Notes under the pieces: model-generated
What the model saw: the letters and a program-made list of their open reading frames with translations, nothing else
Told to the model about the DNA's origin: nothing
Database searches by the model: none
NCBI RefSeq assembly: GCF_035953295.1
Contig: NZ_CP108370.1
Location: 2,232,001 to 2,296,000, forward strand
Length of the DNA: 64,000 nt
Reading direction: 5' to 3'
Source: Streptomyces sp. NBC_01335
GTDB lineage: Bacteria; Actinomycetota; Actinomycetes; Streptomycetales; Streptomycetaceae
Shown here: one piece after another, positions 1-64,000 of the stretch
Layout: each line of letters begins with the position of its first letter
Position numbering within the stretch: position 1 is the stretch's first letter
Translations under genes and position numbers: made by a program

Positions 1-758
1 TGCTGGGGCTCGACGACCCCGACGAGGGGGCGGTGGAGCTGTTCGGCCGCCCGCCGGGACAGGCGGTGCGGGCGGGACTGGTCGGCGCGATGCTCCAGGA
101 GGGGCGGCCCATTCCCCGGGTGACCGTACGGGAGTTGGTGGAGTTCGTGGCGTCCACCTATCCCGCGCCGATGGAGATCGGTGAGGTCCTCGGGCTCTCG
201 GGGGCCTCGGCGTTCGCGGACCGCCGCATCGACAAGCTCTCCGGCGGCCAGACGCAGCGGGTGCGCTTCGCGGTCGCGCTGGCGGGCAACCCCCGGCTGG
301 TGGTGCTGGACGAGCCGACCGCCGCGCTGGACGTGGAGGCCCGGCGAGCGTTCTGGGAGTCGATGCGCGCCTTCGCGGAGCGCGGCAACACCGTGCTCTT
401 CTCCACGCATTACCTGGAGGAAGCGGACGAGAACGCCGCCCGGATCGTCGTCCTCGACCGGGGGCGGATCGTCGCGGACGACAGCGGGGAGGGCATCCGG
501 CGCACAGTGGGCGGCGGGCTCGTCGGGATCGATCTGGCGGGCCGCACGGCCGACGGGCTGGACCGCCTGCCGGGGGTGGTCGGTGTCGAAGTCCGGGGTG
601 ACCGCGCCCTGTTGCGTTCGGGCGACCCGGACGCCACGGTCGTCGCGCTCGCCGGAATGGGGGCGGTGCGCGGGCTGATCGTCTCGCGCGCCACCCTGGA
701 GGACGCGTTCCTCGCCCTGACCGCAGGCCCCGCCACCACGCCCGAGGAGGAGCGCTGA
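1..758 (+). CDS. ABC transporter ATP-binding protein (5' end outside window)
   Basis: The frame is open to the first base, so the N-terminus with the Walker A loop lies outside the window. What remains shows the Q-loop (MLQEG), the signature motif LSGGQTQRVRFAVAL, Walker B (LVVLDEPTAAL) and the switch histidine (FSTHYLEEAD). This is the nucleotide-binding subunit of an ABC-2 type exporter. Its stop overlaps the start of the permease by one base, so the two are translated together. A kinase and a response regulator follow, which is the usual arrangement of DesKR/LiaRS-like drug or envelope-stress efflux loci. The substrate cannot be told. Confidence 0.93.
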   Translation, partial: LGLDDPDEGAVELFGRPPGQAVRAGLVGAMLQEGRPIPRVTVRELVEFVASTYPAPMEIGEVLGLSGASAFADRRIDKLSGGQTQRVRFAVALAGNPRLVVLDEPTAALDVEARRAFWESMRAFAERGNTVLFSTHYLEEADENAARIVVLDRGRIVADDSGEGIRRTVGGGLVGIDLAGRTADGLDRLPGVVGVEVRGDRALLRSGDPDATVVALAGMGAVRGLIVSRATLEDAFLALTAGPATTPEEER

Positions 759-1492
759 TGTACGCGTACGTGATGCTGGAGGTCCGCCGGACCCTGCGGG
801 ACGGCGCGTTCCTGATCTTCGGGACCGGGATGCCGGTCCTGATGTACCTGCTCTTCACCAACATCGGCGACACTTCGGGGGGCGGTGCGGGCGCCGACGA
901 CTGGAGGGCGTACTCGATGACCGGCATGGCCGCGTACGGGGCGCTGGGTTCGGCGATGGCGGTCGGAACGGGGATCGCGTCCGACAAGTCGCTCGGCTGG
1001 CTGCGGCAGTTGCGGATCACTCCGCTCGCGCCGTCGCGGATCGTGGTGGGCCGGGCCGTCAGCGGTTCGGTGACCGTGCTCCCCGCACTGGTCGGGGTGC
1101 TGCTGGCGGGAGCGCTGGTCAACCACATCCAACTCGGCTGGTGGCAGTGGGGGTCACTGGTGGGGATGCTGTGGCTGGGCACACTGCCGTTCACCCTGCT
1201 CGGCATCGGCAACGGCTACCGCCTCACCCCGCAGGGAACCGGAGTGGTCAACATCGCCTGCATGACGGGGTTCGCGGTGATCGGCGGGCTGTGGTTCCCG
1301 CTGGACTCGCTGCCCGGCCCGCTGCGGGCCGTCGGCGCCCACACACCGGCGCACGGTTTCGCCGATCTGGGCTGGACGACGATCGCAGGACAGGCGCCGC
1401 ACCTCGCCTCGGTCGCCGAACTCCTGGTCTGGACAGCTCTGTTCGGCGGCTATGCGGTCGTCTCGTACCGGCGCGCGGCGAGGACCCTGTGA
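758..1492 (+). CDS. ABC-2 type transporter permease
   Basis: A 244-residue integral membrane protein with about six hydrophobic segments, the normal size for the permease of a two-component ABC-2 exporter. The N-terminal amphipathic start, the long GSAMAVG/SDKSLGWLRQLRITPL coupling region and the LWFPLDSLP loop near the last third are typical of the DrrB/NatB-like family. It should pair with the ATPase encoded just upstream. Its stop codon overlaps the GTG start of the histidine kinase by three bases, which places the sensor in the same transcript. Confidence 0.92.
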   Translation: MYAYVMLEVRRTLRDGAFLIFGTGMPVLMYLLFTNIGDTSGGGAGADDWRAYSMTGMAAYGALGSAMAVGTGIASDKSLGWLRQLRITPLAPSRIVVGRAVSGSVTVLPALVGVLLAGALVNHIQLGWWQWGSLVGMLWLGTLPFTLLGIGNGYRLTPQGTGVVNIACMTGFAVIGGLWFPLDSLPGPLRAVGAHTPAHGFADLGWTTIAGQAPHLASVAELLVWTALFGGYAVVSYRRAARTL

Positions 1493-2778
1493 AGACGCGC
1501 ACCGCGCACGCCCCGGGCACCGACGGCGTGGAGCCGCCGGACCCGGGGTGCGCGGAGTACCCGCCCGGCCGGTGGTGGCTCCCGCGCCGGAACGGGAACG
1601 AGGCGGGCCGGAGCAAGGCGGGCCGGCGACCGGCGGGCCCCGGCCCGTACGCGCTGATGCCGTGGCTGCTGCTCGGGCTCGGGGCCTTCTCCAACCTCTG
1701 GAAGGGGGAGACCCCCAACCCGGTGGTGGGCGCGGTGGGCGTCCTGCTGTTCAACTCCCTCTACGTCCAACTGGTGTTCCGGAGTTTCGTTCCGTCGCTG
1801 CGCCGGACCACCGTGTCGTACGTACTGCTCGGCGTTCTGGCCGCCATCACCTTCGGACTGGCGGCCGGGTACGGCGGGAGCTGGCTGCTCTTCTTCCCGC
1901 TGCTCTCGCTGGCGAGTGGCACGATCCTGCGGGGCCGAACGCTCACCTTCGCGCTCGTCGGACTGTCCGCCTGCGGCGTGGTCGTCGCCGTCTGGCGCGG
2001 CGACCAGGCGTCGGACCCGTGGACGATCGGGTACGGGACGTTCCTCTCCGGCGCGGTGACGGCCTCGATCCTCGCGCTCTCCGAGACCGTACGTGAACTC
2101 CGCGACGCCCAGGCCGAGTTGGCGCGCAACGCCGTGGAGCGGGAACGGCTCAGGTTCTCCCGCGACCTGCACGACCTGCTGGGGCACACCCTGTCGGTGA
2201 TCGTGGTGAAGTCGGAGGCCGCCCGCAGGCTGGCCCCCCGGGACCTGGACGCGGCGCTCGGCCAGATCGCGGACATCGAGTCGGTCGGCCGGCAGGCGCT
2301 CACCGAGGTCCGGGAGGCGGTGACGGGGTACCGCGAGGGCAGTCTCACCGGTGAACTGGACCGTGCTGTCTCGGCGTTGACCGCGGCCGGGATCGAGGGG
2401 ACGGTGCACCGCTCCGGCCCTCCGCTCGCCCCGCGCGGCGAGGCGCTGCTGGGCTGGGTGGTGCGCGAGGCGGTGACCAACGTCGTACGGCACAGTGGCG
2501 CGACCCACTGCGTGTTCTCCGTCACGTCCGGGAGCGAGCGGGTACTGCTGACGGTCACCGACGACGGCCCCCTCGCCGAGCCCGGCGGCGAGGACGTCCC
2601 GGGGCCCCGCCGGGATCCCGGAACGGACGGCGTGGAGCTCTCGTACGCCTACGGGGGTACGGGCCTGGCGGGGCTCTCCGAGCGGCTGGCGCTGGCCGGC
2701 GGCTCGCTGCGGGCCGGACCCGGTCCGGACGGCGGGTTCGTCGTGCGGGCGGAGCTGCCCGGGGAGCCGGGACGGTGA
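1489..2778 (+). CDS. Sensor histidine kinase (HisKA_3, DesK-like)
   Basis: The start is GTG 1489, overlapping the permease stop; an upstream in-frame extension lies entirely inside the permease gene and was rejected. The product is about 429 residues. Residues about 45-190 hold five or six membrane helices, the HisKA_3 dimerisation motif SRDLHDLLGHTLSVI carries the phospho-accepting His228, and the C-terminus has an HATPase_c domain with N-box VREAVTNVVRHSGAT and G-box YGGTGLAGLSERL. It is the predicted partner of the response regulator at 3738-4379. A DUF2071 gene separates the two, which is slightly unusual for a kinase/regulator pair. Confidence 0.92.
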   Translation: MKTRTAHAPGTDGVEPPDPGCAEYPPGRWWLPRRNGNEAGRSKAGRRPAGPGPYALMPWLLLGLGAFSNLWKGETPNPVVGAVGVLLFNSLYVQLVFRSFVPSLRRTTVSYVLLGVLAAITFGLAAGYGGSWLLFFPLLSLASGTILRGRTLTFALVGLSACGVVVAVWRGDQASDPWTIGYGTFLSGAVTASILALSETVRELRDAQAELARNAVERERLRFSRDLHDLLGHTLSVIVVKSEAARRLAPRDLDAALGQIADIESVGRQALTEVREAVTGYREGSLTGELDRAVSALTAAGIEGTVHRSGPPLAPRGEALLGWVVREAVTNVVRHSGATHCVFSVTSGSERVLLTVTDDGPLAEPGGEDVPGPRRDPGTDGVELSYAYGGTGLAGLSERLALAGGSLRAGPGPDGGFVVRAELPGEPGR

Positions 2779-2882
2779 GCGAGGACGGGTGGCCGTGTGT
2801 CCGGCGTCACCCCGAACACCGGGGTGAGCGGGGACGGTGAGCGGGGACGGGTGGGCGTGTGTCCGCCCTCACCTCGAACACC
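2771..2882 (+). repeat. Imperfect direct repeat at the kinase 3' end
   Basis: Two copies of a 50-bp unit, 2771-2820 and 2833-2882, lie 62 bp apart and differ at five positions. The first copy begins in the last codons of the kinase gene and the second ends about 25 bp before the chosen start of the next gene. It looks like a small local duplication of the intergenic DNA. Confidence 0.8.
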
Positions 2883-2907
2883 GTTACGCCAATGGCACAC
2901 TGACACG

Positions 2908-3675
2908 ATGGTGCCGCTGACCGCGATCCCGGAACCGATAACGGCCGATCCTCCCCACACGGCGGACCGTCCCGTGCTCACCCAGTCCTGGCTCGATCTG
3001 GCCTTCCTCCACTGGGCCGTCGACCCTGCCCTCGTCGCCCCGCTGCTGCCCGCCGGCACCCGGCCGGACACGCTGGACGGTGCCACCTACGTCGGGCTCG
3101 TCGCGTTCCGGATGCACCGGGTGGGGTGGTTCGGGCTTCCGGGCATCCCGTATCTCGGCTCCTTCCCGGAGACCAACGTCCGCCTGTACTCGGTGGACGC
3201 CCATGGCCGGCGGGGCGTGGTCTTCCGTTCGCTCGACGCCTCCCGTCTGCTTCCCGTCGCGGTCGGCCGGAGCGGGTTCGGCCTCCCCTACGTGTGGTCG
3301 AAGATGGACATCCGGCGGGAGGACGACACGGTGACGTACACCAGCCGGCGGCGGTGGGGCCGGCCCGCGGGCGCGTACAGCCGGATCACCGTGCGCATCG
3401 GCGAACAGGTCCAGGAGCCCTCGGAGCTCGAACACTTCCTGACCGCGCGCTGGGGCATGCACAGCGCCTTCTTCGGCCGCTCCCGCTACCTCCCGAACAC
3501 CCACCCCCGCTGGCCCCTGCACCGCGCCGAACTCCTCGACCACAGCGAGAACCTCGTCGCCGCGGCAGGGCTGCCCGCACCGGCCGACGGGCCCGTCAGC
3601 GTGCTGTACTCGCCCGGTGTCCCGGTACGGTTCGGGCTCCCGCCCCGCACCCCGGCAGGCGTCCCCACCCCCTGA
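2908..3675 (+). CDS. DUF2071 (YqjF-like) protein
   Basis: About 255 residues. The motifs QSWLDLAFLHWAVDP, the PAGTRPDTLDGATYVGLVAF region, YLGSFPETNVRLYSV and GVVFRSLDASRL are characteristic of the DUF2071/YqjF family, which has an acetoacetate-decarboxylase-like fold and no established reaction. The start is placed at ATG 2908 because a longer frame from 2797 would run through the direct repeat just upstream, which has no protein-like character. It sits between the histidine kinase and the response regulator; a functional link with them is not evident. Confidence 0.85.
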   Translation: MVPLTAIPEPITADPPHTADRPVLTQSWLDLAFLHWAVDPALVAPLLPAGTRPDTLDGATYVGLVAFRMHRVGWFGLPGIPYLGSFPETNVRLYSVDAHGRRGVVFRSLDASRLLPVAVGRSGFGLPYVWSKMDIRREDDTVTYTSRRRWGRPAGAYSRITVRIGEQVQEPSELEHFLTARWGMHSAFFGRSRYLPNTHPRWPLHRAELLDHSENLVAAAGLPAPADGPVSVLYSPGVPVRFGLPPRTPAGVPTP

Positions 3676-3737
3676 GCGCCCCCTGAGCACCGGCGTCGTA
3701 CCCACGGGCCTCGCGCACGGGTCCTACCCTCTTACCC

Positions 3738-4379
3738 GTGACCGAGATGCCGCAGGACCACCGCCCCGCCCCGTCCGTCCGCGTGCTGCTCGCCGAGGAC
3801 CAGGGGATGATGCGGGGCGCGCTCGCCCTGCTGCTGGGAATGGAGCCGGACTTCGAGGTGGTCGCCCAGGTGGGTTCCGGGGAGGAGATCGTGCCCGCGG
3901 CTCTCACCTCGCGGCCCGACGTGGCACTCCTCGACATCGAACTCCCGGTGCGCAGCGGCCTGGACGCCGCCGCCGACCTGCGTGAGCAGGTGCCGGACTG
4001 CCGGGTGCTGATCCTGACGACGTTCGGGCGTCCCGGGTATCTGCGACGGGCGATGGAGGCGGGCGCCTCGGGCTTCCTGGTCAAGGACGGCCCGGTGGAG
4101 GAGCTGGCCGGGGCGATCCGCAAGGTGCTGGCCGGAGAGACCGTGGTCGATCCGGCCCTCGCGGCGGCCGCGCTGGGTGCGGGGCCGAGCCCGCTCACCG
4201 CACGCGAACGGGACGCCCTGAACGCGGCCTCCGGTGGTGCGACCGTGGCGGACATCGCGCGGAAGCTGCACCTGTCGGAGTCGACGGTGCGGAACTACCT
4301 CTCCTCCGCGATCGGCAAGACCGGGACCCGTAACCGCACGGAGGCGGCCCGGGCGGCCCGGCAGCAGGGCTGGCTCTGA
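3738..4379 (+). CDS. NarL/LuxR-type response regulator
   Basis: GTG start; 213 residues. The receiver domain (about residues 14-130) has the acidic pair ED20-21, phospho-acceptor Asp66 in VALLDIELP, the switch Thr in LILTTFG and Lys in FLVKDGP. The C-terminal LuxR-type helix-turn-helix (LTARERDALNAASGG ... IARKLHLSESTVRNYLSSA) covers about residues 153-213. Together with the upstream kinase it forms a DesR/LiaR-like system that probably controls the ABC exporter at the left edge. Confidence 0.93.
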   Translation: MTEMPQDHRPAPSVRVLLAEDQGMMRGALALLLGMEPDFEVVAQVGSGEEIVPAALTSRPDVALLDIELPVRSGLDAAADLREQVPDCRVLILTTFGRPGYLRRAMEAGASGFLVKDGPVEELAGAIRKVLAGETVVDPALAAAALGAGPSPLTARERDALNAASGGATVADIARKLHLSESTVRNYLSSAIGKTGTRNRTEAARAARQQGWL

Positions 4380-4395
4380 CGCCCTTTCCGCGCCC

Positions 4396-5877
4396 TCAGC
4401 GCCCCTCGGCCGCCCGCCCCGCCTTCGCACCCGGCAGCCAGAGGAGCACCAGCAGGGCCGCCGCCAGCAGCACCCCGGAGGCGGTACGGAAGGCGAGGGC
4501 GTATCCGGCGGTGAGGCCGGCCGGGGTGGTCGAGTCGCCGGTGCGGGCGGCGGCGACGGTGGAGAGCACCGCGAGCCCGAGCGCCCCGCCCATCGTGCGG
4601 GAGGTGTTGACCAGGCCGGAGACGAGGCCTGCGTCCCCGGGCGCGGCGCCGGAGGTGGCGAGGGAGGCGAGCGGAGTGGAGACGAAGCCCATCCCGAAGG
4701 CCATCAGGACGCCGGGGAGCAGGATGCCGGCCGCGTAGTGGCTGTCGGCGGTCATGGTGGACTGCCATCCGAAGCCCGCGACGGTGAGCAGGATGCCGGT
4801 GAGGGCCATCGGCTTCGCACCGGCACGCGCCATGAAGCGCGGGGCGAGTTTCGAGCCGAGGACGATCGCGGCGGAGGTGGGCAGCAGGGCGAGTCCGGCT
4901 TCCAGCGGGGTGTAGCCGAGGACGTTCTGCGCGTACACGGTCATGAAGTACCACATGGAGAAGGTGGCCGAGCCGAGCAGCAGCATCGACGCGTTGGCCG
5001 AGGCCACGGCCCGTACGCCCAGTACCCGCAGGGGCATCAGCGGGACAGCCGTATGCCGTTCCACCAGCACGAACGCGCCGAGCAGGGCGATGCCTCCGAG
5101 CAGCGGCACGAGCGTCGCCGGGGCCGTCCAGCCGGCCGCCTCGGTCTGCACGATGCCGTACGCGAGAGCGGCGAGGCCCGCGGTGACGAGGACGGCGCCC
5201 GGCAGGTCGAGCCTTCGCCGTTCGCCGCCCCGGCCCTCGGCGAGCAGGAACGCGGCACCGGCCAGGACCAGGGCGCCGACAGGCACGTTGATCAGCAGGA
5301 CCCAGCGCCAGGAGAGCAGGTCCGTGAGGACCCCGCCGATGAGCCCGCCCGCCGCTCCGCCGCCCGCGCCCACCGCCATCCAGGTACCTATCGCACGGAC
5401 CCGCGCCGGGCCCTCCGGGAGCGCGGCGGTGAGGAGGGTGAGGGTGGCCGGTGAGAGAACGGCGGCGCCGAGCCCCTGTCCGGCGCGGGCGGCCAGCAGC
5501 TGCCAGCCCTCCTGCGCGAGTCCGCCCGCGAGCGAGGCCGCGGTGAAGAGCCCGAGGCCGACGAGGAACATCCGCTTGCGGCCGAAGAGGTCGGCGGCCC
5601 GCCCGCCGAGCAGCATGAACCCTGCGAACGCGATCGAGTAGGCGTTGAGGACCCAGCTGAGCCCGGAGGCGCTCAGCCCCAGGTCGGTCCGCATCGAGGG
5701 CAGCGCCACATTGACGACGGACACGTCGAGCACGACCAGGAACTGACCGGTGCAGGCCGCGGCCACCGCCGCCCAGGTGCGAGGTCTCAGGCGGCGGGGA
5801 GCAGAGCGGGGGCCGGCGGACATGTCGTCCGGGGATATGCCGTCCGGAGCGACGTCGCCCGGGAAAACGTCTGTCAT
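4396..5877 (-). CDS. MFS transporter, DHA2 (14-TMS) drug-exporter family
   Basis: About 493 residues from ATG 5877 (ATG 5886 is an alternative four residues longer). Fourteen predicted membrane helices. Family motif A-like loop GRAADLFGRKRMFLVGLGLF and the motif C region GGAAGGLIGGVLTDLLSWRW mark the EmrB/QacA-type proton-driven multidrug exporters. A Pro/Asp-rich cytoplasmic tail of about 25 residues precedes helix 1. It converges on the response regulator with only 16 bp between stops, and its promoter region is shared with the divergent MFS gene at 6203. Confidence 0.9.
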   Translation of the reverse strand: MTDVFPGDVAPDGISPDDMSAGPRSAPRRLRPRTWAAVAAACTGQFLVVLDVSVVNVALPSMRTDLGLSASGLSWVLNAYSIAFAGFMLLGGRAADLFGRKRMFLVGLGLFTAASLAGGLAQEGWQLLAARAGQGLGAAVLSPATLTLLTAALPEGPARVRAIGTWMAVGAGGGAAGGLIGGVLTDLLSWRWVLLINVPVGALVLAGAAFLLAEGRGGERRRLDLPGAVLVTAGLAALAYGIVQTEAAGWTAPATLVPLLGGIALLGAFVLVERHTAVPLMPLRVLGVRAVASANASMLLLGSATFSMWYFMTVYAQNVLGYTPLEAGLALLPTSAAIVLGSKLAPRFMARAGAKPMALTGILLTVAGFGWQSTMTADSHYAAGILLPGVLMAFGMGFVSTPLASLATSGAAPGDAGLVSGLVNTSRTMGGALGLAVLSTVAAARTGDSTTPAGLTAGYALAFRTASGVLLAAALLVLLWLPGAKAGRAAEGR

Positions 5878-5963
5878 GCCCGCCATCGTCCCTGGCGCCG
5901 CGCCGTGCGTACACGGGGCGCAGTCGGGACCCGGATCGGCCCTTGGGCCTACGCCTCCGGAGG

Positions 5964-6018
<55 letters not shown>

Positions 6019-6202
6019 GCCGGGAGCAGCGGGCGGTAGAGCCCCGGCATCGACGTCCGCATCCACCCGCCACCAACAGGCCAATAACGCAACTGAGTTC
6101 GAGCACCCTCGTCCCGGGAATACACCCGCCCCCAGAAGCGTTCGGTATGCATGCACTTGGGGGGGTCCCTCCGGTGATCACTGCTGCCCGGAAGGCACAC
6201 GT

Positions 6203-8161
6203 ATGGACCGGACGACGAACGGACAGACCACCGGGGGAAACCCCGGTCCGCTTCAGGAGATCAAGAAACCCAGGGGAGCGCTCGTCCCCGTACTGGCCTT
6301 CGCGGGCATCACCGTCGCGGTGATGCAGACCCTGCTCGTACCCGTCATCAAGGATCTGCCCACTCTTCTCCACACCGCCCAGTCGAACGCGACCTGGGTG
6401 ATGACGGCGACGCTGCTCGCCGGTGCCGTGTCCACTCCGATCATGGGGCGGCTCGGCGATCTCTACGGAAAGCGGCGGATGCTGATAGCCAGCCTCGCCG
6501 TGATGGTGATCGGCTCGCTGGTCTGCGCCTTCACCGACGACCTCGTCATCATGATCATCGGCCGGGCGCTCCAGGGATTCGCGATGGGTGCGATCCCGCT
6601 CGGTATCGGCATCATGCGCGACGAGCTGCCGCCGGAGAAGCTCGGTTCGTCGATGGCGCTGATGAGCTCCTCGATCGGCGTGGGCGGCGGGCTCGGTATG
6701 CCCGGCGCGGCGCTGGTCGCCCAGCACGCCGACTGGCACGCGCTGTTCCTCGGTTCGGCGGGGGTCGGTGTGGTGGCCCTGGTCCTGACGGTCTTCCTGG
6801 TGCCCGAGCCGCCGCTGCGCGCGCCCGGCACCTTCGACTACGCGGGTGCGTTCGGCCTCTCGCTCGGGCTCGTCGCCCTGCTGCTGCCGATCACCAAGGG
6901 CAGCGAGTGGGGCTGGACCGCGCCGCTCACCCTCGGGCTGATAGCCGGCGGCCTGCTGATCCTCCTGGTCTGGGGACTGTACGAGCTGCGGATCGCCGCA
7001 CCCCTGGTGGACCTGCGCACGACGGCCCGGCGTGAGGTGCTGCTGACCAACCTGGTCTCGATCATGGTCGGCATCTCCTTCTACGCCGTCTCCCTGGTCG
7101 TACCGCAGCTGCTCCAGCTGCCGAAGTCCACCGGGTACGGCCTCGGCCAGTCCATGGTGGTCGCCGGTCTGTGCATGGCGCCGCTGGGGCTGACGATGAT
7201 GTTCACCGCTCCGGTGTACGCGCGGATCGCCGCCCGGCGCGGCCCGAAGGTCTCCCTGATGATCGGCATGCTGGTCATCGCGGTCGGCTACGGTGCCGGG
7301 ACCCTGCTGATGGACGCGGCCTGGCAGACCCTGGTGATCTCCTCGGTGCTGGGCGCCGGCATCGGGCTCGCGTACTCCTCCCTCCCCGCGCTGATCGTCG
7401 GCGCGGTGGACGCCTCGGAGACCGGGGCCGCGAACGGCCTCAACACGCTGATGCGGTCGATCGGTACGTCTGCCTCCAGTGCCGTGATCGGCATGGTGCT
7501 GGCGAACACCTCGGTCCACATGGGCGGGGTGGCGGTCCCCTCGATGCACGGGTTCCGCCTGTCGTTCATGATCGCGACGGGGGCGGTGCTGGTCGGTCTC
7601 GTCCTGGCCGCGTTCCTGCCCTCGCAGCGCCCGGCCCGCCGCCTGGTGCTGGTCGCCGACAGCGAGAGCGAGGCGCTGCTCGCGGAGGCCGAGGCACTGG
7701 TGGCGATCGACGCGGTGCTGCACGGTGAGGCGTCCGTCCCGCGCGACGCGGCGTCCGTCCCGGGTGCGGGGGCGTCCGCGCCTTCCGCCGGGGGTTCCCG
7801 GATCGTCGCGGGTTCCGGCGGTTTCCACGGCCGGGTGCTGGACGCGGCGGGCGCGCCGGTGGCGCGGGCCACCGTGACCCTGGTCGACCGGCAGGGCCGG
7901 CAGGCCGGTCTGGCCGTCGCCGACGACGCGGGGCGGTACGTGCTGGGCGCCCCCCCCGAGTCGGGCCATGTGCTGGTCGTGACCGCCGCCGGGTACGCGC
8001 CGCGCGCCCGGCCCGCCGTGTGCGCGGCGAACGGGCGGCCGGTCGTGACCGACCTGGTGCTGACCGCCGCCGCCCCGGAGCGGCAGGGCGCCGGGGTGTC
8101 CCCTGCGGCCGACACGGTCCAGGCGTCGCCGGAGGCGCACGCGGGCGAGCAGCACGCCTGA
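6203..8161 (+). CDS. MFS exporter fused to a C-terminal carboxypeptidase-regulatory-like domain
   Basis: About 652 residues from ATG 6203 (MDRTTNGQTT). Residues about 30-475 form a 14-helix DHA2-type MFS domain with motif A (GRLGDLYGKRRMLIASLAV). After a polar, Ala-rich linker, residues about 538-620 form a small beta-sandwich domain of the carboxypeptidase-regulatory type: FHGRVLDAAGAPVARATVTL, DDAGRYVLGAPP and VVTAAGYAPRA follow the usual pattern. Such domains usually sit outside the membrane or bind partners. A strong terminator follows at 8198-8236. The transported compound is unknown. Confidence 0.9.
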   Translation: MDRTTNGQTTGGNPGPLQEIKKPRGALVPVLAFAGITVAVMQTLLVPVIKDLPTLLHTAQSNATWVMTATLLAGAVSTPIMGRLGDLYGKRRMLIASLAVMVIGSLVCAFTDDLVIMIIGRALQGFAMGAIPLGIGIMRDELPPEKLGSSMALMSSSIGVGGGLGMPGAALVAQHADWHALFLGSAGVGVVALVLTVFLVPEPPLRAPGTFDYAGAFGLSLGLVALLLPITKGSEWGWTAPLTLGLIAGGLLILLVWGLYELRIAAPLVDLRTTARREVLLTNLVSIMVGISFYAVSLVVPQLLQLPKSTGYGLGQSMVVAGLCMAPLGLTMMFTAPVYARIAARRGPKVSLMIGMLVIAVGYGAGTLLMDAAWQTLVISSVLGAGIGLAYSSLPALIVGAVDASETGAANGLNTLMRSIGTSASSAVIGMVLANTSVHMGGVAVPSMHGFRLSFMIATGAVLVGLVLAAFLPSQRPARRLVLVADSESEALLAEAEALVAIDAVLHGEASVPRDAASVPGAGASAPSAGGSRIVAGSGGFHGRVLDAAGAPVARATVTLVDRQGRQAGLAVADDAGRYVLGAPPESGHVLVVTAAGYAPRARPAVCAANGRPVVTDLVLTAAAPERQGAGVSPAADTVQASPEAHAGEQHA

Positions 8162-8197
8162 CCCGGCCGCCCGGCCGGGAGTCACCGGAGGAAACAC

Positions 8198-8236
8198 CCG
8201 CACGCCCCCGCCGGTCCGTCCGGCGGGGGCGTGCGG
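8198..8236 (+). terminator. Strong hairpin terminator after the MFS gene
   Basis: A perfect 17-bp inverted repeat (8198-8214 and 8220-8236) with a 5-nt loop, 36 bp after the MFS stop. No U-tract follows, as is usual in Streptomyces. Confidence 0.85.
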
Positions 8237-8330
8237 CACGATGGGGCCGCCGTCGACGCACCGCCACCGACGCACCGCCTCTGCCGACGCGACGCCGCCG
8301 TCGGCACACCCGCACCACCTGGAGGAACCC

Positions 8331-9020
8331 GTGGCCGCCGAGTCCGCCGCACCCGCCGCCGCTCCCGTCGCCGATCCCGGCGCCCGTCCCGCCGACGCGG
8401 TGCTGGACGCCTTCGAGAAGGCCAAGGGGTTCATGCCGGTGCACGAGGGGCTGGCGCTGTACGCGGCGGCCGTCGACGCGGCCCGGCTCGGGCTGCCGCT
8501 GCTGGAGGTCGGCAGCTACTGCGGGCGCTCCACCGTCCTCCTCGCCGACGCGTCCCGTACCGCCGGGCTGACCGCGCTCACCGTCGACCACCACCGGGGC
8601 AGCGAGGAGCAGCAGCCGGGGTGGGAGTACCACGACGCGTCCCTGGTCGACCCCGAGGTCGGCCGGATGGACACGCTGCCGACGTTCCGCCGGACCCTGC
8701 ACGCGGCCGGGCTGGAGGACCACGTGGTGGCGCTGGTGGGGCGCTCGCCGCAGGTCGCGGCGGTCTGGGGCGGGCTGCTCGGGCTGGTCTTCGTCGACGG
8801 CGGGCACACCGACGAGCACGCGATGGGCGACTACGAGGGCTGGGCGCCGCACCTCGCCGAGGGCGGCCTGCTGGTGATCCACGACGTGTTCCCCGATCCG
8901 GCGGACGGCGGGCAGGCGCCGTACCGGGTGCATCAGCGGGCGCTCGCCTCCGGTGCCTTCGCGGAGATCTCGGTGACCGACTCGCTGCGCGTGCTGCGGC
9001 GTACGGGGCAGGGGATCTGA
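8331..9020 (+). CDS. Class I SAM-dependent methyltransferase
   Basis: About 229 residues. GTG 8331 is chosen because GGAGGA sits five bases upstream; longer in-frame starts would run into the terminator hairpin. Motif I is LLEVGSYCGRSTVLL (about residue 57), followed by the acidic VDHHRGSEEQQPG and the FVDGGHTDEHAMGDYEGW metal/acid motif seen in class I enzymes of the CmcI/Methyltransf_24 type. The substrate is unknown. It is on its own transcript between the terminator and the amidase gene. Confidence 0.85.
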   Translation: MAAESAAPAAAPVADPGARPADAVLDAFEKAKGFMPVHEGLALYAAAVDAARLGLPLLEVGSYCGRSTVLLADASRTAGLTALTVDHHRGSEEQQPGWEYHDASLVDPEVGRMDTLPTFRRTLHAAGLEDHVVALVGRSPQVAAVWGGLLGLVFVDGGHTDEHAMGDYEGWAPHLAEGGLLVIHDVFPDPADGGQAPYRVHQRALASGAFAEISVTDSLRVLRRTGQGI

Positions 9021-9070
9021 GGCCGGAACGCGGGAGCCGGGCTCCGGGAGCCGTCGGTACCATCGCCCGC

Positions 9071-9982
9071 GTGCCGTACTCCAGCGTTCCCCCCACACCG
9101 CCCTCCGTCCGCCCGGCCGCAGGCCGTCCCGTCCGCACCGCCTCGTTCGCCGCGCTCGCCGTCCTCTGCCTGCTGCCCCTCACCGGGTGCGGCGGTGCCC
9201 AGGTGAAGGCGCAGCCGCACGCGGGGGCCCCGGCCCCCTCGGTGACCGCGTCACCCGCCACGTCCGCACCGGCACCCGACGAGAGCCCGAGGGGGACCTC
9301 GTCGAAGGGGCCACTCACCGGCCGTACGGTGGTGATCGACCCCGGCCACAATCCGCACAACCACGAGCACACCGGTGAGATCGCGCGGCAGGTGGACATC
9401 GGTACGGGGCACAAGGAGTGCGACACGACCGGGACGTCCACCGACGCCGGTTACGCGGAGGCCCGGTTCACGCTGGACGTGGCCCACCGGATGCGGGAGC
9501 TGCTGGAGGCGCAGGGCGCGAAGGTGCTCCTGACGTACGACGACGACCGCGCGTACGGTCCGTGCGTGGACGAGCGGGCGCGGATCGGCAACGCGGCGAA
9601 GGCCGATGCCGTGGTCTCCGTCCACGCGGACGGTTCGGCCGTGGGCAACCGGGGGTTCCACGTGATCCTGCCCGCGCGCGTGCGGGACGGGGCGGCGGAC
9701 ACCTCGCGGATCGTGAGCTCCTCGCGCGACCTGGGAACCCGTATCGCGGGCAGGTTCGTGGCGGCCACCGGGAGCGCGCCGTCCAATTACATCGGCGGGG
9801 GAACGGGGTTGGACGTGCGCGACGACCTCGGCGGGCTCAACTTGTCCACGGTTCCGAAGGTGTTCATCGAGTGCGGCAACATGCGCGACCCGAAGGACGC
9901 CGCGCTGCTGACCAGCGCGCGCTGGCGGCAGAGCGCCGCCCAGGGGATCAGTGACGGCATCAGCAGCTACCTGAAGGGGTAG
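9071..9982 (+). CDS. N-acetylmuramoyl-L-alanine amidase (Amidase_3), lipoprotein
   Basis: GTG 9071 gives about 303 residues. The N-terminus has a signal segment ending in a lipobox (LLPLTGC), so the enzyme should be anchored outside the membrane. A Pro/Ser/Thr-rich linker leads to the Amidase_3 zinc domain: VVIDPGHNPH (first His ligand), a Glu ligand in the GYAEARFTLDVAHRM region, the VVSVHADGS histidine and the catalytic Glu in FIECGNMRDPKDAALL. It cleaves the bond between MurNAc and L-Ala in peptidoglycan. Longer in-frame starts lie inside the methyltransferase gene and are not plausible. Confidence 0.9.
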   Translation: MPYSSVPPTPPSVRPAAGRPVRTASFAALAVLCLLPLTGCGGAQVKAQPHAGAPAPSVTASPATSAPAPDESPRGTSSKGPLTGRTVVIDPGHNPHNHEHTGEIARQVDIGTGHKECDTTGTSTDAGYAEARFTLDVAHRMRELLEAQGAKVLLTYDDDRAYGPCVDERARIGNAAKADAVVSVHADGSAVGNRGFHVILPARVRDGAADTSRIVSSSRDLGTRIAGRFVAATGSAPSNYIGGGTGLDVRDDLGGLNLSTVPKVFIECGNMRDPKDAALLTSARWRQSAAQGISDGISSYLKG

Positions 9983-10184
9983 TTCCGCCCCGCTACGGGG
10001 TAGTTCTGCGCTGATATCGGGGGGATGACGGGCCGTCGCGCAAGCCGGGGGCCAACCCGCCCGGGCAGACGATAGATTCATCCGTACGATGGGGAGCCGC
10101 CCCGGGCTTCTCGGCGCGCCCGAGGGACAGTCCCGGGCGCAGCGACGACCGTCCCCGACGAGACGACCGACTAAGGACCTTCAC

Positions 10185-11009
10185 GTGAATATCCGCTCCC
10201 TCACTAGAGGCGACGGCGTGGTGATCGGAGCAGCGGTCGTGCTGTTCATCGCCTCCTTCCTCGACCTCTCCGGTTACGAGTGCCCCAGCAACATCGACTG
10301 CTCGGGTTACGACAGCGCGAGCGCCTGGGATTCGCTCTCCCTGCTCATGAGCATCTTCCTCGCCGGTGTCATCGGAGCGGCGCTGGTGATCGTGAGCCGC
10401 TCGGCGCCGGGCCGCAAGATCGTCGGTCTGGACCTCGGGCAGTTCGGCGTGGCCCTCACCGTCTTCGCGCTGTGGACGGCGTTCTGGACGACCATCGACG
10501 CCGGTGACGCGGGTGCCGGGCTGATCCTCGGCCTGCTGGCCTCCCTGGTGCTCGCCGCCGCGACGGTCGCCGGACCGCTGATTCCCGCGCTCAAGGCGCC
10601 GCTCTCGGCGGGCCCCCGCCCGGCTCCGGCCACCCAGTCGCCGTACGGTGCGCAGCCGCAGGGCCAGGGGTACGGCTACCCGGGCCAGCCGTCCTTCGGT
10701 TCGCAGGCCGGTGCTCCGCAGCCCCAGCCGTACGGTACGCAGCAGGGCCAGCCGGCCCCGCAGGCGTCCCAGACGCCGCAGGCGCCCCAGTCCGGCGGTG
10801 CGCCGGCGGCCGACTTCACGCCGTTCTGGTTCGCGGTGCCGGTGCCCCGTCCGCTGTACGGCGAGGACGGTTCGTCCGGCCAGATCGCCGAACTGGCCCC
10901 CGGTACCTGGTACCTCGCGGTCGAGCAGCGCGGCCAGAGCCTGATCGCGCAGACGCAGGACGGCCGTCGCGGCGTCCTCCAGGACACCTCGGGCATCCAG
11001 CGCGGCTGA
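10185..11009 (+). CDS. Membrane protein with Gln/Pro-rich linker and C-terminal globular domain
   Basis: GTG 10185 follows AAGGA at 10173. About 274 residues: four hydrophobic segments in the first 145 residues, then a Gln/Pro/Tyr/Gly-rich linker (QSPYGAQPQGQGYGYPGQ and on), and a compact last 65 residues (FTPFWFAVPVPRPLYGEDGSS ... TWYLAVEQRGQSLIAQTQDGRRGVLQDTSGIQRG). This layout is common in Streptomyces hypothetical proteins; I do not recognise a function. It has its own strong terminator. Confidence 0.85.
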   Translation: MNIRSLTRGDGVVIGAAVVLFIASFLDLSGYECPSNIDCSGYDSASAWDSLSLLMSIFLAGVIGAALVIVSRSAPGRKIVGLDLGQFGVALTVFALWTAFWTTIDAGDAGAGLILGLLASLVLAAATVAGPLIPALKAPLSAGPRPAPATQSPYGAQPQGQGYGYPGQPSFGSQAGAPQPQPYGTQQGQPAPQASQTPQAPQSGGAPAADFTPFWFAVPVPRPLYGEDGSSGQIAELAPGTWYLAVEQRGQSLIAQTQDGRRGVLQDTSGIQRG

Positions 11010-11025
11010 TCGCCCCCGTCCGTCA

Positions 11026-11068
11026 CGAAGGCCCCCGACCGCGGGAGTTCAGCGGTCGGGGGCCTTCG
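11026..11068 (+). terminator. Hairpin terminator
   Basis: A perfect 17-bp inverted repeat, 11026-11042 and 11052-11068, with a 9-nt loop, 17 bp after the stop of the preceding gene. Confidence 0.85.
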
Positions 11069-11241
11069 CGTGGGGTGCGGCCTCAGCCTCGGGGGCGCCG
11101 GGGGGGGAGCGCCGGCGCCGAGGTGAGGGACCAGGTGCCGCCGGTCTCACGACCGGCACCGGGCTCGCCCCCGGCGCGCCGCCCCGCCACCGGGTTCGGC
11201 CGTCCGGGTTTCAGGTTCCGGGCAGCGGCAATCCGGTGTGC

Positions 11242-11535
11242 ATGTCCTACAGACGAGGCTCAGGAAGCAGTACCGCGGGGCGCGCGATCGCCGTCGTCGC
11301 GGACGTCATGGCCTTCATCATCATCCTGTGGATCCTGATGTACCTGCTCGACGCCAACAGGGGCAACGAGCTGGTGCAGTTCGTCCAGGACTCCGCACGG
11401 TGGCTGGCCGGCTGGTCGTACGACCTGTTCACCTTCGACAAGGCGTGGGCGCGGGTGGTCGCCGGATACGGGCTGGCCGCCGCCGTCTACCTCTTCGTCG
11501 GTCACGCGGTGGCGGGCCGTCTGCGTCGTAGTTGA
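11242..11535 (+). CDS. Small two-helix membrane protein
   Basis: About 97 residues from ATG 11242 (GTG 11236 is two codons earlier). Two clear hydrophobic helices: AIAVVADVMAFIIILWILMY and AGYGLAAAVYLFVGHAVAG, separated by a charged amphipathic stretch around DANRGNELVQFVQDSARWL. The protein ends in RLRRS. No family recognised beyond general small Streptomyces membrane proteins. It converges on the prenyltransferase-fold gene 21 bp downstream. Confidence 0.8.
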   Translation: MSYRRGSGSSTAGRAIAVVADVMAFIIILWILMYLLDANRGNELVQFVQDSARWLAGWSYDLFTFDKAWARVVAGYGLAAAVYLFVGHAVAGRLRRS

Positions 11536-11556
11536 GTTCCGGGCGGCCCGGCCCGG

Positions 11557-12630
11557 TCAGGAGCAGCAGTCCGGTTCCAGGCCCCTCGGCAGCCGTTCTC
11601 CCCCGAAGACCGCGGTGGTCGCCTCGTCCCCCCCGAGCGCGGCCACCGCGAGCAGCAGTGATCCGGCGGTCCAGGTGGTGAGTTCCTCGGGCCAGAAGGC
11701 GCGTTCGCCCTCGAAGACGTATCCGGTCCAGTAGAGGCCGCCGGGTTCGCGCAGATGCTGGATGGACTGGAGGATCTCCAGGGCCCGGTCGGACTCGCCC
11801 ATCGCCCAGAGGGCCAGGGCGAGTTCGCAGCTTTCGCCGCCGGTGACCCAGGGGTTGGGCAGCACGCAGCGCACGCCGAGGCCGGGGACGACGAACTCGT
11901 CCCAGCGCTCGTCGATGCGCCGCTGGGCCTCGGCTCCGGTGATCGCGCCGCCGAGGACCGGGTAGTACCAGTCCATCGAGTAGTGGCTCTTGTCCAGGAA
12001 GCGTTCCGGGTGCGCGGCGATGGCGTGGGCCAGTGCCCCGGTCGCCAACTCCCAGTCGGGCTGGGGCTCTTCGCGTCGTTCGGCGAGTGCGAGGGCGCAG
12101 CGCAGGGCGTGGTGGACCGAGGAGGAGCCGGTGAGCAGCGCGTCGGCGACGGGGGTGCCGTCGGCTTCGCGCTTCCAGCCGATCTGGCCGCCGGGCTGCT
12201 GGAGTCCGAGGACGAACTCGACGGCCGCGTAGACCATCGGCCACATCCGGTCGACGAACGCGTCGTCGCCGGTGGCGAGGTAGTGGTGCCAGACGCCGAC
12301 GGCCACGTACGCGCAGAAGTTGGACTCCCGGCCGCGGTCGGTGGGTTGCTCCGGATCGCCGTCGTGGTAGGCGGCGTACCAGGAGCCGTCCTGGTTCTGG
12401 CTGCGGGCCAGCCATTCGTAGGCGGCTTCGGCGGCCTCGTGTTCGCCGGCGGCGTCGAGGGCCATCGCCGCCTCGGTGTGGTCCCACGGGTCGAGGTGGT
12501 GGCCGCGGAACCAGGGCAGCGCACCGTCCTCGCACTGCGTGTCGAGGAGTGCGGCGACGGTCGCTGTCGCCTGATCCGGCGTCAGGACGCCGGGCAGGAC
12601 GAGGTGTTCGGTCCGTTCGGGGAGGGTCAC
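11557..12630 (-). CDS. Prenyltransferase / squalene-cyclase-fold protein
   Basis: About 357 residues from GTG 12630, which overlaps the stop of the upstream methyltransferase gene by four bases. It carries repeats of the alpha/alpha-toroid family (Gln-Asp-Gly-Ser-Trp at SQNQDGSWYAAYHDGD; EFVLGLQQPGGQIGW; SIQHLREPGGLYWTGYVFEG). It lacks a visible DxDD or DDxxD cyclase motif, so it may not be a cyclase. It is the last gene of the glycosyltransferase-methyltransferase operon, so it probably acts on, or binds, the same lipid-like product. Longer frames reaching 13269 only read through the methyltransferase gene. Confidence 0.85.
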   Translation of the reverse strand: MTLPERTEHLVLPGVLTPDQATATVAALLDTQCEDGALPWFRGHHLDPWDHTEAAMALDAAGEHEAAEAAYEWLARSQNQDGSWYAAYHDGDPEQPTDRGRESNFCAYVAVGVWHHYLATGDDAFVDRMWPMVYAAVEFVLGLQQPGGQIGWKREADGTPVADALLTGSSSVHHALRCALALAERREEPQPDWELATGALAHAIAAHPERFLDKSHYSMDWYYPVLGGAITGAEAQRRIDERWDEFVVPGLGVRCVLPNPWVTGGESCELALALWAMGESDRALEILQSIQHLREPGGLYWTGYVFEGERAFWPEELTTWTAGSLLLAVAALGGDEATTAVFGGERLPRGLEPDCCS

Positions 12631-13358
12631 GCCTCTGCCTTCGGGAGGTGCGGCTTCGTCGCGTACGCCACGAAGCTCTTTCCGACGACCGGGTTGAGCA
12701 GCTGCTCGGCGACCCGGGTCACCGCGGGCTTCTTCATGATGTCCCACACCAGCAGCTTGTGGTAGGCGCGGACCGGCAGGGCCTTGTCGTTGTCCACGCC
12801 GAAGGCGCACTTGAGCCACCAGTAGGGCGAGTGCAGGGCATGGGCGTGGTGGGTGCCGTACGGCTTCAGTCCGGCTTCGCGGATCTTGCGGAGCAGTTCG
12901 TCGGCCTTGTAGATGCGGATGTGGCCGCCCTCGACCTCGTGGTAGGCGTCGGAGAGGGACCAGCAGACCTTCTCGGGGCCGTAGCGTGGCACGGTGATCG
13001 CGATGCGTCCGCCGGGCTTGAGGACGCGGACCATCTCGGCGAGGACGCCCTTGTCGTCGGGGATGTGCTCCATCACCTCGGAGATGATGACGACGTCGAA
13101 CGAGTCGTCGGGGAAAGGCAGGTTGAGGGCGTCGCCCTCCAACGCGGTGGCGGTCGCCCCGGCCGGGGCCTCGCCCTCGGCCTTCATCGCGGCGAACCAC
13201 TTGGCGACCTCGCGGATCTCCTCGCCGTTCTGGTCCAGGGCCACGACCTGGGCGCCGCGCCGGTAGCACTCGAAGGCGTGCCGACCGGCGCCGCAGCCGA
13301 GATCGAGCACGCGGTCACCGGCGGCGAGCGGGAAGCGGGTGAAGTCGACGGTCAGCAC
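12627..13358 (-). CDS. Class I SAM-dependent methyltransferase (Methyltransf_11)
   Basis: GTG 13358, about 243 residues (VLTVDFTRFPLAAGDRVLDL). Motif I is VLDLGCGAGRHAFECYRRG, the acidic end of strand 2 is VALDQNGEEI, and the motif around strand 4 is FDVVIISEVMEHIPDDKG, followed by LKPGGRIAITVP. Middle gene of a three-gene minus-strand operon: a 64-bp gap separates it from the glycosyltransferase upstream, and it shares a GTGA overlap with the prenyltransferase-fold gene downstream. The substrate is unknown. Confidence 0.9.
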   Translation of the reverse strand: MLTVDFTRFPLAAGDRVLDLGCGAGRHAFECYRRGAQVVALDQNGEEIREVAKWFAAMKAEGEAPAGATATALEGDALNLPFPDDSFDVVIISEVMEHIPDDKGVLAEMVRVLKPGGRIAITVPRYGPEKVCWSLSDAYHEVEGGHIRIYKADELLRKIREAGLKPYGTHHAHALHSPYWWLKCAFGVDNDKALPVRAYHKLLVWDIMKKPAVTRVAEQLLNPVVGKSFVAYATKPHLPKAEA

Positions 13359-13422
13359 GGGGGCCTGCCTTCGAGGTCGGTGGTACGGGCACGGGCACGG
13401 GCGGGAGCGGAGTCCGGTGGGG

Positions 13423-14736
13423 TCACCTGCGGGCCCCCCGGGCGGCGATGGCCCGGCGGTAGAGGTCTGCGGTGCCGGCCGCCGCCCTGGCCCAGGTGAA
13501 GCGGGCGAGCACCCGGTCGCGGCCGGCCGCGCCGAGTCTGGCGCGCAGCCCGGGGTCGTCCAGCATCCGGGTGAGGGCGGTCGCGAGGGCGTCGGGGTCG
13601 CCGGGCGGCACGGCGAGGCAGGTCTCCCCGTCACGGCCGGTGACCTCGGGGATCGCCCCGCCGGTGGTGGCGACGAGCGGGGTGCCGGTGGCCATCGCCT
13701 CGGCGGCGGGCAGCGAGAACCCTTCGTACAGCGAGGGGACGCAGGCGACCTGGGCGCCGCGCACCAGGTCGACGAGTTCGGCGTCGCTGATGCCCTTGAC
13801 GAACTCGACGGCGTCGCCGAGGCCGAGGCGTTCGATGGCCCGGGCGACGGGTCCGTCCTCGGCGCGCTTGCCGACGACCACGAGGTGGGCGTCGGGGTGT
13901 CCGGCCCGGACCTTGCCGAGCGCCTCCACGAGGTGGACGAGCCCCTTGAGGGGGACGTCGGCGCTGGAGGTGGTGACGATCCGCCCGGGCACCTCGCGGA
14001 CCGAGGGGTCGGGCGACCAGAGGTCGGTGTCGGCGCCGATGTGGACCACGTCGACGACCTCGGGGCGAACCCCGAGGTCGTCGACGATCTCCTGGCGGGA
14101 CGAGCCGGAGACGGTCAGGACGTGCGGCAGCCGGCGGGCGACCCGCTTCTGCATGCGGGTGAAGCCGTACCAGCGGCGTACGGAGAAGGCGCGCGTGCGG
14201 GTCGTGGCGGCGGCCAGGTCGAGCCGGCGGTCGACGGTGATGGGGTGGTGGATGGTGGTGACGAGCGGGGCGCCGAGGTCGCCGAGCAGGCCGTAGCCGA
14301 GCGTCTGGTTGTCGTGGATCACGTCGAACTCGCCGCGCCGGGACCGCAGATGGCGGCCGGCCCGCAGCGAGAAGGTGAGCGGTTCGGGGAATCCGCCGGT
14401 CCACATGGTGGCGACCTCCGCGAGGTCGATCCAGTCGCGGTACTCGCCCCACCCGGGGGTCCGGAACGGGTCGGGCTGCCGGTAGAGGTCGAGGCTGGGC
14501 AGTTCGGTGAGCGGGACGCCCTCGTCGAGCACCGGGTAGGGCTGGGCGCCGATCACTTCGACGCTGTGGCCGAGGCGCGCCAGCTCGCGGCCGAGGTGGC
14601 GGACGTAGACGCCCTGGCCGCCGCAGAACGGGTTGCCCTTGTACGTGAGGAGGGCGATCCGCAACGGGCGGTCGTCCGCTCCGGCGGGGGCGCCGTGTCC
14701 CGCGCCGGGGTCCGTCTTCATGGCCTCGGCGGTCAC
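13423..14736 (-). CDS. Glycosyltransferase family 4 (GT-B)
   Basis: 437 residues from GTG 14736, which has AAGGGGG upstream; ATG 14721 is an alternative. The N-terminal Rossmann half has LLTYKGNPFCGGQGVYVRHLGREL and the C-terminal half the donor-binding YEGFSLPAAEAMATGTPLVA (the E-x7-E motif of retaining GT4 enzymes). Expected to transfer a sugar from a nucleotide donor to a lipid or other acceptor in the cytoplasm. It opens the GT/methyltransferase/toroid operon, whose promoter carries the KstR-type operator at 14789-14804. Confidence 0.9.
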   Translation of the reverse strand: MTAEAMKTDPGAGHGAPAGADDRPLRIALLTYKGNPFCGGQGVYVRHLGRELARLGHSVEVIGAQPYPVLDEGVPLTELPSLDLYRQPDPFRTPGWGEYRDWIDLAEVATMWTGGFPEPLTFSLRAGRHLRSRRGEFDVIHDNQTLGYGLLGDLGAPLVTTIHHPITVDRRLDLAAATTRTRAFSVRRWYGFTRMQKRVARRLPHVLTVSGSSRQEIVDDLGVRPEVVDVVHIGADTDLWSPDPSVREVPGRIVTTSSADVPLKGLVHLVEALGKVRAGHPDAHLVVVGKRAEDGPVARAIERLGLGDAVEFVKGISDAELVDLVRGAQVACVPSLYEGFSLPAAEAMATGTPLVATTGGAIPEVTGRDGETCLAVPPGDPDALATALTRMLDDPGLRARLGAAGRDRVLARFTWARAAAGTADLYRRAIAARGARR

Positions 14737-14788
14737 TCCCGGCCCCCTTCATCACTGCGTTTTCCGGAGCGTAACCGCTGCCGATAAT

Positions 14789-14804
14789 CTGGAACAAGTT
14801 TCAG
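14789..14804 (+). promoter_or_regulatory. KstR-type operator (TnnAACnnGTTnnA)
   Basis: The sequence ctggaacaagtttcag is a near-perfect palindrome. Its core, 14790-14803, matches at all fixed positions the operator TnnAACnnGTTnnA known for KstR. It lies between the divergent glycosyltransferase operon and the KstR-like regulator, where it could control both. Confidence 0.7.
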
Positions 14805-14898
14805 ACCGACCCGTCCAATGAGGATCGAATCTACCGGCAGGTAGCGTCGGTGTGACGACCGGATCAGGTGATTCACGCCACGGCACGGAGGTGACCTC

Positions 14899-15501
14899 AT
14901 GACCGCTGACGCCCGGCCACCTGCACTTCCCCTGACGGCGGGCCAGCGGGCCCGCCGCGCCCGCATCCTGGACGCCACCGCGGAACTCGCCGGACGGGGC
15001 GGCTTCGAGTCCGTGCAGATGCGCGAGGTCGCGGAGGCCGCCGGGGTCGCCCTCGGGACCCTCTACCGCTACTTCCCGTCGAAGGTGCATCTGCTGGTCG
15101 CCACCCTGCACGACCGGCTGCGGCTGCTGAGCACCACGCTGGCCGACCACCCGCCGGCCGGACGCACCCCCGGGGAGCGGGCCGCCGCGACGCTGCTGCG
15201 CGCCTTCCGGGCGCTGCGCCGCGAACCCGAGCTGGCCGACGCCATGCTGCGGGCGCTGACCTTCGCGGACCGGGGGGTGCGCGCCGAGGTGGACGCCGTC
15301 TCCCGGCTGGTGACGGAGATCGTCCTGGACGCGGCGGGGCTGGCGGCCCCGGACGCCGGGCAGCTGTCGGCGGTGCGGGTGGTCGAGCACACCTGGCACT
15401 GCGCCCTCACCGCCTGGCTGTCCGGCCGCGCGGGGGCCGAGCAGGTGCGGACGGACATCGAGACGGTCTGCCGGCTGCTGGACCCGGTGCCGGCCGGCTG
15501 A
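14899..15501 (+). CDS. TetR-family regulator, KstR-like
   Basis: 200 residues; ATG 14899 is preceded by a full GGAGGTGA site. The HTH (about residues 20-66) reads VQMREVAEAAGVALGTLYRYFPSK, followed by HLLV. This closely resembles mycobacterial KstR, the repressor of cholesterol-catabolic genes that responds to a steroid CoA thioester. The match extends past the HTH, with FADRGVRAEVDAV corresponding to a similar KstR segment. No sterol-degradation gene is present here. It is divergent from the glycosyltransferase operon and separated from it by the matching operator, so it most likely controls itself and that operon. The ligand is unknown, possibly a lipid-CoA. Confidence 0.88.
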   Translation: MTADARPPALPLTAGQRARRARILDATAELAGRGGFESVQMREVAEAAGVALGTLYRYFPSKVHLLVATLHDRLRLLSTTLADHPPAGRTPGERAAATLLRAFRALRREPELADAMLRALTFADRGVRAEVDAVSRLVTEIVLDAAGLAAPDAGQLSAVRVVEHTWHCALTAWLSGRAGAEQVRTDIETVCRLLDPVPAG

Positions 15502-15639
15502 GGCGGTCTGCCGGGCCGCCGACCGCCGTACCCGGTGCCGCCCGCCCGGTTGAGGGCGGCCCACCGCCGTGCGCCCCGTTCCGGCGTGGCCTGGGGCCCC
15601 CGGGCGACCGGCCGCCGGGCCGGTCCCGGCTCCCCCGGT

Positions 15640-15850
15640 AGAGTGAACCCGTCGTTCATCACGCCCGTACGGGGAAAACCGGCGCGAACCGGTACCGCTC
15701 CCCGCCGGGCCCCGGTCCGCACCGGGCCGTCGCCGTCCGTGAACCGCCCGCACTCCGGACGGAATCCGGGGCGCGGGCGCGAACGGCCGATGCCGCCGGG
15801 AGGTCCGGTGGTCCGCATCCGTCGCAACAGACGGAGCCGAGCCCGGCACC
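15640..15850 (+). promoter_or_regulatory. Possible cobalamin riboswitch (divergent)
   Basis: The 396-bp leader before the ECF operon contains, at 15671-15706, ggggaaaaccggcgcgaacc followed by ggtaccgctccccgcc. This resembles the conserved GGGAA-nCCGGTGnnAAnCCGG-nnCnGnCCCGC core of B12 riboswitches. A GCCGGGAG-CCGG stretch near 15794-15808 could be the 3' B12 box. The usual ACTGT after CCCGC is missing, so this may be a variant or a chance likeness. The functional context (ECF transporter with a toroid protein) supports it. Confidence 0.42.
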
Positions 15851-15897
15851 GGTTACGTGCCCGCGCCCGGCCCCCGCAGGAGAGGCCCTCGCCAGTC

Positions 15898-17169
15898 ATG
15901 ACCGTACGCCGCAGCGCAGCCGCGCTCGCGACCACCGCCGTGCTCCTGGCGTCCGCCGCCCCGGCGGCGCTGGCCGACTCGTCCGCCAGTCCGTCGCCCT
16001 CCGCCTCCGTCTCCGTGCCCGCCGACCCGCACGCCGGTCTCTACGGCACCTCGGACCCGACGTACGACGGGGTCTGGCGTCAGTCGCTGGCCTTCCTGGC
16101 CCAGAAGATCGAGTACGTCACCCCGTCCGTGGAGGCGGTGAACTGGCTGAAGCTCCAGCAGTGCGACAGCGGCGCCTTCGCCGCGTACCGCGACTTCCAC
16201 GAGCCGTGCGACGCCAAGACGATGACGGACACCAACTCCACCGCCGCCGCCGTGCAGGCGCTCGCCGAACTGACCGGCGAGAAGACGGCCGTGGCGAACG
16301 GCATCGACTGGCTGGCGTCCGTGCAGAACGACGACGGCGGCTGGGGCTACACCCCCGGCAGCCCCAGCGACGCGAACTCGACCGCGGTGGTCGTCGGCGC
16401 CTTCGCCCGCGCGGGCAAGAAGCTGACCGACGTGACCTCGTCCGCCGGGCACACCCCGTACGACGTGCTGCGCGGGCTCGCGCTGCCGTGCGGCGGCAAG
16501 GACGGCGGCGCGTTCGCCTACCAGCCGGACAAGAAGGGCGCGCTCGCCGCCAACGCGGACGCCACGGCGGCGGCCGTGCTCGGCACCATGGGCAAGGGCC
16601 TGGCGGCGGGCAGCTACAACCCGGGCAAGGCCCCCGTCTGCACCCCCGGCACCAACCTCACCGCCGAGCAGGTCGCCCAGAACGGCGCGCACTGGCTGAC
16701 CTCCGCGCTCGCCGGTTCCGGCCACCTCGACCAGGCGCCGATGCCGGGCTCCGAGACCACCGACCCGCAGCCCGACTTCGGCAACACCGCCGACGCCGTC
16801 GTGGCGCTCGCCGCCTCCGGCCACCAGGACAAGGCCGCGTCCGCCGTCACCTGGCTGGAGAAGAACTCCGCCGCCTGGGCGAAGCAGTCCGGCCCGGCCG
16901 CGTACGCGCAGCTGATCCTCGCGGCGCACGCGACCGGCACCGACGCCCGCGACTTCGGCGGCGCCGACCTCGTCGCCCAGCTCAACGCGACCGGCCCGGC
17001 GCCCGCCGCGACCGCGGTCCCCTCCCCGACCCCGACCGGCGCGCAGCCCGCCGCCGGATCCACCGGCAGCTCCGGCTTCAGCGTCTGGTGGCTGATCGGC
17101 GTCGGCCTGGCCGTCGGCGCGGGCATCGGCTTCCTGCTCAGCAACCGCAAGGACAAGGGCGGCCGGTGA
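15898..17169 (+). CDS. Secreted, membrane-anchored alpha/alpha-toroid protein (prenyltransferase/transcobalamin fold)
   Basis: ATG 15898 gives about 423 residues: a Sec signal peptide (ending near PAALADS), a toroid of repeats with the QNDDGGWGYTPGSPSDANST motif, an Ala/Pro/Thr linker, and a C-terminal helix (WWLIGVGLAVGAGIGFLL) followed by NRKDKGGR, so it is tethered with its bulk outside. Prenyltransferase-type repeats on a secreted protein beside an ECF transporter recall the alpha6/alpha6 barrel of transcobalamin and intrinsic factor. It may capture the transported ligand; this is inference. Its stop overlaps the next GTG. First gene of a five-gene operon. Confidence 0.85.
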   Translation: MTVRRSAAALATTAVLLASAAPAALADSSASPSPSASVSVPADPHAGLYGTSDPTYDGVWRQSLAFLAQKIEYVTPSVEAVNWLKLQQCDSGAFAAYRDFHEPCDAKTMTDTNSTAAAVQALAELTGEKTAVANGIDWLASVQNDDGGWGYTPGSPSDANSTAVVVGAFARAGKKLTDVTSSAGHTPYDVLRGLALPCGGKDGGAFAYQPDKKGALAANADATAAAVLGTMGKGLAAGSYNPGKAPVCTPGTNLTAEQVAQNGAHWLTSALAGSGHLDQAPMPGSETTDPQPDFGNTADAVVALAASGHQDKAASAVTWLEKNSAAWAKQSGPAAYAQLILAAHATGTDARDFGGADLVAQLNATGPAPAATAVPSPTPTGAQPAAGSTGSSGFSVWWLIGVGLAVGAGIGFLLSNRKDKGGR

Positions 17170-17906
17170 CCACCCCCGCGTTCCGGAGCAAGCCCGGCGG
17201 AGTTCTCCGCCGGGCTGCGGCGCTCGTGGCGCTGACGGCGCTCGCGGCGGTCGTGACGCTCTGCGTCGCGGGCACCGCGCAGGCCGCCGGGTACCGGTAC
17301 TGGTCCTTCTGGGAGGGCGACGGCTCGCGGTGGGCGTACGCCACCCAGGGGCCGTCCCTGGTCCGCCCCGAGGACGGGGCGGTGCAGGGCTTCCGGTTCG
17401 CGGTGAGCGAGGACTCCGGCGACGCGGCCCGGCCGCGCCGCACCCCCGACTTCGCCGCCGTCTGCGGGGACACCCCCGCGAAGGACGGCAGCAAGCGCGT
17501 CGCGCTGGTCATCGACCCCGGCACGGCGGCCGACGCCCCCGCGGGCGAGCAGCCGCCCGCGCTCCGCACCGCCTGCGCCCGGGTCGCCCCGGACGCGAGC
17601 ACCGCCGAGGCGCTGGCCTCGGTCGCGAAGCCGCTGCGGTACGACAGCGCGGCGCTGCTCTGCGCCATCTCGGGCTATCCGGAGACGGGCTGCGGCGAGC
17701 AGATCTCGGGCGACGCCTCGCCCGCGCCCACCGGGGCGGCGTCCTCCGCGAGCTCCCCGGCCGCGTCGTCCACCGCCTCGTCCACGGCGTCGGGCGGTGC
17801 CGAGGGTGGTGACGGCGGGGGTCCCTCCGTCGGTGTGGTCGCCGGTATCGGTGCCGTCGTGGTCCTCGGCGCCGCCGCCGTCTTCCAGGCACGCCGCCGG
17901 CGATGA
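17166..17906 (+). CDS. SCO2322-family secreted membrane-anchored protein
   Basis: GTG 17166 overlaps the preceding stop by four bases; about 246 residues. Signal peptide ending near GTAQAAG, then a domain starting YRYWSFWEGDGSRWAYATQG with four cysteines (VCGD, TACA, LLCAI, TGCG) that could form two disulfides, a Ser/Ala/Thr linker, and a C-terminal helix (VGVVAGIGAVVVLGAAAVF) ending in QARRRR. It resembles the family named after S. coelicolor SCO2322, as far as I can recall it. With the toroid protein it could form a two-part extracellular binding module for the ECF transporter. Confidence 0.8.
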   Translation: MTTPAFRSKPGGVLRRAAALVALTALAAVVTLCVAGTAQAAGYRYWSFWEGDGSRWAYATQGPSLVRPEDGAVQGFRFAVSEDSGDAARPRRTPDFAAVCGDTPAKDGSKRVALVIDPGTAADAPAGEQPPALRTACARVAPDASTAEALASVAKPLRYDSAALLCAISGYPETGCGEQISGDASPAPTGAASSASSPAASSTASSTASGGAEGGDGGGPSVGVVAGIGAVVVLGAAAVFQARRRR

Positions 17907-19060
17907 GCCGCCTTCCCGCCGCGACGGGCCGCGTGCGCGGCCTGCGCGCGCCCGGGGCGCACCGGAGCAACGCGCTGCCCGCCGGCGCGTGGTGGCTGTG
18001 GGCGCTGGGCCTGGCGACCGCCGCGTCACGCACCACCAACCCGCTGCTGCTCGGGCTGCTGGTCGGGGTGGCCGGTTATGTGGTGGCAGCGCGGCGTACG
18101 GACGCGCCGTGGGCCCGTTCGTACGGGGCGTTCGTCAAGCTGGGCCTCGTCGTCGTCGGGGTGCGGCTCGTCTTCTCGGCGTTCCTGGGGTCGTCGATCC
18201 CGGGCACGCACACCCTGGTCACGCTCCCCGAGGTGCCGCTGCCCGACTGGGCCGAGGGCGTCCGGATCGGCGGCCGGGTGACCGGGGAGCAGCTCCTCTT
18301 CGCGCTGTACGACGGAGCGCGGATGGCCGCCCTGCTGATCTGTGTCGGCGCGGCCAACTCCCTCGCCAGTCCCGCCCGGTTGCTGAAGTCGCTGCCGGGC
18401 GCGCTGTACGAGGCGGGGGTGGCGGTCGTCGTCGCCATGACGTTCGCCCCGAACATGGTCGCCGACGTGGCCCGGCTGCGTACCGCCCGGCGGCTGCGGG
18501 GCCGTCCCACCGGCGGGATCCGGGCGGTCGCCCAGATCGGCCTGCCGGTGCTGGAGGGGGCGCTGGAGCGGTCGGTGGCGGTGGCCGCCTCGATGGACGC
18601 GCGGGGGTACGGGCGGACCGCCCGGGTGCCCGCCCGGGTCCGGCACACCACCGACGTCCTCACCCTCGGCGGCCTGCTGGGGGTGTGCGCCGGTACGTAC
18701 GGGCTGCTCGCCGCCGAGGGCGCGGTCTACGGGCTGCCGCTGCTCCTCGCCGGGCTCGTCGCGGCGATGGCCGGGCTGCGCCTGGGCGGCCGGCGCTCGG
18801 TGCGCACCCGGTACCGGCCGGACCGGTGGGGCGTGCGGGCGTGGCTGGTGGCGGGGTCGGGCGTACTGGTGGCCGCGGTGATGATCCGGGCGGGTTCGGT
18901 GGACCCGGCGGCGCTGCGGCCCGGGGTCGTCCCGCCGGCCCCGCCGGTGCTGCCGCTGTGGCCCGCCGCGGGCATCCTGGCCGGGCTGCTGCCCGCGTTC
19001 GCCGCCCCCGTACCGCCGCGCCCGGCTGCCGTACCGCCGTATCCGAAGGAGGACCAGTGA
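17903..19060 (+). CDS. ECF transporter transmembrane (T) component, CbiQ family
   Basis: ATG 17903, overlapping the preceding stop; 385 residues. Several membrane helices, and the two conserved coupling-helix motifs of T components, LRTARRLRGR and SMDARGYGR (Ala-Arg-Gly signatures), which contact the ATPase pair. About 100 extra C-terminal residues with further hydrophobic segments follow the CbiQ core, ending in a Pro-rich tail. Works with the ATPase and S component encoded next. Confidence 0.92.
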   Translation: MSRLPAATGRVRGLRAPGAHRSNALPAGAWWLWALGLATAASRTTNPLLLGLLVGVAGYVVAARRTDAPWARSYGAFVKLGLVVVGVRLVFSAFLGSSIPGTHTLVTLPEVPLPDWAEGVRIGGRVTGEQLLFALYDGARMAALLICVGAANSLASPARLLKSLPGALYEAGVAVVVAMTFAPNMVADVARLRTARRLRGRPTGGIRAVAQIGLPVLEGALERSVAVAASMDARGYGRTARVPARVRHTTDVLTLGGLLGVCAGTYGLLAAEGAVYGLPLLLAGLVAAMAGLRLGGRRSVRTRYRPDRWGVRAWLVAGSGVLVAAVMIRAGSVDPAALRPGVVPPAPPVLPLWPAAGILAGLLPAFAAPVPPRPAAVPPYPKEDQ

Positions 19061-20898
19061 TCCGGTTCGAGCAGGTCTCCCTGCGGTACGAAGGTGCGGC
19101 CGAGCCCACCCTGTCGGGCGTCGATCTGACGGTTCCCGAGGGCGAGTTGGTGCTGCTCGTCGGCCCGTCCGGGGTCGGTAAGTCGACGCTGCTCGGCGCG
19201 GTGCCGGGGCTGGTGCCGCACTTCACCGGCGGGACGCTGAGCGGCCGGGTCACCGTCGGCGGGCGGGACACGCGTATCCACAAGCCGCGCGAACTCGCCG
19301 ATCTGGTGGGCACGGTGGGCCAGGACCCTTCCGCGCACTTCGTCACGGACACCGTGGAGGACGAACTCGCCTACGGCATGGAGTCGTTGGGGCTCGCCCC
19401 GGACGTGATGCGCCGCAGGGTGGAGGAGACCCTCGACCTGCTGGGGCTGGCGGAGCTGCGGGACCGGCCGATCGCCACGCTCTCCGGCGGACAGCGGCAG
19501 CGGGTCGCGATCGGCTCGGTGCTGACCCCGCACCCGAAGGTGCTGGTGCTCGACGAGCCGACGTCCGCGCTGGACCCGGCGGCGGCGGAGGAGGTCCTCG
19601 CGGTGCTCCAGCGCCTCGTGCACGACCTGGGCACGACCGTGCTGATGGCCGAGCACCGGCTGGAGCGCGTGGTGCAGTACGCGGACCGGGTCGTGCTGCT
19701 GCCCGCACCGGGCGCCGCCCCGGTCGTGGGCGCCCCGGCGCAGATCATGGCCGTCTCGCCGGTCCGGCCGCCCGTCGCCGAACTGGGGCTGCTGGCGGGC
19801 TGGGACCCGCTGCCGCTCTCCGTACGCGACGCCCGGCGGCGGGCGGCGGGGCTGCGGGAGCGGCTGGCCGGCCGGTCGCCCGCCGTGGCGGCGCCGCTGC
19901 CCGCGCCCCCCGCGGGCCTGGTGCCCGACGCGTCCCCCGCAGGCCTCGCGCCCGGCGTGTCCCCCCTGCGTCTCGCGCCCGGCGTGCACGGCGCGTCCGG
20001 CACGTCTGTCGATGCCCCCGCTCCGGCGCCCACGCCGCGCACCGGCCTCTTCGGTCTCCGGCGCGCACGCCGGGCGCGTACCACCGACCCCGCGACCGGC
20101 CCCGCGACCGGCCCCGCAGCCGCTTCCGACCAGACCGCGCCCCTGGCGCGGGTTGAGGGGCTCGGGGTGCGGCGCGGCCGGGTGGAGGCGTTGCGCGCGG
20201 TGACCCTGGACGTCCGGGCCGGGGAGACCGTGGCCCTGATGGGGCGCAACGGCGCCGGGAAGTCCACCCTGCTCGGGGCCCTCGTCGGCATGGTCCCGCC
20301 CACCGCCGGGCGGGTCCGCGTGGGCGGCCTGGAGCCGTCCCGCACCGACCCGCGCACGATGGTGCGCCGGGTCGGACTGGTGCCGCAGGAGCCCCGCGAC
20401 CTGCTGTACGCGGAGACGGTCGCCGCCGAGTGCGCGGCGGCCGACGCCGACGCGGGCGCCCCGGCGGGCAGCTGCCGGGACCTCGTCTCGCGTCTGCTGC
20501 CCGGCGTACCGGACGGCACCCACCCCCGTGACCTCTCCGAGGGCCAGCGGCTGACGCTGGCACTGGCGCTCGTCCTGACCGCCCGGCCGCCGCTGATCCT
20601 GCTGGACGAGCCGACCCGGGGTCTCGACTACGCGGCCAAGGCCCGGCTGGTCGGCGTGTTGCGCGGCCTGGCGGCCGAGGGTCACGCGATCGTGCTGGCC
20701 ACCCACGACGTGGAGCTGGCGGCGGAACTGGCGGACCGGGTGGTGATCCTGGCCGGCGGGGAGGTCGTCGCGGACGGCCCGACCCGGCAGGTGGTGGTCT
20801 CCTCCCCCGCGTACGCCCCGCAGACCGCGAAGATCCTCGCCCCGCAGGAGTGGCTCACCGTGAACCAGGTCCGCACGGCCCTGGAGGCGGGCGCATGA
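19057..20898 (+). CDS. ECF transporter ATPase, two fused ABC domains
   Basis: GTG 19057 overlaps the T-component stop; a GAAGGAGG site lies upstream. About 613 residues with two nucleotide-binding domains. Domain 1: Walker A GPSGVGKST (residues 36-44), signature LSGGQRQRVAIGSV, Walker B VLVLDEPTSAL. A long Pro/Ala linker (about 280-365) separates it from domain 2: Walker A MGRNGAGKSTLL (about 395), a changed signature LSEGQRLTLALAL, Walker B LILLDEPTRGLD. It is a fused A1-A2 energising subunit. Confidence 0.93.
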   Translation: MIRFEQVSLRYEGAAEPTLSGVDLTVPEGELVLLVGPSGVGKSTLLGAVPGLVPHFTGGTLSGRVTVGGRDTRIHKPRELADLVGTVGQDPSAHFVTDTVEDELAYGMESLGLAPDVMRRRVEETLDLLGLAELRDRPIATLSGGQRQRVAIGSVLTPHPKVLVLDEPTSALDPAAAEEVLAVLQRLVHDLGTTVLMAEHRLERVVQYADRVVLLPAPGAAPVVGAPAQIMAVSPVRPPVAELGLLAGWDPLPLSVRDARRRAAGLRERLAGRSPAVAAPLPAPPAGLVPDASPAGLAPGVSPLRLAPGVHGASGTSVDAPAPAPTPRTGLFGLRRARRARTTDPATGPATGPAAASDQTAPLARVEGLGVRRGRVEALRAVTLDVRAGETVALMGRNGAGKSTLLGALVGMVPPTAGRVRVGGLEPSRTDPRTMVRRVGLVPQEPRDLLYAETVAAECAAADADAGAPAGSCRDLVSRLLPGVPDGTHPRDLSEGQRLTLALALVLTARPPLILLDEPTRGLDYAAKARLVGVLRGLAAEGHAIVLATHDVELAAELADRVVILAGGEVVADGPTRQVVVSSPAYAPQTAKILAPQEWLTVNQVRTALEAGA

Positions 20899-21821
20899 CG
20901 GGCACCACACGCCTCGACGGCACCGCGCTCCCCGGAAGCTCCACGACCGGCCGACGGGTCCGCCCGGTCCGGCTCGGGCCGCGTTCGGTCGTGGCGCTGG
21001 TCCTGGTCAGCGCGGTGGGGGTGGCGGCCTTCGGGTGGCCGCTGCTCGCCGGGCCCGCGTTCGGCACCGCCCACGCGCAGGACGCGCCGTGGCTGTTCGG
21101 CGCGCTGCTGCCGCTGCTGGTGGCGGTGGCGGTGGCGACGATCGCGGACGCCGGCCTCGACGCGAAGGCCGTCGCGATGCTCGGAGTGCTCGCGGCGGTC
21201 GGTGCCGCCCTGCGCCCACTGGGGGCGGGGACGGCGGGGCTGGAACCGATGTTCTTCCTGATGGTGCTCAGCGGGCGGGTGCTCGGGCCCGGCTTCGGCT
21301 TCGTGCTGGGCGCGGTGACGATGTTCGCGTCGGCGCTGCTCACCGGCGGGGTGGGGCCGTGGATGCCGTTCCAGATGCTGTCGATGGCCTGGTTCACCAT
21401 GGGCGCGGGTCTGCTGCCGGGGCCGGAGCGGCTGCGCGGCCGGGCGGAGACCGCGATGCTCGCGGCGTACGGCGCGGCGGCCTCGCTGCTCTACGGCACG
21501 GTGATGAACCTGTACGGCTGGACGATCGTGCCCGGCCTGGGCTCGGGCATCTCCTTCGTGGCGGGCGACCCGGTGCACGAGAACCTGGTCCGCTTCCTGG
21601 CGTACTGCCTGACCACCTCGCTCGGCTGGGACCTGGGCCGGGCGGCGCTGACCGTGGTGCTGACGCTCGCCGTGGGGCCGGTGCTCCTGCGGGCGCTCCG
21701 CCGGGCGACCCGGCGCGCTTCCTTCGAGGCCCAGGTCACATTCGAGGGTCCCGGCGGCGTGAGGACACCCACAGGCACAAGGTCCTCCCCCAAGCCGGAT
21801 AGTAGCGACACCGATGAGTGA
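20895..21821 (+). CDS. ECF transporter substrate-binding (S) component
   Basis: ATG 20895 overlaps the ATPase stop; about 308 residues with six or more membrane helices (for example [20 protein letters not shown] and [20 protein letters not shown]). The [20 protein letters not shown] and [20 protein letters not shown] segments are typical of S components of the cobalamin/cobalt-type group encoded beside CbiQ-like genes. It sets the substrate specificity. Corrinoid is the best guess from the toroid gene and the leader, not proven. Polar tail of about 40 residues after the last helix. Confidence 0.85.
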
Positions 21822-21879
21822 GTCACCCCTTTCGCGCTGCCCCTGACCTGCCCCGACTCCCCTTTGTCCGCGTTCGGGA

Positions 21880-22060
21880 CCTTGGGCCCGAGGTCCGACC
21901 CGGGGTCGTACGGCCGCCGTCGGGCGGGCATTGCCAGCGCCGAACGCCGGGGCTAACCATGGTTCTTGTCGCCGAACACCTCGGTGGCCCGATCGACCGC
22001 CAACAGGTCACCAGGGCCCAGGTGGGGACGCCCGGATCATTCACCACAGAACCGGCCCGC
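21880..22060 (+). promoter_or_regulatory. Possible ydaO-type (c-di-AMP) leader
   Basis: In the 271-bp leader of the muralytic gene, gccgaac at 21939-21945 followed by gccggggctaacc resembles the GAACCCG-ACAGCTAACC end of ydaO riboswitches, and a second gccgaac lies at 21971. Such riboswitches are known in front of Streptomyces cell-wall hydrolase genes. The full fold was not verified, so this is only a candidate. Confidence 0.25.
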
Positions 22061-22092
22061 GACGCCACCTGCCCCCGACGTTAGGTTTCTTC

Positions 22093-22530
22093 GTGTCGAT
22101 CGCCAGTCGTTTCCTCGCCCAGCCCCGCATCGCCGGCCGCAAGACCGTCCTCGTCGGTGCCGCCGTACTCCTCGGTGGCAGTGGCCTGGCCCTCGGCGCC
22201 GGTACGGCGTCCGCAGCCACGCCCACCGCGACGACCGCCGCGACCGGCGCGCAGGCCACGGCGCAGAAGATGATCGGTGACAGCGCCCAGTTCCAGTGCT
22301 TCAGCAACATCGTGTCGCACGAGAGCGGCTGGAACCCGAGCGCCACCAACGCTTCCTCCGGCGCGTACGGCCTGGTCCAGGCCCTGCCCGCCTCCAAGAT
22401 GTCGTCCGCCGGTTCCGACTGGAAGACGAACCCCGCCACGCAGATCAAGTGGGGTCTGGACTACATGAACAGCCGCTACGGCAGCCCGTGCGCCGCCTGG
22501 AGCTTCTGGCAGGCCAACAGCTGGTACTGA
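22093..22530 (+). CDS. Secreted lytic-transglycosylase-like cell wall protein
   Basis: GTG 22093 gives about 145 residues: a long signal peptide (basic RIAGRK, then VLVGAAVLLGGSGLALGAG, cut near TASAA) and a small C-terminal lysozyme-fold domain with the likely catalytic Glu in NIVSHESGWNPSATN and the substrate groove motif SSGAYGLVQALPASKM. The ending YMNSRYGSPCAAWSFWQANSW is typical of short actinobacterial transglycosylase-like proteins. It is predicted to cut the glycan strand of peptidoglycan. A very strong terminator follows. Confidence 0.88.
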   Translation: MSIASRFLAQPRIAGRKTVLVGAAVLLGGSGLALGAGTASAATPTATTAATGAQATAQKMIGDSAQFQCFSNIVSHESGWNPSATNASSGAYGLVQALPASKMSSAGSDWKTNPATQIKWGLDYMNSRYGSPCAAWSFWQANSWY

Positions 22531-22556
22531 GCCGGCCCGCCCAGCAGCCCGCATGA

Positions 22557-22604
22557 CGAAGCCCGGGCCGGGACCTCTTCACCGAGGTCCCGGCCCGGGC
22601 TTCG
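22557..22604. terminator. Strong bidirectional terminator
   Basis: A perfect 21-bp inverted repeat (22557-22577 and 22584-22604) with a 6-nt loop, between the stops of the convergent transglycosylase and MFS genes. It can serve both. Confidence 0.9.
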
Positions 22605-22625
22605 CCGTGTCCGCCGCGTGGTCCC

Positions 22626-23849
22626 TCACGCCTCGGTCCGCCCGCGCGGTACCCCTCCGAGGAGGGCCACCGCGCAGGCCGCGACGGAGAGCAGACCGCC
22701 GGCGAGGAAGGCGCCCCGCACGTCGGCGTGGGACAGGACCAGCCCCCCGAGTGCGGCGCCCGCCGCGATACCGGCGTTGTAGGAACCCGAGTTCGCCGCG
22801 AGCGCCAGGTCCGTGCGGCCCGGGGCGCAGGAGAGCATCGCGTTCTGGGTGGCCATGAACACCGGACCGAGCGCACCGCCCATCAGCACCAGGAACACCA
22901 CCGCCGTCACCGGCTCGGTGCCGGTCGCGTACAGGCCGAGCATCCCCACCGCCTGCGTGGCCACGGCGGCGCACAGCGCGGCATGGGGGAAGCGGTCCAG
23001 CAGCGCCCCGGTGAGGGTCACCCCGCCCAGACACGCCACGCCGAACGCCATGATCAGGACGCCGACCGTGCCGGGCGGGAAGCCGCTCACGTCCCCCAGG
23101 AACTTCACGACGTACGTGAATCCCGCGAACGCCCCGGTGGCGGAGAGGGCCCCGGACACCAGCACGATCACGAACCGGCGGACGTCGGGACGGGTTCCGC
23201 GGGCGGCGGGCTCGTCCTCCGGACGCGCGGTCGGCAGCAGGACGGCGACCGTCACCAGGGAGACGGTTCCGGCAGCCGCCAGCAGGGCGAACGGCACCTG
23301 CCAGCCGCTCTGGCGGCCCAGCCAGGAGCCGGCGGGCACGCCGAGGACGAGGGCGAGCGAGCCGGCGACGGAGAGCGCCCCGATCACCCGGCCGCGGACC
23401 TCGGCCGCGAAGAGGCCCACCGCGACGGGCCCCATCACCGCCCAGAACAGCGCCTGGGCGAGGGCGGTCACCAGCCGCGCCCCGAGGAGCGTCCCGTAGG
23501 AGGAGGCCAGCGCGGCGGCGAGGCTGGACACGACCAGCGCGGCCAGCAGCCCCGTGAGCACATGGCGGCGGGGCACCGCCCGCACGGCGTGGGCGAGCGG
23601 CAGGGACGAGACGGCCACGGTCACGCCGTACCCGGTGACCAGCAGTCCGACCGCCTGTACCGAGACCCGCAGATCTCCGGAGACGACCTCCAGGAGGCCG
23701 ACGGGCAGGTTCTCCGCCGTGTTGAAGGTGAGGGCGGCCAGCATCAGGGCCGCGAGCACCGCCGCCCCGCGCCGGGGAGCCCGCCGTGGCGCAGCCGTGC
23801 GGTCGTGTCCCGGCCCCGCCCGGCGCACCGGCTCCGTGGTTCCGTCCAT
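22626..23849 (-). CDS. MFS transporter, 12-TMS (DHA1, AraJ/sugar-efflux type)
   Basis: ATG 23849 gives about 407 residues and twelve helices. The segment AALTFNTAENLPVGLLEVVS at helix 1 and VTGYGVTVAVSSLPLAHAVR are characteristic of the AraJ/YdhP-like branch of DHA1 exporters. A longer in-frame start at 23936 would overlap the terminator of the upstream gene and was rejected. The substrate is unknown. Confidence 0.88.
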   Translation of the reverse strand: MDGTTEPVRRAGPGHDRTAAPRRAPRRGAAVLAALMLAALTFNTAENLPVGLLEVVSGDLRVSVQAVGLLVTGYGVTVAVSSLPLAHAVRAVPRRHVLTGLLAALVVSSLAAALASSYGTLLGARLVTALAQALFWAVMGPVAVGLFAAEVRGRVIGALSVAGSLALVLGVPAGSWLGRQSGWQVPFALLAAAGTVSLVTVAVLLPTARPEDEPAARGTRPDVRRFVIVLVSGALSATGAFAGFTYVVKFLGDVSGFPPGTVGVLIMAFGVACLGGVTLTGALLDRFPHAALCAAVATQAVGMLGLYATGTEPVTAVVFLVLMGGALGPVFMATQNAMLSCAPGRTDLALAANSGSYNAGIAAGAALGGLVLSHADVRGAFLAGGLLSVAACAVALLGGVPRGRTEA

Positions 23850-23910
23850 GGAGGTAGCCCACCGGGCCCACCGGGCCGGCGCAACCCGGTTTCCGGCCCC
23901 GTCGGGGCCG

Positions 23911-23957
23911 TGACGAGGGGGTGCCCGGGCGTCCACCGCCCGGGCACCCCCTCGTCA
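23911..23957. terminator. Strong hairpin terminator
   Basis: A perfect 21-bp inverted repeat (23911-23931 and 23937-23957) with a 5-nt loop. It follows the minus-strand GT-C/PAP2 gene and separates it from the MFS gene that starts just downstream on the same strand. Confidence 0.9.
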
Positions 23958-23986
23958 CGCCCGGGCCGACCCGGGGTCCTGCCGGT

Positions 23987-26059
23987 TCACTCGCGGGCCG
24001 CGCCCGTAGTCGCCGCCGTGCCTCTGCCGGCCAGGGTCCGGGCGTCCGCCGAGGGTCTCCCGCCGCTCCCCGCCACCGGCTGGCGGTCGCGGTCGTCGTC
24101 CGGGCTCCGCAGCCGGCGTGGTCCGGCCAGGGCGTACGTCAGCAGGAAGCCGAGCGAGACGACCAGCGCGCCGCCCGCCGCGTCGAGGACCCAGTGGTTG
24201 CCGGTGCCCACGATGGCGCAGATGGTGAAGAACGGGTGGAGCAGTCCCAAGGGCTTCATCCAGACCTTCGGGGCGAGGATCAGGATCATCAGCCCGCACC
24301 AGAGGGACCAGCCGAAGTGCAGCGACGGCATGGCCGCGTACTGGTTGGTGACCGAGGTCAGCGTCCCGTAGTCGGGCTTGGAGAAGTCCTGGACGCCGTG
24401 CACGGTGTCGATGAACCCGAGGCCGGGCATGAGCCGGGGCGGGGCCAGCGGGTAGAGCCAGAAGCCGACCAGGGCGAGGAGGGTCGCGAAGCCGATGGTG
24501 GAGCGGGCCCAGCGGTAGTCGGCGGGGCGGCGTACGTAGAGCACGCCGAGGATGGTCAGCGGGATGATGAAGTGGAACGTCGAGTAGTAGTAGTCGAAGA
24601 AGTCCCGCATCCAGCCGATTCCGGCGACCTTGTGGTTGAACCAGTGCTCGACGTCGATGTGCAGCCACTGCTCCAGCGAGTGGACCTGCCGGCCGTGCTT
24701 CTCGGCGGTGGGGCGGCCCGCCGTCGCGGCGAGCCGGACCTTGGCGTACGCGGAGTAGACGACCCGGATGAGCAGGAGTTCCAGCAGCAGGTTGGGGCGG
24801 GTCAGCACCCGGCGCCAGAACGGCAGCAGCGGCACCCGGCTCCAGCGCGCCGGTACCGGCCGGGCGTAGTCGGTGGGGACCGGCGCCGACCAGTACGGCG
24901 AGGTGCGCGGCAGGAACGGCACGGCGCAGGCCGCGGCGAGCGCGGTGAGCAGCAGCACGTTGTCGCGCACGGGGTGGAGCGCCCCGACGTTCGGCAGCAG
25001 CATGGTGCCGGGCAGGGTGAGGACGAGGACCACCACGGCGGGCCAGACCGGCCGGTCAGAGGCGCGCTTCCCGACCCGGCCGACCACCGCGAGGAGTACC
25101 CAGAGCAGCTGGTGCTGCCAGGTGGTCGGGGAGACGACGACGGCCACGCAGCCGGTCACCGAGACGGCGAGGAGCAGCTGCCCGTCCCGGGCGTACCGGG
25201 CGGCGCGGCGCAGTCCGAGCACGGCGACGGCGACGGCCAGGACCAGCAGGACGGTGATCTCCAGCGGGCCGTGGAGGCCGAGGCGGAGCAGCGCGCCGTG
25301 CAGCGACTGGTTGGCGAGGCCGTCCGGGCGCTCGCCGAGCCCGGCTCCGGCGACGTGGTGGATCCAGTACGTCCAGGAGTCGTGCGGCAGCGCGGCCCAG
25401 GCGACGGCGGTGAGCGCGACGAAGCCGGCACCGCCGGTCAGGGCGGCACGTCGGCGCCCGGTCAGCCAGAGGAGGACCGCGAAGAGCAGGACGGGCGGCT
25501 GGAGCGCCGCCGCGATCCCGACCAGGAGGCCCTGGACCCGCTGGTCGCGGACCGTGAGGCAGCCGACGAGCACCAGCAGCACCGGCAGGATGCTGGTCTG
25601 CCCGAGGTGCAGCGCGTTGCGCACCGGCAGCGACACCATGAGCAGGGTGATGGCGACCGGGGCGGCGAACAGCGCGGTGCGGCGGCCCACCGGGGAGGGC
25701 AGCGCGCGGGCGGCGACGAGGCCGAGCGCGACGACGAGCAGCAGGGAGACGGTGGTCCAGGCGATCCCGAGGGCCTCCTCCGCCGACGCGCCCAGCGGCT
25801 TCAGGACGAGCCCCGCGAAGGGGGTGCCGGTGAACCGGTCCGGGTCGTAGAGCGAGCCCTTGACGCGCAGGACGCCGTTCTCCCCGATCCAGGTCTCCAG
25901 ATCGGTCAGCCGCTCGCCCGGCGGCTGTCTGAGTACCACCGTCATCTGGCGTACGGCGAGAGCGGCGACGACCAGCCAGAGCACGATCCGGGCCGTCCCG
26001 GTCCTCGTCTCCGCGTCCGTCGCCGCGCTCCCGCGCACGCCGTGTTCAGCATGTGTCAC
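23987..26059 (-). CDS. GT87/DUF2029-like glycosyltransferase fused to PAP2 (inositolphosphotransferase-like) domain
   Basis: GTG 26059 with GGGAGGG upstream gives about 690 residues. Residues about 20-400 form a GT-C-like polytopic domain (VRNALHLGQTSILPVLLVL, GLLVGIAAALQPPVLLFAVL, TTWQHQLLWVLL), as in polyprenyl-phosphate-mannose-dependent enzymes. Residues about 440-650 are a PAP2 domain of the AUR1/IPC-synthase type (QWLHIDVEHWFNH, MPSLHFGWSLW with its His, GTGNHWVLDAAGG with a second His). It probably builds or remodels a membrane glycolipid or phosphoinositide. A single chain carrying both activities is notable. The gene stands alone behind a strong terminator. Confidence 0.88.
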   Translation of the reverse strand: MTHAEHGVRGSAATDAETRTGTARIVLWLVVAALAVRQMTVVLRQPPGERLTDLETWIGENGVLRVKGSLYDPDRFTGTPFAGLVLKPLGASAEEALGIAWTTVSLLLVVALGLVAARALPSPVGRRTALFAAPVAITLLMVSLPVRNALHLGQTSILPVLLVLVGCLTVRDQRVQGLLVGIAAALQPPVLLFAVLLWLTGRRRAALTGGAGFVALTAVAWAALPHDSWTYWIHHVAGAGLGERPDGLANQSLHGALLRLGLHGPLEITVLLVLAVAVAVLGLRRAARYARDGQLLLAVSVTGCVAVVVSPTTWQHQLLWVLLAVVGRVGKRASDRPVWPAVVVLVLTLPGTMLLPNVGALHPVRDNVLLLTALAAACAVPFLPRTSPYWSAPVPTDYARPVPARWSRVPLLPFWRRVLTRPNLLLELLLIRVVYSAYAKVRLAATAGRPTAEKHGRQVHSLEQWLHIDVEHWFNHKVAGIGWMRDFFDYYYSTFHFIIPLTILGVLYVRRPADYRWARSTIGFATLLALVGFWLYPLAPPRLMPGLGFIDTVHGVQDFSKPDYGTLTSVTNQYAAMPSLHFGWSLWCGLMILILAPKVWMKPLGLLHPFFTICAIVGTGNHWVLDAAGGALVVSLGFLLTYALAGPRRLRSPDDDRDRQPVAGSGGRPSADARTLAGRGTAATTGAARE

Positions 26060-26303
26060 GCTGTGCCGACCCTCCCACCGCTTCTGGCACATTCCCGTGG
26101 ATACGGGTCGTGCCCATGAAGCCTCGCATTGCCCCTGGGGGTAGACACCATCAACCCCCACTTCGCCTGACCGTCACCTCGTTTTGCCCAAAAGAATGCC
26201 GGCCGCGTCCCACCGGCCCCCGGATTCCCCCCGGCCCCGGGCGTCCCGGTGCCCACGGCGAAATTCACTTCCCTCCCGATCCGCAGGGTGATCGGATCGG
26301 CCC

Positions 26304-26783
26304 ATGACCTGGACTTTGACCCCGGAGCGGTTCGACACGCCGGACGCGGCGCGCCTGCTGCGGGACTACTACGACGAACTCGCCAGCCGCTACTGGAAGC
26401 GGCGGGCGACCGAGGCGGAGATCGACGAGGGGCTGGCGGACGACGGCGCCGACCGCCTCGCCCCGCCCACCGGCCGGCTCCTGGTGGGCCGGTACGCGGG
26501 CGAGCCGGCGAGCTGCGTCGGGGTGTTCCTGGATCCGGCGACGGCCGTCGCGGAGCTGACCCGGGTCTACGTACGTCCCGCCTTCCGGCGCACCGGAGGC
26601 GGCGGGCTGCTGGTGGCGGCGGCCGAGGAGGTGGCGCGCGGGGCCGGGATGCGGGTGCTCCGGCTCGACACCCGGAGCGATCTGGTGGAGGCGCGGGGGC
26701 TGTACGCGAAGCACGGGTTCCGGGAGATCCCTGCGTACAACGACGGCCCGTACGCCGACCACTGGTTCGCCAAGAAGCTGTGA
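26304..26783 (+). CDS. GNAT-family N-acetyltransferase
   Basis: 159 residues. Acetyl-CoA-binding motif A is ELTRVYVRPAFRRTGGGGLL (the R-x-x-G-x-G/A pattern), followed by VAAAEEVARGAGMRVLRLDT and the closing RGLYAKHGFREIPAYNDGPY, all standard for GNAT enzymes. The acceptor is unknown. Monocistronic; converges on the MFS gene 41 bp downstream. The promoter lies in the 244-bp gap to the divergent GT-C/PAP2 gene. Confidence 0.9.
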   Translation: MTWTLTPERFDTPDAARLLRDYYDELASRYWKRRATEAEIDEGLADDGADRLAPPTGRLLVGRYAGEPASCVGVFLDPATAVAELTRVYVRPAFRRTGGGGLLVAAAEEVARGAGMRVLRLDTRSDLVEARGLYAKHGFREIPAYNDGPYADHWFAKKL

Positions 26784-26824
26784 CGCGCGGAGGAGACGAG
26801 CCCGGGACGGGAGGCCGGCCGTCG

Positions 26825-28909
26825 TCAGGGCCCGGGGTGGCGCGGCTCGGGGCCGCCGGTGTGGCGCGGTTCGGCGGCGTGGTCCCGGGGTGCCTCGGGC
26901 AGGTGGGGCCGCTCCTTCCGGGAGCCGCTGACCTCGGCGGTCAGCTCCGAGACCAGGGCGACCAGATCGGTCGGGCGCTCCGGTCCCCACCAGTCGCCCA
27001 GCATCTCGGCGAGCGAGTCCTCCCGGGCCCGGGAGAGCCGTACGACCGCCTCGGCGCCCGGTTCGGTGAGCACCATCTGCACGCCGTCGCGGCGTGCGAG
27101 CCCGCGTTCCTCCAGCTGCCGGGAGGCGTCGGTGATGACCTTCAGCGGCAGCGGGGTGACGTCGGCGAGCCGGGCGGGCTCGACCGCCCCGTGCCGCTTG
27201 ATGCGCAGCAGCAGCCAGCCGGCGGCGGGCAGCAGGTCGTATCCGGCGCGGGCGGTGATCTTCTCGTAGATCTCGCGCCGCCCCTCTCGGGTGGCGAGGA
27301 CGGAGAGGGCGCGGGCGCACTCGTCGTAGGAGGAGCGCTCGACCGGGTTCGAGGCCAGGGTCTCGGTGGTGTCGGGTGCGGTGACCGAGCCGCGCAGCTT
27401 GTCCTCCCTGAGGAACCACGCGACGACGAAGGCGACCAGCACGACGGGGGCCGCGTAGAGGAACACGTCGGTGATGGAGGTCGCGAACGCGTCGAGGACG
27501 GAGGGGCGCAGGTCGGCGGGGAGCTGCCCGATGGAACGGGGGTCGGCGGCCAGTCGTCCGGCGTCGACACCCGGCGGCAGCGGCCGGCCGCTGAGCGCGT
27601 CGGCCAGCCGGTCGTTGAGCAGGCTGGTGAAGATGGTGCCGAAGATGGCGACTCCGAAGGAGGCGCCGATGGACCGGAAGAACGTGGCGCCGGAGGTGGC
27701 GACGCCCAGGTCCTCGTAGGGGACGGCGTTCTGCACGACCAGCACGAGGACCTGCATCACCAGGCCGAGCCCGGCGCCGAAGACGAAGAAGTAGGCGCTC
27801 ATCTCCCAGGTCGAGCTGTTCACGTCGAGCCGGTGCAGGAGCAGCAGGCCGATCGCGGTGACGGCCGTGCCGACGAGGGGGAACACCTTCCAGCGGCCGG
27901 TACGGCTGACGATCTGGCCGGAGCCGGTCGAGGTGAGCAGCAGCCCCAGCACCATCGGCAGCATGTGCACGCCGGACATGGTCGGGGTGATGCCCTGCAC
28001 GACCTGGAGGAACGTCGGCAGGTAGGTCATCGCGCCGAACATGGCGAAGCCGATGACGAAGCTGATGAGGGCGACGAGGCTGAAGGTCCTGATCCGGAAG
28101 AGCTTCAGCGGCAGTACGGGTTCGGCGGCGCGCCGCTCGACGGCCACGAAGGCGATCAGGAGCACCACCGCGAGGACGGACAGTCCGATGATCTGCGCGG
28201 AACCCCACTCCCAGGTCGTACCGCCCAGGGAGGCCACCAGGACCAGGCAGGTCGCCACCGCGGCGATGAGGAAGGTGCCGAGGTAGTCGATGGTGTGCTT
28301 GGTCCGCCTGACCGGGATGTGCAGGACGGCGGCGATGACGATCAGCGCGACGGCGCCGATCGGGAGGTTGATGTAGAAGACCCAGCGCCAGGAGAGGTGC
28401 TGGGTGAAGAGGCCGCCCAGGAGCGGGCCGAGCACACTGGTCACGCCGAACACGGCCCCGAAGAGGCCCTGGTACTTGCCGCGTTCCCGGGGCGGCACGA
28501 TGTCGCCGACGATGGCCATCGAGAGCACCATCAGCCCGCCGCCGCCGAGGCCCTGGAGCGCGCGGAAACCGATCAGCTGCGGCATGTTCTGCGCGATTCC
28601 GCAGAGTGCCGAGCCGATCAGGAAGATGACGATGGCGGTCTGGAAGAGTTTTTTACGTCCGTACTGGTCGCCGAGCTTGCCCCAGAGCGGGGTGGCCGCC
28701 GTCGCCGCCAGCATGTAGGCGGTGACCACCCACGAGAGGTGCTCCAGGCCGCCGAGGTCGCTGACGATCGTGGGAAGCGCCGTGGAGACGATCGTCTGGT
28801 CGAGCGCCGCGAGCAGCATGCCGAGCAGCAGTGCACCGATGGCCACCAGAATCGTCCGCGTGGACCGCACCTCCCCGGGCGCGAGCGGCGGACTCGACTG
28901 CTGGGCCAT
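26825..28909 (-). CDS. MFS multidrug exporter (DHA2) with C-terminal winged-helix domain
   Basis: ATG 28909 with GAGGAGA upstream; about 694 residues. The first 500 residues are a 14-helix EmrB/QacA-type transporter ([20 protein letters not shown] at helix 1, motif [41 protein letters not shown]). Residues about 530-670 form a soluble domain that reads as a MarR-like winged helix: [64 protein letters not shown]-binding-type fold attached to a transporter suggests sensing or regulation at the membrane; whether it binds DNA is not known. Confidence 0.9.
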
Positions 28910-29047
28910 GGGCGTCTCCTCGGATCTCCGGGTACACACCATCCTTACCTCTATGTCCGCTTATGGCCTGCCGAGCGGTGACACCGCGTCGAACGCACGC
29001 TCGGCGACCTGCATAATCCAAGACAATTCAAGGGGAGGGGACCCACG

Positions 29048-30316
29048 ATGACGGGACAGACGTGCCCGAACTGCGGCGGACTGCGCGACAGCAGACCGCC
29101 GGGACCCGGGCCGGGCGCGGCACCGGCCTGCGGATGCGCCGCCGAAGGCGCGGGAGCGGCACCGGCCGGGGCGGGGGTCACCGGCGGGAAGGCCGCTGGT
29201 GGCACCGGGGGGAAGGCCGGCGGGAAAGCCGCCGGGAACGCTGCCGAGGTGGCGGCGGCCGAGGACTTCGACCCGCTGCGGATCAGGCCGTACGTGACGC
29301 TGCCGAACTCCGAGGAGCCGGAGCGGGGCGAAGGCGCGGAAGCCGGAGGAGCCGCCACCGTGGCCGGTGGGTCGGCGATGGCCGGTGCCGCTGCGGCCGA
29401 CGGCGCCGAGGCGCCTCTCGCGGGCGGTACGGAAGGCGCGGGCGGTACGGACGGTACGAGCGGTACGAGCGGTACGGGCAACCCCGTCCCCGCACCCCCC
29501 ACCCCCGCCCCCGCCGACACGACGATGCGGCTGCCCGCTGTGCCTCCGGACGAGCGCGGGGCGAACCGGCCCGCCGGGCCGATGCCCCCGGCCGCGCCCA
29601 CACCCGTACCCGGGTCCGCACCCGGGTCCGCGCCTGCGGGCGGTGGGGTCGCGGAGGCGAAGCCCGACCCCGTCCAGCCCCGCCGCAAGCGACCGTTCGT
29701 CGCGCTGGGGGTGGCGGCGGCCGTCGTCGCGATGATCGGGACCGCCTCGGTCCTCGGCGGCGTCTTCGACGGGGACGAGGCCGCCCGGCAGGAGAGCCTG
29801 CCCGAGACCACGACGAGCGTTCCGGACGCGACCGCCGACGCGACGGACGCCCCGGCGAGCCCGTCCGCCTCCGCGTCGGCCTCCGCCACGGCCTCGCCCT
29901 CCGCCTCGGCGACCTCCGCCTCCCCGTCCGCCTCGGCCCCGGCGTCCCCCTCGGCCACCGAGGTGAGCGCGGCCCCGACCGCCTCCGCGGGGATGCCGTC
30001 GCCCACGCCGAGCAATCCGACCTCCGCCCCGCCGGTCGACGCCTCGCCCTCGGCCACGACCGCACCGCCGGCGGTCGCTGTCGCCGCCACCCTGCAGCGC
30101 GGCGACTACGGACCGGAGGTCGCCGAACTCCAGACCCGGCTCCGGCAGGCGCACCTCTTCTACGGCTCGATCGACTCCAACTACACGGACCGGGTCGAGA
30201 TGGCCGTGTCGGCGTACCAGTCGATCCACCGCATCCAGGGCGACCCTTCGGGCGTGTACGGGCCCCATACCCGCAGCGCGCTGGAGGCGGCGACGAGCGG
30301 GAAGAGCAAGCACTGA
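29048..30316 (+). CDS. Zinc-ribbon, single-pass membrane protein with peptidoglycan-binding domain
   Basis: 422 residues; ATG 29048 preceded by GGGGAGGGGA. N-terminal CPNCGG ... CGCAAEG looks like a small zinc ribbon, followed by long Ala/Gly/Pro-rich disorder. One membrane helix (PFVALGVAAAVVAMIGTASV, about residue 220) follows the basic RRKR. Outside there is a Ser/Ala/Pro/Thr stalk, then a PG_binding_1 domain at about 345-420 (LQRGDYGPEVAELQTRLRQA ... GVYGPHTRSALEAAT). It bridges cytoplasm and wall, and could sense or position wall synthesis. The role is unknown. Confidence 0.87.
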   Translation: MTGQTCPNCGGLRDSRPPGPGPGAAPACGCAAEGAGAAPAGAGVTGGKAAGGTGGKAGGKAAGNAAEVAAAEDFDPLRIRPYVTLPNSEEPERGEGAEAGGAATVAGGSAMAGAAAADGAEAPLAGGTEGAGGTDGTSGTSGTGNPVPAPPTPAPADTTMRLPAVPPDERGANRPAGPMPPAAPTPVPGSAPGSAPAGGGVAEAKPDPVQPRRKRPFVALGVAAAVVAMIGTASVLGGVFDGDEAARQESLPETTTSVPDATADATDAPASPSASASASATASPSASATSASPSASAPASPSATEVSAAPTASAGMPSPTPSNPTSAPPVDASPSATTAPPAVAVAATLQRGDYGPEVAELQTRLRQAHLFYGSIDSNYTDRVEMAVSAYQSIHRIQGDPSGVYGPHTRSALEAATSGKSKH

Positions 30317-30509
30317 CCCGACCGGGCGGTGGCGCGGCCCGGAGGGATTGGCGTTCCGGGGCAGGTTTTTGTATCGTGATGGAACAAAGTGGCTTCGCCC
30401 GCACTCCCTGACCGGCGGGCGGGGCTGCTCTTGTTCTTCGTGCGCCGCACGTCTTCGCGCCCGTGGCGCACGCGTCCCCTACGCACTTTTCGTGCCCTGG
30501 AGCTCGCTC

Positions 30510-31175
30510 ATGCCGGCCACCGTCCTCGCAGCCAACGCCGTCCTCCTCGACATGGACGGAACCCTGGTCAACTCCGACGCGGTCGTGGAGCGCTGCTGGC
30601 GCCGCTGGGCCGTACAGCATGGGCTGGACCCGGAGGCAGCGCTCAAGGTGGTGCACGGACGGCAGGGGTACGCCACGATGGCGATCCTCCTCCCGGACCG
30701 CCCCATGGAGCAGAACCACGCGGACAACCGCGTGATGCTGGCCGAGGAGACCGCCGACACCGACGGCGTCGTGCCGGTCGGCGGGGCTCCGGCGTTCATG
30801 GCCGCGCTCGCGGACCTGCCGCACGCCCTGGTGACCTCGGCCGACGCGGCTCTCGCCGGAACCCGGATGACGGCGGCCGCGCTGCCGATGCCCGTGGTCC
30901 GCGTCACCGCCGAATGCGTCGGCGCCAGCAAGCCGGACCCGGAGGGCTTCCTCAAGGGCGCGGCCGAGCTCGGCTTCGCCCCCGCCGACTGCATCGTGTT
31001 CGAGGACTCCGAGGCGGGCATCGCCGCCGGCCGCGCGGCGGGCATGCGCGTCGTGGGCGTGGGCCCGCGGGCGGCGGCCCTCTCCCCGGACGCCCACGTC
31101 GACGACCTGACCCAGATCCGCGTGGAGGCCCTGGCCGACGGCTCGTTGAAGCTGCACATCCGCGAAGGCCTCTGA
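30510..31175 (+). CDS. HAD-superfamily phosphatase (sugar-phosphate type)
   Basis: ATG 30510 has GGAG seven bases upstream; about 221 residues. Motif I DMDGTLVNSDAVVERCW with the nucleophile Asp, motif II Thr/Ser in HALVTSADAALAG, motif III Lys in GASKPDPEGFLKGA, motif IV IVFEDSEAGIAAGRAAGMRV. The cap insert (WAVQHGLDPEAALKVVHGR) is that of the GPP/GPH-like subfamily that dephosphorylates glycerol or sugar phosphates. Monocistronic with its own terminator. Confidence 0.9.
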   Translation: MPATVLAANAVLLDMDGTLVNSDAVVERCWRRWAVQHGLDPEAALKVVHGRQGYATMAILLPDRPMEQNHADNRVMLAEETADTDGVVPVGGAPAFMAALADLPHALVTSADAALAGTRMTAAALPMPVVRVTAECVGASKPDPEGFLKGAAELGFAPADCIVFEDSEAGIAAGRAAGMRVVGVGPRAAALSPDAHVDDLTQIRVEALADGSLKLHIREGL

Positions 31176-31210
31176 CCCACCGGGGCGCACGCCCCACCCA
31201 CCCGCCACAC

Positions 31211-31252
31211 CCGAAGCCCGCCGGGGCGCCCACGGCCCCCGGCGGGCTTCGG
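31211..31252 (+). terminator. Hairpin terminator
   Basis: A perfect 16-bp inverted repeat (31211-31226 and 31237-31252) with a 10-nt loop, 35 bp after the HAD gene. Confidence 0.85.
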
Positions 31253-31539
31253 CATGTCCGGACGGACGACGCGCCCGGACGAATGACGCACCCGGCCGGA
31301 CGGAGCGCCCGGCCGGACGAGGCCTCGGCACGGACGACGCGTCCTCCCCCGCCGGACCAACTCACCCTCGCGAGCGCCCGATCGAACTCCAGAGCCCCTT
31401 GTTCGACCTCTTGATGTGACGTGCTCATGTCGTCACGCTGTTACCTGGTGCCCACCCCACAGAAACCTGGCACCGCGACGATGACCGGGCTCCACCCCGA
31501 GCAGCCCGGTCAACGCACCCCCGCATCAGAGGAGTTCGC
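31253..31539. other. Intergenic DNA before the HNH nuclease gene
   Basis: Together with the terminator this forms a 364-bp gap. The part near 31260-31345 is built from loose repeats of cggacgac/cccggccggacg. The region 31395-31520, less GC-rich, probably holds the promoter of the secreted nuclease. I see no gene here. Confidence 0.5.
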
Positions 31540-32184
31540 ATGTCAAGGTTCTACGCGCGTCGCATAGCCGTCGTCGCCGCCTCCGCCGCGCTCGCCGCCA
31601 CCACCGGGCTGCTCACCGCTCCGTCCGCCCAGGCCGCGATGCCGACCCCGGTCAGCGCCGCCACCGCCCGTACCTACCTCGGCCAGTTGACGGTCGCCGC
31701 GGCGGGCACCACGAGCGGTTACAGCCGCGACCTGTTCCCGCACTGGATCACCCAGTCCGGCGCCTGCGACACCCGCGAGACCGTGCTGAAGCGCGACGGA
31801 AGCGGAGTCGTCACCAACACCAGCTGCTCGGCCACGAGCGGCAGTTGGTACTCCCAGTACGACGGCGCGACCTGGACCGCCGCCTCCGACCTGGACATCG
31901 ACCACATGGTCCCGCTGGCCGAGGCCTGGCGTTCGGGCGCCAACTCCTGGACGACCGCCCAGCGCCAGGCGTTCGCCAACGACCTGACCCGTCCCCAGCT
32001 GATCGCCGTGACGGACAACGTCAACCAGTCCAAGGGCGACAAGGACCCCGCCAACTGGCTTCCGTCCCGCGCCGCCTACGTCTGCACCTACGTGCGGGCC
32101 TGGGTACAGGTGAAGTACTACTACAAGCTGACCATCGACTCCGCGGAGAAGACCGCGCTGACGACGACCCTCAACGGCTGCTGA
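31540..32184 (+). CDS. Secreted HNH/DUF1524-type nuclease
   Basis: 214 residues; ATG 31540 after GAGGAG. Sec signal peptide (RRIAVVAASAALAATTGLL, cut near AQAAM). The catalytic motif is ASDLDIDHMVPLAEAWRSGA (His in D-H-M-V-P-L), with the second half VTDNVNQSKGDKDPANWLP characteristic of DUF1524/HNH secreted nucleases. Four Cys (SGACD, NTSCS, YVCTY, LNGC) may form two disulfides, as fits an extracellular enzyme. Likely degrades external DNA or RNA. Confidence 0.9.
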   Translation: MSRFYARRIAVVAASAALAATTGLLTAPSAQAAMPTPVSAATARTYLGQLTVAAAGTTSGYSRDLFPHWITQSGACDTRETVLKRDGSGVVTNTSCSATSGSWYSQYDGATWTAASDLDIDHMVPLAEAWRSGANSWTTAQRQAFANDLTRPQLIAVTDNVNQSKGDKDPANWLPSRAAYVCTYVRAWVQVKYYYKLTIDSAEKTALTTTLNGC

Positions 32185-32194
32185 CCCACCGGCC

Positions 32195-32229
32195 GCGGGC
32201 CGACCGCCACCCCGGACCGGTCGGCCCGC
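32195..32229 (+). terminator. Hairpin terminator
   Basis: A perfect 12-bp inverted repeat (32195-32206 and 32218-32229) with an 11-nt loop, directly after the nuclease gene. Confidence 0.8.
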
Positions 32230-32231
32230 CC

Positions 32232-32332
32232 CCGTTCCGTACCGCCGCCCCCTTTCCCTGCCGCCACTCCGTTCCGTGCCGCCGCTCCGTTCCGTCCCGC
32301 CGTCCCCGTTCCGTACCGCCGCTCCGTTCCGT
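32232..32332 (+). repeat. About 18-bp spaced direct repeats upstream of phoD-like gene
   Basis: Five exact copies of ccgttccgt at 32232, 32269, 32287, 32306 and 32324. The steps are 37, 18, 19 and 18 bp, with the missing second unit (near 32250) still recognisable. They fill the space between the nuclease terminator and the phosphatase start, where regulatory sites would be expected. Confidence 0.85.
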
Positions 32333-32383
32333 ACGGTACGGAGAAGATCCGTACACGACGGCCACGGAGCGAGGAGGGCATGG

Positions 32384-34141
32384 ATGGCAGGGCTCCGCCT
32401 GGGACCGCTGCTTCGGTACGTGGACCACTCGTCCGGGACCACCGCCACCGTCTGGGTGGAGGCCGACCGGCCGTGCACGGTCACGGTGCGCTGCGAGGAC
32501 GGGGCGTCCGGAAGCTCGCCGACGTTCGCCGTGTCCGGCCACCACTACGCCCTCGTGGTCGTCGACGGGCTGACCCCGGGCACGACCACCGCGTACGAGG
32601 TACTGATCGGCGAACGGAGCGTGTGGCCGCCGGCCGGCTCACCGTTCCCACCCAGCACGATCACCGCCCCGGAACCCGCCGACCGGGCCCCGCGGGCCCC
32701 GTTGCGCGTCGCCTTCGGATCCTGCCGGTGGGCGGCTCCGCCCGGTGGCGGCAGCCCCTTCGCGGCGGGCTCTCCACTGCGACCGCAGGGCGACGACCCC
32801 ATCGGCCCGGACGCACTCGACGCCCTCGCCGCCCGGCTGGCGACCGACCCCACCGCCGTACGCCCGGACGTCCTGCTGCTCCTCGGCGACCAGATCTACG
32901 CGGACGAGACCTCCGGGGCCACCCAGCGATGGATCGCCGGGCGGCGCGACCTGAGGGAACCGCCGGGACCCGAGGTCGCGGACTACGAGGAGTACACCCA
33001 CCTCTACGACGAGTCGTGGCGCGATCCCGAGGTGCGCTGGCTGCTCTCCACCGTCCCCAGCTGCATGATCTTCGACGACCACGACGTCGTCGACGACTGG
33101 AACACCAGCGCATCGTGGCGGACGGACATGCGGGCCACCTCCTGGTGGCACGAGCGGATCGTCAGCGGGCTGATGTCGTACTGGGTCTACCAGCACCTCG
33201 GCAACCTCTCCCCCGCCGAGCTGGAGTCCGACCCCCTGTACGCGGAGATACGTTCCGCCGCGGACGGCACCGAGGCGCTGCGCAGGTTCGCGGCCACCGC
33301 CGACGCGGACCCCTCCGGGGTTCGCTGGAGCTACCGGCGCGACTTCGGCCGGGTGCGGGTCCTGGTGGTGGACAGCCGCGCCGCCCGGGTCCTCGGCGAG
33401 CAGCACCGGGCGATGCTCGACCCCGGGGAGGCGCAATGGGTCCGCGAGGCGGCGCTGGACGCGCCGGGTTCGTACGACCACCTTCTGATCGGGACCTCGC
33501 TGCCGTGGCTGCTCCCGCCTCTGATCCACGACGCGGAGGCGTGGGACGCGGCGCTCTGCCGGGGTGTGCGGGGTGGGCCGGACGGCCGCTGGGCCCGGTT
33601 CGGCGAGAAGCTGCGCCGCGCGGCGGACCTGGAGCACTGGGCCGCGTTCCCCGAGTCGTTCCGGGAGCTGACGGACCTGGTACGGGAGGCGGGCGGTGGT
33701 CCGGGGGCCCCGGCGACCGTGTGTGTGCTCTCCGGCGATGTGCACCATGCGTACGTCGCCGAGCCCCGGTGGGCCACGGGTGGGCCGGAGGCCAGGGTGT
33801 TCCAGCTGACCTGCTCGCCCGTCCACAACTCGATTCCGGCCCTGATGAGGGTCGGCTTCCGGTTCGGCTGGAGCCGGGCCGGGACGTGGCTGGGCTCGTT
33901 GCTGGCCCGGCACGGGCGTACCGCCGAACCGCCGGTGCGGTGGCGGCGGTCCGGCGGCCCCTGGTTCGGGAACCAGCTGATGACGCTCACCCTGACCGGC
34001 CGGAGCGCGCGGCTGGATCTGGTGCGGGCGAGAGAGACGGGGGATACGGCGGAGCCCAGGGAATCGAGGGAATCCGCACCTCCCACCGGCGGCGTCCGAC
34101 TGGAAACAGTCATGGAACGTTCGCTCACCGAGGGGGTGTAG
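32384..34141 (+). CDS. PhoD-like metallophosphatase (alkaline phosphatase D family)
   Basis: ATG 32384 with GAGGAGGG upstream; about 585 residues. An N-terminal fibronectin-like domain (residues 1-100, YVDHSSGTTATVWVEA) is followed by the metallophosphatase core: VAFGSCRW, VLLLLGDQIYADETSG, MIFDDHDVVDDWN, VLVVDSRAARVLG and LSGDVHHAYVAE supply the metal ligands. No signal peptide or Tat motif is evident, unlike classic secreted PhoD, so it may be intracellular. Regular repeats lie just upstream. Confidence 0.88.
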   Translation: MAGLRLGPLLRYVDHSSGTTATVWVEADRPCTVTVRCEDGASGSSPTFAVSGHHYALVVVDGLTPGTTTAYEVLIGERSVWPPAGSPFPPSTITAPEPADRAPRAPLRVAFGSCRWAAPPGGGSPFAAGSPLRPQGDDPIGPDALDALAARLATDPTAVRPDVLLLLGDQIYADETSGATQRWIAGRRDLREPPGPEVADYEEYTHLYDESWRDPEVRWLLSTVPSCMIFDDHDVVDDWNTSASWRTDMRATSWWHERIVSGLMSYWVYQHLGNLSPAELESDPLYAEIRSAADGTEALRRFAATADADPSGVRWSYRRDFGRVRVLVVDSRAARVLGEQHRAMLDPGEAQWVREAALDAPGSYDHLLIGTSLPWLLPPLIHDAEAWDAALCRGVRGGPDGRWARFGEKLRRAADLEHWAAFPESFRELTDLVREAGGGPGAPATVCVLSGDVHHAYVAEPRWATGGPEARVFQLTCSPVHNSIPALMRVGFRFGWSRAGTWLGSLLARHGRTAEPPVRWRRSGGPWFGNQLMTLTLTGRSARLDLVRARETGDTAEPRESRESAPPTGGVRLETVMERSLTEGV

Positions 34142-34361
34142 CCCCTTTTCGGCCACCCCCGGATCCTCCCTCCCGGCCCCCCGCGCCGGCCCCGGCACGG
34201 CGGCCGGCCGCAGCCCGCCCGTCGGTGCACGTGAGCTGGACAACACCGCACTCCCCCGACTACGTACGGGTGAAGCGCAGGCGTACGCTGTACAGCTGGC
34301 CCTGCCGCTCCTGCCGCTCCCCTGCGACGTCGCGGCGTTGATACGAACCGGGGAGTAGGAC

Positions 34362-35054
34362 GTGTTTGAGAGTGTGGGTGCGCTGACAAGCAGCCCATGG
34401 GTCTACCTCGTGGTGGGCCTCTCGGTGCTCCTGGACGTGTTCCTCCCCGTCCTCCCCAGCGGTGTCCTGGTGATCACCGCGGCCACCGCCGCCGCCGCGG
34501 GTTCGACCACGGTCGCGGGTGCTCCCGGCGCGGCGACCCACGCGGCGCCGTCCCTGTTCTTCCTCGCACTGAGCGCGGCGGCCGCCTCCGTCCTCGGCGA
34601 CCTCGTCGCGTACCGCCTCGCCTGGCGCGGCGGCGAACGGCTGGACCGCGCCATCGCCCGGTCCCGGCGCCTCACCTCGGCGCAGGAGCGTCTGGGTGCG
34701 GCGCTCAACCGCGGCGGCGGCGCGCTCGTCGTGATCGCGCGGTTCGCCCCGGCGGGCCGGTCCGTGGTCTCGCTCGGCGCGGGCGCGGCGCACCGCAAGG
34801 TCAAGGAGTTCCTGCCCTGGTCGGCCGTGGCGGGTGTCGCCTGGGCCGGTTACAGCGTCGGGCTGGGTTACTTCGGCGGCCAGTGGCTGGGCGCGACCTG
34901 GTTCGGCACGGCCATCTCCGTACTCGCGCTCTTCGTCGCGGGCGGCCTGGCGGCGTTCGTGATGCGCCGCCCGGCGGCTGCGGCCCAGCAGGCGCTGGCC
35001 GAGGCGGCTGCCTCGGCCGCCCCGGCTCCCGCCGGTCTCACCCCGGCCCCCTGA
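34362..35054 (+). CDS. DedA-family membrane protein
   Basis: GTG 34362 with GGGGAGTAGGA upstream; 230 residues. DedA/SNARE-associated pattern: VYLVVGLSVLLDVFLPVLPS, then FLALSAAAASVLGDLVAYRL, the basic glycine-rich loop, VVIARFAPAGRSVVSLGAGA (with the conserved Arg-Phe-x-P-x-G-R), and KVKEFLPWSAVAGVAWAGYS. DedA proteins are half-flippase membrane proteins implicated in undecaprenyl-phosphate recycling or membrane homeostasis. Confidence 0.9.
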   Translation: MFESVGALTSSPWVYLVVGLSVLLDVFLPVLPSGVLVITAATAAAAGSTTVAGAPGAATHAAPSLFFLALSAAAASVLGDLVAYRLAWRGGERLDRAIARSRRLTSAQERLGAALNRGGGALVVIARFAPAGRSVVSLGAGAAHRKVKEFLPWSAVAGVAWAGYSVGLGYFGGQWLGATWFGTAISVLALFVAGGLAAFVMRRPAAAAQQALAEAAASAAPAPAGLTPAP

Positions 35055-35121
35055 GCGACCCGTCGGCCGCCCCCTCAGCCGTACGCAGAACGCACACGCG
35101 CGGACACGGCCGTACGCGCCC

Positions 35122-35352
35122 TCAGCCGTGCGCGGCCGTGTGGGCGCCCCGCACCTCCAAGCCGTCGAGAAGCCGGTGCGTGGCGGCCGTGATCTCCTCC
35201 ACGGCCCGGTCGAACACCTCCTGGTTGTGCGCGGCGGGGGCACGGAAGCCGGACACCTTGCGTACGAACTGCAGGGCGGCGGCTCTCATGTCCTCTTCGG
35301 TGGCCTCCTCGGGGAGGGCCGGCGGTCGGAGCGTCTTGATACTGCGGCACAT
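35122..35352 (-). CDS. DUF2277 small protein
   Basis: ATG 35352; 76 residues beginning MCRSIKTLRPPALPEEATEE, then DMRAAALQFVRKVSGFRAPA, which is the DUF2277 family pattern (MCRNIk-LRp ... AALQYVRKVSG). The function is unknown. It runs alone on the minus strand; the much longer open frame to 35814 is a shadow of the next gene. Confidence 0.9.
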   Translation of the reverse strand: MCRSIKTLRPPALPEEATEEDMRAAALQFVRKVSGFRAPAAHNQEVFDRAVEEITAATHRLLDGLEVRGAHTAAHG

Positions 35353-35441
35353 GACTCCAGTGTGACCCCGACCACTGACATCCGGCCCGGACCGGGTCAC
35401 TCGCCCCGGTGAGCGCGACCGCGCCGCCCGGCGTGCGGCTC

Positions 35442-35942
35442 TCAGATCACCGCGCCCCGCCGGTCCGTGCACAGGGCCCAGATGACCACCGCGTCGATGC
35501 CGATGGAGATGAGGGCGGTGAGGGGCGCGTAGGGCAGCCAGAGGAAGTTCGCGATCAGGTTGATGGCGGCGAGCGCCACGCCCGCCCCGCGCGCCCAGCC
35601 GGCGCCTTTGAGGATGAACCAGCCGACGATGACGAGGATCACCCCGAGTGCCAGGTGGATCCAGCCCCACGCGGTCAGGTCGAACTTGAAGACGTAGTGG
35701 TTGATGCGTGCGAAGACGTCGTCGGTGGCGATGCCCGAGACGCCCTTGAGGATGCCGAGCACACCGTCCACGAGCAGCAGTACGCCCGCGAACATCGTTC
35801 CCGCCGCGGCCCACTGCCCGCCCGACTGCGGGCTCCTCCCGCCCCCGCCCGGTTCACGGCCGGGCCCGCCGGTGCGCCCCGGTCCCCCCGTCCCGTCCGT
35901 CGTCTCCCGCGCTCCTCCGGGGGTGGATGCCGACTGCGTCAT
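35442..35942 (-). CDS. DUF7144-like four-helix membrane protein
   Basis: ATG 35942 after a GGAG-containing leader; 166 residues. Gly/Pro-rich cytoplasmic N-terminus of about 45 residues, then four helices: AAGTMFAGVLLLVDGVLGIL, LTAWGWIHLALGVILVIVGW, GVALAAINLIANFLWLPYAP, ALISIGIDAVVIWALC. The W-x-W-I-H-L-x-L-G pattern after helix 1 is typical of this actinobacterial family of unknown function. Confidence 0.85.
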   Translation of the reverse strand: MTQSASTPGGARETTDGTGGPGRTGGPGREPGGGGRSPQSGGQWAAAGTMFAGVLLLVDGVLGILKGVSGIATDDVFARINHYVFKFDLTAWGWIHLALGVILVIVGWFILKGAGWARGAGVALAAINLIANFLWLPYAPLTALISIGIDAVVIWALCTDRRGAVI

Positions 35943-36069
35943 GAACACTCCTTCGTGCGACGGAACGCGGTGAACGTACGGAAGCCGCACCGCGGTACGG
36001 GATCAGAGAGGCGGAGGGGAGAGCACAGGGCCCCGGGCGTCCGGGTCGGAGTGTGGCGACGCGTCCGGG

Positions 36070-36417
36070 TCAGGGCGTGGCGACGACGGTGACGACGTGA
36101 CCCTGCGCGTCCACGGTCAGAACGGCCCGCTCGACCTTGTTGACCAGGGCCAGCGCCAGCCAGACCGGGCCCCAGAGGAAGCAGGTGAACACCGTCAGGA
36201 AGGCGTGCAGCACGTGGTTGACGGGCTGCCCGCGGACGAGGACGGCCTGCGCGCCGGAGCGCGATTCCACCCGCCATCCGTCGGCGATCCGCTGCGTGAC
36301 GGCCCAGTCGAGGATGAGGCTGCGCTGCGTGTCGTCCGGCGGTACGGCGTGCGGGGTGTAGTAGCCGGGAGGCGGCTCGATCGACGTCCGCGCCCGCGGA
36401 GTGCGGTGGGGCTTCAC
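36070..36417 (-). CDS. Small membrane-associated hypothetical protein
   Basis: 115 residues. A polar N-terminal half (PPGYYTPHAVPPDDTQRSLI) precedes DWAVTQRIADGWRVESRSGAQAVLVRGQPVNHVLHAFLTVF, one or two membrane helices (FLTVFTCFLWGPVWLALALV) and a conserved tail VDAQGHVVTVVATP. This resembles a recurring actinobacterial small protein of unknown role. Starts four bases after the stop of the gene upstream, so they share a transcript. Confidence 0.8.
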   Translation of the reverse strand: MKPHRTPRARTSIEPPPGYYTPHAVPPDDTQRSLILDWAVTQRIADGWRVESRSGAQAVLVRGQPVNHVLHAFLTVFTCFLWGPVWLALALVNKVERAVLTVDAQGHVVTVVATP

Positions 36418-36421
36418 GGGC

Positions 36422-36637
36422 TCACCTCCAGGTGTCGAGGTCTCCGCCTCGCCACTCGATCAGGTCGGGCTGATCAAGGTCGGCTCCCTCCCCGTCCGGT
36501 ACGAGTCCCGCCGTACGGAGAAGTGCGGCCACCTCTCCCCGGCCGTGGGCCAGCCCCACGATCCGCCCGTGCACCGTCACCCTCCGCGCACCGTTGGACG
36601 ACGGCGGGAAGACGATCACGGGCGGGTGTACAGCCAT
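36422..36637 (-). CDS. Small hypothetical protein
   Basis: ATG 36637; 71 residues (MAVHPPVIVFPPSSNGARRV ... GRIVGLAHGRGEVAALLRTA ... DLIEWRGGDLDTWR). A compact alpha/beta small protein of a kind common in Streptomyces, with no named family that I recognise. First of a two-gene unit with the membrane protein at 36070-36417. Confidence 0.7.
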   Translation of the reverse strand: MAVHPPVIVFPPSSNGARRVTVHGRIVGLAHGRGEVAALLRTAGLVPDGEGADLDQPDLIEWRGGDLDTWR

Positions 36638-36835
36638 GCGTCTACGGTGCCCCGCACGCGCCGGGAGCGCATCCCGGGGGCGACGGACGCGCAGAACGCG
36701 TCGTATGGGGTCGAACACGTCGGCTCGTGGGACAGGCCGGGCACGGGGACGCGAACGGTGAGAGGGAGGCCGGCTCGGATCGAAATGGCCTTCGACGGTG
36801 AGGCGGCGGGACCGGGACGGCGGGGGCGCCGCCGG

Positions 36836-37015
36836 TCAGGCCGCCTCCGCCATGTCCGCGTGCATCGCGGACGCCCATTCGACCAGCAGACGCTGATACG
36901 TCGCTTCGTCCTCCGGCGACAGCCGTCCGCCCGAACACTGCCACAGTGCGCGGATGTCCGCGTTCACCGCGTCAGGTGAGCGCACGGGGGCAGGCGCCGG
37001 AGGAAAAGTGGACAT
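36836..37015 (-). CDS. 59-residue hypothetical protein
   Basis: ATG 37015, stop TGA at 36836. The product begins MSTFPPAPAPVRSPDAVNAD, has a helical core IRALWQCSGGRLSPEDEATY, and ends QRLLVEWASAMHADMAEAA. Coding character is good (GC-rich third positions, amphipathic helices), so I accept it although it is short. Its start is 10 bp from the stop of the flavoprotein gene on the same strand, so the two are probably co-transcribed. Function unknown. Confidence 0.7.
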   Translation of the reverse strand: MSTFPPAPAPVRSPDAVNADIRALWQCSGGRLSPEDEATYQRLLVEWASAMHADMAEAA

Positions 37016-37024
37016 GCGTACAGA

Positions 37025-37567
37025 TTACGGCGCCGAACTGACAACCGAGTCCACGGTATCGAGCGCCGATGTCCACGGAAACTCCTCGGGTCTCCCCTCG
37101 CCCGGCCGGTTCGGCTCGAATCCGCCGGGCCCGAAGAGCACGTTCACGCCCGCCTCGCGGAGAGTCTCCAAAGACCGTCCGAACTGCGGATGTCGCACGT
37201 AGGCGGCGTTTGCGCACGGCATGGCCACGATCGGTATGTCCTTGCCGGAGCCCTCGGCGACCACTCCGACGACGAAGGTCGAAGTGATGCCGAGCGCCCA
37301 TTGGTTGAGCGTGTTGAAGGTGGCCGGCGCGACGAGAATCACATCCGCCGGGGGCCATACGTCCGGATCACCGGGCATCTTGTACTCGGAGCGCACCGGA
37401 TGCCCGGTCGCCTCCTCCAGTGCGGGCAGTTGGGGTGCCAGCCATCGCGCGGCCGTCGGCGTGAGGCCCAGGCAGACGTCCCAGCCGCGCGCCTGCACAT
37501 TTCTCACTACACGTAATACGTCGAACACCGGAGGGGCAGCAGAACAGAACAGGTACAGAGTCGTCAT
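37025..37567 (-). CDS. Flavoprotein, HFCD (phosphopantothenoylcysteine decarboxylase-like) family, copy 1
   Basis: ATG 37567; 180 residues. Rossmann-like flavodoxin fold: TTLYLFCSAAPPVFD at strand 1, VQARGWDVCLGLTPTAARWL, ADVILVAPATFNTLNQWALG (FMN-binding Ser/Thr-Asn region) and VAMPCANAAYVRHPQF in place of the P-x-M-N motif of true Cys decarboxylases. HFCD enzymes oxidatively decarboxylate peptidyl or pantothenoyl cysteine, but the substrate motif is changed here, so the reaction is open. Divergent from an XRE-TPR regulator; paralogous to 40334-40882. Confidence 0.88.
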   Translation of the reverse strand: MTTLYLFCSAAPPVFDVLRVVRNVQARGWDVCLGLTPTAARWLAPQLPALEEATGHPVRSEYKMPGDPDVWPPADVILVAPATFNTLNQWALGITSTFVVGVVAEGSGKDIPIVAMPCANAAYVRHPQFGRSLETLREAGVNVLFGPGGFEPNRPGEGRPEEFPWTSALDTVDSVVSSAP

Positions 37568-37574
37568 GCAGGCC

Positions 37575-37626
37575 ATACCACCCCGCACTCCTCCCCGGAT
37601 GCAAACGCCCCCGGAACGGGTGGTAT
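37575..37626. promoter_or_regulatory. Inverted repeat in divergent promoter
   Basis: ataccaccc (37575-37583) and its exact reverse complement gggtggtat (37618-37626) are 34 bp apart in the 132-bp gap between flavoprotein copy 1 and the XRE-TPR gene. They could be paired operator half-sites that govern both genes. Confidence 0.5.
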
Positions 37627-37699
37627 CGCTACCGATGACACCCGCGCCCACAGTGAGCGCGGGTACGTTCCCGGTGACTCGTGTAGAAACGGAGAACGC

Positions 37700-38884
37700 A
37701 TGCCCAGCCAGGTCGGCGAGCACACCGGCACCCGCATCAAGGAACAGCGCAGGCTGGCCAGATTGACGCAACGTCAACTCGCCGCCCGGCTGCCCTACTC
37801 GTACAGCCTGCTGAACCAGGTCGAGTGCGGAGCCAAACCGGCGAACCTCGACTTCGTGGCGGCGGTGGCACAGGTGTTGCGGATCGACGTGTCGGTGCTG
37901 ACGGGGCAGCCGTACGTCACCGAGCTCCAGCAGGACCGGCTGACCGAGTTGATAAGGCCCATCCGCGAGGCGCTCGACCTGTACGACCTGGGCGGCGACG
38001 ACACGATTCCCGAACGTTCCCCCGAGCAACTGGTCGAGGCCGCGCAGCACCTCTGCGTACTGGTCCGGGCCACGCATCTGCGCAACGCGGCACGGATGTT
38101 GCCGTCCGTCATCACCGAACTGACCACCGCCGCCTGGCGTTCGGGGTCCTCGGAGCTGTGGCGGGCGCTCGCCTCCACCTACCGTACGGCGCACGACGTC
38201 AGCGTGAAGCTCGGCTACTACGACCTGTCCGCGGTGGCGCTGGACCGGATGGACTGGGCGGCCCGGCGCGCCTCCGACCCGTGCCTGTCGGCGATCCGCC
38301 AGTACATGCGGGCGCTGGTGTACTTCCGGGAGGGCGAGTACCGGATCGGGCAGCGGCTGATCACCTCGGGCCACCAGATCATGTGCGCCGCCGGGGAGGA
38401 CCGGGAGGCGCTGGCCGTACGCGGCCAACTCCACCTCGGCGCCTCGGTGATCGCCGCGCGCGCGGAGCAGCAGACCGAGGTGGACGACCACATCGCGGAG
38501 GCCACCCGCTGCGCGGCGGTCACGGGCGAGGCGACCCGGATCCACTGGCTCTCCTTCGGCCCGACCAACGTGGCGATGCACCGCATGTCGGCGGCGATCG
38601 AGATGCGGCAGTACGACGACGCCCTCACCCAGTCCCACAGCATCAAACTGCCGGCCGGGCTGGCCACTTCGCGGCGCGCGCACTTCCTCATCGACCGGGC
38701 GCGCTGCGAGATGGAGACGGGCCACACCGAAGCGGCCCTGGGCTCCCTCGCCGACGCCCGGCACGCCGCCCCGGAGCAGACCCGCTACCACCCGGGCGCC
38801 CGTGAGACGATCAAGGGCCTGGTGCACCTCTCGCGCCGCACCCCGGATTCCCTGGGCCACATGGCCACCTGGATCGGCCTCTGA
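37700..38884 (+). CDS. XRE-family regulator with TPR-like C-terminus, copy 1
   Basis: 394 residues from ATG 37700. HTH_3 domain at about residues 10-66 (RIKEQRRLARLTQRQLAARL, NQVECGAKPANLDFVAAVAQ). The rest is alpha-helical with TPR-like repeats (YRTAHDVSVKLGYYDLSAVA, YFREGEYRIGQRLITSGHQI, ALTQSHSIKLPAGLATSRRA) and the motif WLSFGPTNVAMHRM shared with copy 2. TPR regions in such regulators often bind peptides, as in RRNPP proteins. It is divergent from a flavoprotein and followed by a 20-bp palindrome and a CxxC small-protein gene. Confidence 0.88.
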   Translation: MPSQVGEHTGTRIKEQRRLARLTQRQLAARLPYSYSLLNQVECGAKPANLDFVAAVAQVLRIDVSVLTGQPYVTELQQDRLTELIRPIREALDLYDLGGDDTIPERSPEQLVEAAQHLCVLVRATHLRNAARMLPSVITELTTAAWRSGSSELWRALASTYRTAHDVSVKLGYYDLSAVALDRMDWAARRASDPCLSAIRQYMRALVYFREGEYRIGQRLITSGHQIMCAAGEDREALAVRGQLHLGASVIAARAEQQTEVDDHIAEATRCAAVTGEATRIHWLSFGPTNVAMHRMSAAIEMRQYDDALTQSHSIKLPAGLATSRRAHFLIDRARCEMETGHTEAALGSLADARHAAPEQTRYHPGARETIKGLVHLSRRTPDSLGHMATWIGL

Positions 38885-38985
38885 GCCCCCGGCCCGGCCC
38901 CGGGCCCCGAATCGGACCCGGACTCGGCCCCGGACCCGGCCCCGGACCCGGACTCGGCCCGGGGCTCTGCCCCGGCCCCCTCCGG
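38885..38985 (+). repeat. Low-complexity cggacc/cggccc repeats with a weak hairpin
   Basis: About 100 bp made of near-repeats of ggacccggactcggcccc. The 3' end forms a short hairpin at 38959-38975 (ccggggc, tct, gccccgg) that may terminate the regulator transcript. Confidence 0.6.
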
Positions 38986-39003
38986 TCACTGCCCGTATGA
39001 GCA

Positions 39004-39023
39004 CGCTCACAGATCTGTGAGCG
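39004..39023. promoter_or_regulatory. Perfect 20-bp palindrome upstream of CxxC gene 1
   Basis: cgctcacagatctgtgagcg is a perfect 20-bp palindrome 60 bp before the start of the small CxxC gene and after the XRE-TPR gene. Its position and symmetry suit a homodimeric regulator, most simply the adjacent XRE-TPR protein. Confidence 0.65.
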
Positions 39024-39083
39024 TTGTGGCCCCCGCGCCCCGGCATGCTGACGACATCTGATCCATGACGACACGGGGATGCC

Positions 39084-39305
39084 ATGACTGTGAGGAACCT
39101 GCCGCCGGTATCCGAGCTGACCGAACAACAACAGCGAGGCTGGTCGTGCGTCTGGTGCGCGGCCCCCTTGTCGACGGGCACCGCCATCAACCTCGGCGAA
39201 CAACGCCACGAGCCCGCCTTCGGCTCGCCCTACTGGTGGTTCCCCCGCGCCTGCCCCGACGCCCGCGCCTGCGCGAAGCGCGAGGCCGGCGGCGACCGCC
39301 GCTGA
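39084..39305 (+). CDS. Small CxxC protein, copy 1
   Basis: 73 residues. MTVRNLPPVSELTEQQQRGW, then SCVWCAAPLSTGTAINLGEQ, and a second Cys pair (RACPDARACA). The CVWCAAPL knuckle with a later Cys pair suggests a zinc ribbon. Clearly paralogous to the product of 42197-42394 (MTV-NLP-V-LSE/TE-QQRG, CVWCAAPL, WFPR-C). Its function is unknown. The palindrome upstream suggests tight control by the neighbouring regulator. Confidence 0.8.
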   Translation: MTVRNLPPVSELTEQQQRGWSCVWCAAPLSTGTAINLGEQRHEPAFGSPYWWFPRACPDARACAKREAGGDRR

Positions 39306-39377
39306 GCGGCCCCGCACGGGCCGGGACGCCCCCCACGCCCCGGCCCCCGCCTCCCCCTCGGCTCCCCTCGCCGCCCC

Positions 39378-39554
39378 TCACCGCTGCTTGCGCAGCCTCC
39401 GCAACGCCGCCCTCGCCTGGGCCTGCTTGCGCCGCGCCACCCCGTACGGCGACCACGCCCCCTGGTGCAGGTGACACCGCGAGGTCCCCGTCATCGCCTC
39501 TTTCGCACACCGGGTCCTGCGCTGTGTCAGGGCCCCGCATCTGATCCGCGCCAT
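39378..39554 (-). CDS. 58-residue phage-type CxAxT...CxxH small protein
   Basis: ATG 39554, stop TGA 39378. Begins MARIRCGALTQRRTRCAKEA and continues MTGTSRCHLHQGAWSPYGVA, then a basic helix (RRKQAQARAALRRLRKQR). The pattern C-x-A-x-T-x-x-x-x-x-C-(9)-C-x-x-H-x-G is typical of short zinc-finger-like proteins found in prophages and mobile elements. It is isolated on the minus strand after the CxxC gene and may be a remnant of transferred DNA. Confidence 0.65.
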   Translation of the reverse strand: MARIRCGALTQRRTRCAKEAMTGTSRCHLHQGAWSPYGVARRKQAQARAALRRLRKQR

Positions 39555-39888
39555 CCGTACCCACCCTCTCGTCGTCCCACGATCACCGTCACCCCCGCTT
39601 GCCGTCGCGCCCGTACCGCCCCGTGATCAGGCTCCCCCGTACCTCCAACGGTGCCCGAGGCAACTGCCCCGGCGGCAGGCGCACATGCCACCGGCAGAGG
39701 CGCGCCCGCTCACTCCCGGAGCGCTGGGGGCGCAGTGGGTTGCGCGGGTGAGATTCGGCGTACGCGCCCCCGGGCGGCCCGGTCCGGTACGGCGGCAGCA
39801 GCAGCAGCAGCCGAACCCATAGCTGGCCTGGTGGGTTCGGCGAGTACGTGGGCGCGTGCGCGGAGAACGTCCGCCTCGTCCTGGTGGC
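39555..39888. other. Gap without recognisable gene
   Basis: About 330 bp in which no frame shows convincing coding character on either strand. Open frames here are Ala/Arg-rich shadows. No hairpin or repeat stands out. Possibly decayed accessory DNA. Confidence 0.4.
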
Positions 39889-40233
39889 CTACGCCTGCTC
39901 CATGGACCTGGCGGTCGATCCGTCAGTCCTGTGACGGCCTAGCCAGCGGTCGTCCTGGAACTCGGCAGGGACTTCGTCCTCCCACGGATCGATCCCGCGG
40001 CGTTCCATTTCGTCGAACCATCGGTCCCGCTGTGACTCGGGAAGGCGTCGTCCGCACCAGGGGCAGAAGTCGATGGTGATGCCCGATGTGCCGCCGTCAT
40101 GGATGATCAGCCCGTACTCCTGGAACTCGGCACGGAATTCGATCAGCGCGTCCGGGCAGTCGTAAGGGTCGTCGTGCTGGTCGCAGCGCACGTTCACGCG
40201 GCGGTCCATCTCTTCGCAGCAGTGGTGGGTCAT
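39889..40233 (-). CDS. DUF6980-like protein
   Basis: ATG 40233; 114 residues. MTHHCCEEMDRRVNVRCDQH, then DDPYDCPDALIEFRAEFQEY, GLIIHDGGTSGITIDFCPWC with a CxxC knuckle, and GRRLPESQRDRWFDEMERRG. This matches the small DUF6980 family found across bacteria, usually as lone genes; the paired Cys suggest a bound metal. Its ATG overlaps the stop of a 25-codon open frame just upstream. The acidic tail (WEDEVPAEFQDDRWLG) is typical. Confidence 0.82.
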   Translation of the reverse strand: MTHHCCEEMDRRVNVRCDQHDDPYDCPDALIEFRAEFQEYGLIIHDGGTSGITIDFCPWCGRRLPESQRDRWFDEMERRGIDPWEDEVPAEFQDDRWLGRHRTDGSTARSMEQA

Positions 40234-40307
40234 GACGCCTTGTCGATCTCGGCGAACTGGGCGCGGGGCACGCGAAGGCGCGCGACACAAGGTTGCAGAT
40301 CGGGCAT
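40230..40307 (-). CDS. Possible 25-residue peptide coupled to the DUF6980 gene
   Basis: ATG 40307 to TGA 40230, overlapping the DUF6980 start as ATGA. The product would be MPDLQPCVARLRVPRAQFAE followed by IDKAS. It could be a leader peptide, a true small peptide, or a relic of a longer protein; the only support is the clean start and the stop/start overlap. Confidence 0.3.
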   Translation of the reverse strand: MPDLQPCVARLRVPRAQFAEIDKAS

Positions 40308-40333
40308 GGGTTCGAGTCTATGGCAGTAAGGGA

Positions 40334-40882
40334 TTACGGGGCGGGGCTGACAAGGTCGCCGACTACGTCCAAGGCCCGATGCCACGGGAACGACGCCGGA
40401 TCTCCCTGCTTCGGGTAGTGCGACTCGTATCCGTCGGGGCCGTCGAGGAAGACCACGCCCTGGGCGCGGAGATCCGCAACGCTCCGGGCCACAGCCGGCT
40501 GGGCCCCCTGCGCGCGGTTGAAGTACGGCATCGCGGCAACCGGCACGCCAAGGTGAACGCCTTCGGACGCCAGTCCCAGAGCGACCGTGTCGGCGATGCC
40601 CGCCCCCCACTTGTTGAGGCTGGTACACGACAGCGGGGCGACGAGCATGGCGTCCGCCTTCGGCAACGCGTCGCTCTCGCCCGGCAGTTTGTACTGCGAC
40701 CGGACCCGGTGACCGGTCAGAGTTTCGAGCTCGCCGAGGCGCAATTCCCACCAGCGTGCCGCCGACGGGGTCAGGATCAAGCAGACGTCCCAGCCGCGTG
40801 CCTGCGCCTGTCGCACCCCCTCGTCGATGTACTCGGTGGGGCCGGCAGCGCAGGCAATGAGGTACAGAACTCGCTTCGTCAT
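40334..40882 (-). CDS. Flavoprotein, HFCD family, copy 2
   Basis: ATG 40882, overlapping the stop of the XRE-TPR gene by four bases; 182 residues. Same fold as 37025-37567 with long shared stretches: ARGWDVCLILTPSAARWW, LTGHRVRSQYKLPGESDA, ADAMLVAPLSCTSLNKWGAG, PVAAMPYFNRAQGAQP and DPASFPWHRALD. The Asn of the P-x-M-N-type segment is kept (PYFN) but the Met is not. Binds FMN by inference. Here the gene is downstream of, and coupled to, its regulator, whereas copy 1 is divergent from its own. Confidence 0.88.
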   Translation of the reverse strand: MTKRVLYLIACAAGPTEYIDEGVRQAQARGWDVCLILTPSAARWWELRLGELETLTGHRVRSQYKLPGESDALPKADAMLVAPLSCTSLNKWGAGIADTVALGLASEGVHLGVPVAAMPYFNRAQGAQPAVARSVADLRAQGVVFLDGPDGYESHYPKQGDPASFPWHRALDVVGDLVSPAP

Positions 40883-42093
40883 GCGGGGAGTCCACATCGT
40901 GCGGCCAGCGCACGCAACTCCCCGCTGGGGACGGCCGTTGCGCCGACGACATCCTTCACCAGGGCCACGGTGTTCGGCCTGCCCTTGAACTCCTCGGGCG
41001 CTAGCCGGGAGGCCGCAACGAGCGACTCTGCAGCGGCCTCCTTCTTCCGCGTCAAGAGCTGAGCGCGTGCCTTCGTGATGAGATACCCGGCCCGGCGCTC
41101 GTGCGCCAAGCCCTGCACGGCCCTGTCATCCATGGACTCGGCAGCCTCAAGCGCCGACCACCCATCCTCGAATCGGGCCAGGACATCGATCCGGTGCAGG
41201 CTCACGTTCGTCGGTCCGAAGGCTGTCCAGTCGGCATTGAGGTCGGCGCCCTGCTGGTCGGCGGCCTCTGCCGCCTGGTCGACATACTCGACGGCGTCGC
41301 GGACGCCGGCAGTCGTCCGCTCCATCGCGGACGCCGAGATCGCGGCGGACAGATACAGCATGCCGAGCGTCGACAGCCCGAGCGGGCCGACCGCAGCCAG
41401 GTCGCCGTGGAGGCGTCGCGCGGCCCCCATGGCGAAGTCGACGGCCGCACGCGGCTGCTGCTGGTAGGTGAGGGACTTCGCCACCCGACGGGAGGCCGCC
41501 CCGATCGCGACCGCGTCCCCGGACCGTTCCGCCGCGGCGAGGGCACGGTCGGCGACAACGGCCGCCTGAACCGCGGTTGAGGCCCCGTACTTGTGGAGGA
41601 AGCTCGTGGCCAGCTGCAGGACGCGGGAGAGAACAACGTGTGCCTCGCTCGCCTCGGTGCTGGCACGGGTCGCCGACTGCTGCGCCATCACCAAGAGCAG
41701 AGGCAGGTCGCGGCCGAGCGCCCCGTAGTGGCAGGCCTGAAACGCCTCGCAGCAGAAGGCGAGGCGGCGCCTCAGCTCCGTCAGCGGCAGCAGTTCCTCG
41801 ACGCCGCCGTCGGGCCGGTACAGCACCTCGATGACCGCGGCGGCCTCCGGCGGCGGGACCGGCGACGAGACCGGGCCGACAGGGGAGTCCATCAAGAGTT
41901 GCCCAACAGGGATGCGCAGCACCTCGGCAGCGCGCACCAGAACCGAAAGGCGAGGATCCTGCTGGCGCTGGCCACCCTCCAGATCCTGCACCCATCTCCG
42001 GGTCTGCCCCATCAGTCGGCCGAAGTCGACCTGCGTGAAACCTCGCCGGTCCCGCCAGTAGGCGATGCGCCGGCCGATGCGCCCAGTCTCCAT
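40879..42093 (-). CDS. XRE-family regulator with TPR-like C-terminus, copy 2
   Basis: 404 residues from ATG 42093. HTH at about residues 8-60 (RIAYWRDRRGFTQVDFGRLM, RRWVQDLEGGQRQQDPRLSV). The helical C-terminal half has TPR-like pairs (AVQAAVVADRALAAAERSGD, YQQQPRAAVDFAMGAARRLH) and WTAFGPTNVSLHRIDVLARF, the same signature as WLSFGPTNVAMHRM in copy 1. Overlaps the flavoprotein start (ATGA), so both are made together. A perfect palindrome lies 17 bp upstream of its ATG. Confidence 0.88.
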   Translation of the reverse strand: METGRIGRRIAYWRDRRGFTQVDFGRLMGQTRRWVQDLEGGQRQQDPRLSVLVRAAEVLRIPVGQLLMDSPVGPVSSPVPPPEAAAVIEVLYRPDGGVEELLPLTELRRRLAFCCEAFQACHYGALGRDLPLLLVMAQQSATRASTEASEAHVVLSRVLQLATSFLHKYGASTAVQAAVVADRALAAAERSGDAVAIGAASRRVAKSLTYQQQPRAAVDFAMGAARRLHGDLAAVGPLGLSTLGMLYLSAAISASAMERTTAGVRDAVEYVDQAAEAADQQGADLNADWTAFGPTNVSLHRIDVLARFEDGWSALEAAESMDDRAVQGLAHERRAGYLITKARAQLLTRKKEAAAESLVAASRLAPEEFKGRPNTVALVKDVVGATAVPSGELRALAARCGLPA

Positions 42094-42109
42094 GGAGGCC
42101 CCCGATCAA

Positions 42110-42128
42110 GGCACGCAAAGTGCGTGCC
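42110..42128. promoter_or_regulatory. Perfect 8-3-8 palindrome in divergent promoter
   Basis: ggcacgca / aag / tgcgtgcc is a perfect inverted repeat between the divergent XRE-TPR copy 2 and CxxC copy 2 genes. It is a likely operator for the XRE regulator, allowing autoregulation and control of the small-protein operon. Confidence 0.65.
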
Positions 42129-42196
42129 CGCCACCGTTGTACCGCGTCCTACGGTGCAGTCACAGCCGATCGTCAACACCCCCGGGGGCACCAACC

Positions 42197-42394
42197 ATGA
42201 CAGTGGAAAACCTGCCGCAAGTCGGCACGCTGTCGGAGACGCAGCAGCGCGGGGCCAACTGCGTCTGGTGCGCGGCGCCCTTGCCCCCCGGCGACGCTCA
42301 CGACCTCGGGCCACGCCCGGACCCCGGGTACGGGGGCGCCGTCACCTGGTTCCCGCGCTGCTGCCTCACCTGCTGGGAAGGACGGACACGATGA
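42197..42394 (+). CDS. Small CxxC protein, copy 2
   Basis: 65 residues: MTVENLPQVGTLSETQQRGA, then NCVWCAAPLPPGDAHDLG, closing with TWFPRCCLTCWEGRTR, which supplies a second CxxC. The two knuckles fit a four-Cys zinc ribbon. Paralogue of 39084-39305. First of three small genes joined by ATGA overlaps. Confidence 0.8.
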   Translation: MTVENLPQVGTLSETQQRGANCVWCAAPLPPGDAHDLGPRPDPGYGGAVTWFPRCCLTCWEGRTR

Positions 42395-42537
42395 GCACCA
42401 CCGAGAAACCGCTCACCGCCGGAGACCGCGCGTACCGCGTGTGGATCATTCACACCGAGCAGTGCGCCACCTGTCGAGCGGGCCGCGCCTGCACCACCGC
42501 CGTGAGGCTCGGCCGGGCGTGGAGGGCCGTCCGATGA
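42391..42537 (+). CDS. 48-residue Cys-containing small protein
   Basis: ATG 42391 overlaps the preceding stop (ATGA), and its own stop overlaps the next ATG. The product reads MSTTEKPLTAGDRAYRVWII, then HTEQCATCRAGRACTTAVRL and GRAWRAVR, with C-x-x-C-x5-C. It is accepted because of the double translational coupling and the good amphipathic helix before the Cys cluster. Function unknown; possibly metal-binding. Confidence 0.7.
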   Translation: MSTTEKPLTAGDRAYRVWIIHTEQCATCRAGRACTTAVRLGRAWRAVR

Positions 42538-42752
42538 CCTTCCCCCGGTACTGCGTCGACTGCGACCGCACGATCACCGGCAACGCCATCGTCGTCGCCG
42601 AGGGGCACTCCGCCTCCGGTGCCCGCCCGGACGCGTACGCACATCCTCCGGGCGACCCTGCGTGCGCGGTTCGGCGGGCGTCACCGAGCATGCTGCACCA
42701 ACAGCTCGTCGCGATGCCGCCGTTGTCCACCCGCGTTGATGTCACTGACTGA
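42534..42752 (+). CDS. Small CxxC protein (DUF-like)
   Basis: ATG 42534 overlaps the upstream stop; 72 residues. MTFPRYCVDCDRTITGNAIV has a CxxC knuckle, followed by VAEGHSASGARPDAYAHPPG and DPACAVRRASPSMLHQQLVA. Last gene of the three-gene small-protein string. Similar short Cys-containing Streptomyces proteins are often seen beside XRE regulators; no function is established. Confidence 0.72.
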   Translation: MTFPRYCVDCDRTITGNAIVVAEGHSASGARPDAYAHPPGDPACAVRRASPSMLHQQLVAMPPLSTRVDVTD

Positions 42753-42754
42753 TG

Positions 42755-42961
42755 TCAGCCGCCGAAGAGCTCCGGGTGCGGGCAGGGCTCCGGGGCTTCC
42801 TCCGGCCGGTCGGCCCACTGCCACCAGACGTGTCGCTGCGGACAACCCCATACGCCGCGACAGACTCGCTTCCCGTCGTCCTCACGCCGGCAAAGCGCGA
42901 ACGCCCTGAACCGCATCGGTTGGCCACAATCGGGACATGCGGGCGGAGAGTCGGGCGGCAT
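42755..42961 (-). CDS. Small zinc-ribbon-like protein
   Basis: ATG 42961 gives 68 residues: MPPDSPPACPDCGQPMRFRA, FALCRREDDGKRVCRGVWGC, then PQRHVWWQWADRPEEAPEPC. CPDCG and C...C...C-P-x-R-H supply a likely metal-binding set. It converges on the CxxC operon with two bases between stops. Function unknown. Confidence 0.7.
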   Translation of the reverse strand: MPPDSPPACPDCGQPMRFRAFALCRREDDGKRVCRGVWGCPQRHVWWQWADRPEEAPEPCPHPELFGG

Positions 42962-43042
42962 GAGCGGACCGTACTCCGTCGACCCGCTTCCCCGCACGGT
43001 CACCCTCTGATCCGTCTCTGATCCGTAGCGCCAGTGGATGCC

Positions 43043-43075
43043 GAAGGCCCCCAATATGATCGGTTGGGGGCCTTC
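43043..43075 (-). terminator. Terminator of the tRNA-Val gene
   Basis: A perfect 12-bp inverted repeat (43043-43054 and 43064-43075) with a 9-nt loop, eight bases past the 3' end of the tRNA on the minus strand. Confidence 0.8.
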
Positions 43076-43082
43076 TTCGTGC

Positions 43083-43157
43083 TGGTGGGCGCGGACGGTT
43101 TCGAACCGCCGACATCTGCTTTGTAAGAGCAGCGCTCTACCCCTGAGCTACGCACCC
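43083..43157 (-). tRNA. tRNA-Val (anticodon TAC)
   Basis: Read on the minus strand, the 75-nt sequence folds into a full cloverleaf: acceptor gggtgcg/cgcgccc, D arm gctc...gagc, anticodon stem ctgct/agcag with loop cttacaa (anticodon TAC, for GUA codons), T arm ggcgg-ttcgaaa-ccgtc (one mismatch) and an encoded 3' CCA. It bounds the small-gene region to its left and is a potential integration site for mobile elements. Confidence 0.95.
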
Positions 43158-43451
43158 GTGGACGAAGGAACAGCGTACATGGCGTCCGGCCCCGGCTCAC
43201 ACTCAGATTCCCCGCAGCCGCAGGTCCGGGCCACGGGGCCCGCCTCCCGGCCGCCACGGCGCCGCCCCCGAACCGCCACCGAAGCGCTCCCAAGACCGTC
43301 CGATGCCGTCGGATACGGGGGTTACCCCCACCCCGAAGCCGGTGGGCGGCCTCATCGTGGGTGACGGCCGGGCTGCATAACGTGAAGGTGGCCGGGGGAA
43401 CTGCCCCGGTGAGTACGTCACCGCACCGCGCAAATCTGGGGGACCGATCCC

Positions 43452-44303
43452 GTGGACAGCACCAACGGCACGCCGCACGCCCGCGATACCGCCCACCGAT
43501 TCACGACCGGCGCCGCCCGTCGGCTCGACACCCGCATCACCCGCACCACCCGCACCGCGCTCCTGGCCTCCGCCGGGGCGCTCCTCGTAACGGTGGCGGT
43601 CAGCGGCTGCGCGGGCTCGGACGTGGACGGGGCGCCCGTCGAGCACAAGTCGTTCGCGCTCCGGGGGAAGACGTTGACCATCGACTCCTCGAACACCTCG
43701 CTGGAGCTCGTACCAGCCGATGTGGACCAGGTGGAGGTGGAGCGGCAGACGGACGGGTGGGTGGTGTTCGGGTCCGGGCCCGATCCGGTCTGGAAGATGG
43801 AGGACGGCACCCTGACGCTGAAGGTGAAGTGCACGGGCGTGGTCAACAACTGCTCCGGCCGGCACCGGGTGAAGGTGCCGCGCGGGGTGGCCGTGAAGGC
43901 GTCGGGGAGCAACGGGAAGGTGACGGCGTCCGGGTTCGACACCCGGCTGGAGTTGTCCTCCGACAACGGCGGCGTGGTGGTGCGGGACGCCGGGGGCGAG
44001 CTGAAGTTGTCGAGCGACAACGGTTCGATCGACGCCAAGGGGCTCTCGGGCCCGTCCGTCGTGGTCGGTTCGGACAACGGGACGATCCGGCTCGGCTTCG
44101 ACGCGGCACCGGACCTGCTGGACGTGGACACGGACAACGGCGGTACCCGCATCGAGCTGCCCGGGGGCGGGACCGCGTACGCCGTCGACGCGAAGGCGCA
44201 CAACGGGCACGTCTCCGTGGACGTACCGCGCAGCGACGCCAGCCCGCACGTGGTGAAGGTCCGCAGCGACAACGGGGAAGTCAGCCTCCGAACCGTGAAC
44301 TAA
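43452..44303 (+). CDS. DUF4097 beta-repeat lipoprotein
   Basis: GTG 43452; 283 residues. Basic N-terminus and hydrophobic LLASAGALLVTVAVSGC with a lipobox Cys, so it should be a surface lipoprotein. The rest is a DUF4097-type beta helix: repeating turns LSSDNGGVVV, LSSDNGSIDA, GSDNGTIRLG, DTDNGGTRIE, RSDNGEVSLR. Such proteins are often adhesin-like or linked to envelope stress; the role is unknown. Confidence 0.87.
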   Translation: MDSTNGTPHARDTAHRFTTGAARRLDTRITRTTRTALLASAGALLVTVAVSGCAGSDVDGAPVEHKSFALRGKTLTIDSSNTSLELVPADVDQVEVERQTDGWVVFGSGPDPVWKMEDGTLTLKVKCTGVVNNCSGRHRVKVPRGVAVKASGSNGKVTASGFDTRLELSSDNGGVVVRDAGGELKLSSDNGSIDAKGLSGPSVVVGSDNGTIRLGFDAAPDLLDVDTDNGGTRIELPGGGTAYAVDAKAHNGHVSVDVPRSDASPHVVKVRSDNGEVSLRTVN

Positions 44304-44373
44304 CCGGCCCGGGTATTCGTCATGTCTGGTGGGAGAATGGACCGGGCAGAGGCGAATGGCACGGGAGAGGCAT

Positions 44374-45798
44374 GTGACGGCGACAGACGCGCGGCCGCAG
44401 GTGAGAGGGCACGCCCCCGAGGGCCCGGCCGCCGCCGTCCCGACCCCGGCGAGCCGTACCCCGCGGGCGTTCCGGGACGTCGTGGCGCTGGTGCTGCTGC
44501 CGCTCCCGCTGCTCGTGGCCGCGCTGCCCGCGGCCTTCGCCGGGGGCGGTACGCGCCGTTGGTTCGGCGGGCGGGACGGGGGCAGCCGGCGGGCGGACGC
44601 GCAGGCGGCGAAGGACGCCGCCGCGGAGGCTTTCTACGAGCTGGACAGCGCGCAGCGCGATCTGGAGATCTCGATCGAGACCATCACGGCCGTCGACAGT
44701 TCCCCGCGCGCCCGGCAGGCCGTCGAGGAGTTCGCCGCGCTGGGGCGCCGTATCGACGAGGTCAGCCACACCTACATCACCGCGGTCGACGCGCACGACC
44801 TGGACCGGGACGGTCTTGAGCCGTCCGTCGCGGCCCGGGCCACGACGGAGCTGACCCAGGCCAAGGACGCGCTCGTACGGGTCAAGGGCGAGCTCGACCG
44901 GTACGCGCAGGGGCTCGGCCCCCTCCTCGGCAGCGCCGAGACGCAGCTCGCCCGGCTGGCTCCGGCCGTGGAGCGGGCGCGGCAGGCGCTGATCGGGGCC
45001 ACCGGCGCACTGGACGGCGTACGCGCCTCCGGCTTGAAGGCCGACGACCTCGCGGCCCGGCTCGCCGCCCTCGCCCCCGAGCTGACCAGGCTCAACCAGG
45101 GTGCGGGGCGTCATGGCGTCGCCGGGACGCTGGAACGTGCCGATCAGGTGCTCCGCGAGGCGCAGGCCATTCGCACCGAGGCCGAGCGGCTGCCGGAGCG
45201 GGCCGCCGAGATCGACCGCAGGCTGGTGTCGCTGCGTACGCGTGCGCAGGCCCTGACCACCCGGGCGGGCGGGGTGGAGCCGATCCTCAGCGAGTTGCGG
45301 CGGCGGTTCTCCGAGGAGTGCTGGCAGGACCTCCAGCACGTTCCGGAGCAGGCGGCCGAGGACGTCCGCCGGGCCGAGGAGAAGCTCGCCGAGGCCGCTA
45401 CGGCCCGCAGGGACCAGAGCTGGGCCGACGCCACCGCCCGGCTGGGCACGGTCCGCGCGCTGCTCAACCACGCGGACGAGGCGGTGACGGCGGCCGGGGA
45501 GCGGCTGCGGCTGCTGGACGCGGTGGCGAAGGACCCGAAGCAGGAGATCGAACGGACCCGGTTCGTCGTCCGCGACGCCCAGCGGCTCGCGATGGCCGGC
45601 CGCAACACGCCCGATCCGCGTCACGCCGGGCCGCTGGACAACGCGGTGGCGCGGCTGGACCGTGCGATCGCCGCCCTCGACGTCCGCCACCCCGACTACT
45701 GGCACTTCCTGACCGAGGCGGAGGCCGTACGGCAGACGGCGGCCCAGGTCGTCTCGGCCATCCGCGAGGGGCTCGGTACGGGCTCGACCGCCACCTGA
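44374..45798 (+). CDS. Coiled-coil membrane protein of unknown function
   Basis: GTG 44374 with GGAGAGG upstream gives about 474 residues; ATG 44356 is an alternative. One N-terminal membrane helix ([21 protein letters not shown]) is followed by about 400 residues of almost pure alpha-helix with heptad-like Leu/Ala patterns ([56 protein letters not shown] segments). No TPM or other domain could be made out. It may be a cell-envelope scaffold. Confidence 0.75.
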
Positions 45799-45881
45799 GC
45801 CGAGCGCCCGAGCTGCCCTGCGGCCCTGCGGCCTCGGTCCTCGGTCCCCCAGTTGTCCCGCCGCGCTCCCGGGCAGATGCT

Positions 45882-45980
45882 GGAGGTGATCCGTGCGCCG
45901 GTGCGAACCTCCGCCAGGGAGAGGGACCGGTATGAACCTCCGTGGAGGTCCGTGCGCCGGTGCGTACCTCCCGAGGAGGT
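45882..45980 (+). promoter_or_regulatory. SD/anti-SD repeats in the leader of the DUF4383 gene
   Basis: ggaggt at 45882, 45944 and 45975 (the last is the ribosome site, four bases before the ATG) alternates with exact complements acctcc at 45907, 45936 and 45966. A 23-bp near-identical direct repeat (45890-45912, 45949-45971) is part of the pattern. The acctcc at 45966 can pair with the ribosome site over a 3-nt loop, or instead with the ggaggt at 45944. Confidence 0.55.
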
Positions 45981-45984
45981 CGCC

Positions 45985-46644
45985 ATGAAGAAGCCCGGCA
46001 AGGCCGAACCCGTGAAGACCGAGCCCGTGAAGACCGCGTACGAGCAGGCGGACCCCGTGAAGGCCGCGCCCGACCGGGCCGAGGCCGTGAGGGCCAAGCC
46101 CTTGCACGCCCGTCTCAACGAGGAGTTGCCCGTCGACCACCGGCTCAGTCAGGTCTACCGGGTCGGCGCCGGGCTGATGGGGCTGGTGCTCCTGGTCTTC
46201 GGCATCCTCGGCCTGATCGACAAGATCGGCATCTTCGACACCGGTGGCGACACCGTCGCCGGCCTCAACACCAACGGCGCGCTCAGCATCCTCTCCATCT
46301 GCGTGGGGGTGCTGCTCTTGGGCGGCATGGTGGTGGGCGGCAACAAGGCGTCCACGCTGAACATGACGGTCGGCGTCCTCTTCATCGCCAGCGGGTTCGT
46401 GAACCTGGCCCTGCTCGACACCGGGCTCAACTTCCTCGCGTTCGAGATGCCGAACGTGCTGTTCAGCTTCATCGTCGGACTGATGCTGATGTTCTTCGGG
46501 ATGTACGGACGGGTCAGCGGCGGACTTCCGCACGACAACCCGTACTGGCGGGCCCGCCATCCCGAGGAGGCCGCCCGCGAGGACCGCACCCGGTCCGACC
46601 GGCCCCCGATGATGCCGGGCACCCGGCCCCAGCCGCACGGGTGA
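45985..46644 (+). CDS. DUF4383 membrane protein
   Basis: ATG 45985, 219 residues. N-terminal charged, Lys-rich repeats (EPVKTEPVKT, then DPVKAAPDRAEAVRA). Four membrane helices follow: VYRVGAGLMGLVLLVFGILG, ALSILSICVGVLLLGGMVVG, MTVGVLFIASGFVNLALLDT, NVLFSFIVGLMLMFFGMYGR. This is the DUF4383 layout, ending in the ...RVSGGLPHDNPYWRARHPEE tail. Function unknown. The leader holds a possible translational switch. Confidence 0.85.
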   Translation: MKKPGKAEPVKTEPVKTAYEQADPVKAAPDRAEAVRAKPLHARLNEELPVDHRLSQVYRVGAGLMGLVLLVFGILGLIDKIGIFDTGGDTVAGLNTNGALSILSICVGVLLLGGMVVGGNKASTLNMTVGVLFIASGFVNLALLDTGLNFLAFEMPNVLFSFIVGLMLMFFGMYGRVSGGLPHDNPYWRARHPEEAAREDRTRSDRPPMMPGTRPQPHG

Positions 46645-46714
46645 CGGCGTGGACCGGCGGCCCGGACACCAGCTTGTCCGGCCGATGCCGCACGGGGCCC
46701 CCTGCTCTTGGTCC

Positions 46715-46936
46715 ATGCCTCGTTACGAGTACCGCTGCCGCACCTGCGGAGACACCTTCGAGCTCAGCCGTCCGATGGCCGAGTCCTCCGATCCCGCCAC
46801 GTGCCCCGTCGGCCACGACGACACCGTCAAGCTGCTCTCCGCCGTCGCCGTGGGCGGCACCTCGGGCTCCGGCTCCGCTCCTGCCCCGGCGGGCGGCGGA
46901 GGGGGCGGCTGCTGCGGTGGTGGCTGCTGCGGCTGA
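46715..46936 (+). CDS. FmdB-family zinc-ribbon protein
   Basis: ATG 46715; 73 residues starting MPRYEYRCRTCGDTFELSRP, the typical FmdB/CxxC-CxxC regulator-like fold (second pair replaced by ATCPVGHDD). The tail is Gly/Ser-rich and ends in GGGGGGCCGGGCCG, giving extra Cys pairs. The function of this widespread family is unsettled. Converges on the O-methyltransferase across a bidirectional hairpin. Confidence 0.9.
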   Translation: MPRYEYRCRTCGDTFELSRPMAESSDPATCPVGHDDTVKLLSAVAVGGTSGSGSAPAPAGGGGGGCCGGGCCG

Positions 46937-46948
46937 GACCCACAAGCC

Positions 46949-46989
46949 GTGCGGGACCGGAGCGCCGGGGAGGCCGCTCCGGCCCGCAC
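46949..46989. terminator. Bidirectional hairpin terminator
   Basis: Inverted repeat 46949-46964 / 46975-46989, paired throughout apart from one bulged base, with a 10-nt loop, between the convergent FmdB and O-methyltransferase stops. Confidence 0.75.
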
Positions 46990-46993
46990 GCGT

Positions 46994-47653
46994 TCACCGC
47001 TTGCGCGACAGCGTCAGCCCGTCCGCGACGGTGAGCAGCACGCTGTCCATCCGGTCGTCGGCGAGGACGTGGTCGTTGAACTCCCTGATGGCCGCCGCTC
47101 CCCCGGTGGCGTGCGGGTCCACGACCCCGCCGTGGAACAGGGTGTTGTCGGTGGCGATCATGCCGCCCGGCCGCAGCCGGGGCACCAGCTCCTCCCAGTA
47201 CGCGAGGTAGCCGCCCTTGTCCGCGTCGAGGTAGGCGAAGTCGATGTGCGGCTCCTCGGGCAGGGCGCGCAGGGTGTCGAGCGCGGGGGCGATGCGCAGG
47301 TCGATGCGGTCCGCGACGCCCGCCTTCTCCCAGGCGGCCCTGCCGTACGCCGTCCACTCCTCCGAGACGTCGCAGGCGATCAGCCGCCCGTCCGGCGCCA
47401 GCGCCCGCGCCATCGACAGGGCGCCGAAGCCGGTGAAGGTGCCGACCTCCACCACGAGCCGGGCGTCGGTCAGCCGGACCAGGAAGGCGAGCAGCGGGCC
47501 CTGTTCCCGGGCCGACTGCATGCCCGCGCGGTCCGGGAGTTCGGCGTACGTGGTCGCGACGAGTTCCTGCTGGACGGGGTCGAGCGGCGGGTTGTGGGCG
47601 AGTACGTAGGCGTACAGCTCGTCCGTCATGCGGGTTTCGTTGCCCTTGGTCAT
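46994..47653 (-). CDS. Class I O-methyltransferase (CCoAOMT-like)
   Basis: ATG 47653; 219 residues. Methyltransf_3 pattern: MQSAREQGPLLAFLVRLTDA, VVEVGTFTGFGALSMARALA (motif I), LIACDVSEEWTAYGRAAWEK, the metal-binding DFAYLDADKGGYLAYWEEL and MIATDNTLFHGGVVDP. These divalent-metal enzymes methylate catechols or similar phenols. Longer frames reaching 48202 are shadows of the HAD gene. Confidence 0.9.
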   Translation of the reverse strand: MTKGNETRMTDELYAYVLAHNPPLDPVQQELVATTYAELPDRAGMQSAREQGPLLAFLVRLTDARLVVEVGTFTGFGALSMARALAPDGRLIACDVSEEWTAYGRAAWEKAGVADRIDLRIAPALDTLRALPEEPHIDFAYLDADKGGYLAYWEELVPRLRPGGMIATDNTLFHGGVVDPHATGGAAAIREFNDHVLADDRMDSVLLTVADGLTLSRKR

Positions 47654-47742
47654 CGTGCGCAGCTCCCGGGGCTGTTGGTGCGGCGTCGTGCCGGTCGGGC
47701 CCAGCCTGCCCAATGGACCCGTGGTTGCCAAAGACTCTCCCG

Positions 47743-48570
47743 TCAGCCGCGCGCCGCCGCCAGGAACCTGCGCAGGATCTCCTCCCCGGCGAGGACGCCC
47801 TGCTCCTTGAGGGCGACGACGCCGCCGGTGTGCCAGCCGGTGTCGGCGAGTTCGCCGTGGCCGGGGCGCCAGGCGAGGTCGGTGCTGAGCAGCAGGTCGG
47901 CGTCGAGGAGGGAGTCGCCCGCGGAGAGGGTGAGTCCGGCCCCGGCGCGGCGGGCGACCTCGCGGACGGCCGCGCTCTTGGTGAGCGGCCGGGGTACGGC
48001 GTAGATCTTGCGGCCCTGGAGGGAGACGGTCCAGCCGCGCGGGTCGGCCCAGTCGACGAGCTCCTTCACCCAGCCGTCGGGGAGCTGGGAGCGTTCGACG
48101 ACGAGGTAGGCGAAGAGGTCCTCGGCGACCCGGTCCTTCAGCAGCCAGGCGGGGTCGGAGACGGCGGCGAGGTGGGCGCGGACCTCGGCGAGCGGGGCGC
48201 ACTCGCCGGCGATGCGGTCCAGGACCCCCGCGTGCCAGTCGGGGTCGGACTCCCCGTCCACGAGGATGTGCCCGCCGTTGGCGACGACGGCGTAGGCCGG
48301 TGCCGGGCCGGGGAGGCTGATGCGGTGGTACTGCTCGCGGGTGCGGGTCGTGGTCGGTACGAAGACCGTGGTGCGGCCCAGCTCCTCCAGGAGTCCGGCG
48401 GCCGTCTCGGTGACGTAGGAGAGCGGCTTGTTGCCGTACACCTCGACGCAGAGCAGCCGGGGGGCGTCGGCGTCCGGCATGGCGAGCTGGAGGGCGCCGG
48501 TCGAGTAGATGAGGGTGCGGTCGAGGTCGCTGGCGACCAGCGCCACGGGGTTCGTCCCCGGTGCGGTCAC
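47743..48570 (-). CDS. HAD-family phosphatase of the Ter cluster
   Basis: GTG 48570, overlapping the stop of the upstream fused gene by four bases; 275 residues. Motif I VASDLDRTLIYS (nucleophile Asp), motif III LTKSAAVREVAR, motif IV SAGDSLLDADLLL; a cap insertion lies between (YHRISLPGPAPAYAVVANGG). HAD enzymes of this type are consistently found with PRTase, CitE-like and TerD genes in the nucleoside-like metabolite module described for Ter systems. Last gene of that operon. Confidence 0.88.
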   Translation of the reverse strand: MTAPGTNPVALVASDLDRTLIYSTGALQLAMPDADAPRLLCVEVYGNKPLSYVTETAAGLLEELGRTTVFVPTTTRTREQYHRISLPGPAPAYAVVANGGHILVDGESDPDWHAGVLDRIAGECAPLAEVRAHLAAVSDPAWLLKDRVAEDLFAYLVVERSQLPDGWVKELVDWADPRGWTVSLQGRKIYAVPRPLTKSAAVREVARRAGAGLTLSAGDSLLDADLLLSTDLAWRPGHGELADTGWHTGGVVALKEQGVLAGEEILRRFLAAARG

Positions 48571-51113
48571 TGTTCCGTCACCGCCTTGCCGTCGGCACCG
48601 GTCGCGCCCCGGGTGTACTTCGGGTGGATCAGTCCGACACAGCTGTACGGGAGTCCGTCGACCTCCTCGACGGGCACCCCGCGCTGCTCCGCGAGGAGCC
48701 GTACGTGGTCGAGGTCGGCGCCGGCGCCGCGGTCGGCGAGGATCTTCCAGGGGACGCGGCGGAGCAGTACGCGGGTGGTCTCGCCGACGCCGGGCTTGAC
48801 GAGGTTGACGTCGTGGATGCCGTATTCCTCGCTGATGCGCTCGACGGCGGCCCAGCCCTCCCAGGTGGGGGCGCGGTCGGCGGCGAGCAGCGCCTTGGCC
48901 TCCTCGTCCACCTCGTCGGCGACCTCGTCGAAGCGGGCGGCGACGGTCTCCAGGAAGTCGAGGGAGACGTCCGAACCGGCCAGCTCGCGGTAGAACTTGG
49001 CGCCGTGGAAGTCGTCCGGGCCGACCAGGTCGGCGCGGAGCACGGTACGGGAGATCAGGCCGGACACCGTGGAGTTGAGGCAGGCGGAGGGGATGAGGAA
49101 GTCCTCGCGGGTGCCGTAGGTGCGGACGCAGCCGCCGGGGTCGGCGAGGACCGCGATCTCGGGGCTGAACCCTTCGAACTCCTCCAGGGCGACGGCCAGT
49201 TCGCGGGTGATGGCGCCCTTGCCGGTCCAGCCGTCGACGAACACGACGTCGGCGGGGTCGTGGTGGGCGGCCAGCCAGCGCAGGGCGTTGGTGTCGATGC
49301 CCCGGCCGCGCACGATGGAGATGGCGTAGTGCGGCAGGTCGAGTCCGTGGCGGTGCTGGGCCCAGCGGCGCATCAGGACGCCGACGGGGGTTCCGGCGCG
49401 GGCGAGCGAGACCAGCACGGGCCGCGGTCCGCGTTCTTCGAGGACCGTCTCGGTGACGGTGCCGACGGCGCGGGCGATACGGGCGGCGGAGGTCTCCAGG
49501 GCGGACTGGAAGAGCGCCTGGTAGGCGGGGCTGGGCTGGTACTCCACGGGGAGCGATTCGGCGTAGTGCGCGCCACCGCTCTGTATCGCCTCCTCGCGTT
49601 CCTCCGTGGGGGCCTCCAGCTCGGTGTCCGAGAGGTCCTGGAGCAGCCAGCCGACGTCCTCGGCGGCGTACGAGGAGAATGCGGGGCCTCTGAGGGGCTC
49701 GGGCAGCATCGTGAATTCCTGCCGTTCGGGGGTGTACGAGGGAACGACCGCGAGGAGCACTCGGCCGGTGTGGGCGGCGAGGCGGGCCAGCAGCCCTTCG
49801 GGGGCATGGAGTTCGGGTGTGTCGGCGTGCGAGTCGACCACCACGACGACGGCGTCGAAGCCGGCTCCGGCGACGTTGTACGCGTACCGGTCGCCGGGGC
49901 CGTCCGCCGGGGTGTCGTGGGCCGGGAAGACCAGTCGGCTGCGTATCGCGTAGCCGGGGTCGTCGACGGCGAGGACGGGTGAGCGGGTGGTGGTGGAGTA
50001 GCGGACTTCGGTGTCCGAGACGTCGTGGAGCTGTTCCAGGGCGGTGGCGAGGCGCAGCGGGGCGTACATGAGTTCCTCGAAGCCGAGGACGAGAACGCGG
50101 CGGGGGCCGGCACCGCTTTCGGGGGCGCCGGAACCGGAGGCGGTACCGCCGGACGGGTCGTGGAGGGCCGCCGCGATCCGGGCGGCCATGCCGGGGAGGG
50201 CGTGTTCCAGGGTGGCGCGGTGGGCGGGGGTGAAGCCGTGCCGGCCGCCGTCCGGCAGCCCCTCGGGCCAGCCGAGGTCGACCCGGACGGCCTGAGCGGC
50301 GGCCCCGGCCACCTCGTCGGTCGCTGCGGCCTCGGCTGCCTTCGCGGCCTCGGCTGCCTTCGCGGCCTTCGCCGCCTCCACCGCCTCCTGCTCGGCGACG
50401 AGGGCCGCTCCCCGTTCCAGTACTCCTTCGGGCAGGACGACCGTGCCGGTGCCGCGGGCGATCAGGTCGACGCGGGCGCCGATCTCGGCGGCGAACCCGG
50501 TGAGGCGGCCCCGGTCCTCGGCCGACCGCATGTCGGCCAGGGCCACGATGACGTACCGCTCGCGGGGGTAGAGGTCGTGCAGCGCGCGGATGGTGTTGAG
50601 GACGGTGTTGCCGGTGGAGAACTCGTCGTCGACGAGGACCAGCGTCCCGGGGCGGGCGAGCAGCGCCGGGTCCTCGGGGAGCAGCAGGTGGGAGGTGGCG
50701 TGCGAGTGGGATTCCTCGAAGCCGCCGGCGCGGACCACGCCGGGGACGGGGCGGCGGGTGGAGTGGAGGTAGGGCGCCGAGCCGATGCCGTCGGCGACCG
50801 AGTGGCCGAGTCCGGTGGCGGTCTCGGCGTATCCGAGGACGACCGCCCGGTCGGCCTCGGGCCCGAGCAGTTCGCGTACCCGGCGGCCGAGGTCGACCCC
50901 GGCGCCGTGGACGACGGAGGGGAGCTGGGGCACGTGCTTGCCGAGGACGTGGGAGACCAGCAGATGGGCCCGCCGGGGGTTGCGCCGCAGGGCGAGCCCC
51001 AGCATGTCCCTGATCTCCTGGTCACCGGCGAGAGCGACTCCCAGCCGCTCGGCCACCCAGCTGCCCGACCACACCACGTCCACCGTCTCTTTCTCCGTCG
51101 CCCGCCCGCTCAT
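48567..51113 (-). CDS. Fused phosphoribosyltransferase-TRSP and StiP-like protein (Ter module)
   Basis: ATG 51113; about 848 residues. Residues about 40-230 form a PRTase with the pyrophosphate loop LVLVDDEFSTGNTVLNTIRA; an Ala/Lys-rich linker (about 239-268) leads to a TRSP-like domain (GFTPAHRATLEHALPGMAAR; VLVLGFEELMYAPLRLATAL). From about 470 the sequence matches the StiP/cysteine-protease-like family (AFSSYAAEDVGWLLQDLSD, EEAIQSGGAHYAESLPVEYQ), ending near CVGLIHPKYTRG. These are often separate proteins; one open frame joins them here. Proposed role: making a phosphoribosyl metabolite in the stress response. The reaction is not known. Confidence 0.85.
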   Translation of the reverse strand: MSGRATEKETVDVVWSGSWVAERLGVALAGDQEIRDMLGLALRRNPRRAHLLVSHVLGKHVPQLPSVVHGAGVDLGRRVRELLGPEADRAVVLGYAETATGLGHSVADGIGSAPYLHSTRRPVPGVVRAGGFEESHSHATSHLLLPEDPALLARPGTLVLVDDEFSTGNTVLNTIRALHDLYPRERYVIVALADMRSAEDRGRLTGFAAEIGARVDLIARGTGTVVLPEGVLERGAALVAEQEAVEAAKAAKAAEAAKAAEAAATDEVAGAAAQAVRVDLGWPEGLPDGGRHGFTPAHRATLEHALPGMAARIAAALHDPSGGTASGSGAPESGAGPRRVLVLGFEELMYAPLRLATALEQLHDVSDTEVRYSTTTRSPVLAVDDPGYAIRSRLVFPAHDTPADGPGDRYAYNVAGAGFDAVVVVVDSHADTPELHAPEGLLARLAAHTGRVLLAVVPSYTPERQEFTMLPEPLRGPAFSSYAAEDVGWLLQDLSDTELEAPTEEREEAIQSGGAHYAESLPVEYQPSPAYQALFQSALETSAARIARAVGTVTETVLEERGPRPVLVSLARAGTPVGVLMRRWAQHRHGLDLPHYAISIVRGRGIDTNALRWLAAHHDPADVVFVDGWTGKGAITRELAVALEEFEGFSPEIAVLADPGGCVRTYGTREDFLIPSACLNSTVSGLISRTVLRADLVGPDDFHGAKFYRELAGSDVSLDFLETVAARFDEVADEVDEEAKALLAADRAPTWEGWAAVERISEEYGIHDVNLVKPGVGETTRVLLRRVPWKILADRGAGADLDHVRLLAEQRGVPVEEVDGLPYSCVGLIHPKYTRGATGADGKAVTEQ

Positions 51114-51123
51114 CGGTACGCGC

Positions 51124-52287
51124 TCATTTCGCTCCGGCCGCGGCCAGCAGGTCCACGAAGCCGATGTCCTCGCGCGCGACGCCGAAGACCTCGGCACGCA
51201 GGAGGGTCCGTTCGGCCCACGCCCGGTGCGGTTTCACTTCATTCATCTTGTTCGTATACGCGGAGCGCAGCACTCCGCCACCGCCGCGCTCGGGGCGCAG
51301 GATGTCCTGGGCGTCGCTGAATTCCTCGTGGCTGACGACGGACAGCGCGTGCACGGGGTCCACGTGCGAGGGGTGGATGCAGGTCTTGCCGAGGAGGCCG
51401 TTGGCCCGGTCGAGTTCGATCTCGCGGAGCAGTCCGTCCAGGTCGTGTTCGATGAGCGCGGTGCGCAGTTTCTCCGCCCGGCCCTCCTGGAAGGGGCTGC
51501 GGCGCAGCTGCGGCTTGAACATGCGTTCCTGGTTGCGGAAGTACTCCCAGACGGGGCCGGTGATCGTGAATCCGGTGCCGTCGGCGCGGCCGAGGACGTT
51601 GACGACGTCGGCGATGACGGCGCTGACGATCTGCACGTCGTACGCGGTCATGTCGGAGGATCTCCGCAGCCCGTAGGCGGAGCAGAAGTCGGTGACGCCG
51701 AGCCGCAGCGCGAGAACGTGCTCGCGGTGGGTCGCGACGACACGCGCGATTCCCTGGAGCGTTTCGGTACGGGTTTCCAGGTGGAGGAGTTCCGGCGATT
51801 CGAGCACCGGCATGGCGAACAGCCGGTGTCCGCAGGCGGATTCCGCCCGGTTCAGGGCGGCCAGGAAAAGCTCTCCGCGCCGTTCGGTGAATTTCGGCAG
51901 GACGAAGCCGGAGAGCAGTCGGACCGTGGCGCCGAGGCGGTCGACCAGGTCGGTGATCTGCTCGGGCTCACGCACCCGGATGAAGAGGAGCGGAATCGCC
52001 GCTTCCCGTTCGGCGAGGTCCGCGAACTGCTTGACCAGGTTCTTCTCGGCGCCTTCCACCTCGGTGTCGGCGATCGAGTCCTCCAGGCAGAGGACCATGG
52101 AGATGACGCCGCGCGCGGCCTGTTTGACGACGTCGTCCGCGAGCCGGGGGCGGGTGGCCGGGGCGTAGAGCGTGGCGCCCAGCGCGGCCGAGAGCACGCG
52201 GGCAGGAGCGTTCGCGTCGAATTCGCATGGCTCCTGGAAGAACAGTCCCTGCCGGGCAGCAGGCGAGATGTGCCCGAAATGACGCAT
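51124..52287 (-). CDS. HpcH/HpaI (CitE-like) aldolase family protein, Ter module
   Basis: ATG 52287 with GGGGGAAAA upstream; 387 residues, stop ten bases before the start of the PRTase-StiP gene. TIM-barrel lyase motifs: ARVLSAALGATLYAPATRP, MVLCLEDSIADTEVEGAEKN (metal Glu/Asp), LLFIRVREPEQITDLVDRLG, and LLGKTCIHPSHVDPVHALSV with the CIHP signature of CitE-like lyases. In Ter-associated biosynthetic modules such an aldolase accompanies PRTase, StiP and HAD genes. First gene of the operon; divergent from a TerD gene across 219 bp. Confidence 0.88.
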   Translation of the reverse strand: MRHFGHISPAARQGLFFQEPCEFDANAPARVLSAALGATLYAPATRPRLADDVVKQAARGVISMVLCLEDSIADTEVEGAEKNLVKQFADLAEREAAIPLLFIRVREPEQITDLVDRLGATVRLLSGFVLPKFTERRGELFLAALNRAESACGHRLFAMPVLESPELLHLETRTETLQGIARVVATHREHVLALRLGVTDFCSAYGLRRSSDMTAYDVQIVSAVIADVVNVLGRADGTGFTITGPVWEYFRNQERMFKPQLRRSPFQEGRAEKLRTALIEHDLDGLLREIELDRANGLLGKTCIHPSHVDPVHALSVVSHEEFSDAQDILRPERGGGGVLRSAYTNKMNEVKPHRAWAERTLLRAEVFGVAREDIGFVDLLAAAGAK

Positions 52288-52506
52288 GATTTTCCCCCGT
52301 ACCGCCTGATCGATCGAACAACGCATGGCCGGTAATAGTACGTATGGACGGGTGTCCGCAGTTCCCCGCATATGTGAACTTCGGGTAACTCGCCCGTGTC
52401 GGAGGACCCCGACACGGTAAGGTGCTGCAGCTCAGCTCTACCGCCGGATACCGGTTCACGGCCCCCGCGTTGTCCGGGTGAGCCGCCAGCAGGCAGGATG
52501 ACGGGC

Positions 52507-53505
52507 ATGACGCAAGGGATGCTGAAGGGTTCGAACGTCCCCCTCGATGCCACGGCCGTAAGGGCCGTGCTGCGCTGGACTCCCGGGACGGGCGTCCCGG
52601 ACGTGGACGCCTCCGCCCTGCTGCTCGGTTCCTCGGGCCGGGTGCGCTTCGACGAGGACTTCGTCTTCTACAACCAGCCCCGGCATCCCTCCGGCCATGT
52701 GCGCCGGCTGCCGAAGCGCAGCGTCGGGGACGGGCTGACGGACACGGTCGAGGCGGATCTGGCGGCGCTGGACTCCTCGGTGGACCAGGTGGTGATCGCC
52801 GCCTCCTCGGACGGTGCGAGCTTCGGGAGCGTCCACGACCTGCGCATATCGCTGTACGACGCGGCGGCCCCGGACGGTGACCCGCTGGCCGTGTTCGAGA
52901 TCCGGCCGGAGACCGGCGAGGAGACCGCCATCATCTGCGGCGAGCTCTACCGGCGCGGCGACGGGTGGAAGTTCCGTGCGGTCGGCCAGGGCTATCCGAC
53001 CGGCCTGATCGGGCTCGCGACGGCCTTCGGCATCTCGGTGGACGACGGGGAGCAGCCCGAGCAGTCGCCCCCGCAGTCCTCCGAGCAGTCGCCCGAAGGA
53101 CTGCCCGAGCAGTCCGGGCCCGGGGCCGACGGGGAGGGGGAGAGCGCCCAGGCGCCCGCACCCGGCCGTCCCGCGCCCGAACACGCCTCGGACCTCACCA
53201 TCCCCCAGCCGCAGTCCGGGTACGGCTACCCGCAGCCGCCCTCCGCCCCGCCGGTGCCGGGGGGCGGATACGGCTACCCGCAGCCCGCCACCACCGCACC
53301 GGCGTACGGCTATCCCCAGCCCGCCACCGCCGCTCCCGCGTACGGCTACCCGCAGCCCGCCACCGTTCCGCCGGCCTACGGCTACCCGCAGCCCGAGGCC
53401 AGCGCTCCCGCGTACGGGTATCCGCAGCCCGCCGCGGCGGCCGCGCCCGCACCGGACCCGCATTTCGTCCTGCCTCCGCAGGGCCCGCAGTTCGTCCGGT
53501 CCTGA
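52507..53505 (+). CDS. TerD-domain protein with GYGYPQPA repeats
   Basis: ATG 52507 (ATG 52498 also in frame); 332 residues. TerD domain at about 5-180: [73 protein letters not shown] and [20 protein letters not shown] include the acidic Ca-binding residues of the family. The C-terminal 120 residues are disordered with at least five copies of [12 protein letters not shown] units, perhaps for protein contacts at the membrane. Convergent with the next TerD-like gene (four bases between stops). Confidence 0.9.
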
Positions 53506-53509
53506 GCGC

Positions 53510-54244
53510 TCAGGCACGCGACTTGTAGCCGCGGCCCCACTGCATGCCGAAGCCGTAGAGCCGGTCGAGCTCGGACTGGAACCCGTAGACGAACTTGACC
53601 TCTCGGCGCACGATCAGCTCCTCCTTGACGTTCTCCACGGTGAACACGGCGCAGGAGCGGGCCTCGGGGGCGCGCTCGTCCAGCTCGATCTCGATCCGCG
53701 GGCCGTTGCCCGGGTAGAGCGTGACCATGGCGTGCGTACGGTCGAACGCCGGCGTCTGGTCGTAGATGTAGACGAAGAAGAGCAGTCGTTTGATCTTGTC
53801 GCGGTGATCCATGTTGACGTAGACCGTCTCGCCCGAGGGGGCACCGAAGCGGTCGTCGCCGCTGAGCCGGATGTACGGCGGTTCGTTCAGGTCCCCGATG
53901 AGGTTGCCGAGGGGCTGCACCACGCCCTTGGAGCCGTCCATGAGCTCGTACATGCATCCGAGGTCGAGGTCGACGTTGACCATGCCCTGGGTGTGGGCCT
54001 GCACGACCTCGGGCTGGAAGAGCTTCAGCGGGTTCCGGAACAGGCTGCCCTGCGACGAGCGTCCCTCTATGTCGGAGCTCCGCATCCGCCAGGAGAGGTT
54101 GACCCGGAGGTTACCGGTGAGCGCTCCCTGCTTGGTCAGCGAGACCGTGGCGTTCCGCCGTGAGAGCTGAATCGAGTTCGACGCCGCGTTGCCCGACTCG
54201 AACTGTGCCGTACGTGCCGGCCACAGGCCGTCGAAGAAGCCCAT
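53510..54244 (-). CDS. TerD/TerA-like tellurium-resistance domain protein
   Basis: ATG 54244; 244 residues (MGFFDGLWPARTAQFESGNA). A longer, divergent TerD relative: VNVDLDLGCMYELMDGSKGV carries the acidic calcium-site pattern, then YIRLSGDDRFGAPSGETVYV, LLFFVYIYDQTPAFDRTHAM and AVFTVENVKEELIVRREVKF, ending near GMQWGRGYKSRA. Cytoplasmic. Likely part of the TerC/TerD membrane-stress complex. It is the last gene of the minus-strand run that begins at TerD 57029. Confidence 0.87.
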   Translation of the reverse strand: MGFFDGLWPARTAQFESGNAASNSIQLSRRNATVSLTKQGALTGNLRVNLSWRMRSSDIEGRSSQGSLFRNPLKLFQPEVVQAHTQGMVNVDLDLGCMYELMDGSKGVVQPLGNLIGDLNEPPYIRLSGDDRFGAPSGETVYVNMDHRDKIKRLLFFVYIYDQTPAFDRTHAMVTLYPGNGPRIEIELDERAPEARSCAVFTVENVKEELIVRREVKFVYGFQSELDRLYGFGMQWGRGYKSRA

Positions 54245-54453
54245 CCCCCCACCCCCACCTATCTGTCTGTCTGCGCGCCCCCGCGGGACCGGGGTTCCGG
54301 CCCGCTCTCGCGCGTCCCGCACACCAGCGCGGGGCGGCCGGCGGACCGGCCCGGGTCTTTCCGGAGCCGTACCGCGCGGACCGCCCCGCAGAGAGCGTTC
54401 CCTCTTTGCTTACCGGGTCACACACCCGGCAGCGGAGACTTCTGGCCAGAACT

Positions 54454-55599
54454 TCAGCGGACTCCGCCGTCACCCGCGTCGACCAGTGTGCTGCCGCCGT
54501 CGCCCGCCGCGGCGAGGGCCTTGTTCCGCCGGACCGAGGACCAGAACGACCAGGCGATCAGCACCACGCCGACCAGGCCGGTGACGATCTCGTTGATCTC
54601 GTACTGGATGGTCACGAGGAGGATGACGGAGAGGGCGCCGATGGCGTAGTGGGCGCCGTGCTCCAGGTAGACGTAGTCGTCCAGGGTGCCCTGGCGGACC
54701 AGGTAGACCGTGAGCGAACGGACGTACATGGCGCCGATGCCGAGGCCGAGGGCCATCAGCACGATCTCGTTGGTGATGGCGAAGGCGCCGATGACACCGT
54801 CGAACGAGAAGGACGCGTCCAGGACCTCCAGGTAGAGGAACATGAAGAAGGCCGCCTTGCCGGCCAGTACGACCGGAGCGACGGTCCTGCCCGTCTTCTT
54901 GGCCTCTTCCTCGGCCTCGTGCTCGCGCTCCTCCTCCTCTTCGAGCTTGTTCTCGAAGAAGCCCGAGAGCCCGCCGACGACGAGGTACGTGATCAGACCG
55001 GCGACACCCGCGAGCAGCACCGTGGACGTCTTGTCCGCGTGCGCACCGCCGTGCTGGTGGGCGTGGGTCGCGAAGGTCAGGGCGGAGACGAGCAGGACGA
55101 TCAGCGCGACGCAGACCGACAGCATGTCGACCTTGCCGAGCTTGGCGAGCGGGCGCTCGATCCACCGGAGCCACTGGATGTCCCGGTCCTCGAAGATGAA
55201 GTCGAGGAAGATCATGAGCAGGAACATGCCGCCGAAGGCCGCGATCGACGGGTGCGCGTCGGTGACCAGTTGCTGGTACCGGTCCGGGTCGTTGAACGAG
55301 AGGTCGATGGCCTCGATGGGACCGAGTTTGGCGCTGATCGCCACGATGACGACGGGGAAGACCAGCCGCATACCGAAGACCGCGATGAGCACACCGACCG
55401 TGAGGAAGATCTTCTGCCAGAAGGCGTTCATCTTCTTCAGGATTCCGGCGTTGATCACCGCGTTGTCGAAGGACAGCGAGATCTCCAGGACCGTCAGGAT
55501 CGCGACGACGCCGAGAGCCTGCCACCCCCCGTAGAACACCGCTGCGACCAGGCCGAGCGCGGTAATCGCGAACGACCAGCCGAAGGTTTTCAGAAGCAC
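54454..55599 (-). CDS. TerC-like membrane protein (DUF475)
   Basis: GTG 55599; 381 residues with about nine membrane helices. DUF475/TerC hallmarks are LEISLSFDNAVINAGILKKM and LEVLDASFSFDGVIGAFAIT: two acidic-Asp-rich intramembrane loops thought to bind metal ions. A charged cytoplasmic loop (EEEEEREHEAEEEAKKTG) interrupts the middle. TerC proteins work with TerD proteins in tellurite/metal stress and in metalating exported proteins. Lies between TerD-family genes on the same strand. Confidence 0.9.
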   Translation of the reverse strand: MLLKTFGWSFAITALGLVAAVFYGGWQALGVVAILTVLEISLSFDNAVINAGILKKMNAFWQKIFLTVGVLIAVFGMRLVFPVVIVAISAKLGPIEAIDLSFNDPDRYQQLVTDAHPSIAAFGGMFLLMIFLDFIFEDRDIQWLRWIERPLAKLGKVDMLSVCVALIVLLVSALTFATHAHQHGGAHADKTSTVLLAGVAGLITYLVVGGLSGFFENKLEEEEEREHEAEEEAKKTGRTVAPVVLAGKAAFFMFLYLEVLDASFSFDGVIGAFAITNEIVLMALGLGIGAMYVRSLTVYLVRQGTLDDYVYLEHGAHYAIGALSVILLVTIQYEINEIVTGLVGVVLIAWSFWSSVRRNKALAAAGDGGSTLVDAGDGGVR

Positions 55600-55667
55600 T
55601 GGCTACCCCATCGTGTAAGTAACGGGTCTCCCCCGCAGTACGGGGCTCCCCCGCGCCGAGCGCGGCT

Positions 55668-56243
55668 TTACGAAACGTTGACCCCGAAGTCTAGAGCGAT
55701 GCCGCGCAGTCCTGACGCGTACCCCTGTCCCACAGCACGGAACTTCCATTCGCCGTTGTAGCGGTAGAGCTCACCGAAGATCATCGCCGTCTCGGACGAG
55801 GCGTCCTCACTGAGGTCGTAGCGGGCCAGCTCCTGGCCGTCGGCCTGGTTCACGACCCGGATGAAGGCATTGCTGACCTGCCCGAAAGCCTGCCCACGAT
55901 TGTCCGCTTCATGAATCGAGACGGGAAAGACAATCTTGTCGCAGTGCGCGGGCACCTGGTCGAGGTGGACGATGACGGACTCGTCGTCACCGTCACCCGC
56001 GCCGGTGAGGTTGTCCCCGGTGTGTTCGACCGAGCCGTCGGGGCTGGTGAGGTTGTTGTAGAAGACGAACCAGTCGTCCCCGAGCACCCGGCCCGACTGG
56101 CACAGCAGCGCGCTGGCGTCCAGGTCGAAGTCGGCGCCGGTGGTGGACCGCGCGTCCCAGCCGAGGCCGACGAGCACCTGGGTGAGGTTGGGTGCGGCCT
56201 TGGAGAGGGAGACATTGCCTCCCTTGGCGAGCGTGACGCCCAT
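55668..56243 (-). CDS. TerD-family stress protein
   Basis: ATG 56243; 191 residues, the standard TerD/TerE length. [20 protein letters not shown], then [20 protein letters not shown] (calcium-binding DFDLD), [59 protein letters not shown] and a closing [13 protein letters not shown]. Very similar to the gene at 56454-57029, so the two are tandem duplicates. Role: calcium-dependent stress protein in the Ter system. Confidence 0.95.
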
Positions 56244-56453
56244 GATGTGTCCTCCCCGATTCGTGATGCGTGTGCGGATTCTGTCCGGTTCGTGCGGTAC
56301 GAACCGTCCGGTGCGGGCCGTGCCCGTGCCGGACGTACGGCGCGGGGCGCGGGGCAAAGCACGCCCGGCGCCGCACGAGAGGTGCGGCGCCGGGCGCTCT
56401 GCTGCTGGTCCGGGCCCTCGGCCGTGTCCGACCATGGGCGTCCGACGTCGACG

Positions 56454-57029
56454 TCAGACGTTGACGCCGAAGTCCTGCGCGATGCCCCGCAGACCGGAGG
56501 CGTACCCCTGGCCGATGGCGCGGAACTTCCACTCGCCGGCGTTGCGGTAGAGCTCGCCGAAGACCATGGCGGTCTCGGTGGAGGCGTCCTCGCTGAGGTC
56601 GTAGCGGGCCAGTTCGGAGTTGTCGGCCTGGTTGACCACGCGGATGTACGCGTTGCGGACCTGGCCGAAGCTCTGCTGGCGGGTCTCGGCCTCGTAGATC
56701 GAGACCGGGAAGACGATCTTGTCGACATCGGCCGGAACGGCGGCGAGGTTGACCTTGATGACCTCGTCGTCGCCCTCGCCCTCACCGGTGAGGTTGTCAC
56801 CGGTGTGCTCGACGGAGCCGTCGGGGCTCTTGAGGTTGTTGAAGAAGACGAAATTGCCGTCGCTGCCGACCTTGCCCTCGGTGTTCGCCAGCAGCGCGCT
56901 GGCGTCGAGGTCGAAGTCGCCGCCGGTGGTCGTCCGGGCATCCCAGCCCAGGCCGACGATGACAGCGGTCAGGTTGGGCGCGGCCTTGGTCAGCGAGACG
57001 TTGCCGCCCTTGCTGAGGCTGACTCCCAC
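56454..57029 (-). CDS. TerD-family stress protein (tandem copy)
   Basis: GTG 57029 with GGGAGGA upstream; 191 residues. [80 protein letters not shown] and [17 protein letters not shown] show the same TerD pattern as the downstream copy. Longer in-frame starts (57065) would extend into the leader and lack support. First of the minus-strand Ter genes. Confidence 0.95.
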
Positions 57030-57267
57030 GAGTCCTCCCATAGGTATGTAGGGGCCGGCAGACACCAGCGTCCCCGTCTTGCACGTACCGGATCAACGAA
57101 CGGATCCTAGTGACCGGTTCCCGGCCAAAGAAGGCTTTTGGGCGGGTGGGGCGGGAGTTCTCCGCAAGCGGAAGGCGGCCCGGCGGTGACCGGCAGGCGA
57201 CACCGTGTGCCGGCCCGAACGGCGGCCGGGTGCCCGGAGCCCGGCCGCACCGCCGTCCGGAGGGGGC

Positions 57268-57726
57268 TCAGAGGGCTTCGAGCGCCGTGACGTACTCCTT
57301 CAGGTCCCGCGCGTCGGGCAGGCCGTTGACGACGCTCCAGCGCACCACGCCCTCCTTGTCGATGATGAAGGTGCCGCGCACCGCGCAGCCCTTGTCCTCG
57401 TCGAAGACGCCGTACGCGCGCGAGACCTCGCCGTGCGGCCAGAAGTCGGAGAGCAGCGGGTACTCCAGGCCCTCCTGCTCGGCGAAGACCCGCAGGGTGT
57501 GGATGGAGTCGTTGGAGACGGCGAGGAGCTGGGTGTCGGCGTTCTCGAAGCGGGGCAGCTCGTCGCGGAGGGCGCAGAGCTCGCCGGTGCAGACGCCGGT
57601 GAAGGCGAAGGGGTAGAAGAGCAGCACGACGTTCTTCTCGCCGCGGAACTCGGACAGCGTGACCGTCCGGCCGTGGTTGTCCTTGAGCTCGAACGCGGGG
57701 GCCTGGGAGCCGACCTCGATCGCCAT
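57268..57726 (-). CDS. Peroxiredoxin (AhpE/BCP-like)
   Basis: 152 residues. Active-site motif FYPFAFTGVCTGELCALRDE: the peroxidatic Cys in T-G-V-C and a possible resolving Cys three residues on (ELC), then VSNDSIHTLRVFAEQEGLEY, LSDFWPHGEVSRAYGVFDED and a redox-conserved Arg in AVRGTFIIDKEGVVR. Reduces peroxides in the cytoplasm. Follows DUF3052 across a hairpin. Confidence 0.93.
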   Translation of the reverse strand: MAIEVGSQAPAFELKDNHGRTVTLSEFRGEKNVVLLFYPFAFTGVCTGELCALRDELPRFENADTQLLAVSNDSIHTLRVFAEQEGLEYPLLSDFWPHGEVSRAYGVFDEDKGCAVRGTFIIDKEGVVRWSVVNGLPDARDLKEYVTALEAL

Positions 57727-57817
57727 GGGGGTGTCCCTTCGCTTGCGTCGCCGCCCCCGGACCGGTCCGCCGGGGAGCCTCCGCCCAGCCTACGCAGCGT
57801 CCCGCGGGAGACGCACG

Positions 57818-57852
57818 AAGGCCCCCGGCGGCGCGATGCCGTCGGGGGCCTT
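57818..57852 (-). terminator. Hairpin terminator after DUF3052 gene
   Basis: 15-bp inverted repeat (57818-57832, 57838-57852) with one non-Watson-Crick pair and a 5-nt loop, between the DUF3052 stop and the peroxiredoxin start on the minus strand. Confidence 0.75.
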
Positions 57853-57879
57853 GGTGCTACGGGGTGCTGCGGGCGAGAC

Positions 57880-58317
57880 TCAGCGCTTGGCCTTGGCCGT
57901 CTTGGGCGTGACCAGACGGCTGCCCGTCCAGTCCTTGCCCACGCTGATGCTCTTGGTCTGGGAGAGACCGGCGGTCTGGGCGGCATCGCTGATGTCGCTG
58001 GGTTCGACGTATCCGTCACGGCCGGTCTTCGGCGTCATCAGCCAGACCGTACCGCCGTCCTCGATCAGGCCGATGGCATCCACCAGCGCGTCCGTAAGGT
58101 CGCCGTCCTCGTCGCGGAACCACAACACGACGGCGTCGGCGACGTCGTCGTACTCCTCGTCGACGAGTTCCCCACCGATGGTGGCTTCAATACCTTCACG
58201 GAGCTCCAGCTCGACGTCGTCGTCGTAGCCGATCTCCTGGACCACCTGATTGGGTTCGAACCCCAGCCGTTCGGCCAGCTTGGTCCGCTCCTCCGCGTGG
58301 TCCGCGGTCGCGCTCAC
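57880..58317 (-). CDS. DUF3052 protein
   Basis: GTG 58317 with GGAGG six bases upstream; 145 residues (a longer frame to 58335 lacks a site). Acidic N-terminal half LGFEPNQVVQEIGYDDDVEL, EGIEATIGGELVDEEYDDVA, then ADAVVLWFRDEDGDLTDALV and AIGLIEDGGTVWLMTPKTGR. This is the DUF3052 family of actinobacteria, function unknown, usually near aceE as here. Confidence 0.9.
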   Translation of the reverse strand: MSATADHAEERTKLAERLGFEPNQVVQEIGYDDDVELELREGIEATIGGELVDEEYDDVADAVVLWFRDEDGDLTDALVDAIGLIEDGGTVWLMTPKTGRDGYVEPSDISDAAQTAGLSQTKSISVGKDWTGSRLVTPKTAKAKR

Positions 58318-58654
58318 GGGTTGCCTCCTGATCATGTTTCGGAAAATGCTTCAGCCACGCGCGTACGCGCGGCGCTGGCCGTAGTCCACACGGGCTCGGC
58401 GAATCGCGCAAGTACCCGGCGCCCCAGACCGCCTAAACGGTGACGTTCCCTGCCACGTCGCCGCAACTTCCGGCCGGTCCGCGCCGGGGTGCCGAGAGCA
58501 CCGGTCCGTATACGTCCTTCCTCAGCTTATGCCGTTTCGCTCCGGCATTCGCCGCCGTACAGCGTTTGGGAACGCTTGGACGGCTTGGGCGTATGGTTGC
58601 GATTTGGTCCGGCGCCCTTGTTCCGCCTTACGGCTACTGCCCCGGACGGGTGTC

Positions 58655-58674
58655 CGGTAACCCGCTGGTTACCG
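58655..58674. promoter_or_regulatory. Palindrome in the aceE upstream region
   Basis: cggtaacc / cgct / ggttaccg is a perfect 8-bp inverted repeat, 157 bp before the aceE start. The whole gap between DUF3052 and aceE (58318-58830, 513 bp) is otherwise free of convincing genes and must hold both divergent promoters. Confidence 0.55.
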
Positions 58675-58830
58675 TGCGGTAGAGGTGACGTACGGGTCCC
58701 GGCGGTACACGATGGAAGGTGGCGATTCCGCGGACGTCGGAGACGCCGCGAGGTTGCGCGCCCCCACGGATCGGCCTCGCAGCAGACCTGCAGCAGACCC
58801 CGTAGCAGCACCGAACAGCGAAGGAACAGT

Positions 58831-61563
58831 GTGGCTTCCGGATCCGATCGCAACCCGATCATCATTGGCGGCCTTCCCAGCCAGGTCCCGGATTTCGATC
58901 CCGAGGAGACCCAGGAATGGCTGGACTCGCTCGACGCAGCCGTGGACGAGCGCGGCCATGAGCGGGCCCGCTATCTGATGCTCCGCCTCATCGAACGGGC
59001 GCGCGAGAAGCGTGTGGCCGTGCCGGAGATGCGCAGTACCGACTACGTCAACACGATCGCCACGAAGGACGAGCCCTTCTTCCCGGGCGACGAGGAGATC
59101 GAGCGCAAGGTCCTCAACGCGACCCGCTGGAACGCCGCCGTGATGGTCTCGCGGGCCCAGCGCCCCGGGATCGGTGTCGGTGGTCACATCGCCACGTTCG
59201 CCTCCTCCGCCTCGCTCTACGACGTGGGCTTCAACCACTTCTTCCGGGGCAAGGACGAGGGCGACGGCGGCGACCAGATCTTCTTCCAGGGGCACGCCTC
59301 GCCGGGCATCTACGCCCGCGCGTTCCTGCTGGACCGGCTGAGCGAGGCGCAGCTCGACGCGTTCCGCCAGGAGAAGTCGAAGGCGCCGAACGGTCTCTCC
59401 AGCTACCCGCACCCCCGGCTCATGCCGGACTTCTGGGAGTTCCCGACGGTGTCGATGGGTCTCGGCCCGCTCGGCGCGATCTACCAGGCGCGGATGAACC
59501 GCTACCTGGAGGCGCGCGGCATCGCCGACACCTCGAAGTCGCACGTCTGGGCGTATCTCGGCGACGGCGAGATGGACGAGCCGGAGTCGCTCGGCCAGCT
59601 GTCCATCGCCGCCCGTGAGGGCCTGGACAACCTCACCTTCGTCGTCAACTGCAACCTCCAGCGGCTCGACGGCCCGGTGCGCGGCAACGGCAAGATCATC
59701 CAGGAGCTGGAGTCGCAGTTCCGGGGCGCCGGCTGGAACGTGATCAAGCTGGTCTGGGACCGCACCTGGGACCCGCTGCTCGCGCAGGACCGCACGGGCA
59801 TCCTGGTCAACAAGCTGAACACCACGCCGGACGGCCAGTTTCAGACGTACGCCACCGAGACGGGCGCGTACATCCGCGAGCACTTCTTCGGCGGCGACCA
59901 GCGGCTGCGGGACATGGTCAAGGACATGTCCGACGAGCAGATCCTGCACCTGGGGCGCGGCGGGCACGACCACCGGAAGGTCTACGCGGCGTACGCGGCG
60001 GCCAAGGCGCACCAGGGCCAGCCGACGGTGATCCTGGCGCAGACGGTCAAGGGCTGGACGCTGGGGCCGAACTTCGAGGGCCGCAACGCGACCCACCAGA
60101 TGAAGAAGCTCACCGTCGAGGACCTGAAGCGGTTCCGCGACCGCCTGCACATCCCGATCACGGACAAGCAGCTGGACGAGGGGTACCCGCCCTACTACCA
60201 CCCGGGCCGGGACTCCGAGGAGATCCAGTACATGCACGACCGGCGGGAGAGCCTGGGCGGTTACGTGCCGACCCGGGTGGTCCGCGCGAAGCCGCTGGCG
60301 CTGCCGGAGGAGAAGACCTACGCGGCAGCGAAGAAGGGTTCGGGTCAGCAGTCGATCGCCACCACGATGGCGTTCGTCCGCATCCTGAAGGACCTCATGC
60401 GGGACAAGGAGATCGGCAGGCGCTTCGTGCTGATCGCGCCCGACGAGTACCGCACCTTCGGCATGGACGCGTTCTTCCCGAGCGCGAAGATCTACAACCC
60501 GCTGGGCCAGCAGTACGAGGCGGTGGACCGTGAACTCCTGCTCGCCTACAAGGAGTCGCCGACCGGGCAGATGCTGCACGACGGCATCTCCGAGGCGGGC
60601 TGCACGGCCTCGCTGATCGCGGCGGGCTCGTCCTACGCCACGCACGGCGAGCCGCTGATCCCGGTCTACGTCTTCTACTCGATGTTCGGGTTCCAGCGCA
60701 CCGGCGACCAGTTCTGGCAGATGGCCGACCAGCTCGCGCGCGGTTTCGTGCTGGGCGCGACCGCCGGGCGTACGACCCTGACCGGCGAGGGGCTCCAGCA
60801 CGCGGACGGCCACTCGCAGCTGCTCGCCTCGACCAACCCGGCGTGCGTGGCCTACGACCCGGCGTACGGGTTCGAGATCGCGCACATCGTCAAGGACGGG
60901 CTGCGCCGGATGTACGGCGAGAACAGCGAGGACGTCTTCTACTACCTCACGGTCTACAACGAGCCGATCCAGCACCCGGCCGAGCCCGCCGACGTGGACG
61001 TGGAGGGCATCCTCGCGGGTGTCCACCGCTTCCGTCGCGGTGAGCAGGGGCAGATCCCGGCGCAGATCCTGGCGTCCGGTGTGGCGGTGCCGTGGGCGCT
61101 GGAGGCGCAGCGCGTCCTCGCCGAGGAGTGGAACGTCCGGGCCGACGTCTGGTCGGCGACCAGCTGGAACGAGCTGCGCCGCGAGGCCGTGGAGACGGAG
61201 CGGTACAACCTGCTCCACCCGGAGGAGGAGCAGCGCGTCCCGTACGTGACGCGGAAGCTCTCCGGGTCCGAGGGGCCGTTCGTGGCCGTTTCGGACTGGA
61301 TGCGATCGGTTCCGGACCAGATCTCCCGCTGGGTGCCGGGCGCGTACCAGTCGCTGGGCGCGGACGGTTTCGGTTTCGCGGACACCCGTGGTGCCGCCCG
61401 CCGGTTCTTCCACATCGACGCGCAGTCGATCGTGCTGGCGGTCCTCACGGAGCTGGCGAAGGAGGGGCGGATCGACCGTTCGGCGCTGAAGACGGCGGTC
61501 GACCGGTACGAGCTGCTGGACGTGGCGGCGGCCGACCCGGGCGCGGCGGGCGGCGACGCCTGA
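58831..61563 (+). CDS. aceE: Pyruvate dehydrogenase E1 component, homodimeric type
   Basis: GTG 58831 after AAGGAACA; about 910 residues, the usual AceE length. TPP-binding [10 protein letters not shown] (about residue 243) with the closing [14 protein letters not shown]; also [60 protein letters not shown] and [20 protein letters not shown]. Decarboxylates pyruvate and passes the acetyl unit to the E2 lipoyl domain. E2 and E3 genes are not nearby, as is common in actinobacteria. Terminator and convergent SBP gene follow. Confidence 0.96.
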
Positions 61564-61584
61564 CGCGGCTCCGGGCACACCTGT

Positions 61585-61620
61585 GCCGGCCGGTCCCGGG
61601 TCTGCCCGGGGCCGGCCGGC
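61585..61620. terminator. Bidirectional terminator after aceE
   Basis: 16-bp inverted repeat (61585-61600, 61605-61620) with one G-U pair and a 4-nt loop, between the convergent aceE and solute-binding protein stops. Confidence 0.85.
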
Positions 61621-61682
61621 GGTGTTCGCGGGGTCGGACCCGCAGGTCCGTCCGTGGGTGCGTGGATCGGGCGGCGGGCTGC

Positions 61683-63038
61683 TCAGACGGCGGGCTGCTG
61701 TTCCTTCCACTCCGCCTGGGCGTCGTTCAGCTCACCGGCCATCTTGTCGAGGAACGCCTTGGCGGAGGTCCGGCCGAGCAGGACCTTCTGCAGCTCGGGC
61801 TCGTTGTCGGCCTTGCTGATGCCGTTCCAGTCCGGCAGGTAGTACGGCAGCTGCACGGTGACGGTCGAGCCGTCGGTGAGGGCCTTGGCCGCGAGGGCGG
61901 TGGGCTCGGCGCGGGAGACCCAGGGGTCCTTGGCGGCCTCGTTGTTGGCCGGGATCAGGCCCGCCTGCTCGTTGAACTTCGAGTTGGCCGCGTGGGAGGC
62001 GGCGTACTCGATGAACTTCCACGCGGCGGCCTTGTGTTCGGAGGTCTTGAAGAGGCCGAGTCCGTCGACGGGGTTGGAGACCTGGACCCGCTTGCCGCCC
62101 GCGCCGATCGGCTGCGGGATGCCCCGGAACCTGTCCGTGCCGAGGGCGGTCACGTGGTCCTGGTACGAGCCGAGGTTGTGGTTGACCATGCCGATGGTGC
62201 CGGAGTCGTACTGGGCGACCATCTTGATGAAGTCGTTGTTGAGGTCGGCGGAGGGCGTGACCTTCTTGTAGAGGGCCGCGTACTTCTGCAGGGCGGCGAC
62301 GTTCCGGGGGTCGTTGAGGGTGGTCTTCTCGCCCTTGGCGTCCCAGAAGGACGTGATGCCGGACTGCCCGTACATGGCGTCCATGGCCTGGGCGATGGAG
62401 CCGGCGCCGCCGCGGATGGTGTAGCCGAAACGATTCTTCTTGGGGTCGCTCAGCTTCTCGGCCGCCTTGTAGAAGTCGTCCCAGGTGGTCGGCGCGGCCA
62501 GTTGGGCCTTCTTGAAGAGGTCGGTGCGGTAGTAGAGCACCCCGTTGTTCGCGGAGATCGGGACGTTGTAGGTGTGCTCCTCGGAGCCGCCTGCCGCCTT
62601 CATCGCCTCGACCATGCCCGGGTTGAGCTCGCCGTCCAGCGAGGAGTCCGCGCTCCGGCCTTCCAGGGGCTCCAGCGAGCCCTGGGCGGCAAGCCCGGCG
62701 AGCATCGCCGCGCCGACCCCGCCGACGTCCGGCAGTCCGCCGCCCTGGATGGCGTTGTCGTACTTGGTCTGGATCTCGGTGGCCGCCACCCCGACGTACT
62801 GGACCTGGATTCCCGGGTTCTCCTTCTCGAAGCCGGCGATGATCGCCTTCCATATGTCGGTACGCACACCGCCGTTGTTGTCCCAGAAGACGATCTTTCC
62901 CTTGCCGTCGCCCTCGGCGCCCGCGCCCCCGGCGATCCCGCTGCCGTCGTCACCGCAGCCGGTGACGGTCAGGGCGAGAGCCGCCGTGAGCGACATCGCC
63001 GCCGCCGCGCGCGCCCGGTGCGTCTTCGAGATCTTCAT
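61683..63038 (-). CDS. Extracellular solute-binding lipoprotein (sugar ABC family)
   Basis: ATG 63038 with GGAG eight bases upstream; 451 residues. Lipobox LALTVTGC after a basic N-terminus. SBP_bac_1 features: KIVFWDNNGGVRTDIWKAII, EKENPGIQVQYVGVAATEIQ, AGLAAQGSLEPLEGRSADSS, TTWDDFYKAAEKLSDPKKNR, and WKFIEYAASHAANSKFNEQA. It should capture a sugar or related solute outside the cell for an ABC importer. No permease or ATPase gene lies next to it: it is preceded by a GntR regulator on the same strand and ends against aceE. Confidence 0.9.
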   Translation of the reverse strand: MKISKTHRARAAAAMSLTAALALTVTGCGDDGSGIAGGAGAEGDGKGKIVFWDNNGGVRTDIWKAIIAGFEKENPGIQVQYVGVAATEIQTKYDNAIQGGGLPDVGGVGAAMLAGLAAQGSLEPLEGRSADSSLDGELNPGMVEAMKAAGGSEEHTYNVPISANNGVLYYRTDLFKKAQLAAPTTWDDFYKAAEKLSDPKKNRFGYTIRGGAGSIAQAMDAMYGQSGITSFWDAKGEKTTLNDPRNVAALQKYAALYKKVTPSADLNNDFIKMVAQYDSGTIGMVNHNLGSYQDHVTALGTDRFRGIPQPIGAGGKRVQVSNPVDGLGLFKTSEHKAAAWKFIEYAASHAANSKFNEQAGLIPANNEAAKDPWVSRAEPTALAAKALTDGSTVTVQLPYYLPDWNGISKADNEPELQKVLLGRTSAKAFLDKMAGELNDAQAEWKEQQPAV

Positions 63039-63118
63039 CGTCGGCTCCACTCTCTCGGTACTTCAGTAGCGGTGTGGCTTGGCATGCAGGAAAGACAGGA
63101 ACGGCAGGAAAAGGGGGG

Positions 63119-63799
63119 TCAGCCCGCGCTCACGGGCCCAGGGACGGGGGGCGCGTCCGCGGGTTCGTCGGCCGGGAAGGCGCGGCGGACGAAAGACGCG
63201 ATGTGGTCGTGGAGGGCGGCGGCGGCCCCGGCCGCGTCGGCGGCCAGCGCGAGCCGCAGGATCTCCCGGTGCTCGGCCGCCTCGCGCTCCCAGGACGGGT
63301 CGGCCGCCCAGGCCACGGTGGAGACGAGCGCCGCCTGGTCGCGGACCTCGTCGAGCATCCGGCCCAGCAGCGGGTTGCCGCAGGAGAGGTAGAGGGCGCG
63401 GTGGAAGTCCCGGTTGGCGAGCGAGCGTTCGGCCTTGTCGGGCGCCGAGTCGGCTCGCTCCAGGGCCTCTTGGGCCGCGTTCAGGGAGGCCCGGCAGGTG
63501 ATCGTCCGGCGCAGCGCCTCAGGTTCGAGGAGCAGCCGTACGTCGTAGACCTCGCGTGCCATCTCGGCGTCCACGAGCCGTACGGTGGCGCCCTTGTACT
63601 GGCTCATGACGACGAGCCCGGTACCGGCGAGCGTCTTCAGGGCTTCGCGTACCGGCGTCTTCGACACGCCGAACTGCGCTGCCAGTTCGGTTTCGACGAG
63701 CGCCTGCCCCGGCCTCAGCTGGGCCGTCAGGATCGCGTGTTTGATCGCTTCCAGCACGAACTGCGTTCTGGACGGGATCGGGGTGGGCGCAAACGTCAT
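63119..63799 (-). CDS. GntR-family regulator, FadR/FCD type
   Basis: ATG 63799 with a GAGAG site upstream (ATG 63814 also possible); about 226 residues. Winged-helix N-terminus AILTAQLRPGQALVETELAA, QFGVSKTPVREALKTLAGTG, and FCD effector domain with the metal-site Asp/His (REVYDVRLLLEPEALR, ANRDFHRALYLSCG, EREAAEHREILRLALA). Likely controls itself and the solute-binding lipoprotein downstream in response to a carboxylic acid or sugar acid. Confidence 0.9.
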   Translation of the reverse strand: MTFAPTPIPSRTQFVLEAIKHAILTAQLRPGQALVETELAAQFGVSKTPVREALKTLAGTGLVVMSQYKGATVRLVDAEMAREVYDVRLLLEPEALRRTITCRASLNAAQEALERADSAPDKAERSLANRDFHRALYLSCGNPLLGRMLDEVRDQAALVSTVAWAADPSWEREAAEHREILRLALAADAAGAAAALHDHIASFVRRAFPADEPADAPPVPGPVSAG

Positions 63800-63839
63800 G
63801 AAGGGCTCTCGCATCTCGCGTATCGCGTCTCATATATGA

Positions 63840-63852
63840 CGTACGAAGTACG
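63840..63852. promoter_or_regulatory. Possible GntR operator
   Basis: cgtac-gaa-gtacg, a perfect 5-bp inverted repeat, lies 41 bp before the GntR start in a less GC-rich stretch (63826-63895) that probably holds the promoter. The rest of the window to 64000 shows no gene. Confidence 0.4.
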
Positions 63853-64000
63853 ACGCGATGAAGCTAGATGTACCCCGAAGATTTCGTCAACGCATCTGAC
63901 AGAACAACTTCGCAGAGCTACCGGGCACCGGGGTGGATCACCGGCGTCCGCCGGTGGAGTCCGCGGCCCGCGGTGACCGTGTGTCACGCGCGGGCTCCGG

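Follow-up and report, generated by a model that had tools for sequence, protein, structure and literature searches.

Gene content of the locus

The DNA analysed here, called the window, is a stretch of 64,000 nucleotides from Streptomyces sp. NBC_01335 (NZ_CP108370.1, positions 2,232,001 to 2,296,000). It carries two sets of genes, each encoding a flavoprotein, an XRE-TPR regulator and a small CxxC protein (Table 1). All six reading frames described in an earlier note are open where it placed them, and to this inventory we add two coupled small genes in copy 2, S48 and S72, whose relatives were both found again at other loci. The region covered by that note ends just before a tRNA-Val gene, which matters for how the locus is read.

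Table 1. Features of the two modules and their surroundings, in window positions
Feature	Position	Strand	Description
Flavoprotein, copy 1	37025..37567	-	180 aa, PF02441; divergent from XRE-TPR gene
XRE-TPR regulator, copy 1	37700..38884	+	394 aa; operator-class A clade
Class A operator candidate	39003..39024	no strand	perfect 22-bp palindrome ACGCTCACAGATCTGTGAGCGT
-10-like hexamer, copy 1	39044..39049	+	CATGCT; offset 30 from palindrome centre (centre ~ -42.5)
CxxC small protein, copy 1	39084..39305	+	73 aa
Flavoprotein, copy 2	40334..40882	-	182 aa, PF02441; 4-bp overlap (ATGA) with XRE-TPR gene
XRE-TPR regulator, copy 2	40879..42093	-	404 aa; class B clade
Class B operator candidate	42110..42128		palindrome GGCACGCAAAGTGCGTGCC, between divergent XRE-TPR and CxxC genes
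-10-like hexamer, copy 2	42150..42155	+	TACGGT; offset 31 from palindrome centre (centre ~ -43)
CxxC small protein, copy 2	42197..42394	+	65 aa
S48	42391..42537	+	48-aa Cys-containing protein; ATGA-coupled to CxxC copy 2; recurrent partner
S72	42534..42752	+	72-aa Cys-containing protein; coupled to S48; related to a protein of phage contig C3
tRNA-Val(TAC)	43083..43157	-	3' end faces the module; shared integration-type site

The copies are related in all three families, with BLASTP similarity far above chance: 49% over 177 aa for the flavoproteins, 28% over 294 aa for the regulators and 58% over 57 aa for the CxxC proteins. To call the module "doubled", as was done earlier, is nevertheless misleading, as the two sets are not duplicates of each other. 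In a 78-row tree the two regulators belong to different clades, and the flavoproteins match relatives elsewhere at up to 75% and 86% identity, compared with 49% between copies. On account of the separate regulator clades and separate flavoprotein subgroups we reject a tandem duplication. Each copy has its nearest relatives in modules elsewhere, and on these sequence comparisons the two modules are best read as two acquisitions.

Both regulators match HTH_31 (Pfam). The assignment of their C-terminal part to TPR was borne out by Pfam TPR matches in some of 32 relatives and by an AlphaFold model of copy 2 (mean pLDDT 90.1, pTM 0.78), which shows an HTH followed by TPR. The HTH is similar to those of ComR and PlcR, and fold matches of the model, which are weak, include PlcR:PapR:DNA and the phage phi105 Rap; for the TPR part, TM-scores are low (0.20–0.44 by query length). 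PlcR, ComR and Rap/AimR are grouped as RRNPP-type HTH-TPR regulators. The proteins studied here share with them the N-terminal XRE HTH, its likeness to ComR/PlcR and the TPR superhelix, yet they are distant by fold and sequence, and they have a flavoprotein partner and no evident secreted pro-peptide gene. On reading its sequence by eye, the neighbouring CxxC protein has no hydrophobic N-terminus. An anti-phage defence system was also considered and rejected, since PADLOC matches at E <= 0.01 among 10 proteins were confined to the HTH region of the regulators.

The CxxC proteins form a family without useful library matches. Neither window copy has a match in Pfam, NCBIfam or PADLOC, and 52 members yielded only single weak Pfam and PHROGs matches. 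Copy 2 was modelled with a mean pLDDT of 87.3 and a pTM of 0.75. The CxxC protein here is compact, has four cysteines and probably binds metal.

Partners of the CxxC protein and of the flavoprotein

We collected CxxC loci across genomes (L046–L187, with L085 and L093 left out as repeats of L079 and L091, and the weak place G117:C1:4697710 not fetched separately); dropping 16 near-duplicates and excluding the window, C3 and plasmid loci gave 124 distinct loci. Many of them are related, so locus counts are not counts of independent events. An XRE regulator, either XRE-TPR or XRE-DUF5753/DUF6879, lies within 2.5 kb of the CxxC gene in 87 of the 124. The same two types were found within this distance of CxxC in 38/57 genus, 33/42 genome_contigs and 28/41 viral loci, against 2/40 random regions. 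The XRE-DUF5753/DUF6879 type accounts for 32 of the 124, and it also heads the CxxC gene on a phage contig of the same genome; another 37 loci have no recognised regulator within this distance.

By comparison, only 18 of the 124 distinct loci have a flavoprotein gene at a distance of 2.5 kb or less from the CxxC gene. Because none of 40 random control regions had one, the link between the two is real but optional. The idea that three families are kept as a set and work together is thus not upheld: the co-occurrence across genomes favoured the CxxC–regulator pairing and showed the CxxC–flavoprotein pairing to be no more than optional, and CxxC is also found under another XRE head. That regulator and small protein belong together agrees with the recurrent neighbourhood and with an operator candidate before the small gene. 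We conclude that the regulator is the kept link of both CxxC and the flavoprotein, and that conservation does not extend to the three families as one unit.

Pairs of an XRE protein and a small protein are known in Streptomyces. XRE-DUF397 pairs (Scr1/Scr2; the WhiJ locus) likewise combine an XRE protein bearing a ligand-type C-terminal domain with a small protein of unknown function, and DUF5753 heads accompany CxxC as well; here, however, the small protein contains cysteines and has no DUF397 match, and the window head is XRE-TPR with a flavoprotein. XRE-DUF397 pairs are reported to regulate antibiotic production (PMC10364602), and the terms "palindrom" and "flavoprotein" occur 0 times each in that paper. 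By analogy with what has been proposed for these pairs, the CxxC protein might be a toxin or an antagonist of the regulator in a toxin-antitoxin-like pair kept for maintenance of a mobile element. CxxC does fill the small-protein slot beside XRE-DUF5753, the domain that partners DUF397 (PMC10364602), and its genes have a mobile location. We nevertheless regard this reading as improbable, as XRE-TPR heads face unrelated genes elsewhere, none of 52 CxxC members matches DUF397 at E <= 0.01, and the published pairs are reported to regulate antibiotic production.

Both flavoproteins match PF02441 above the gathering score (E 4.4e-11 and 1e-7) and show weak similarity to the solved structures 7cfu, 6jls, 6tgv and 1g5q. 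This fold places them beside the HFCD flavoproteins (CoaC/CoaBC, EpiD and the putative flavoprotein decarboxylase 6jls). In 7cfu, 6jls and 6tgv a His lies in the segment ahead of the AD...AP motif; the His of this HFCD segment is catalytic. The flavoproteins here differ: none of the 56 members examined has a His in the segment bounded by the E69 and D77 columns; in a single member, L215, one stands just one column ahead of it. HFCD-type chemistry on the small protein is therefore not supported.

The earlier note had suggested a system that modifies or senses a Cys-rich small protein; spelled out as a rival reading, the flavoprotein would oxidise or decarboxylate the CxxC protein and the XRE-TPR protein would sense the product. 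The PF02441 fold and the proximity of the two genes, seen in both window copies and in the 18 other loci, fit this proposal. It is disfavoured to the point of being very unlikely by the 106 of 124 CxxC loci with no flavoprotein within 2.5 kb and by the missing His, although His-independent chemistry is possible. It is further weakened by flavoprotein loci that lack CxxC: among 40 such loci, chosen for this absence (28 top-scoring and 12 weaker, hand-picked), 28 have an XRE-TPR gene within 1.5 kb, and 10 of these 28 carry class A or B sites ahead of other genes. For the flavoprotein, the likeliest role is tuning of the regulator, either by sensing a flavin or a metabolite or by making the regulator's ligand. 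It is widespread, a two-row profile matching in 134 of 150 Streptomyces genomes.

Palindromes and predicted promoters

Of 139 regions upstream of CxxC, 40 have a best palindrome that outscores each of its 20 shuffles, where 6.6 were expected, and the ten strongest all lie at XRE-TPR loci; XRE-DUF5753 loci have no strong common palindrome at this place. In 28 loci, a perfect or near-perfect palindrome 71–109 bp before the CxxC gene belongs to one of three unrelated sequence classes, which were defined after viewing the shuffle scan and contain near relatives (one of the 28, L050, has no full XRE-TPR gene nearby). Class A sites correspond to a single regulator clade (14/14 rows, support 100/99); 43 of the 78 tree rows fall under "other", so that class A–C sites accompany only part of the XRE-TPR genes.

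In each class a -10-like hexamer (NANNNT) stands at one fixed offset from the palindrome (8/8, 11/11 and 9/9 loci), with the next best offset reaching 1, 2 and 3 and a chance of 0.019 for a match at one offset. This spacing played no part in choosing the 28 loci. It puts the palindrome near -42 in 28/28, the position of a class II activator, and predicts CxxC transcription starts at ~39056 (copy 1) and ~42162 (copy 2). The best TTGACA match at a spacing of 16–19 has 1–2 of 6 bases in 23 of the 28 loci, 3 in 4 and 4 in 1. At the class A and B sites of CxxC-free loci the hexamer lies at offset 30–31 in 10/10. The first scan of these loci demanded the -10 spacing; this count comes from a repeat that dropped the demand, loosened the class A pattern and covered five offsets on both strands. 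We did not count a class B promoter toward the regulator, as the -10-like match on that side overlaps the initial XRE-TPR codons.

The 18-bp core of the copy 1 palindrome has no second site in the genome at <=2 mismatches. For copy 2, the pattern has a single mismatch-free site, plus 13 further sites with 1–2 mismatches compared with 8 for a control pattern. A global regulator is thus disfavoured. The copy 2 palindrome alone scores 8.8, under its best shuffle (11.2), so its weight comes from recurrence. It lies ~26 bp ahead of the start codon of its own regulator, which is therefore probably self-limiting.

XRE proteins are commonly repressors, and an XRE-TPR dimer over the -35 region could silence the CxxC operon until a signal relieves it, be it a ligand, stress in the host or induction of the prophage; CxxC would then be a toxic or lytic-phase gene, in line with phage-immunity or toxin-antitoxin logic. 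Such a role is consistent with a palindrome that overlaps the -35 region predicted for the output promoter, with the class B palindrome near the regulator's own start, and with CxxC genes at provirus ends, often beside a convergent small XRE gene. However, exact phasing is unneeded for repression, and one fixed distance to the -10 recurs in three unrelated operator classes. Together with the poor -35, this fits contact activation better, and we hold repression to be rather unlikely. A precedent for activation is lambda CI, whose XRE-type HTH dimer sits near -42 at PRM, a promoter that likewise has a poor -35, and works there by class II activation. The dimer site and poor -35 predicted here resemble that arrangement, with the differences that there is one operator per output operon and that a TPR domain replaces the CI C-terminal domain.

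A candidate regulatory module and its mobile location

We propose, with a probability of about 0.55, that both copies are mobile activator heads, each made of a ligand-gated XRE-TPR protein and its flavoprotein partner, and that their outputs can be exchanged. The regulator, an XRE helix-turn-helix joined to a TPR superhelix, would act as a sensor-activator whose dimer binds one dedicated palindrome near -42 of the adjacent small-protein operon. With the right ligand or partner on its TPR domain, it would switch the operon on by touching RNA polymerase, as class II activators do. The paired flavoprotein, lacking the decarboxylase His, would tune the regulator rather than modify CxxC. The predicted output is CxxC, joined in copy 2 by S48 and S72; elsewhere the same head stands before other genes, and CxxC comes with a second XRE head as well. 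The sequences themselves show the families and their neighbours, the palindromes with their spacing, the match of clade to operator, the placement at tRNA genes and provirus ends and the missing His; DNA binding, activation, the ligand, the part played by the flavoprotein, metal binding and the function of CxxC are inferred. The papers listed by the literature searches included none on this regulator–flavoprotein head or on the CxxC family. With the proposal, a loosely defined neighbourhood becomes a circuit that can be tested, with predicted operators, a start site and a target for each regulator.

CxxC genes concentrate on the 3' side of tRNA genes and at the ends of proviruses. IMG/VR yielded 41 CxxC loci, and the CxxC cassette of phage contig C3 lies ~1 kb from an attP-like segment; among INPHARED phages, the copy 2 protein had no match. 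In related prophages, plasmids and islands, what seems to be the same switch stands before other genes. If prophages and islands carry such modules at their attachment-site ends, this would explain why two unrelated ones sit beside one tRNA-Val gene. Within the window we found no convincing second att copy, an 18-bp match to the 3' part of tRNA-Val at 61355–61372 being no better than other genome-wide matches. Relatives of the C3 integrase, the sole integrase type sought, were absent from 33001–47000 at E <= 1e-5.

A more speculative extension, which we hold only tentatively, is a plug-and-play head of Streptomyces mobile elements: a ligand-gated class II activator of the XRE-TPR kind, with a flavoprotein that is not a decarboxylase as co-sensor, in which operator–promoter spacing stays fixed while operator sequence and output are swapped between elements. 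In prophages it might sense the state of the host or of the population in an arbitrium-like way and drive small metal-binding effectors of a new family, encoded next to the attachment site. CxxC is frequently found at the attachment end of Streptomyces proviruses, so that what it does may matter for lysogeny or for the benefit that prophages bring to their hosts. The tRNA-Val site of the window itself carries CxxC in 11 other fetched loci.

The two gene sets in the window

The window corresponds to C1:2232001-2296000, C1 being the 8.2-Mb contig of a four-contig genome. All six reading frames proposed for the two gene sets in the earlier note are open at their positions (see table), and copy 2 carries two additional coupled small genes, S48 and S72, beyond the trio of flavoprotein, XRE-TPR regulator and CxxC small protein. 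Pfam recognizes PF02441 in both flavoproteins and HTH_31 in both regulators, and returns zero matches for the CxxC proteins of either copy. Identity between the copies is 49% for the flavoprotein, 28% for the aligned part of the regulator and 58% for the small protein.

The same note regarded the arrangement as a doubled module. Duplication as the origin of the two copies is ruled out by a tree of 78 XRE-TPR regulators, in which they fall in separate clades (top identity 82% for copy 1, 77% for copy 2), and by the flavoproteins, whose best identities among 14 relatives reach 75% (copy 1) and 86% (copy 2), compared with 49% between the copies. The CxxC protein of copy 2 is 78% identical to a small protein on C3, another contig of this genome.

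Features of the two modules and their surroundings
Feature	Position	Strand	Remark
Flavoprotein, copy 1	37025-37567	-	
XRE-TPR, copy 1	37700-38884	+	
Tandem repeats	38885-38975		GGCCCCGG/ACCCGG-like, directly 3' of XRE-TPR copy 1; noted on reading the sequence itself
Palindrome, copy 1	39003-39024		ACGCTCACAGATCTGTGAGCGT; class A
CxxC, copy 1	39084-39305	+	
58-aa frame	39378-39554	-	between modules; a relative adjoins CxxC in locus L083 (5925-6095)
DUF6980 gene	39889-40233	-	between modules
Flavoprotein, copy 2	40334-40882	-	
XRE-TPR, copy 2	40879-42093	-	
Palindrome, copy 2	42110-42128		GGCACGCAAAGTGCGTGCC; class B
CxxC, copy 2	42197-42394	+	
S48	42391-42537	+	
S72	42534-42752	+	
tRNA-Val	43083-43157	-	

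Partners and structure of the CxxC protein

Small-protein profile A1 found 63 places in 37 of 150 Streptomyces genomes, from which 59 neighbourhoods were fetched and 57 kept after dropping two repeats; 42 further loci came from genome_contigs (all titled Streptomyces) and 41 from viral_contigs. Neighbour families were detected with iterated profiles within 2.5 kb. A regulator, either XRE-TPR or XRE-DUF5753/DUF6879, lay within this distance of CxxC in 38/57 genus, 33/42 genome_contigs and 28/41 viral loci, compared with 2/40 random regions drawn from CxxC-bearing genomes. Removal of 16 near-duplicates left 124 loci: 37 with XRE-TPR, 18 with XRE-TPR and flavoprotein, 32 with DUF5753/DUF6879 and 37 without any of these. 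Of the three-gene set previously proposed, the recurrence of CxxC with XRE-TPR is supported; the flavoprotein joins them in only 18 of the 124 loci.

Also recurrent near CxxC are the S48 and S72 families (one or the other within 2.5 kb in 32/57 genus, 25/42 genome_contigs and 26/41 viral loci) and a convergent small XRE gene. The latter encodes only an HTH (~80 aa) and lies downstream of the CxxC cassette in L079 (4868-5101), L127 (6963-7202), L008 (2603-2848) and other loci; on C3, Pfam confirmed DUF5753, DUF6879 and the small XRE. A diverged CxxC subgroup lacking the WFPR motif was seen in L077 (5693-5890), L084 (6273-6464), L095 (5693-5881), L103 and L104, and in the first three of these it adjoins a more typical CxxC gene. 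Among named plasmids, 28 records contain CxxC and 92 contain the copy-2 flavoprotein, some of the modules being annotated.

The CxxC model has a mean pLDDT of 87.3 and a pTM of 0.75. Cys occupies the four cysteine columns in 68, 56, 63 and 61 of the 69 sequences in the wider profile. The first three columns are invariant in the narrower alignment A4, for which the search pattern already required CxxC. Each of two zinc-ribbon Pfam models has a weak match to one of 52 members. CxxC may bind metal. The copy-2 regulator (mean pLDDT 90.1) is modelled as an HTH followed by a helical repeat domain, and the FGPTNV motif common to both regulators starts at residue 292, next to the only two strands in the model. 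Fold searches with this regulator returned TPR proteins, including PlcR:PapR:DNA (E 1e-3) and phage phi105 Rap (8e-3), with low TM-scores.

Candidate operators and promoters, and the flavoprotein pair

The best palindrome exceeded all 20 shuffles in 40 of 139 regions upstream of CxxC (6.6 expected), and each of the ten strongest belonged to an XRE-TPR locus; the copy 2 palindrome, taken alone, fails to exceed its shuffles. Three unrelated palindrome classes, A, B and C, lie 71-109 bp upstream of the CxxC match start. All 28 loci (8 of class A, 11 of B and 9 of C) have a NANNNT hexamer beginning at a single offset, 30 or 31 positions from the centre of the palindrome; the runner-up offset accounts for 1, 2 and 3 loci in the three classes. 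Taking an assumed start site 7 bp 3' of the hexamer, the window palindromes are centred at -42.5 and -43. The TTGACA-like -35 boxes are poor, with 1-2 of six bases matching in 23 loci, three in 4 and four in 1.

Class A coincides with one regulator clade of the 78-row tree (14/14, support 100/99), classes B and C need two and three changes, and 43 rows have none of these sites. The copy-1 palindrome core has no second genomic site at up to 2 mismatches; the copy-2 pattern occurs once exactly and 13 times with 1-2 mismatches, compared with 8 for a reversed control pattern. From these results, each regulator looks dedicated to its own module.

The flavoprotein profile matched 134 of 150 Streptomyces genomes at E <= 1e-10. 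Of 40 flavoprotein loci chosen for absence of CxxC, 28 scored better and 12 more weakly; a long XRE-TPR frame lay no more than 1.5 kb away in 22 of the former and 6 of the latter. Among the CxxC-free flavoprotein/XRE-TPR loci, 10 of 28 had class A or B sites, and in each of these ten the hexamer stood at 30-31 on one side or both. The genes behind these sites include a DUF6415 protein in L216, a resolvase-domain frame in L203 and unnamed frames in L202, L206 and L208-L211; palindromes outside classes A and B, detected only with a -10 filter, precede another DUF6415 protein in L200 and a histidine-kinase-like ATPase in L221. Since XRE-TPR adjoins CxxC-free flavoproteins and some of these pairs face other genes, the flavoprotein/XRE-TPR pair looks like the stable unit, with CxxC as one of its outputs. 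The flavoproteins match HFCD structures weakly. The catalytic His of the HFCD segment that holds one in 7cfu, 6jls and CoaBC is absent in 56 of 56 flavoproteins, and in one member (L215) a His immediately precedes that segment.

We favour ligand-gated activation, in which XRE-TPR would be an activator gated by a TPR ligand and the flavoprotein would serve as its co-sensor or ligand maker. Class II activators act from -42 before promoters with poor -35 boxes, as does lambda CI at PRM, which the loci of classes A to C resemble in palindrome position and in their -35 boxes. The main rival is repression; activation is favoured because the -42 position is fixed in three operator classes and the -35 boxes are poor. 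Literature searches found no paper on this regulator or the CxxC family. The nearest described relatives encountered are XRE-DUF397 pairs (PMC10364602).

tRNA sites, islands and phage contigs

The module sits 3' of the tRNA-Val gene and convergent to it. tRNA genes occurred in 22/57 genus, 12/42 genome_contigs and 4/41 viral CxxC neighbourhoods, of which 18, 12 and 2, respectively, had the tRNA gene downstream in convergent orientation; in random regions they occurred in 2/40, convergent in at most one. Judged from right-hand flanking genes, the window's tRNA-Val site holds CxxC in L054, L062, L076, L081, L084, L091, L105, L108, L112, L132 and L141 (L133 and L142 are repeats). Of the same-genus relatives, G006 (flavoprotein), G009 and G010 carry related genes within the same site markers, and G005 has a far shorter interval. 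No convincing second att copy was found within the window.

Two cassette islands are bounded by tRNA 3'-end repeats, L127 2219-7557 (5.3 kb) and L075 2742-7066 (4.3 kb), and contain little besides one regulator-CxxC cassette. No integrase was seen in their gene-caller lists, and they may therefore be mobilised in trans or decayed. On viral contigs, 27 of 41 CxxC genes are less than 2 kb from an end (4.9 expected), and for 36 of 41 the nearer end is the one 3' of the gene. Contig C3 (34,477 bases; L008/L009) is a temperate phage according to PHROGs matches of ten scanned proteins, among them terminase, portal, head protease, major head, tape measure, endolysin, holin and integrase. Its attP-like 51-bp segment shares 98% identity with the 3' region of a tRNA-Lys gene on the chromosome. 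The CxxC cassette lies ~1 kb from this segment, with the integrase across it on the opposite side.
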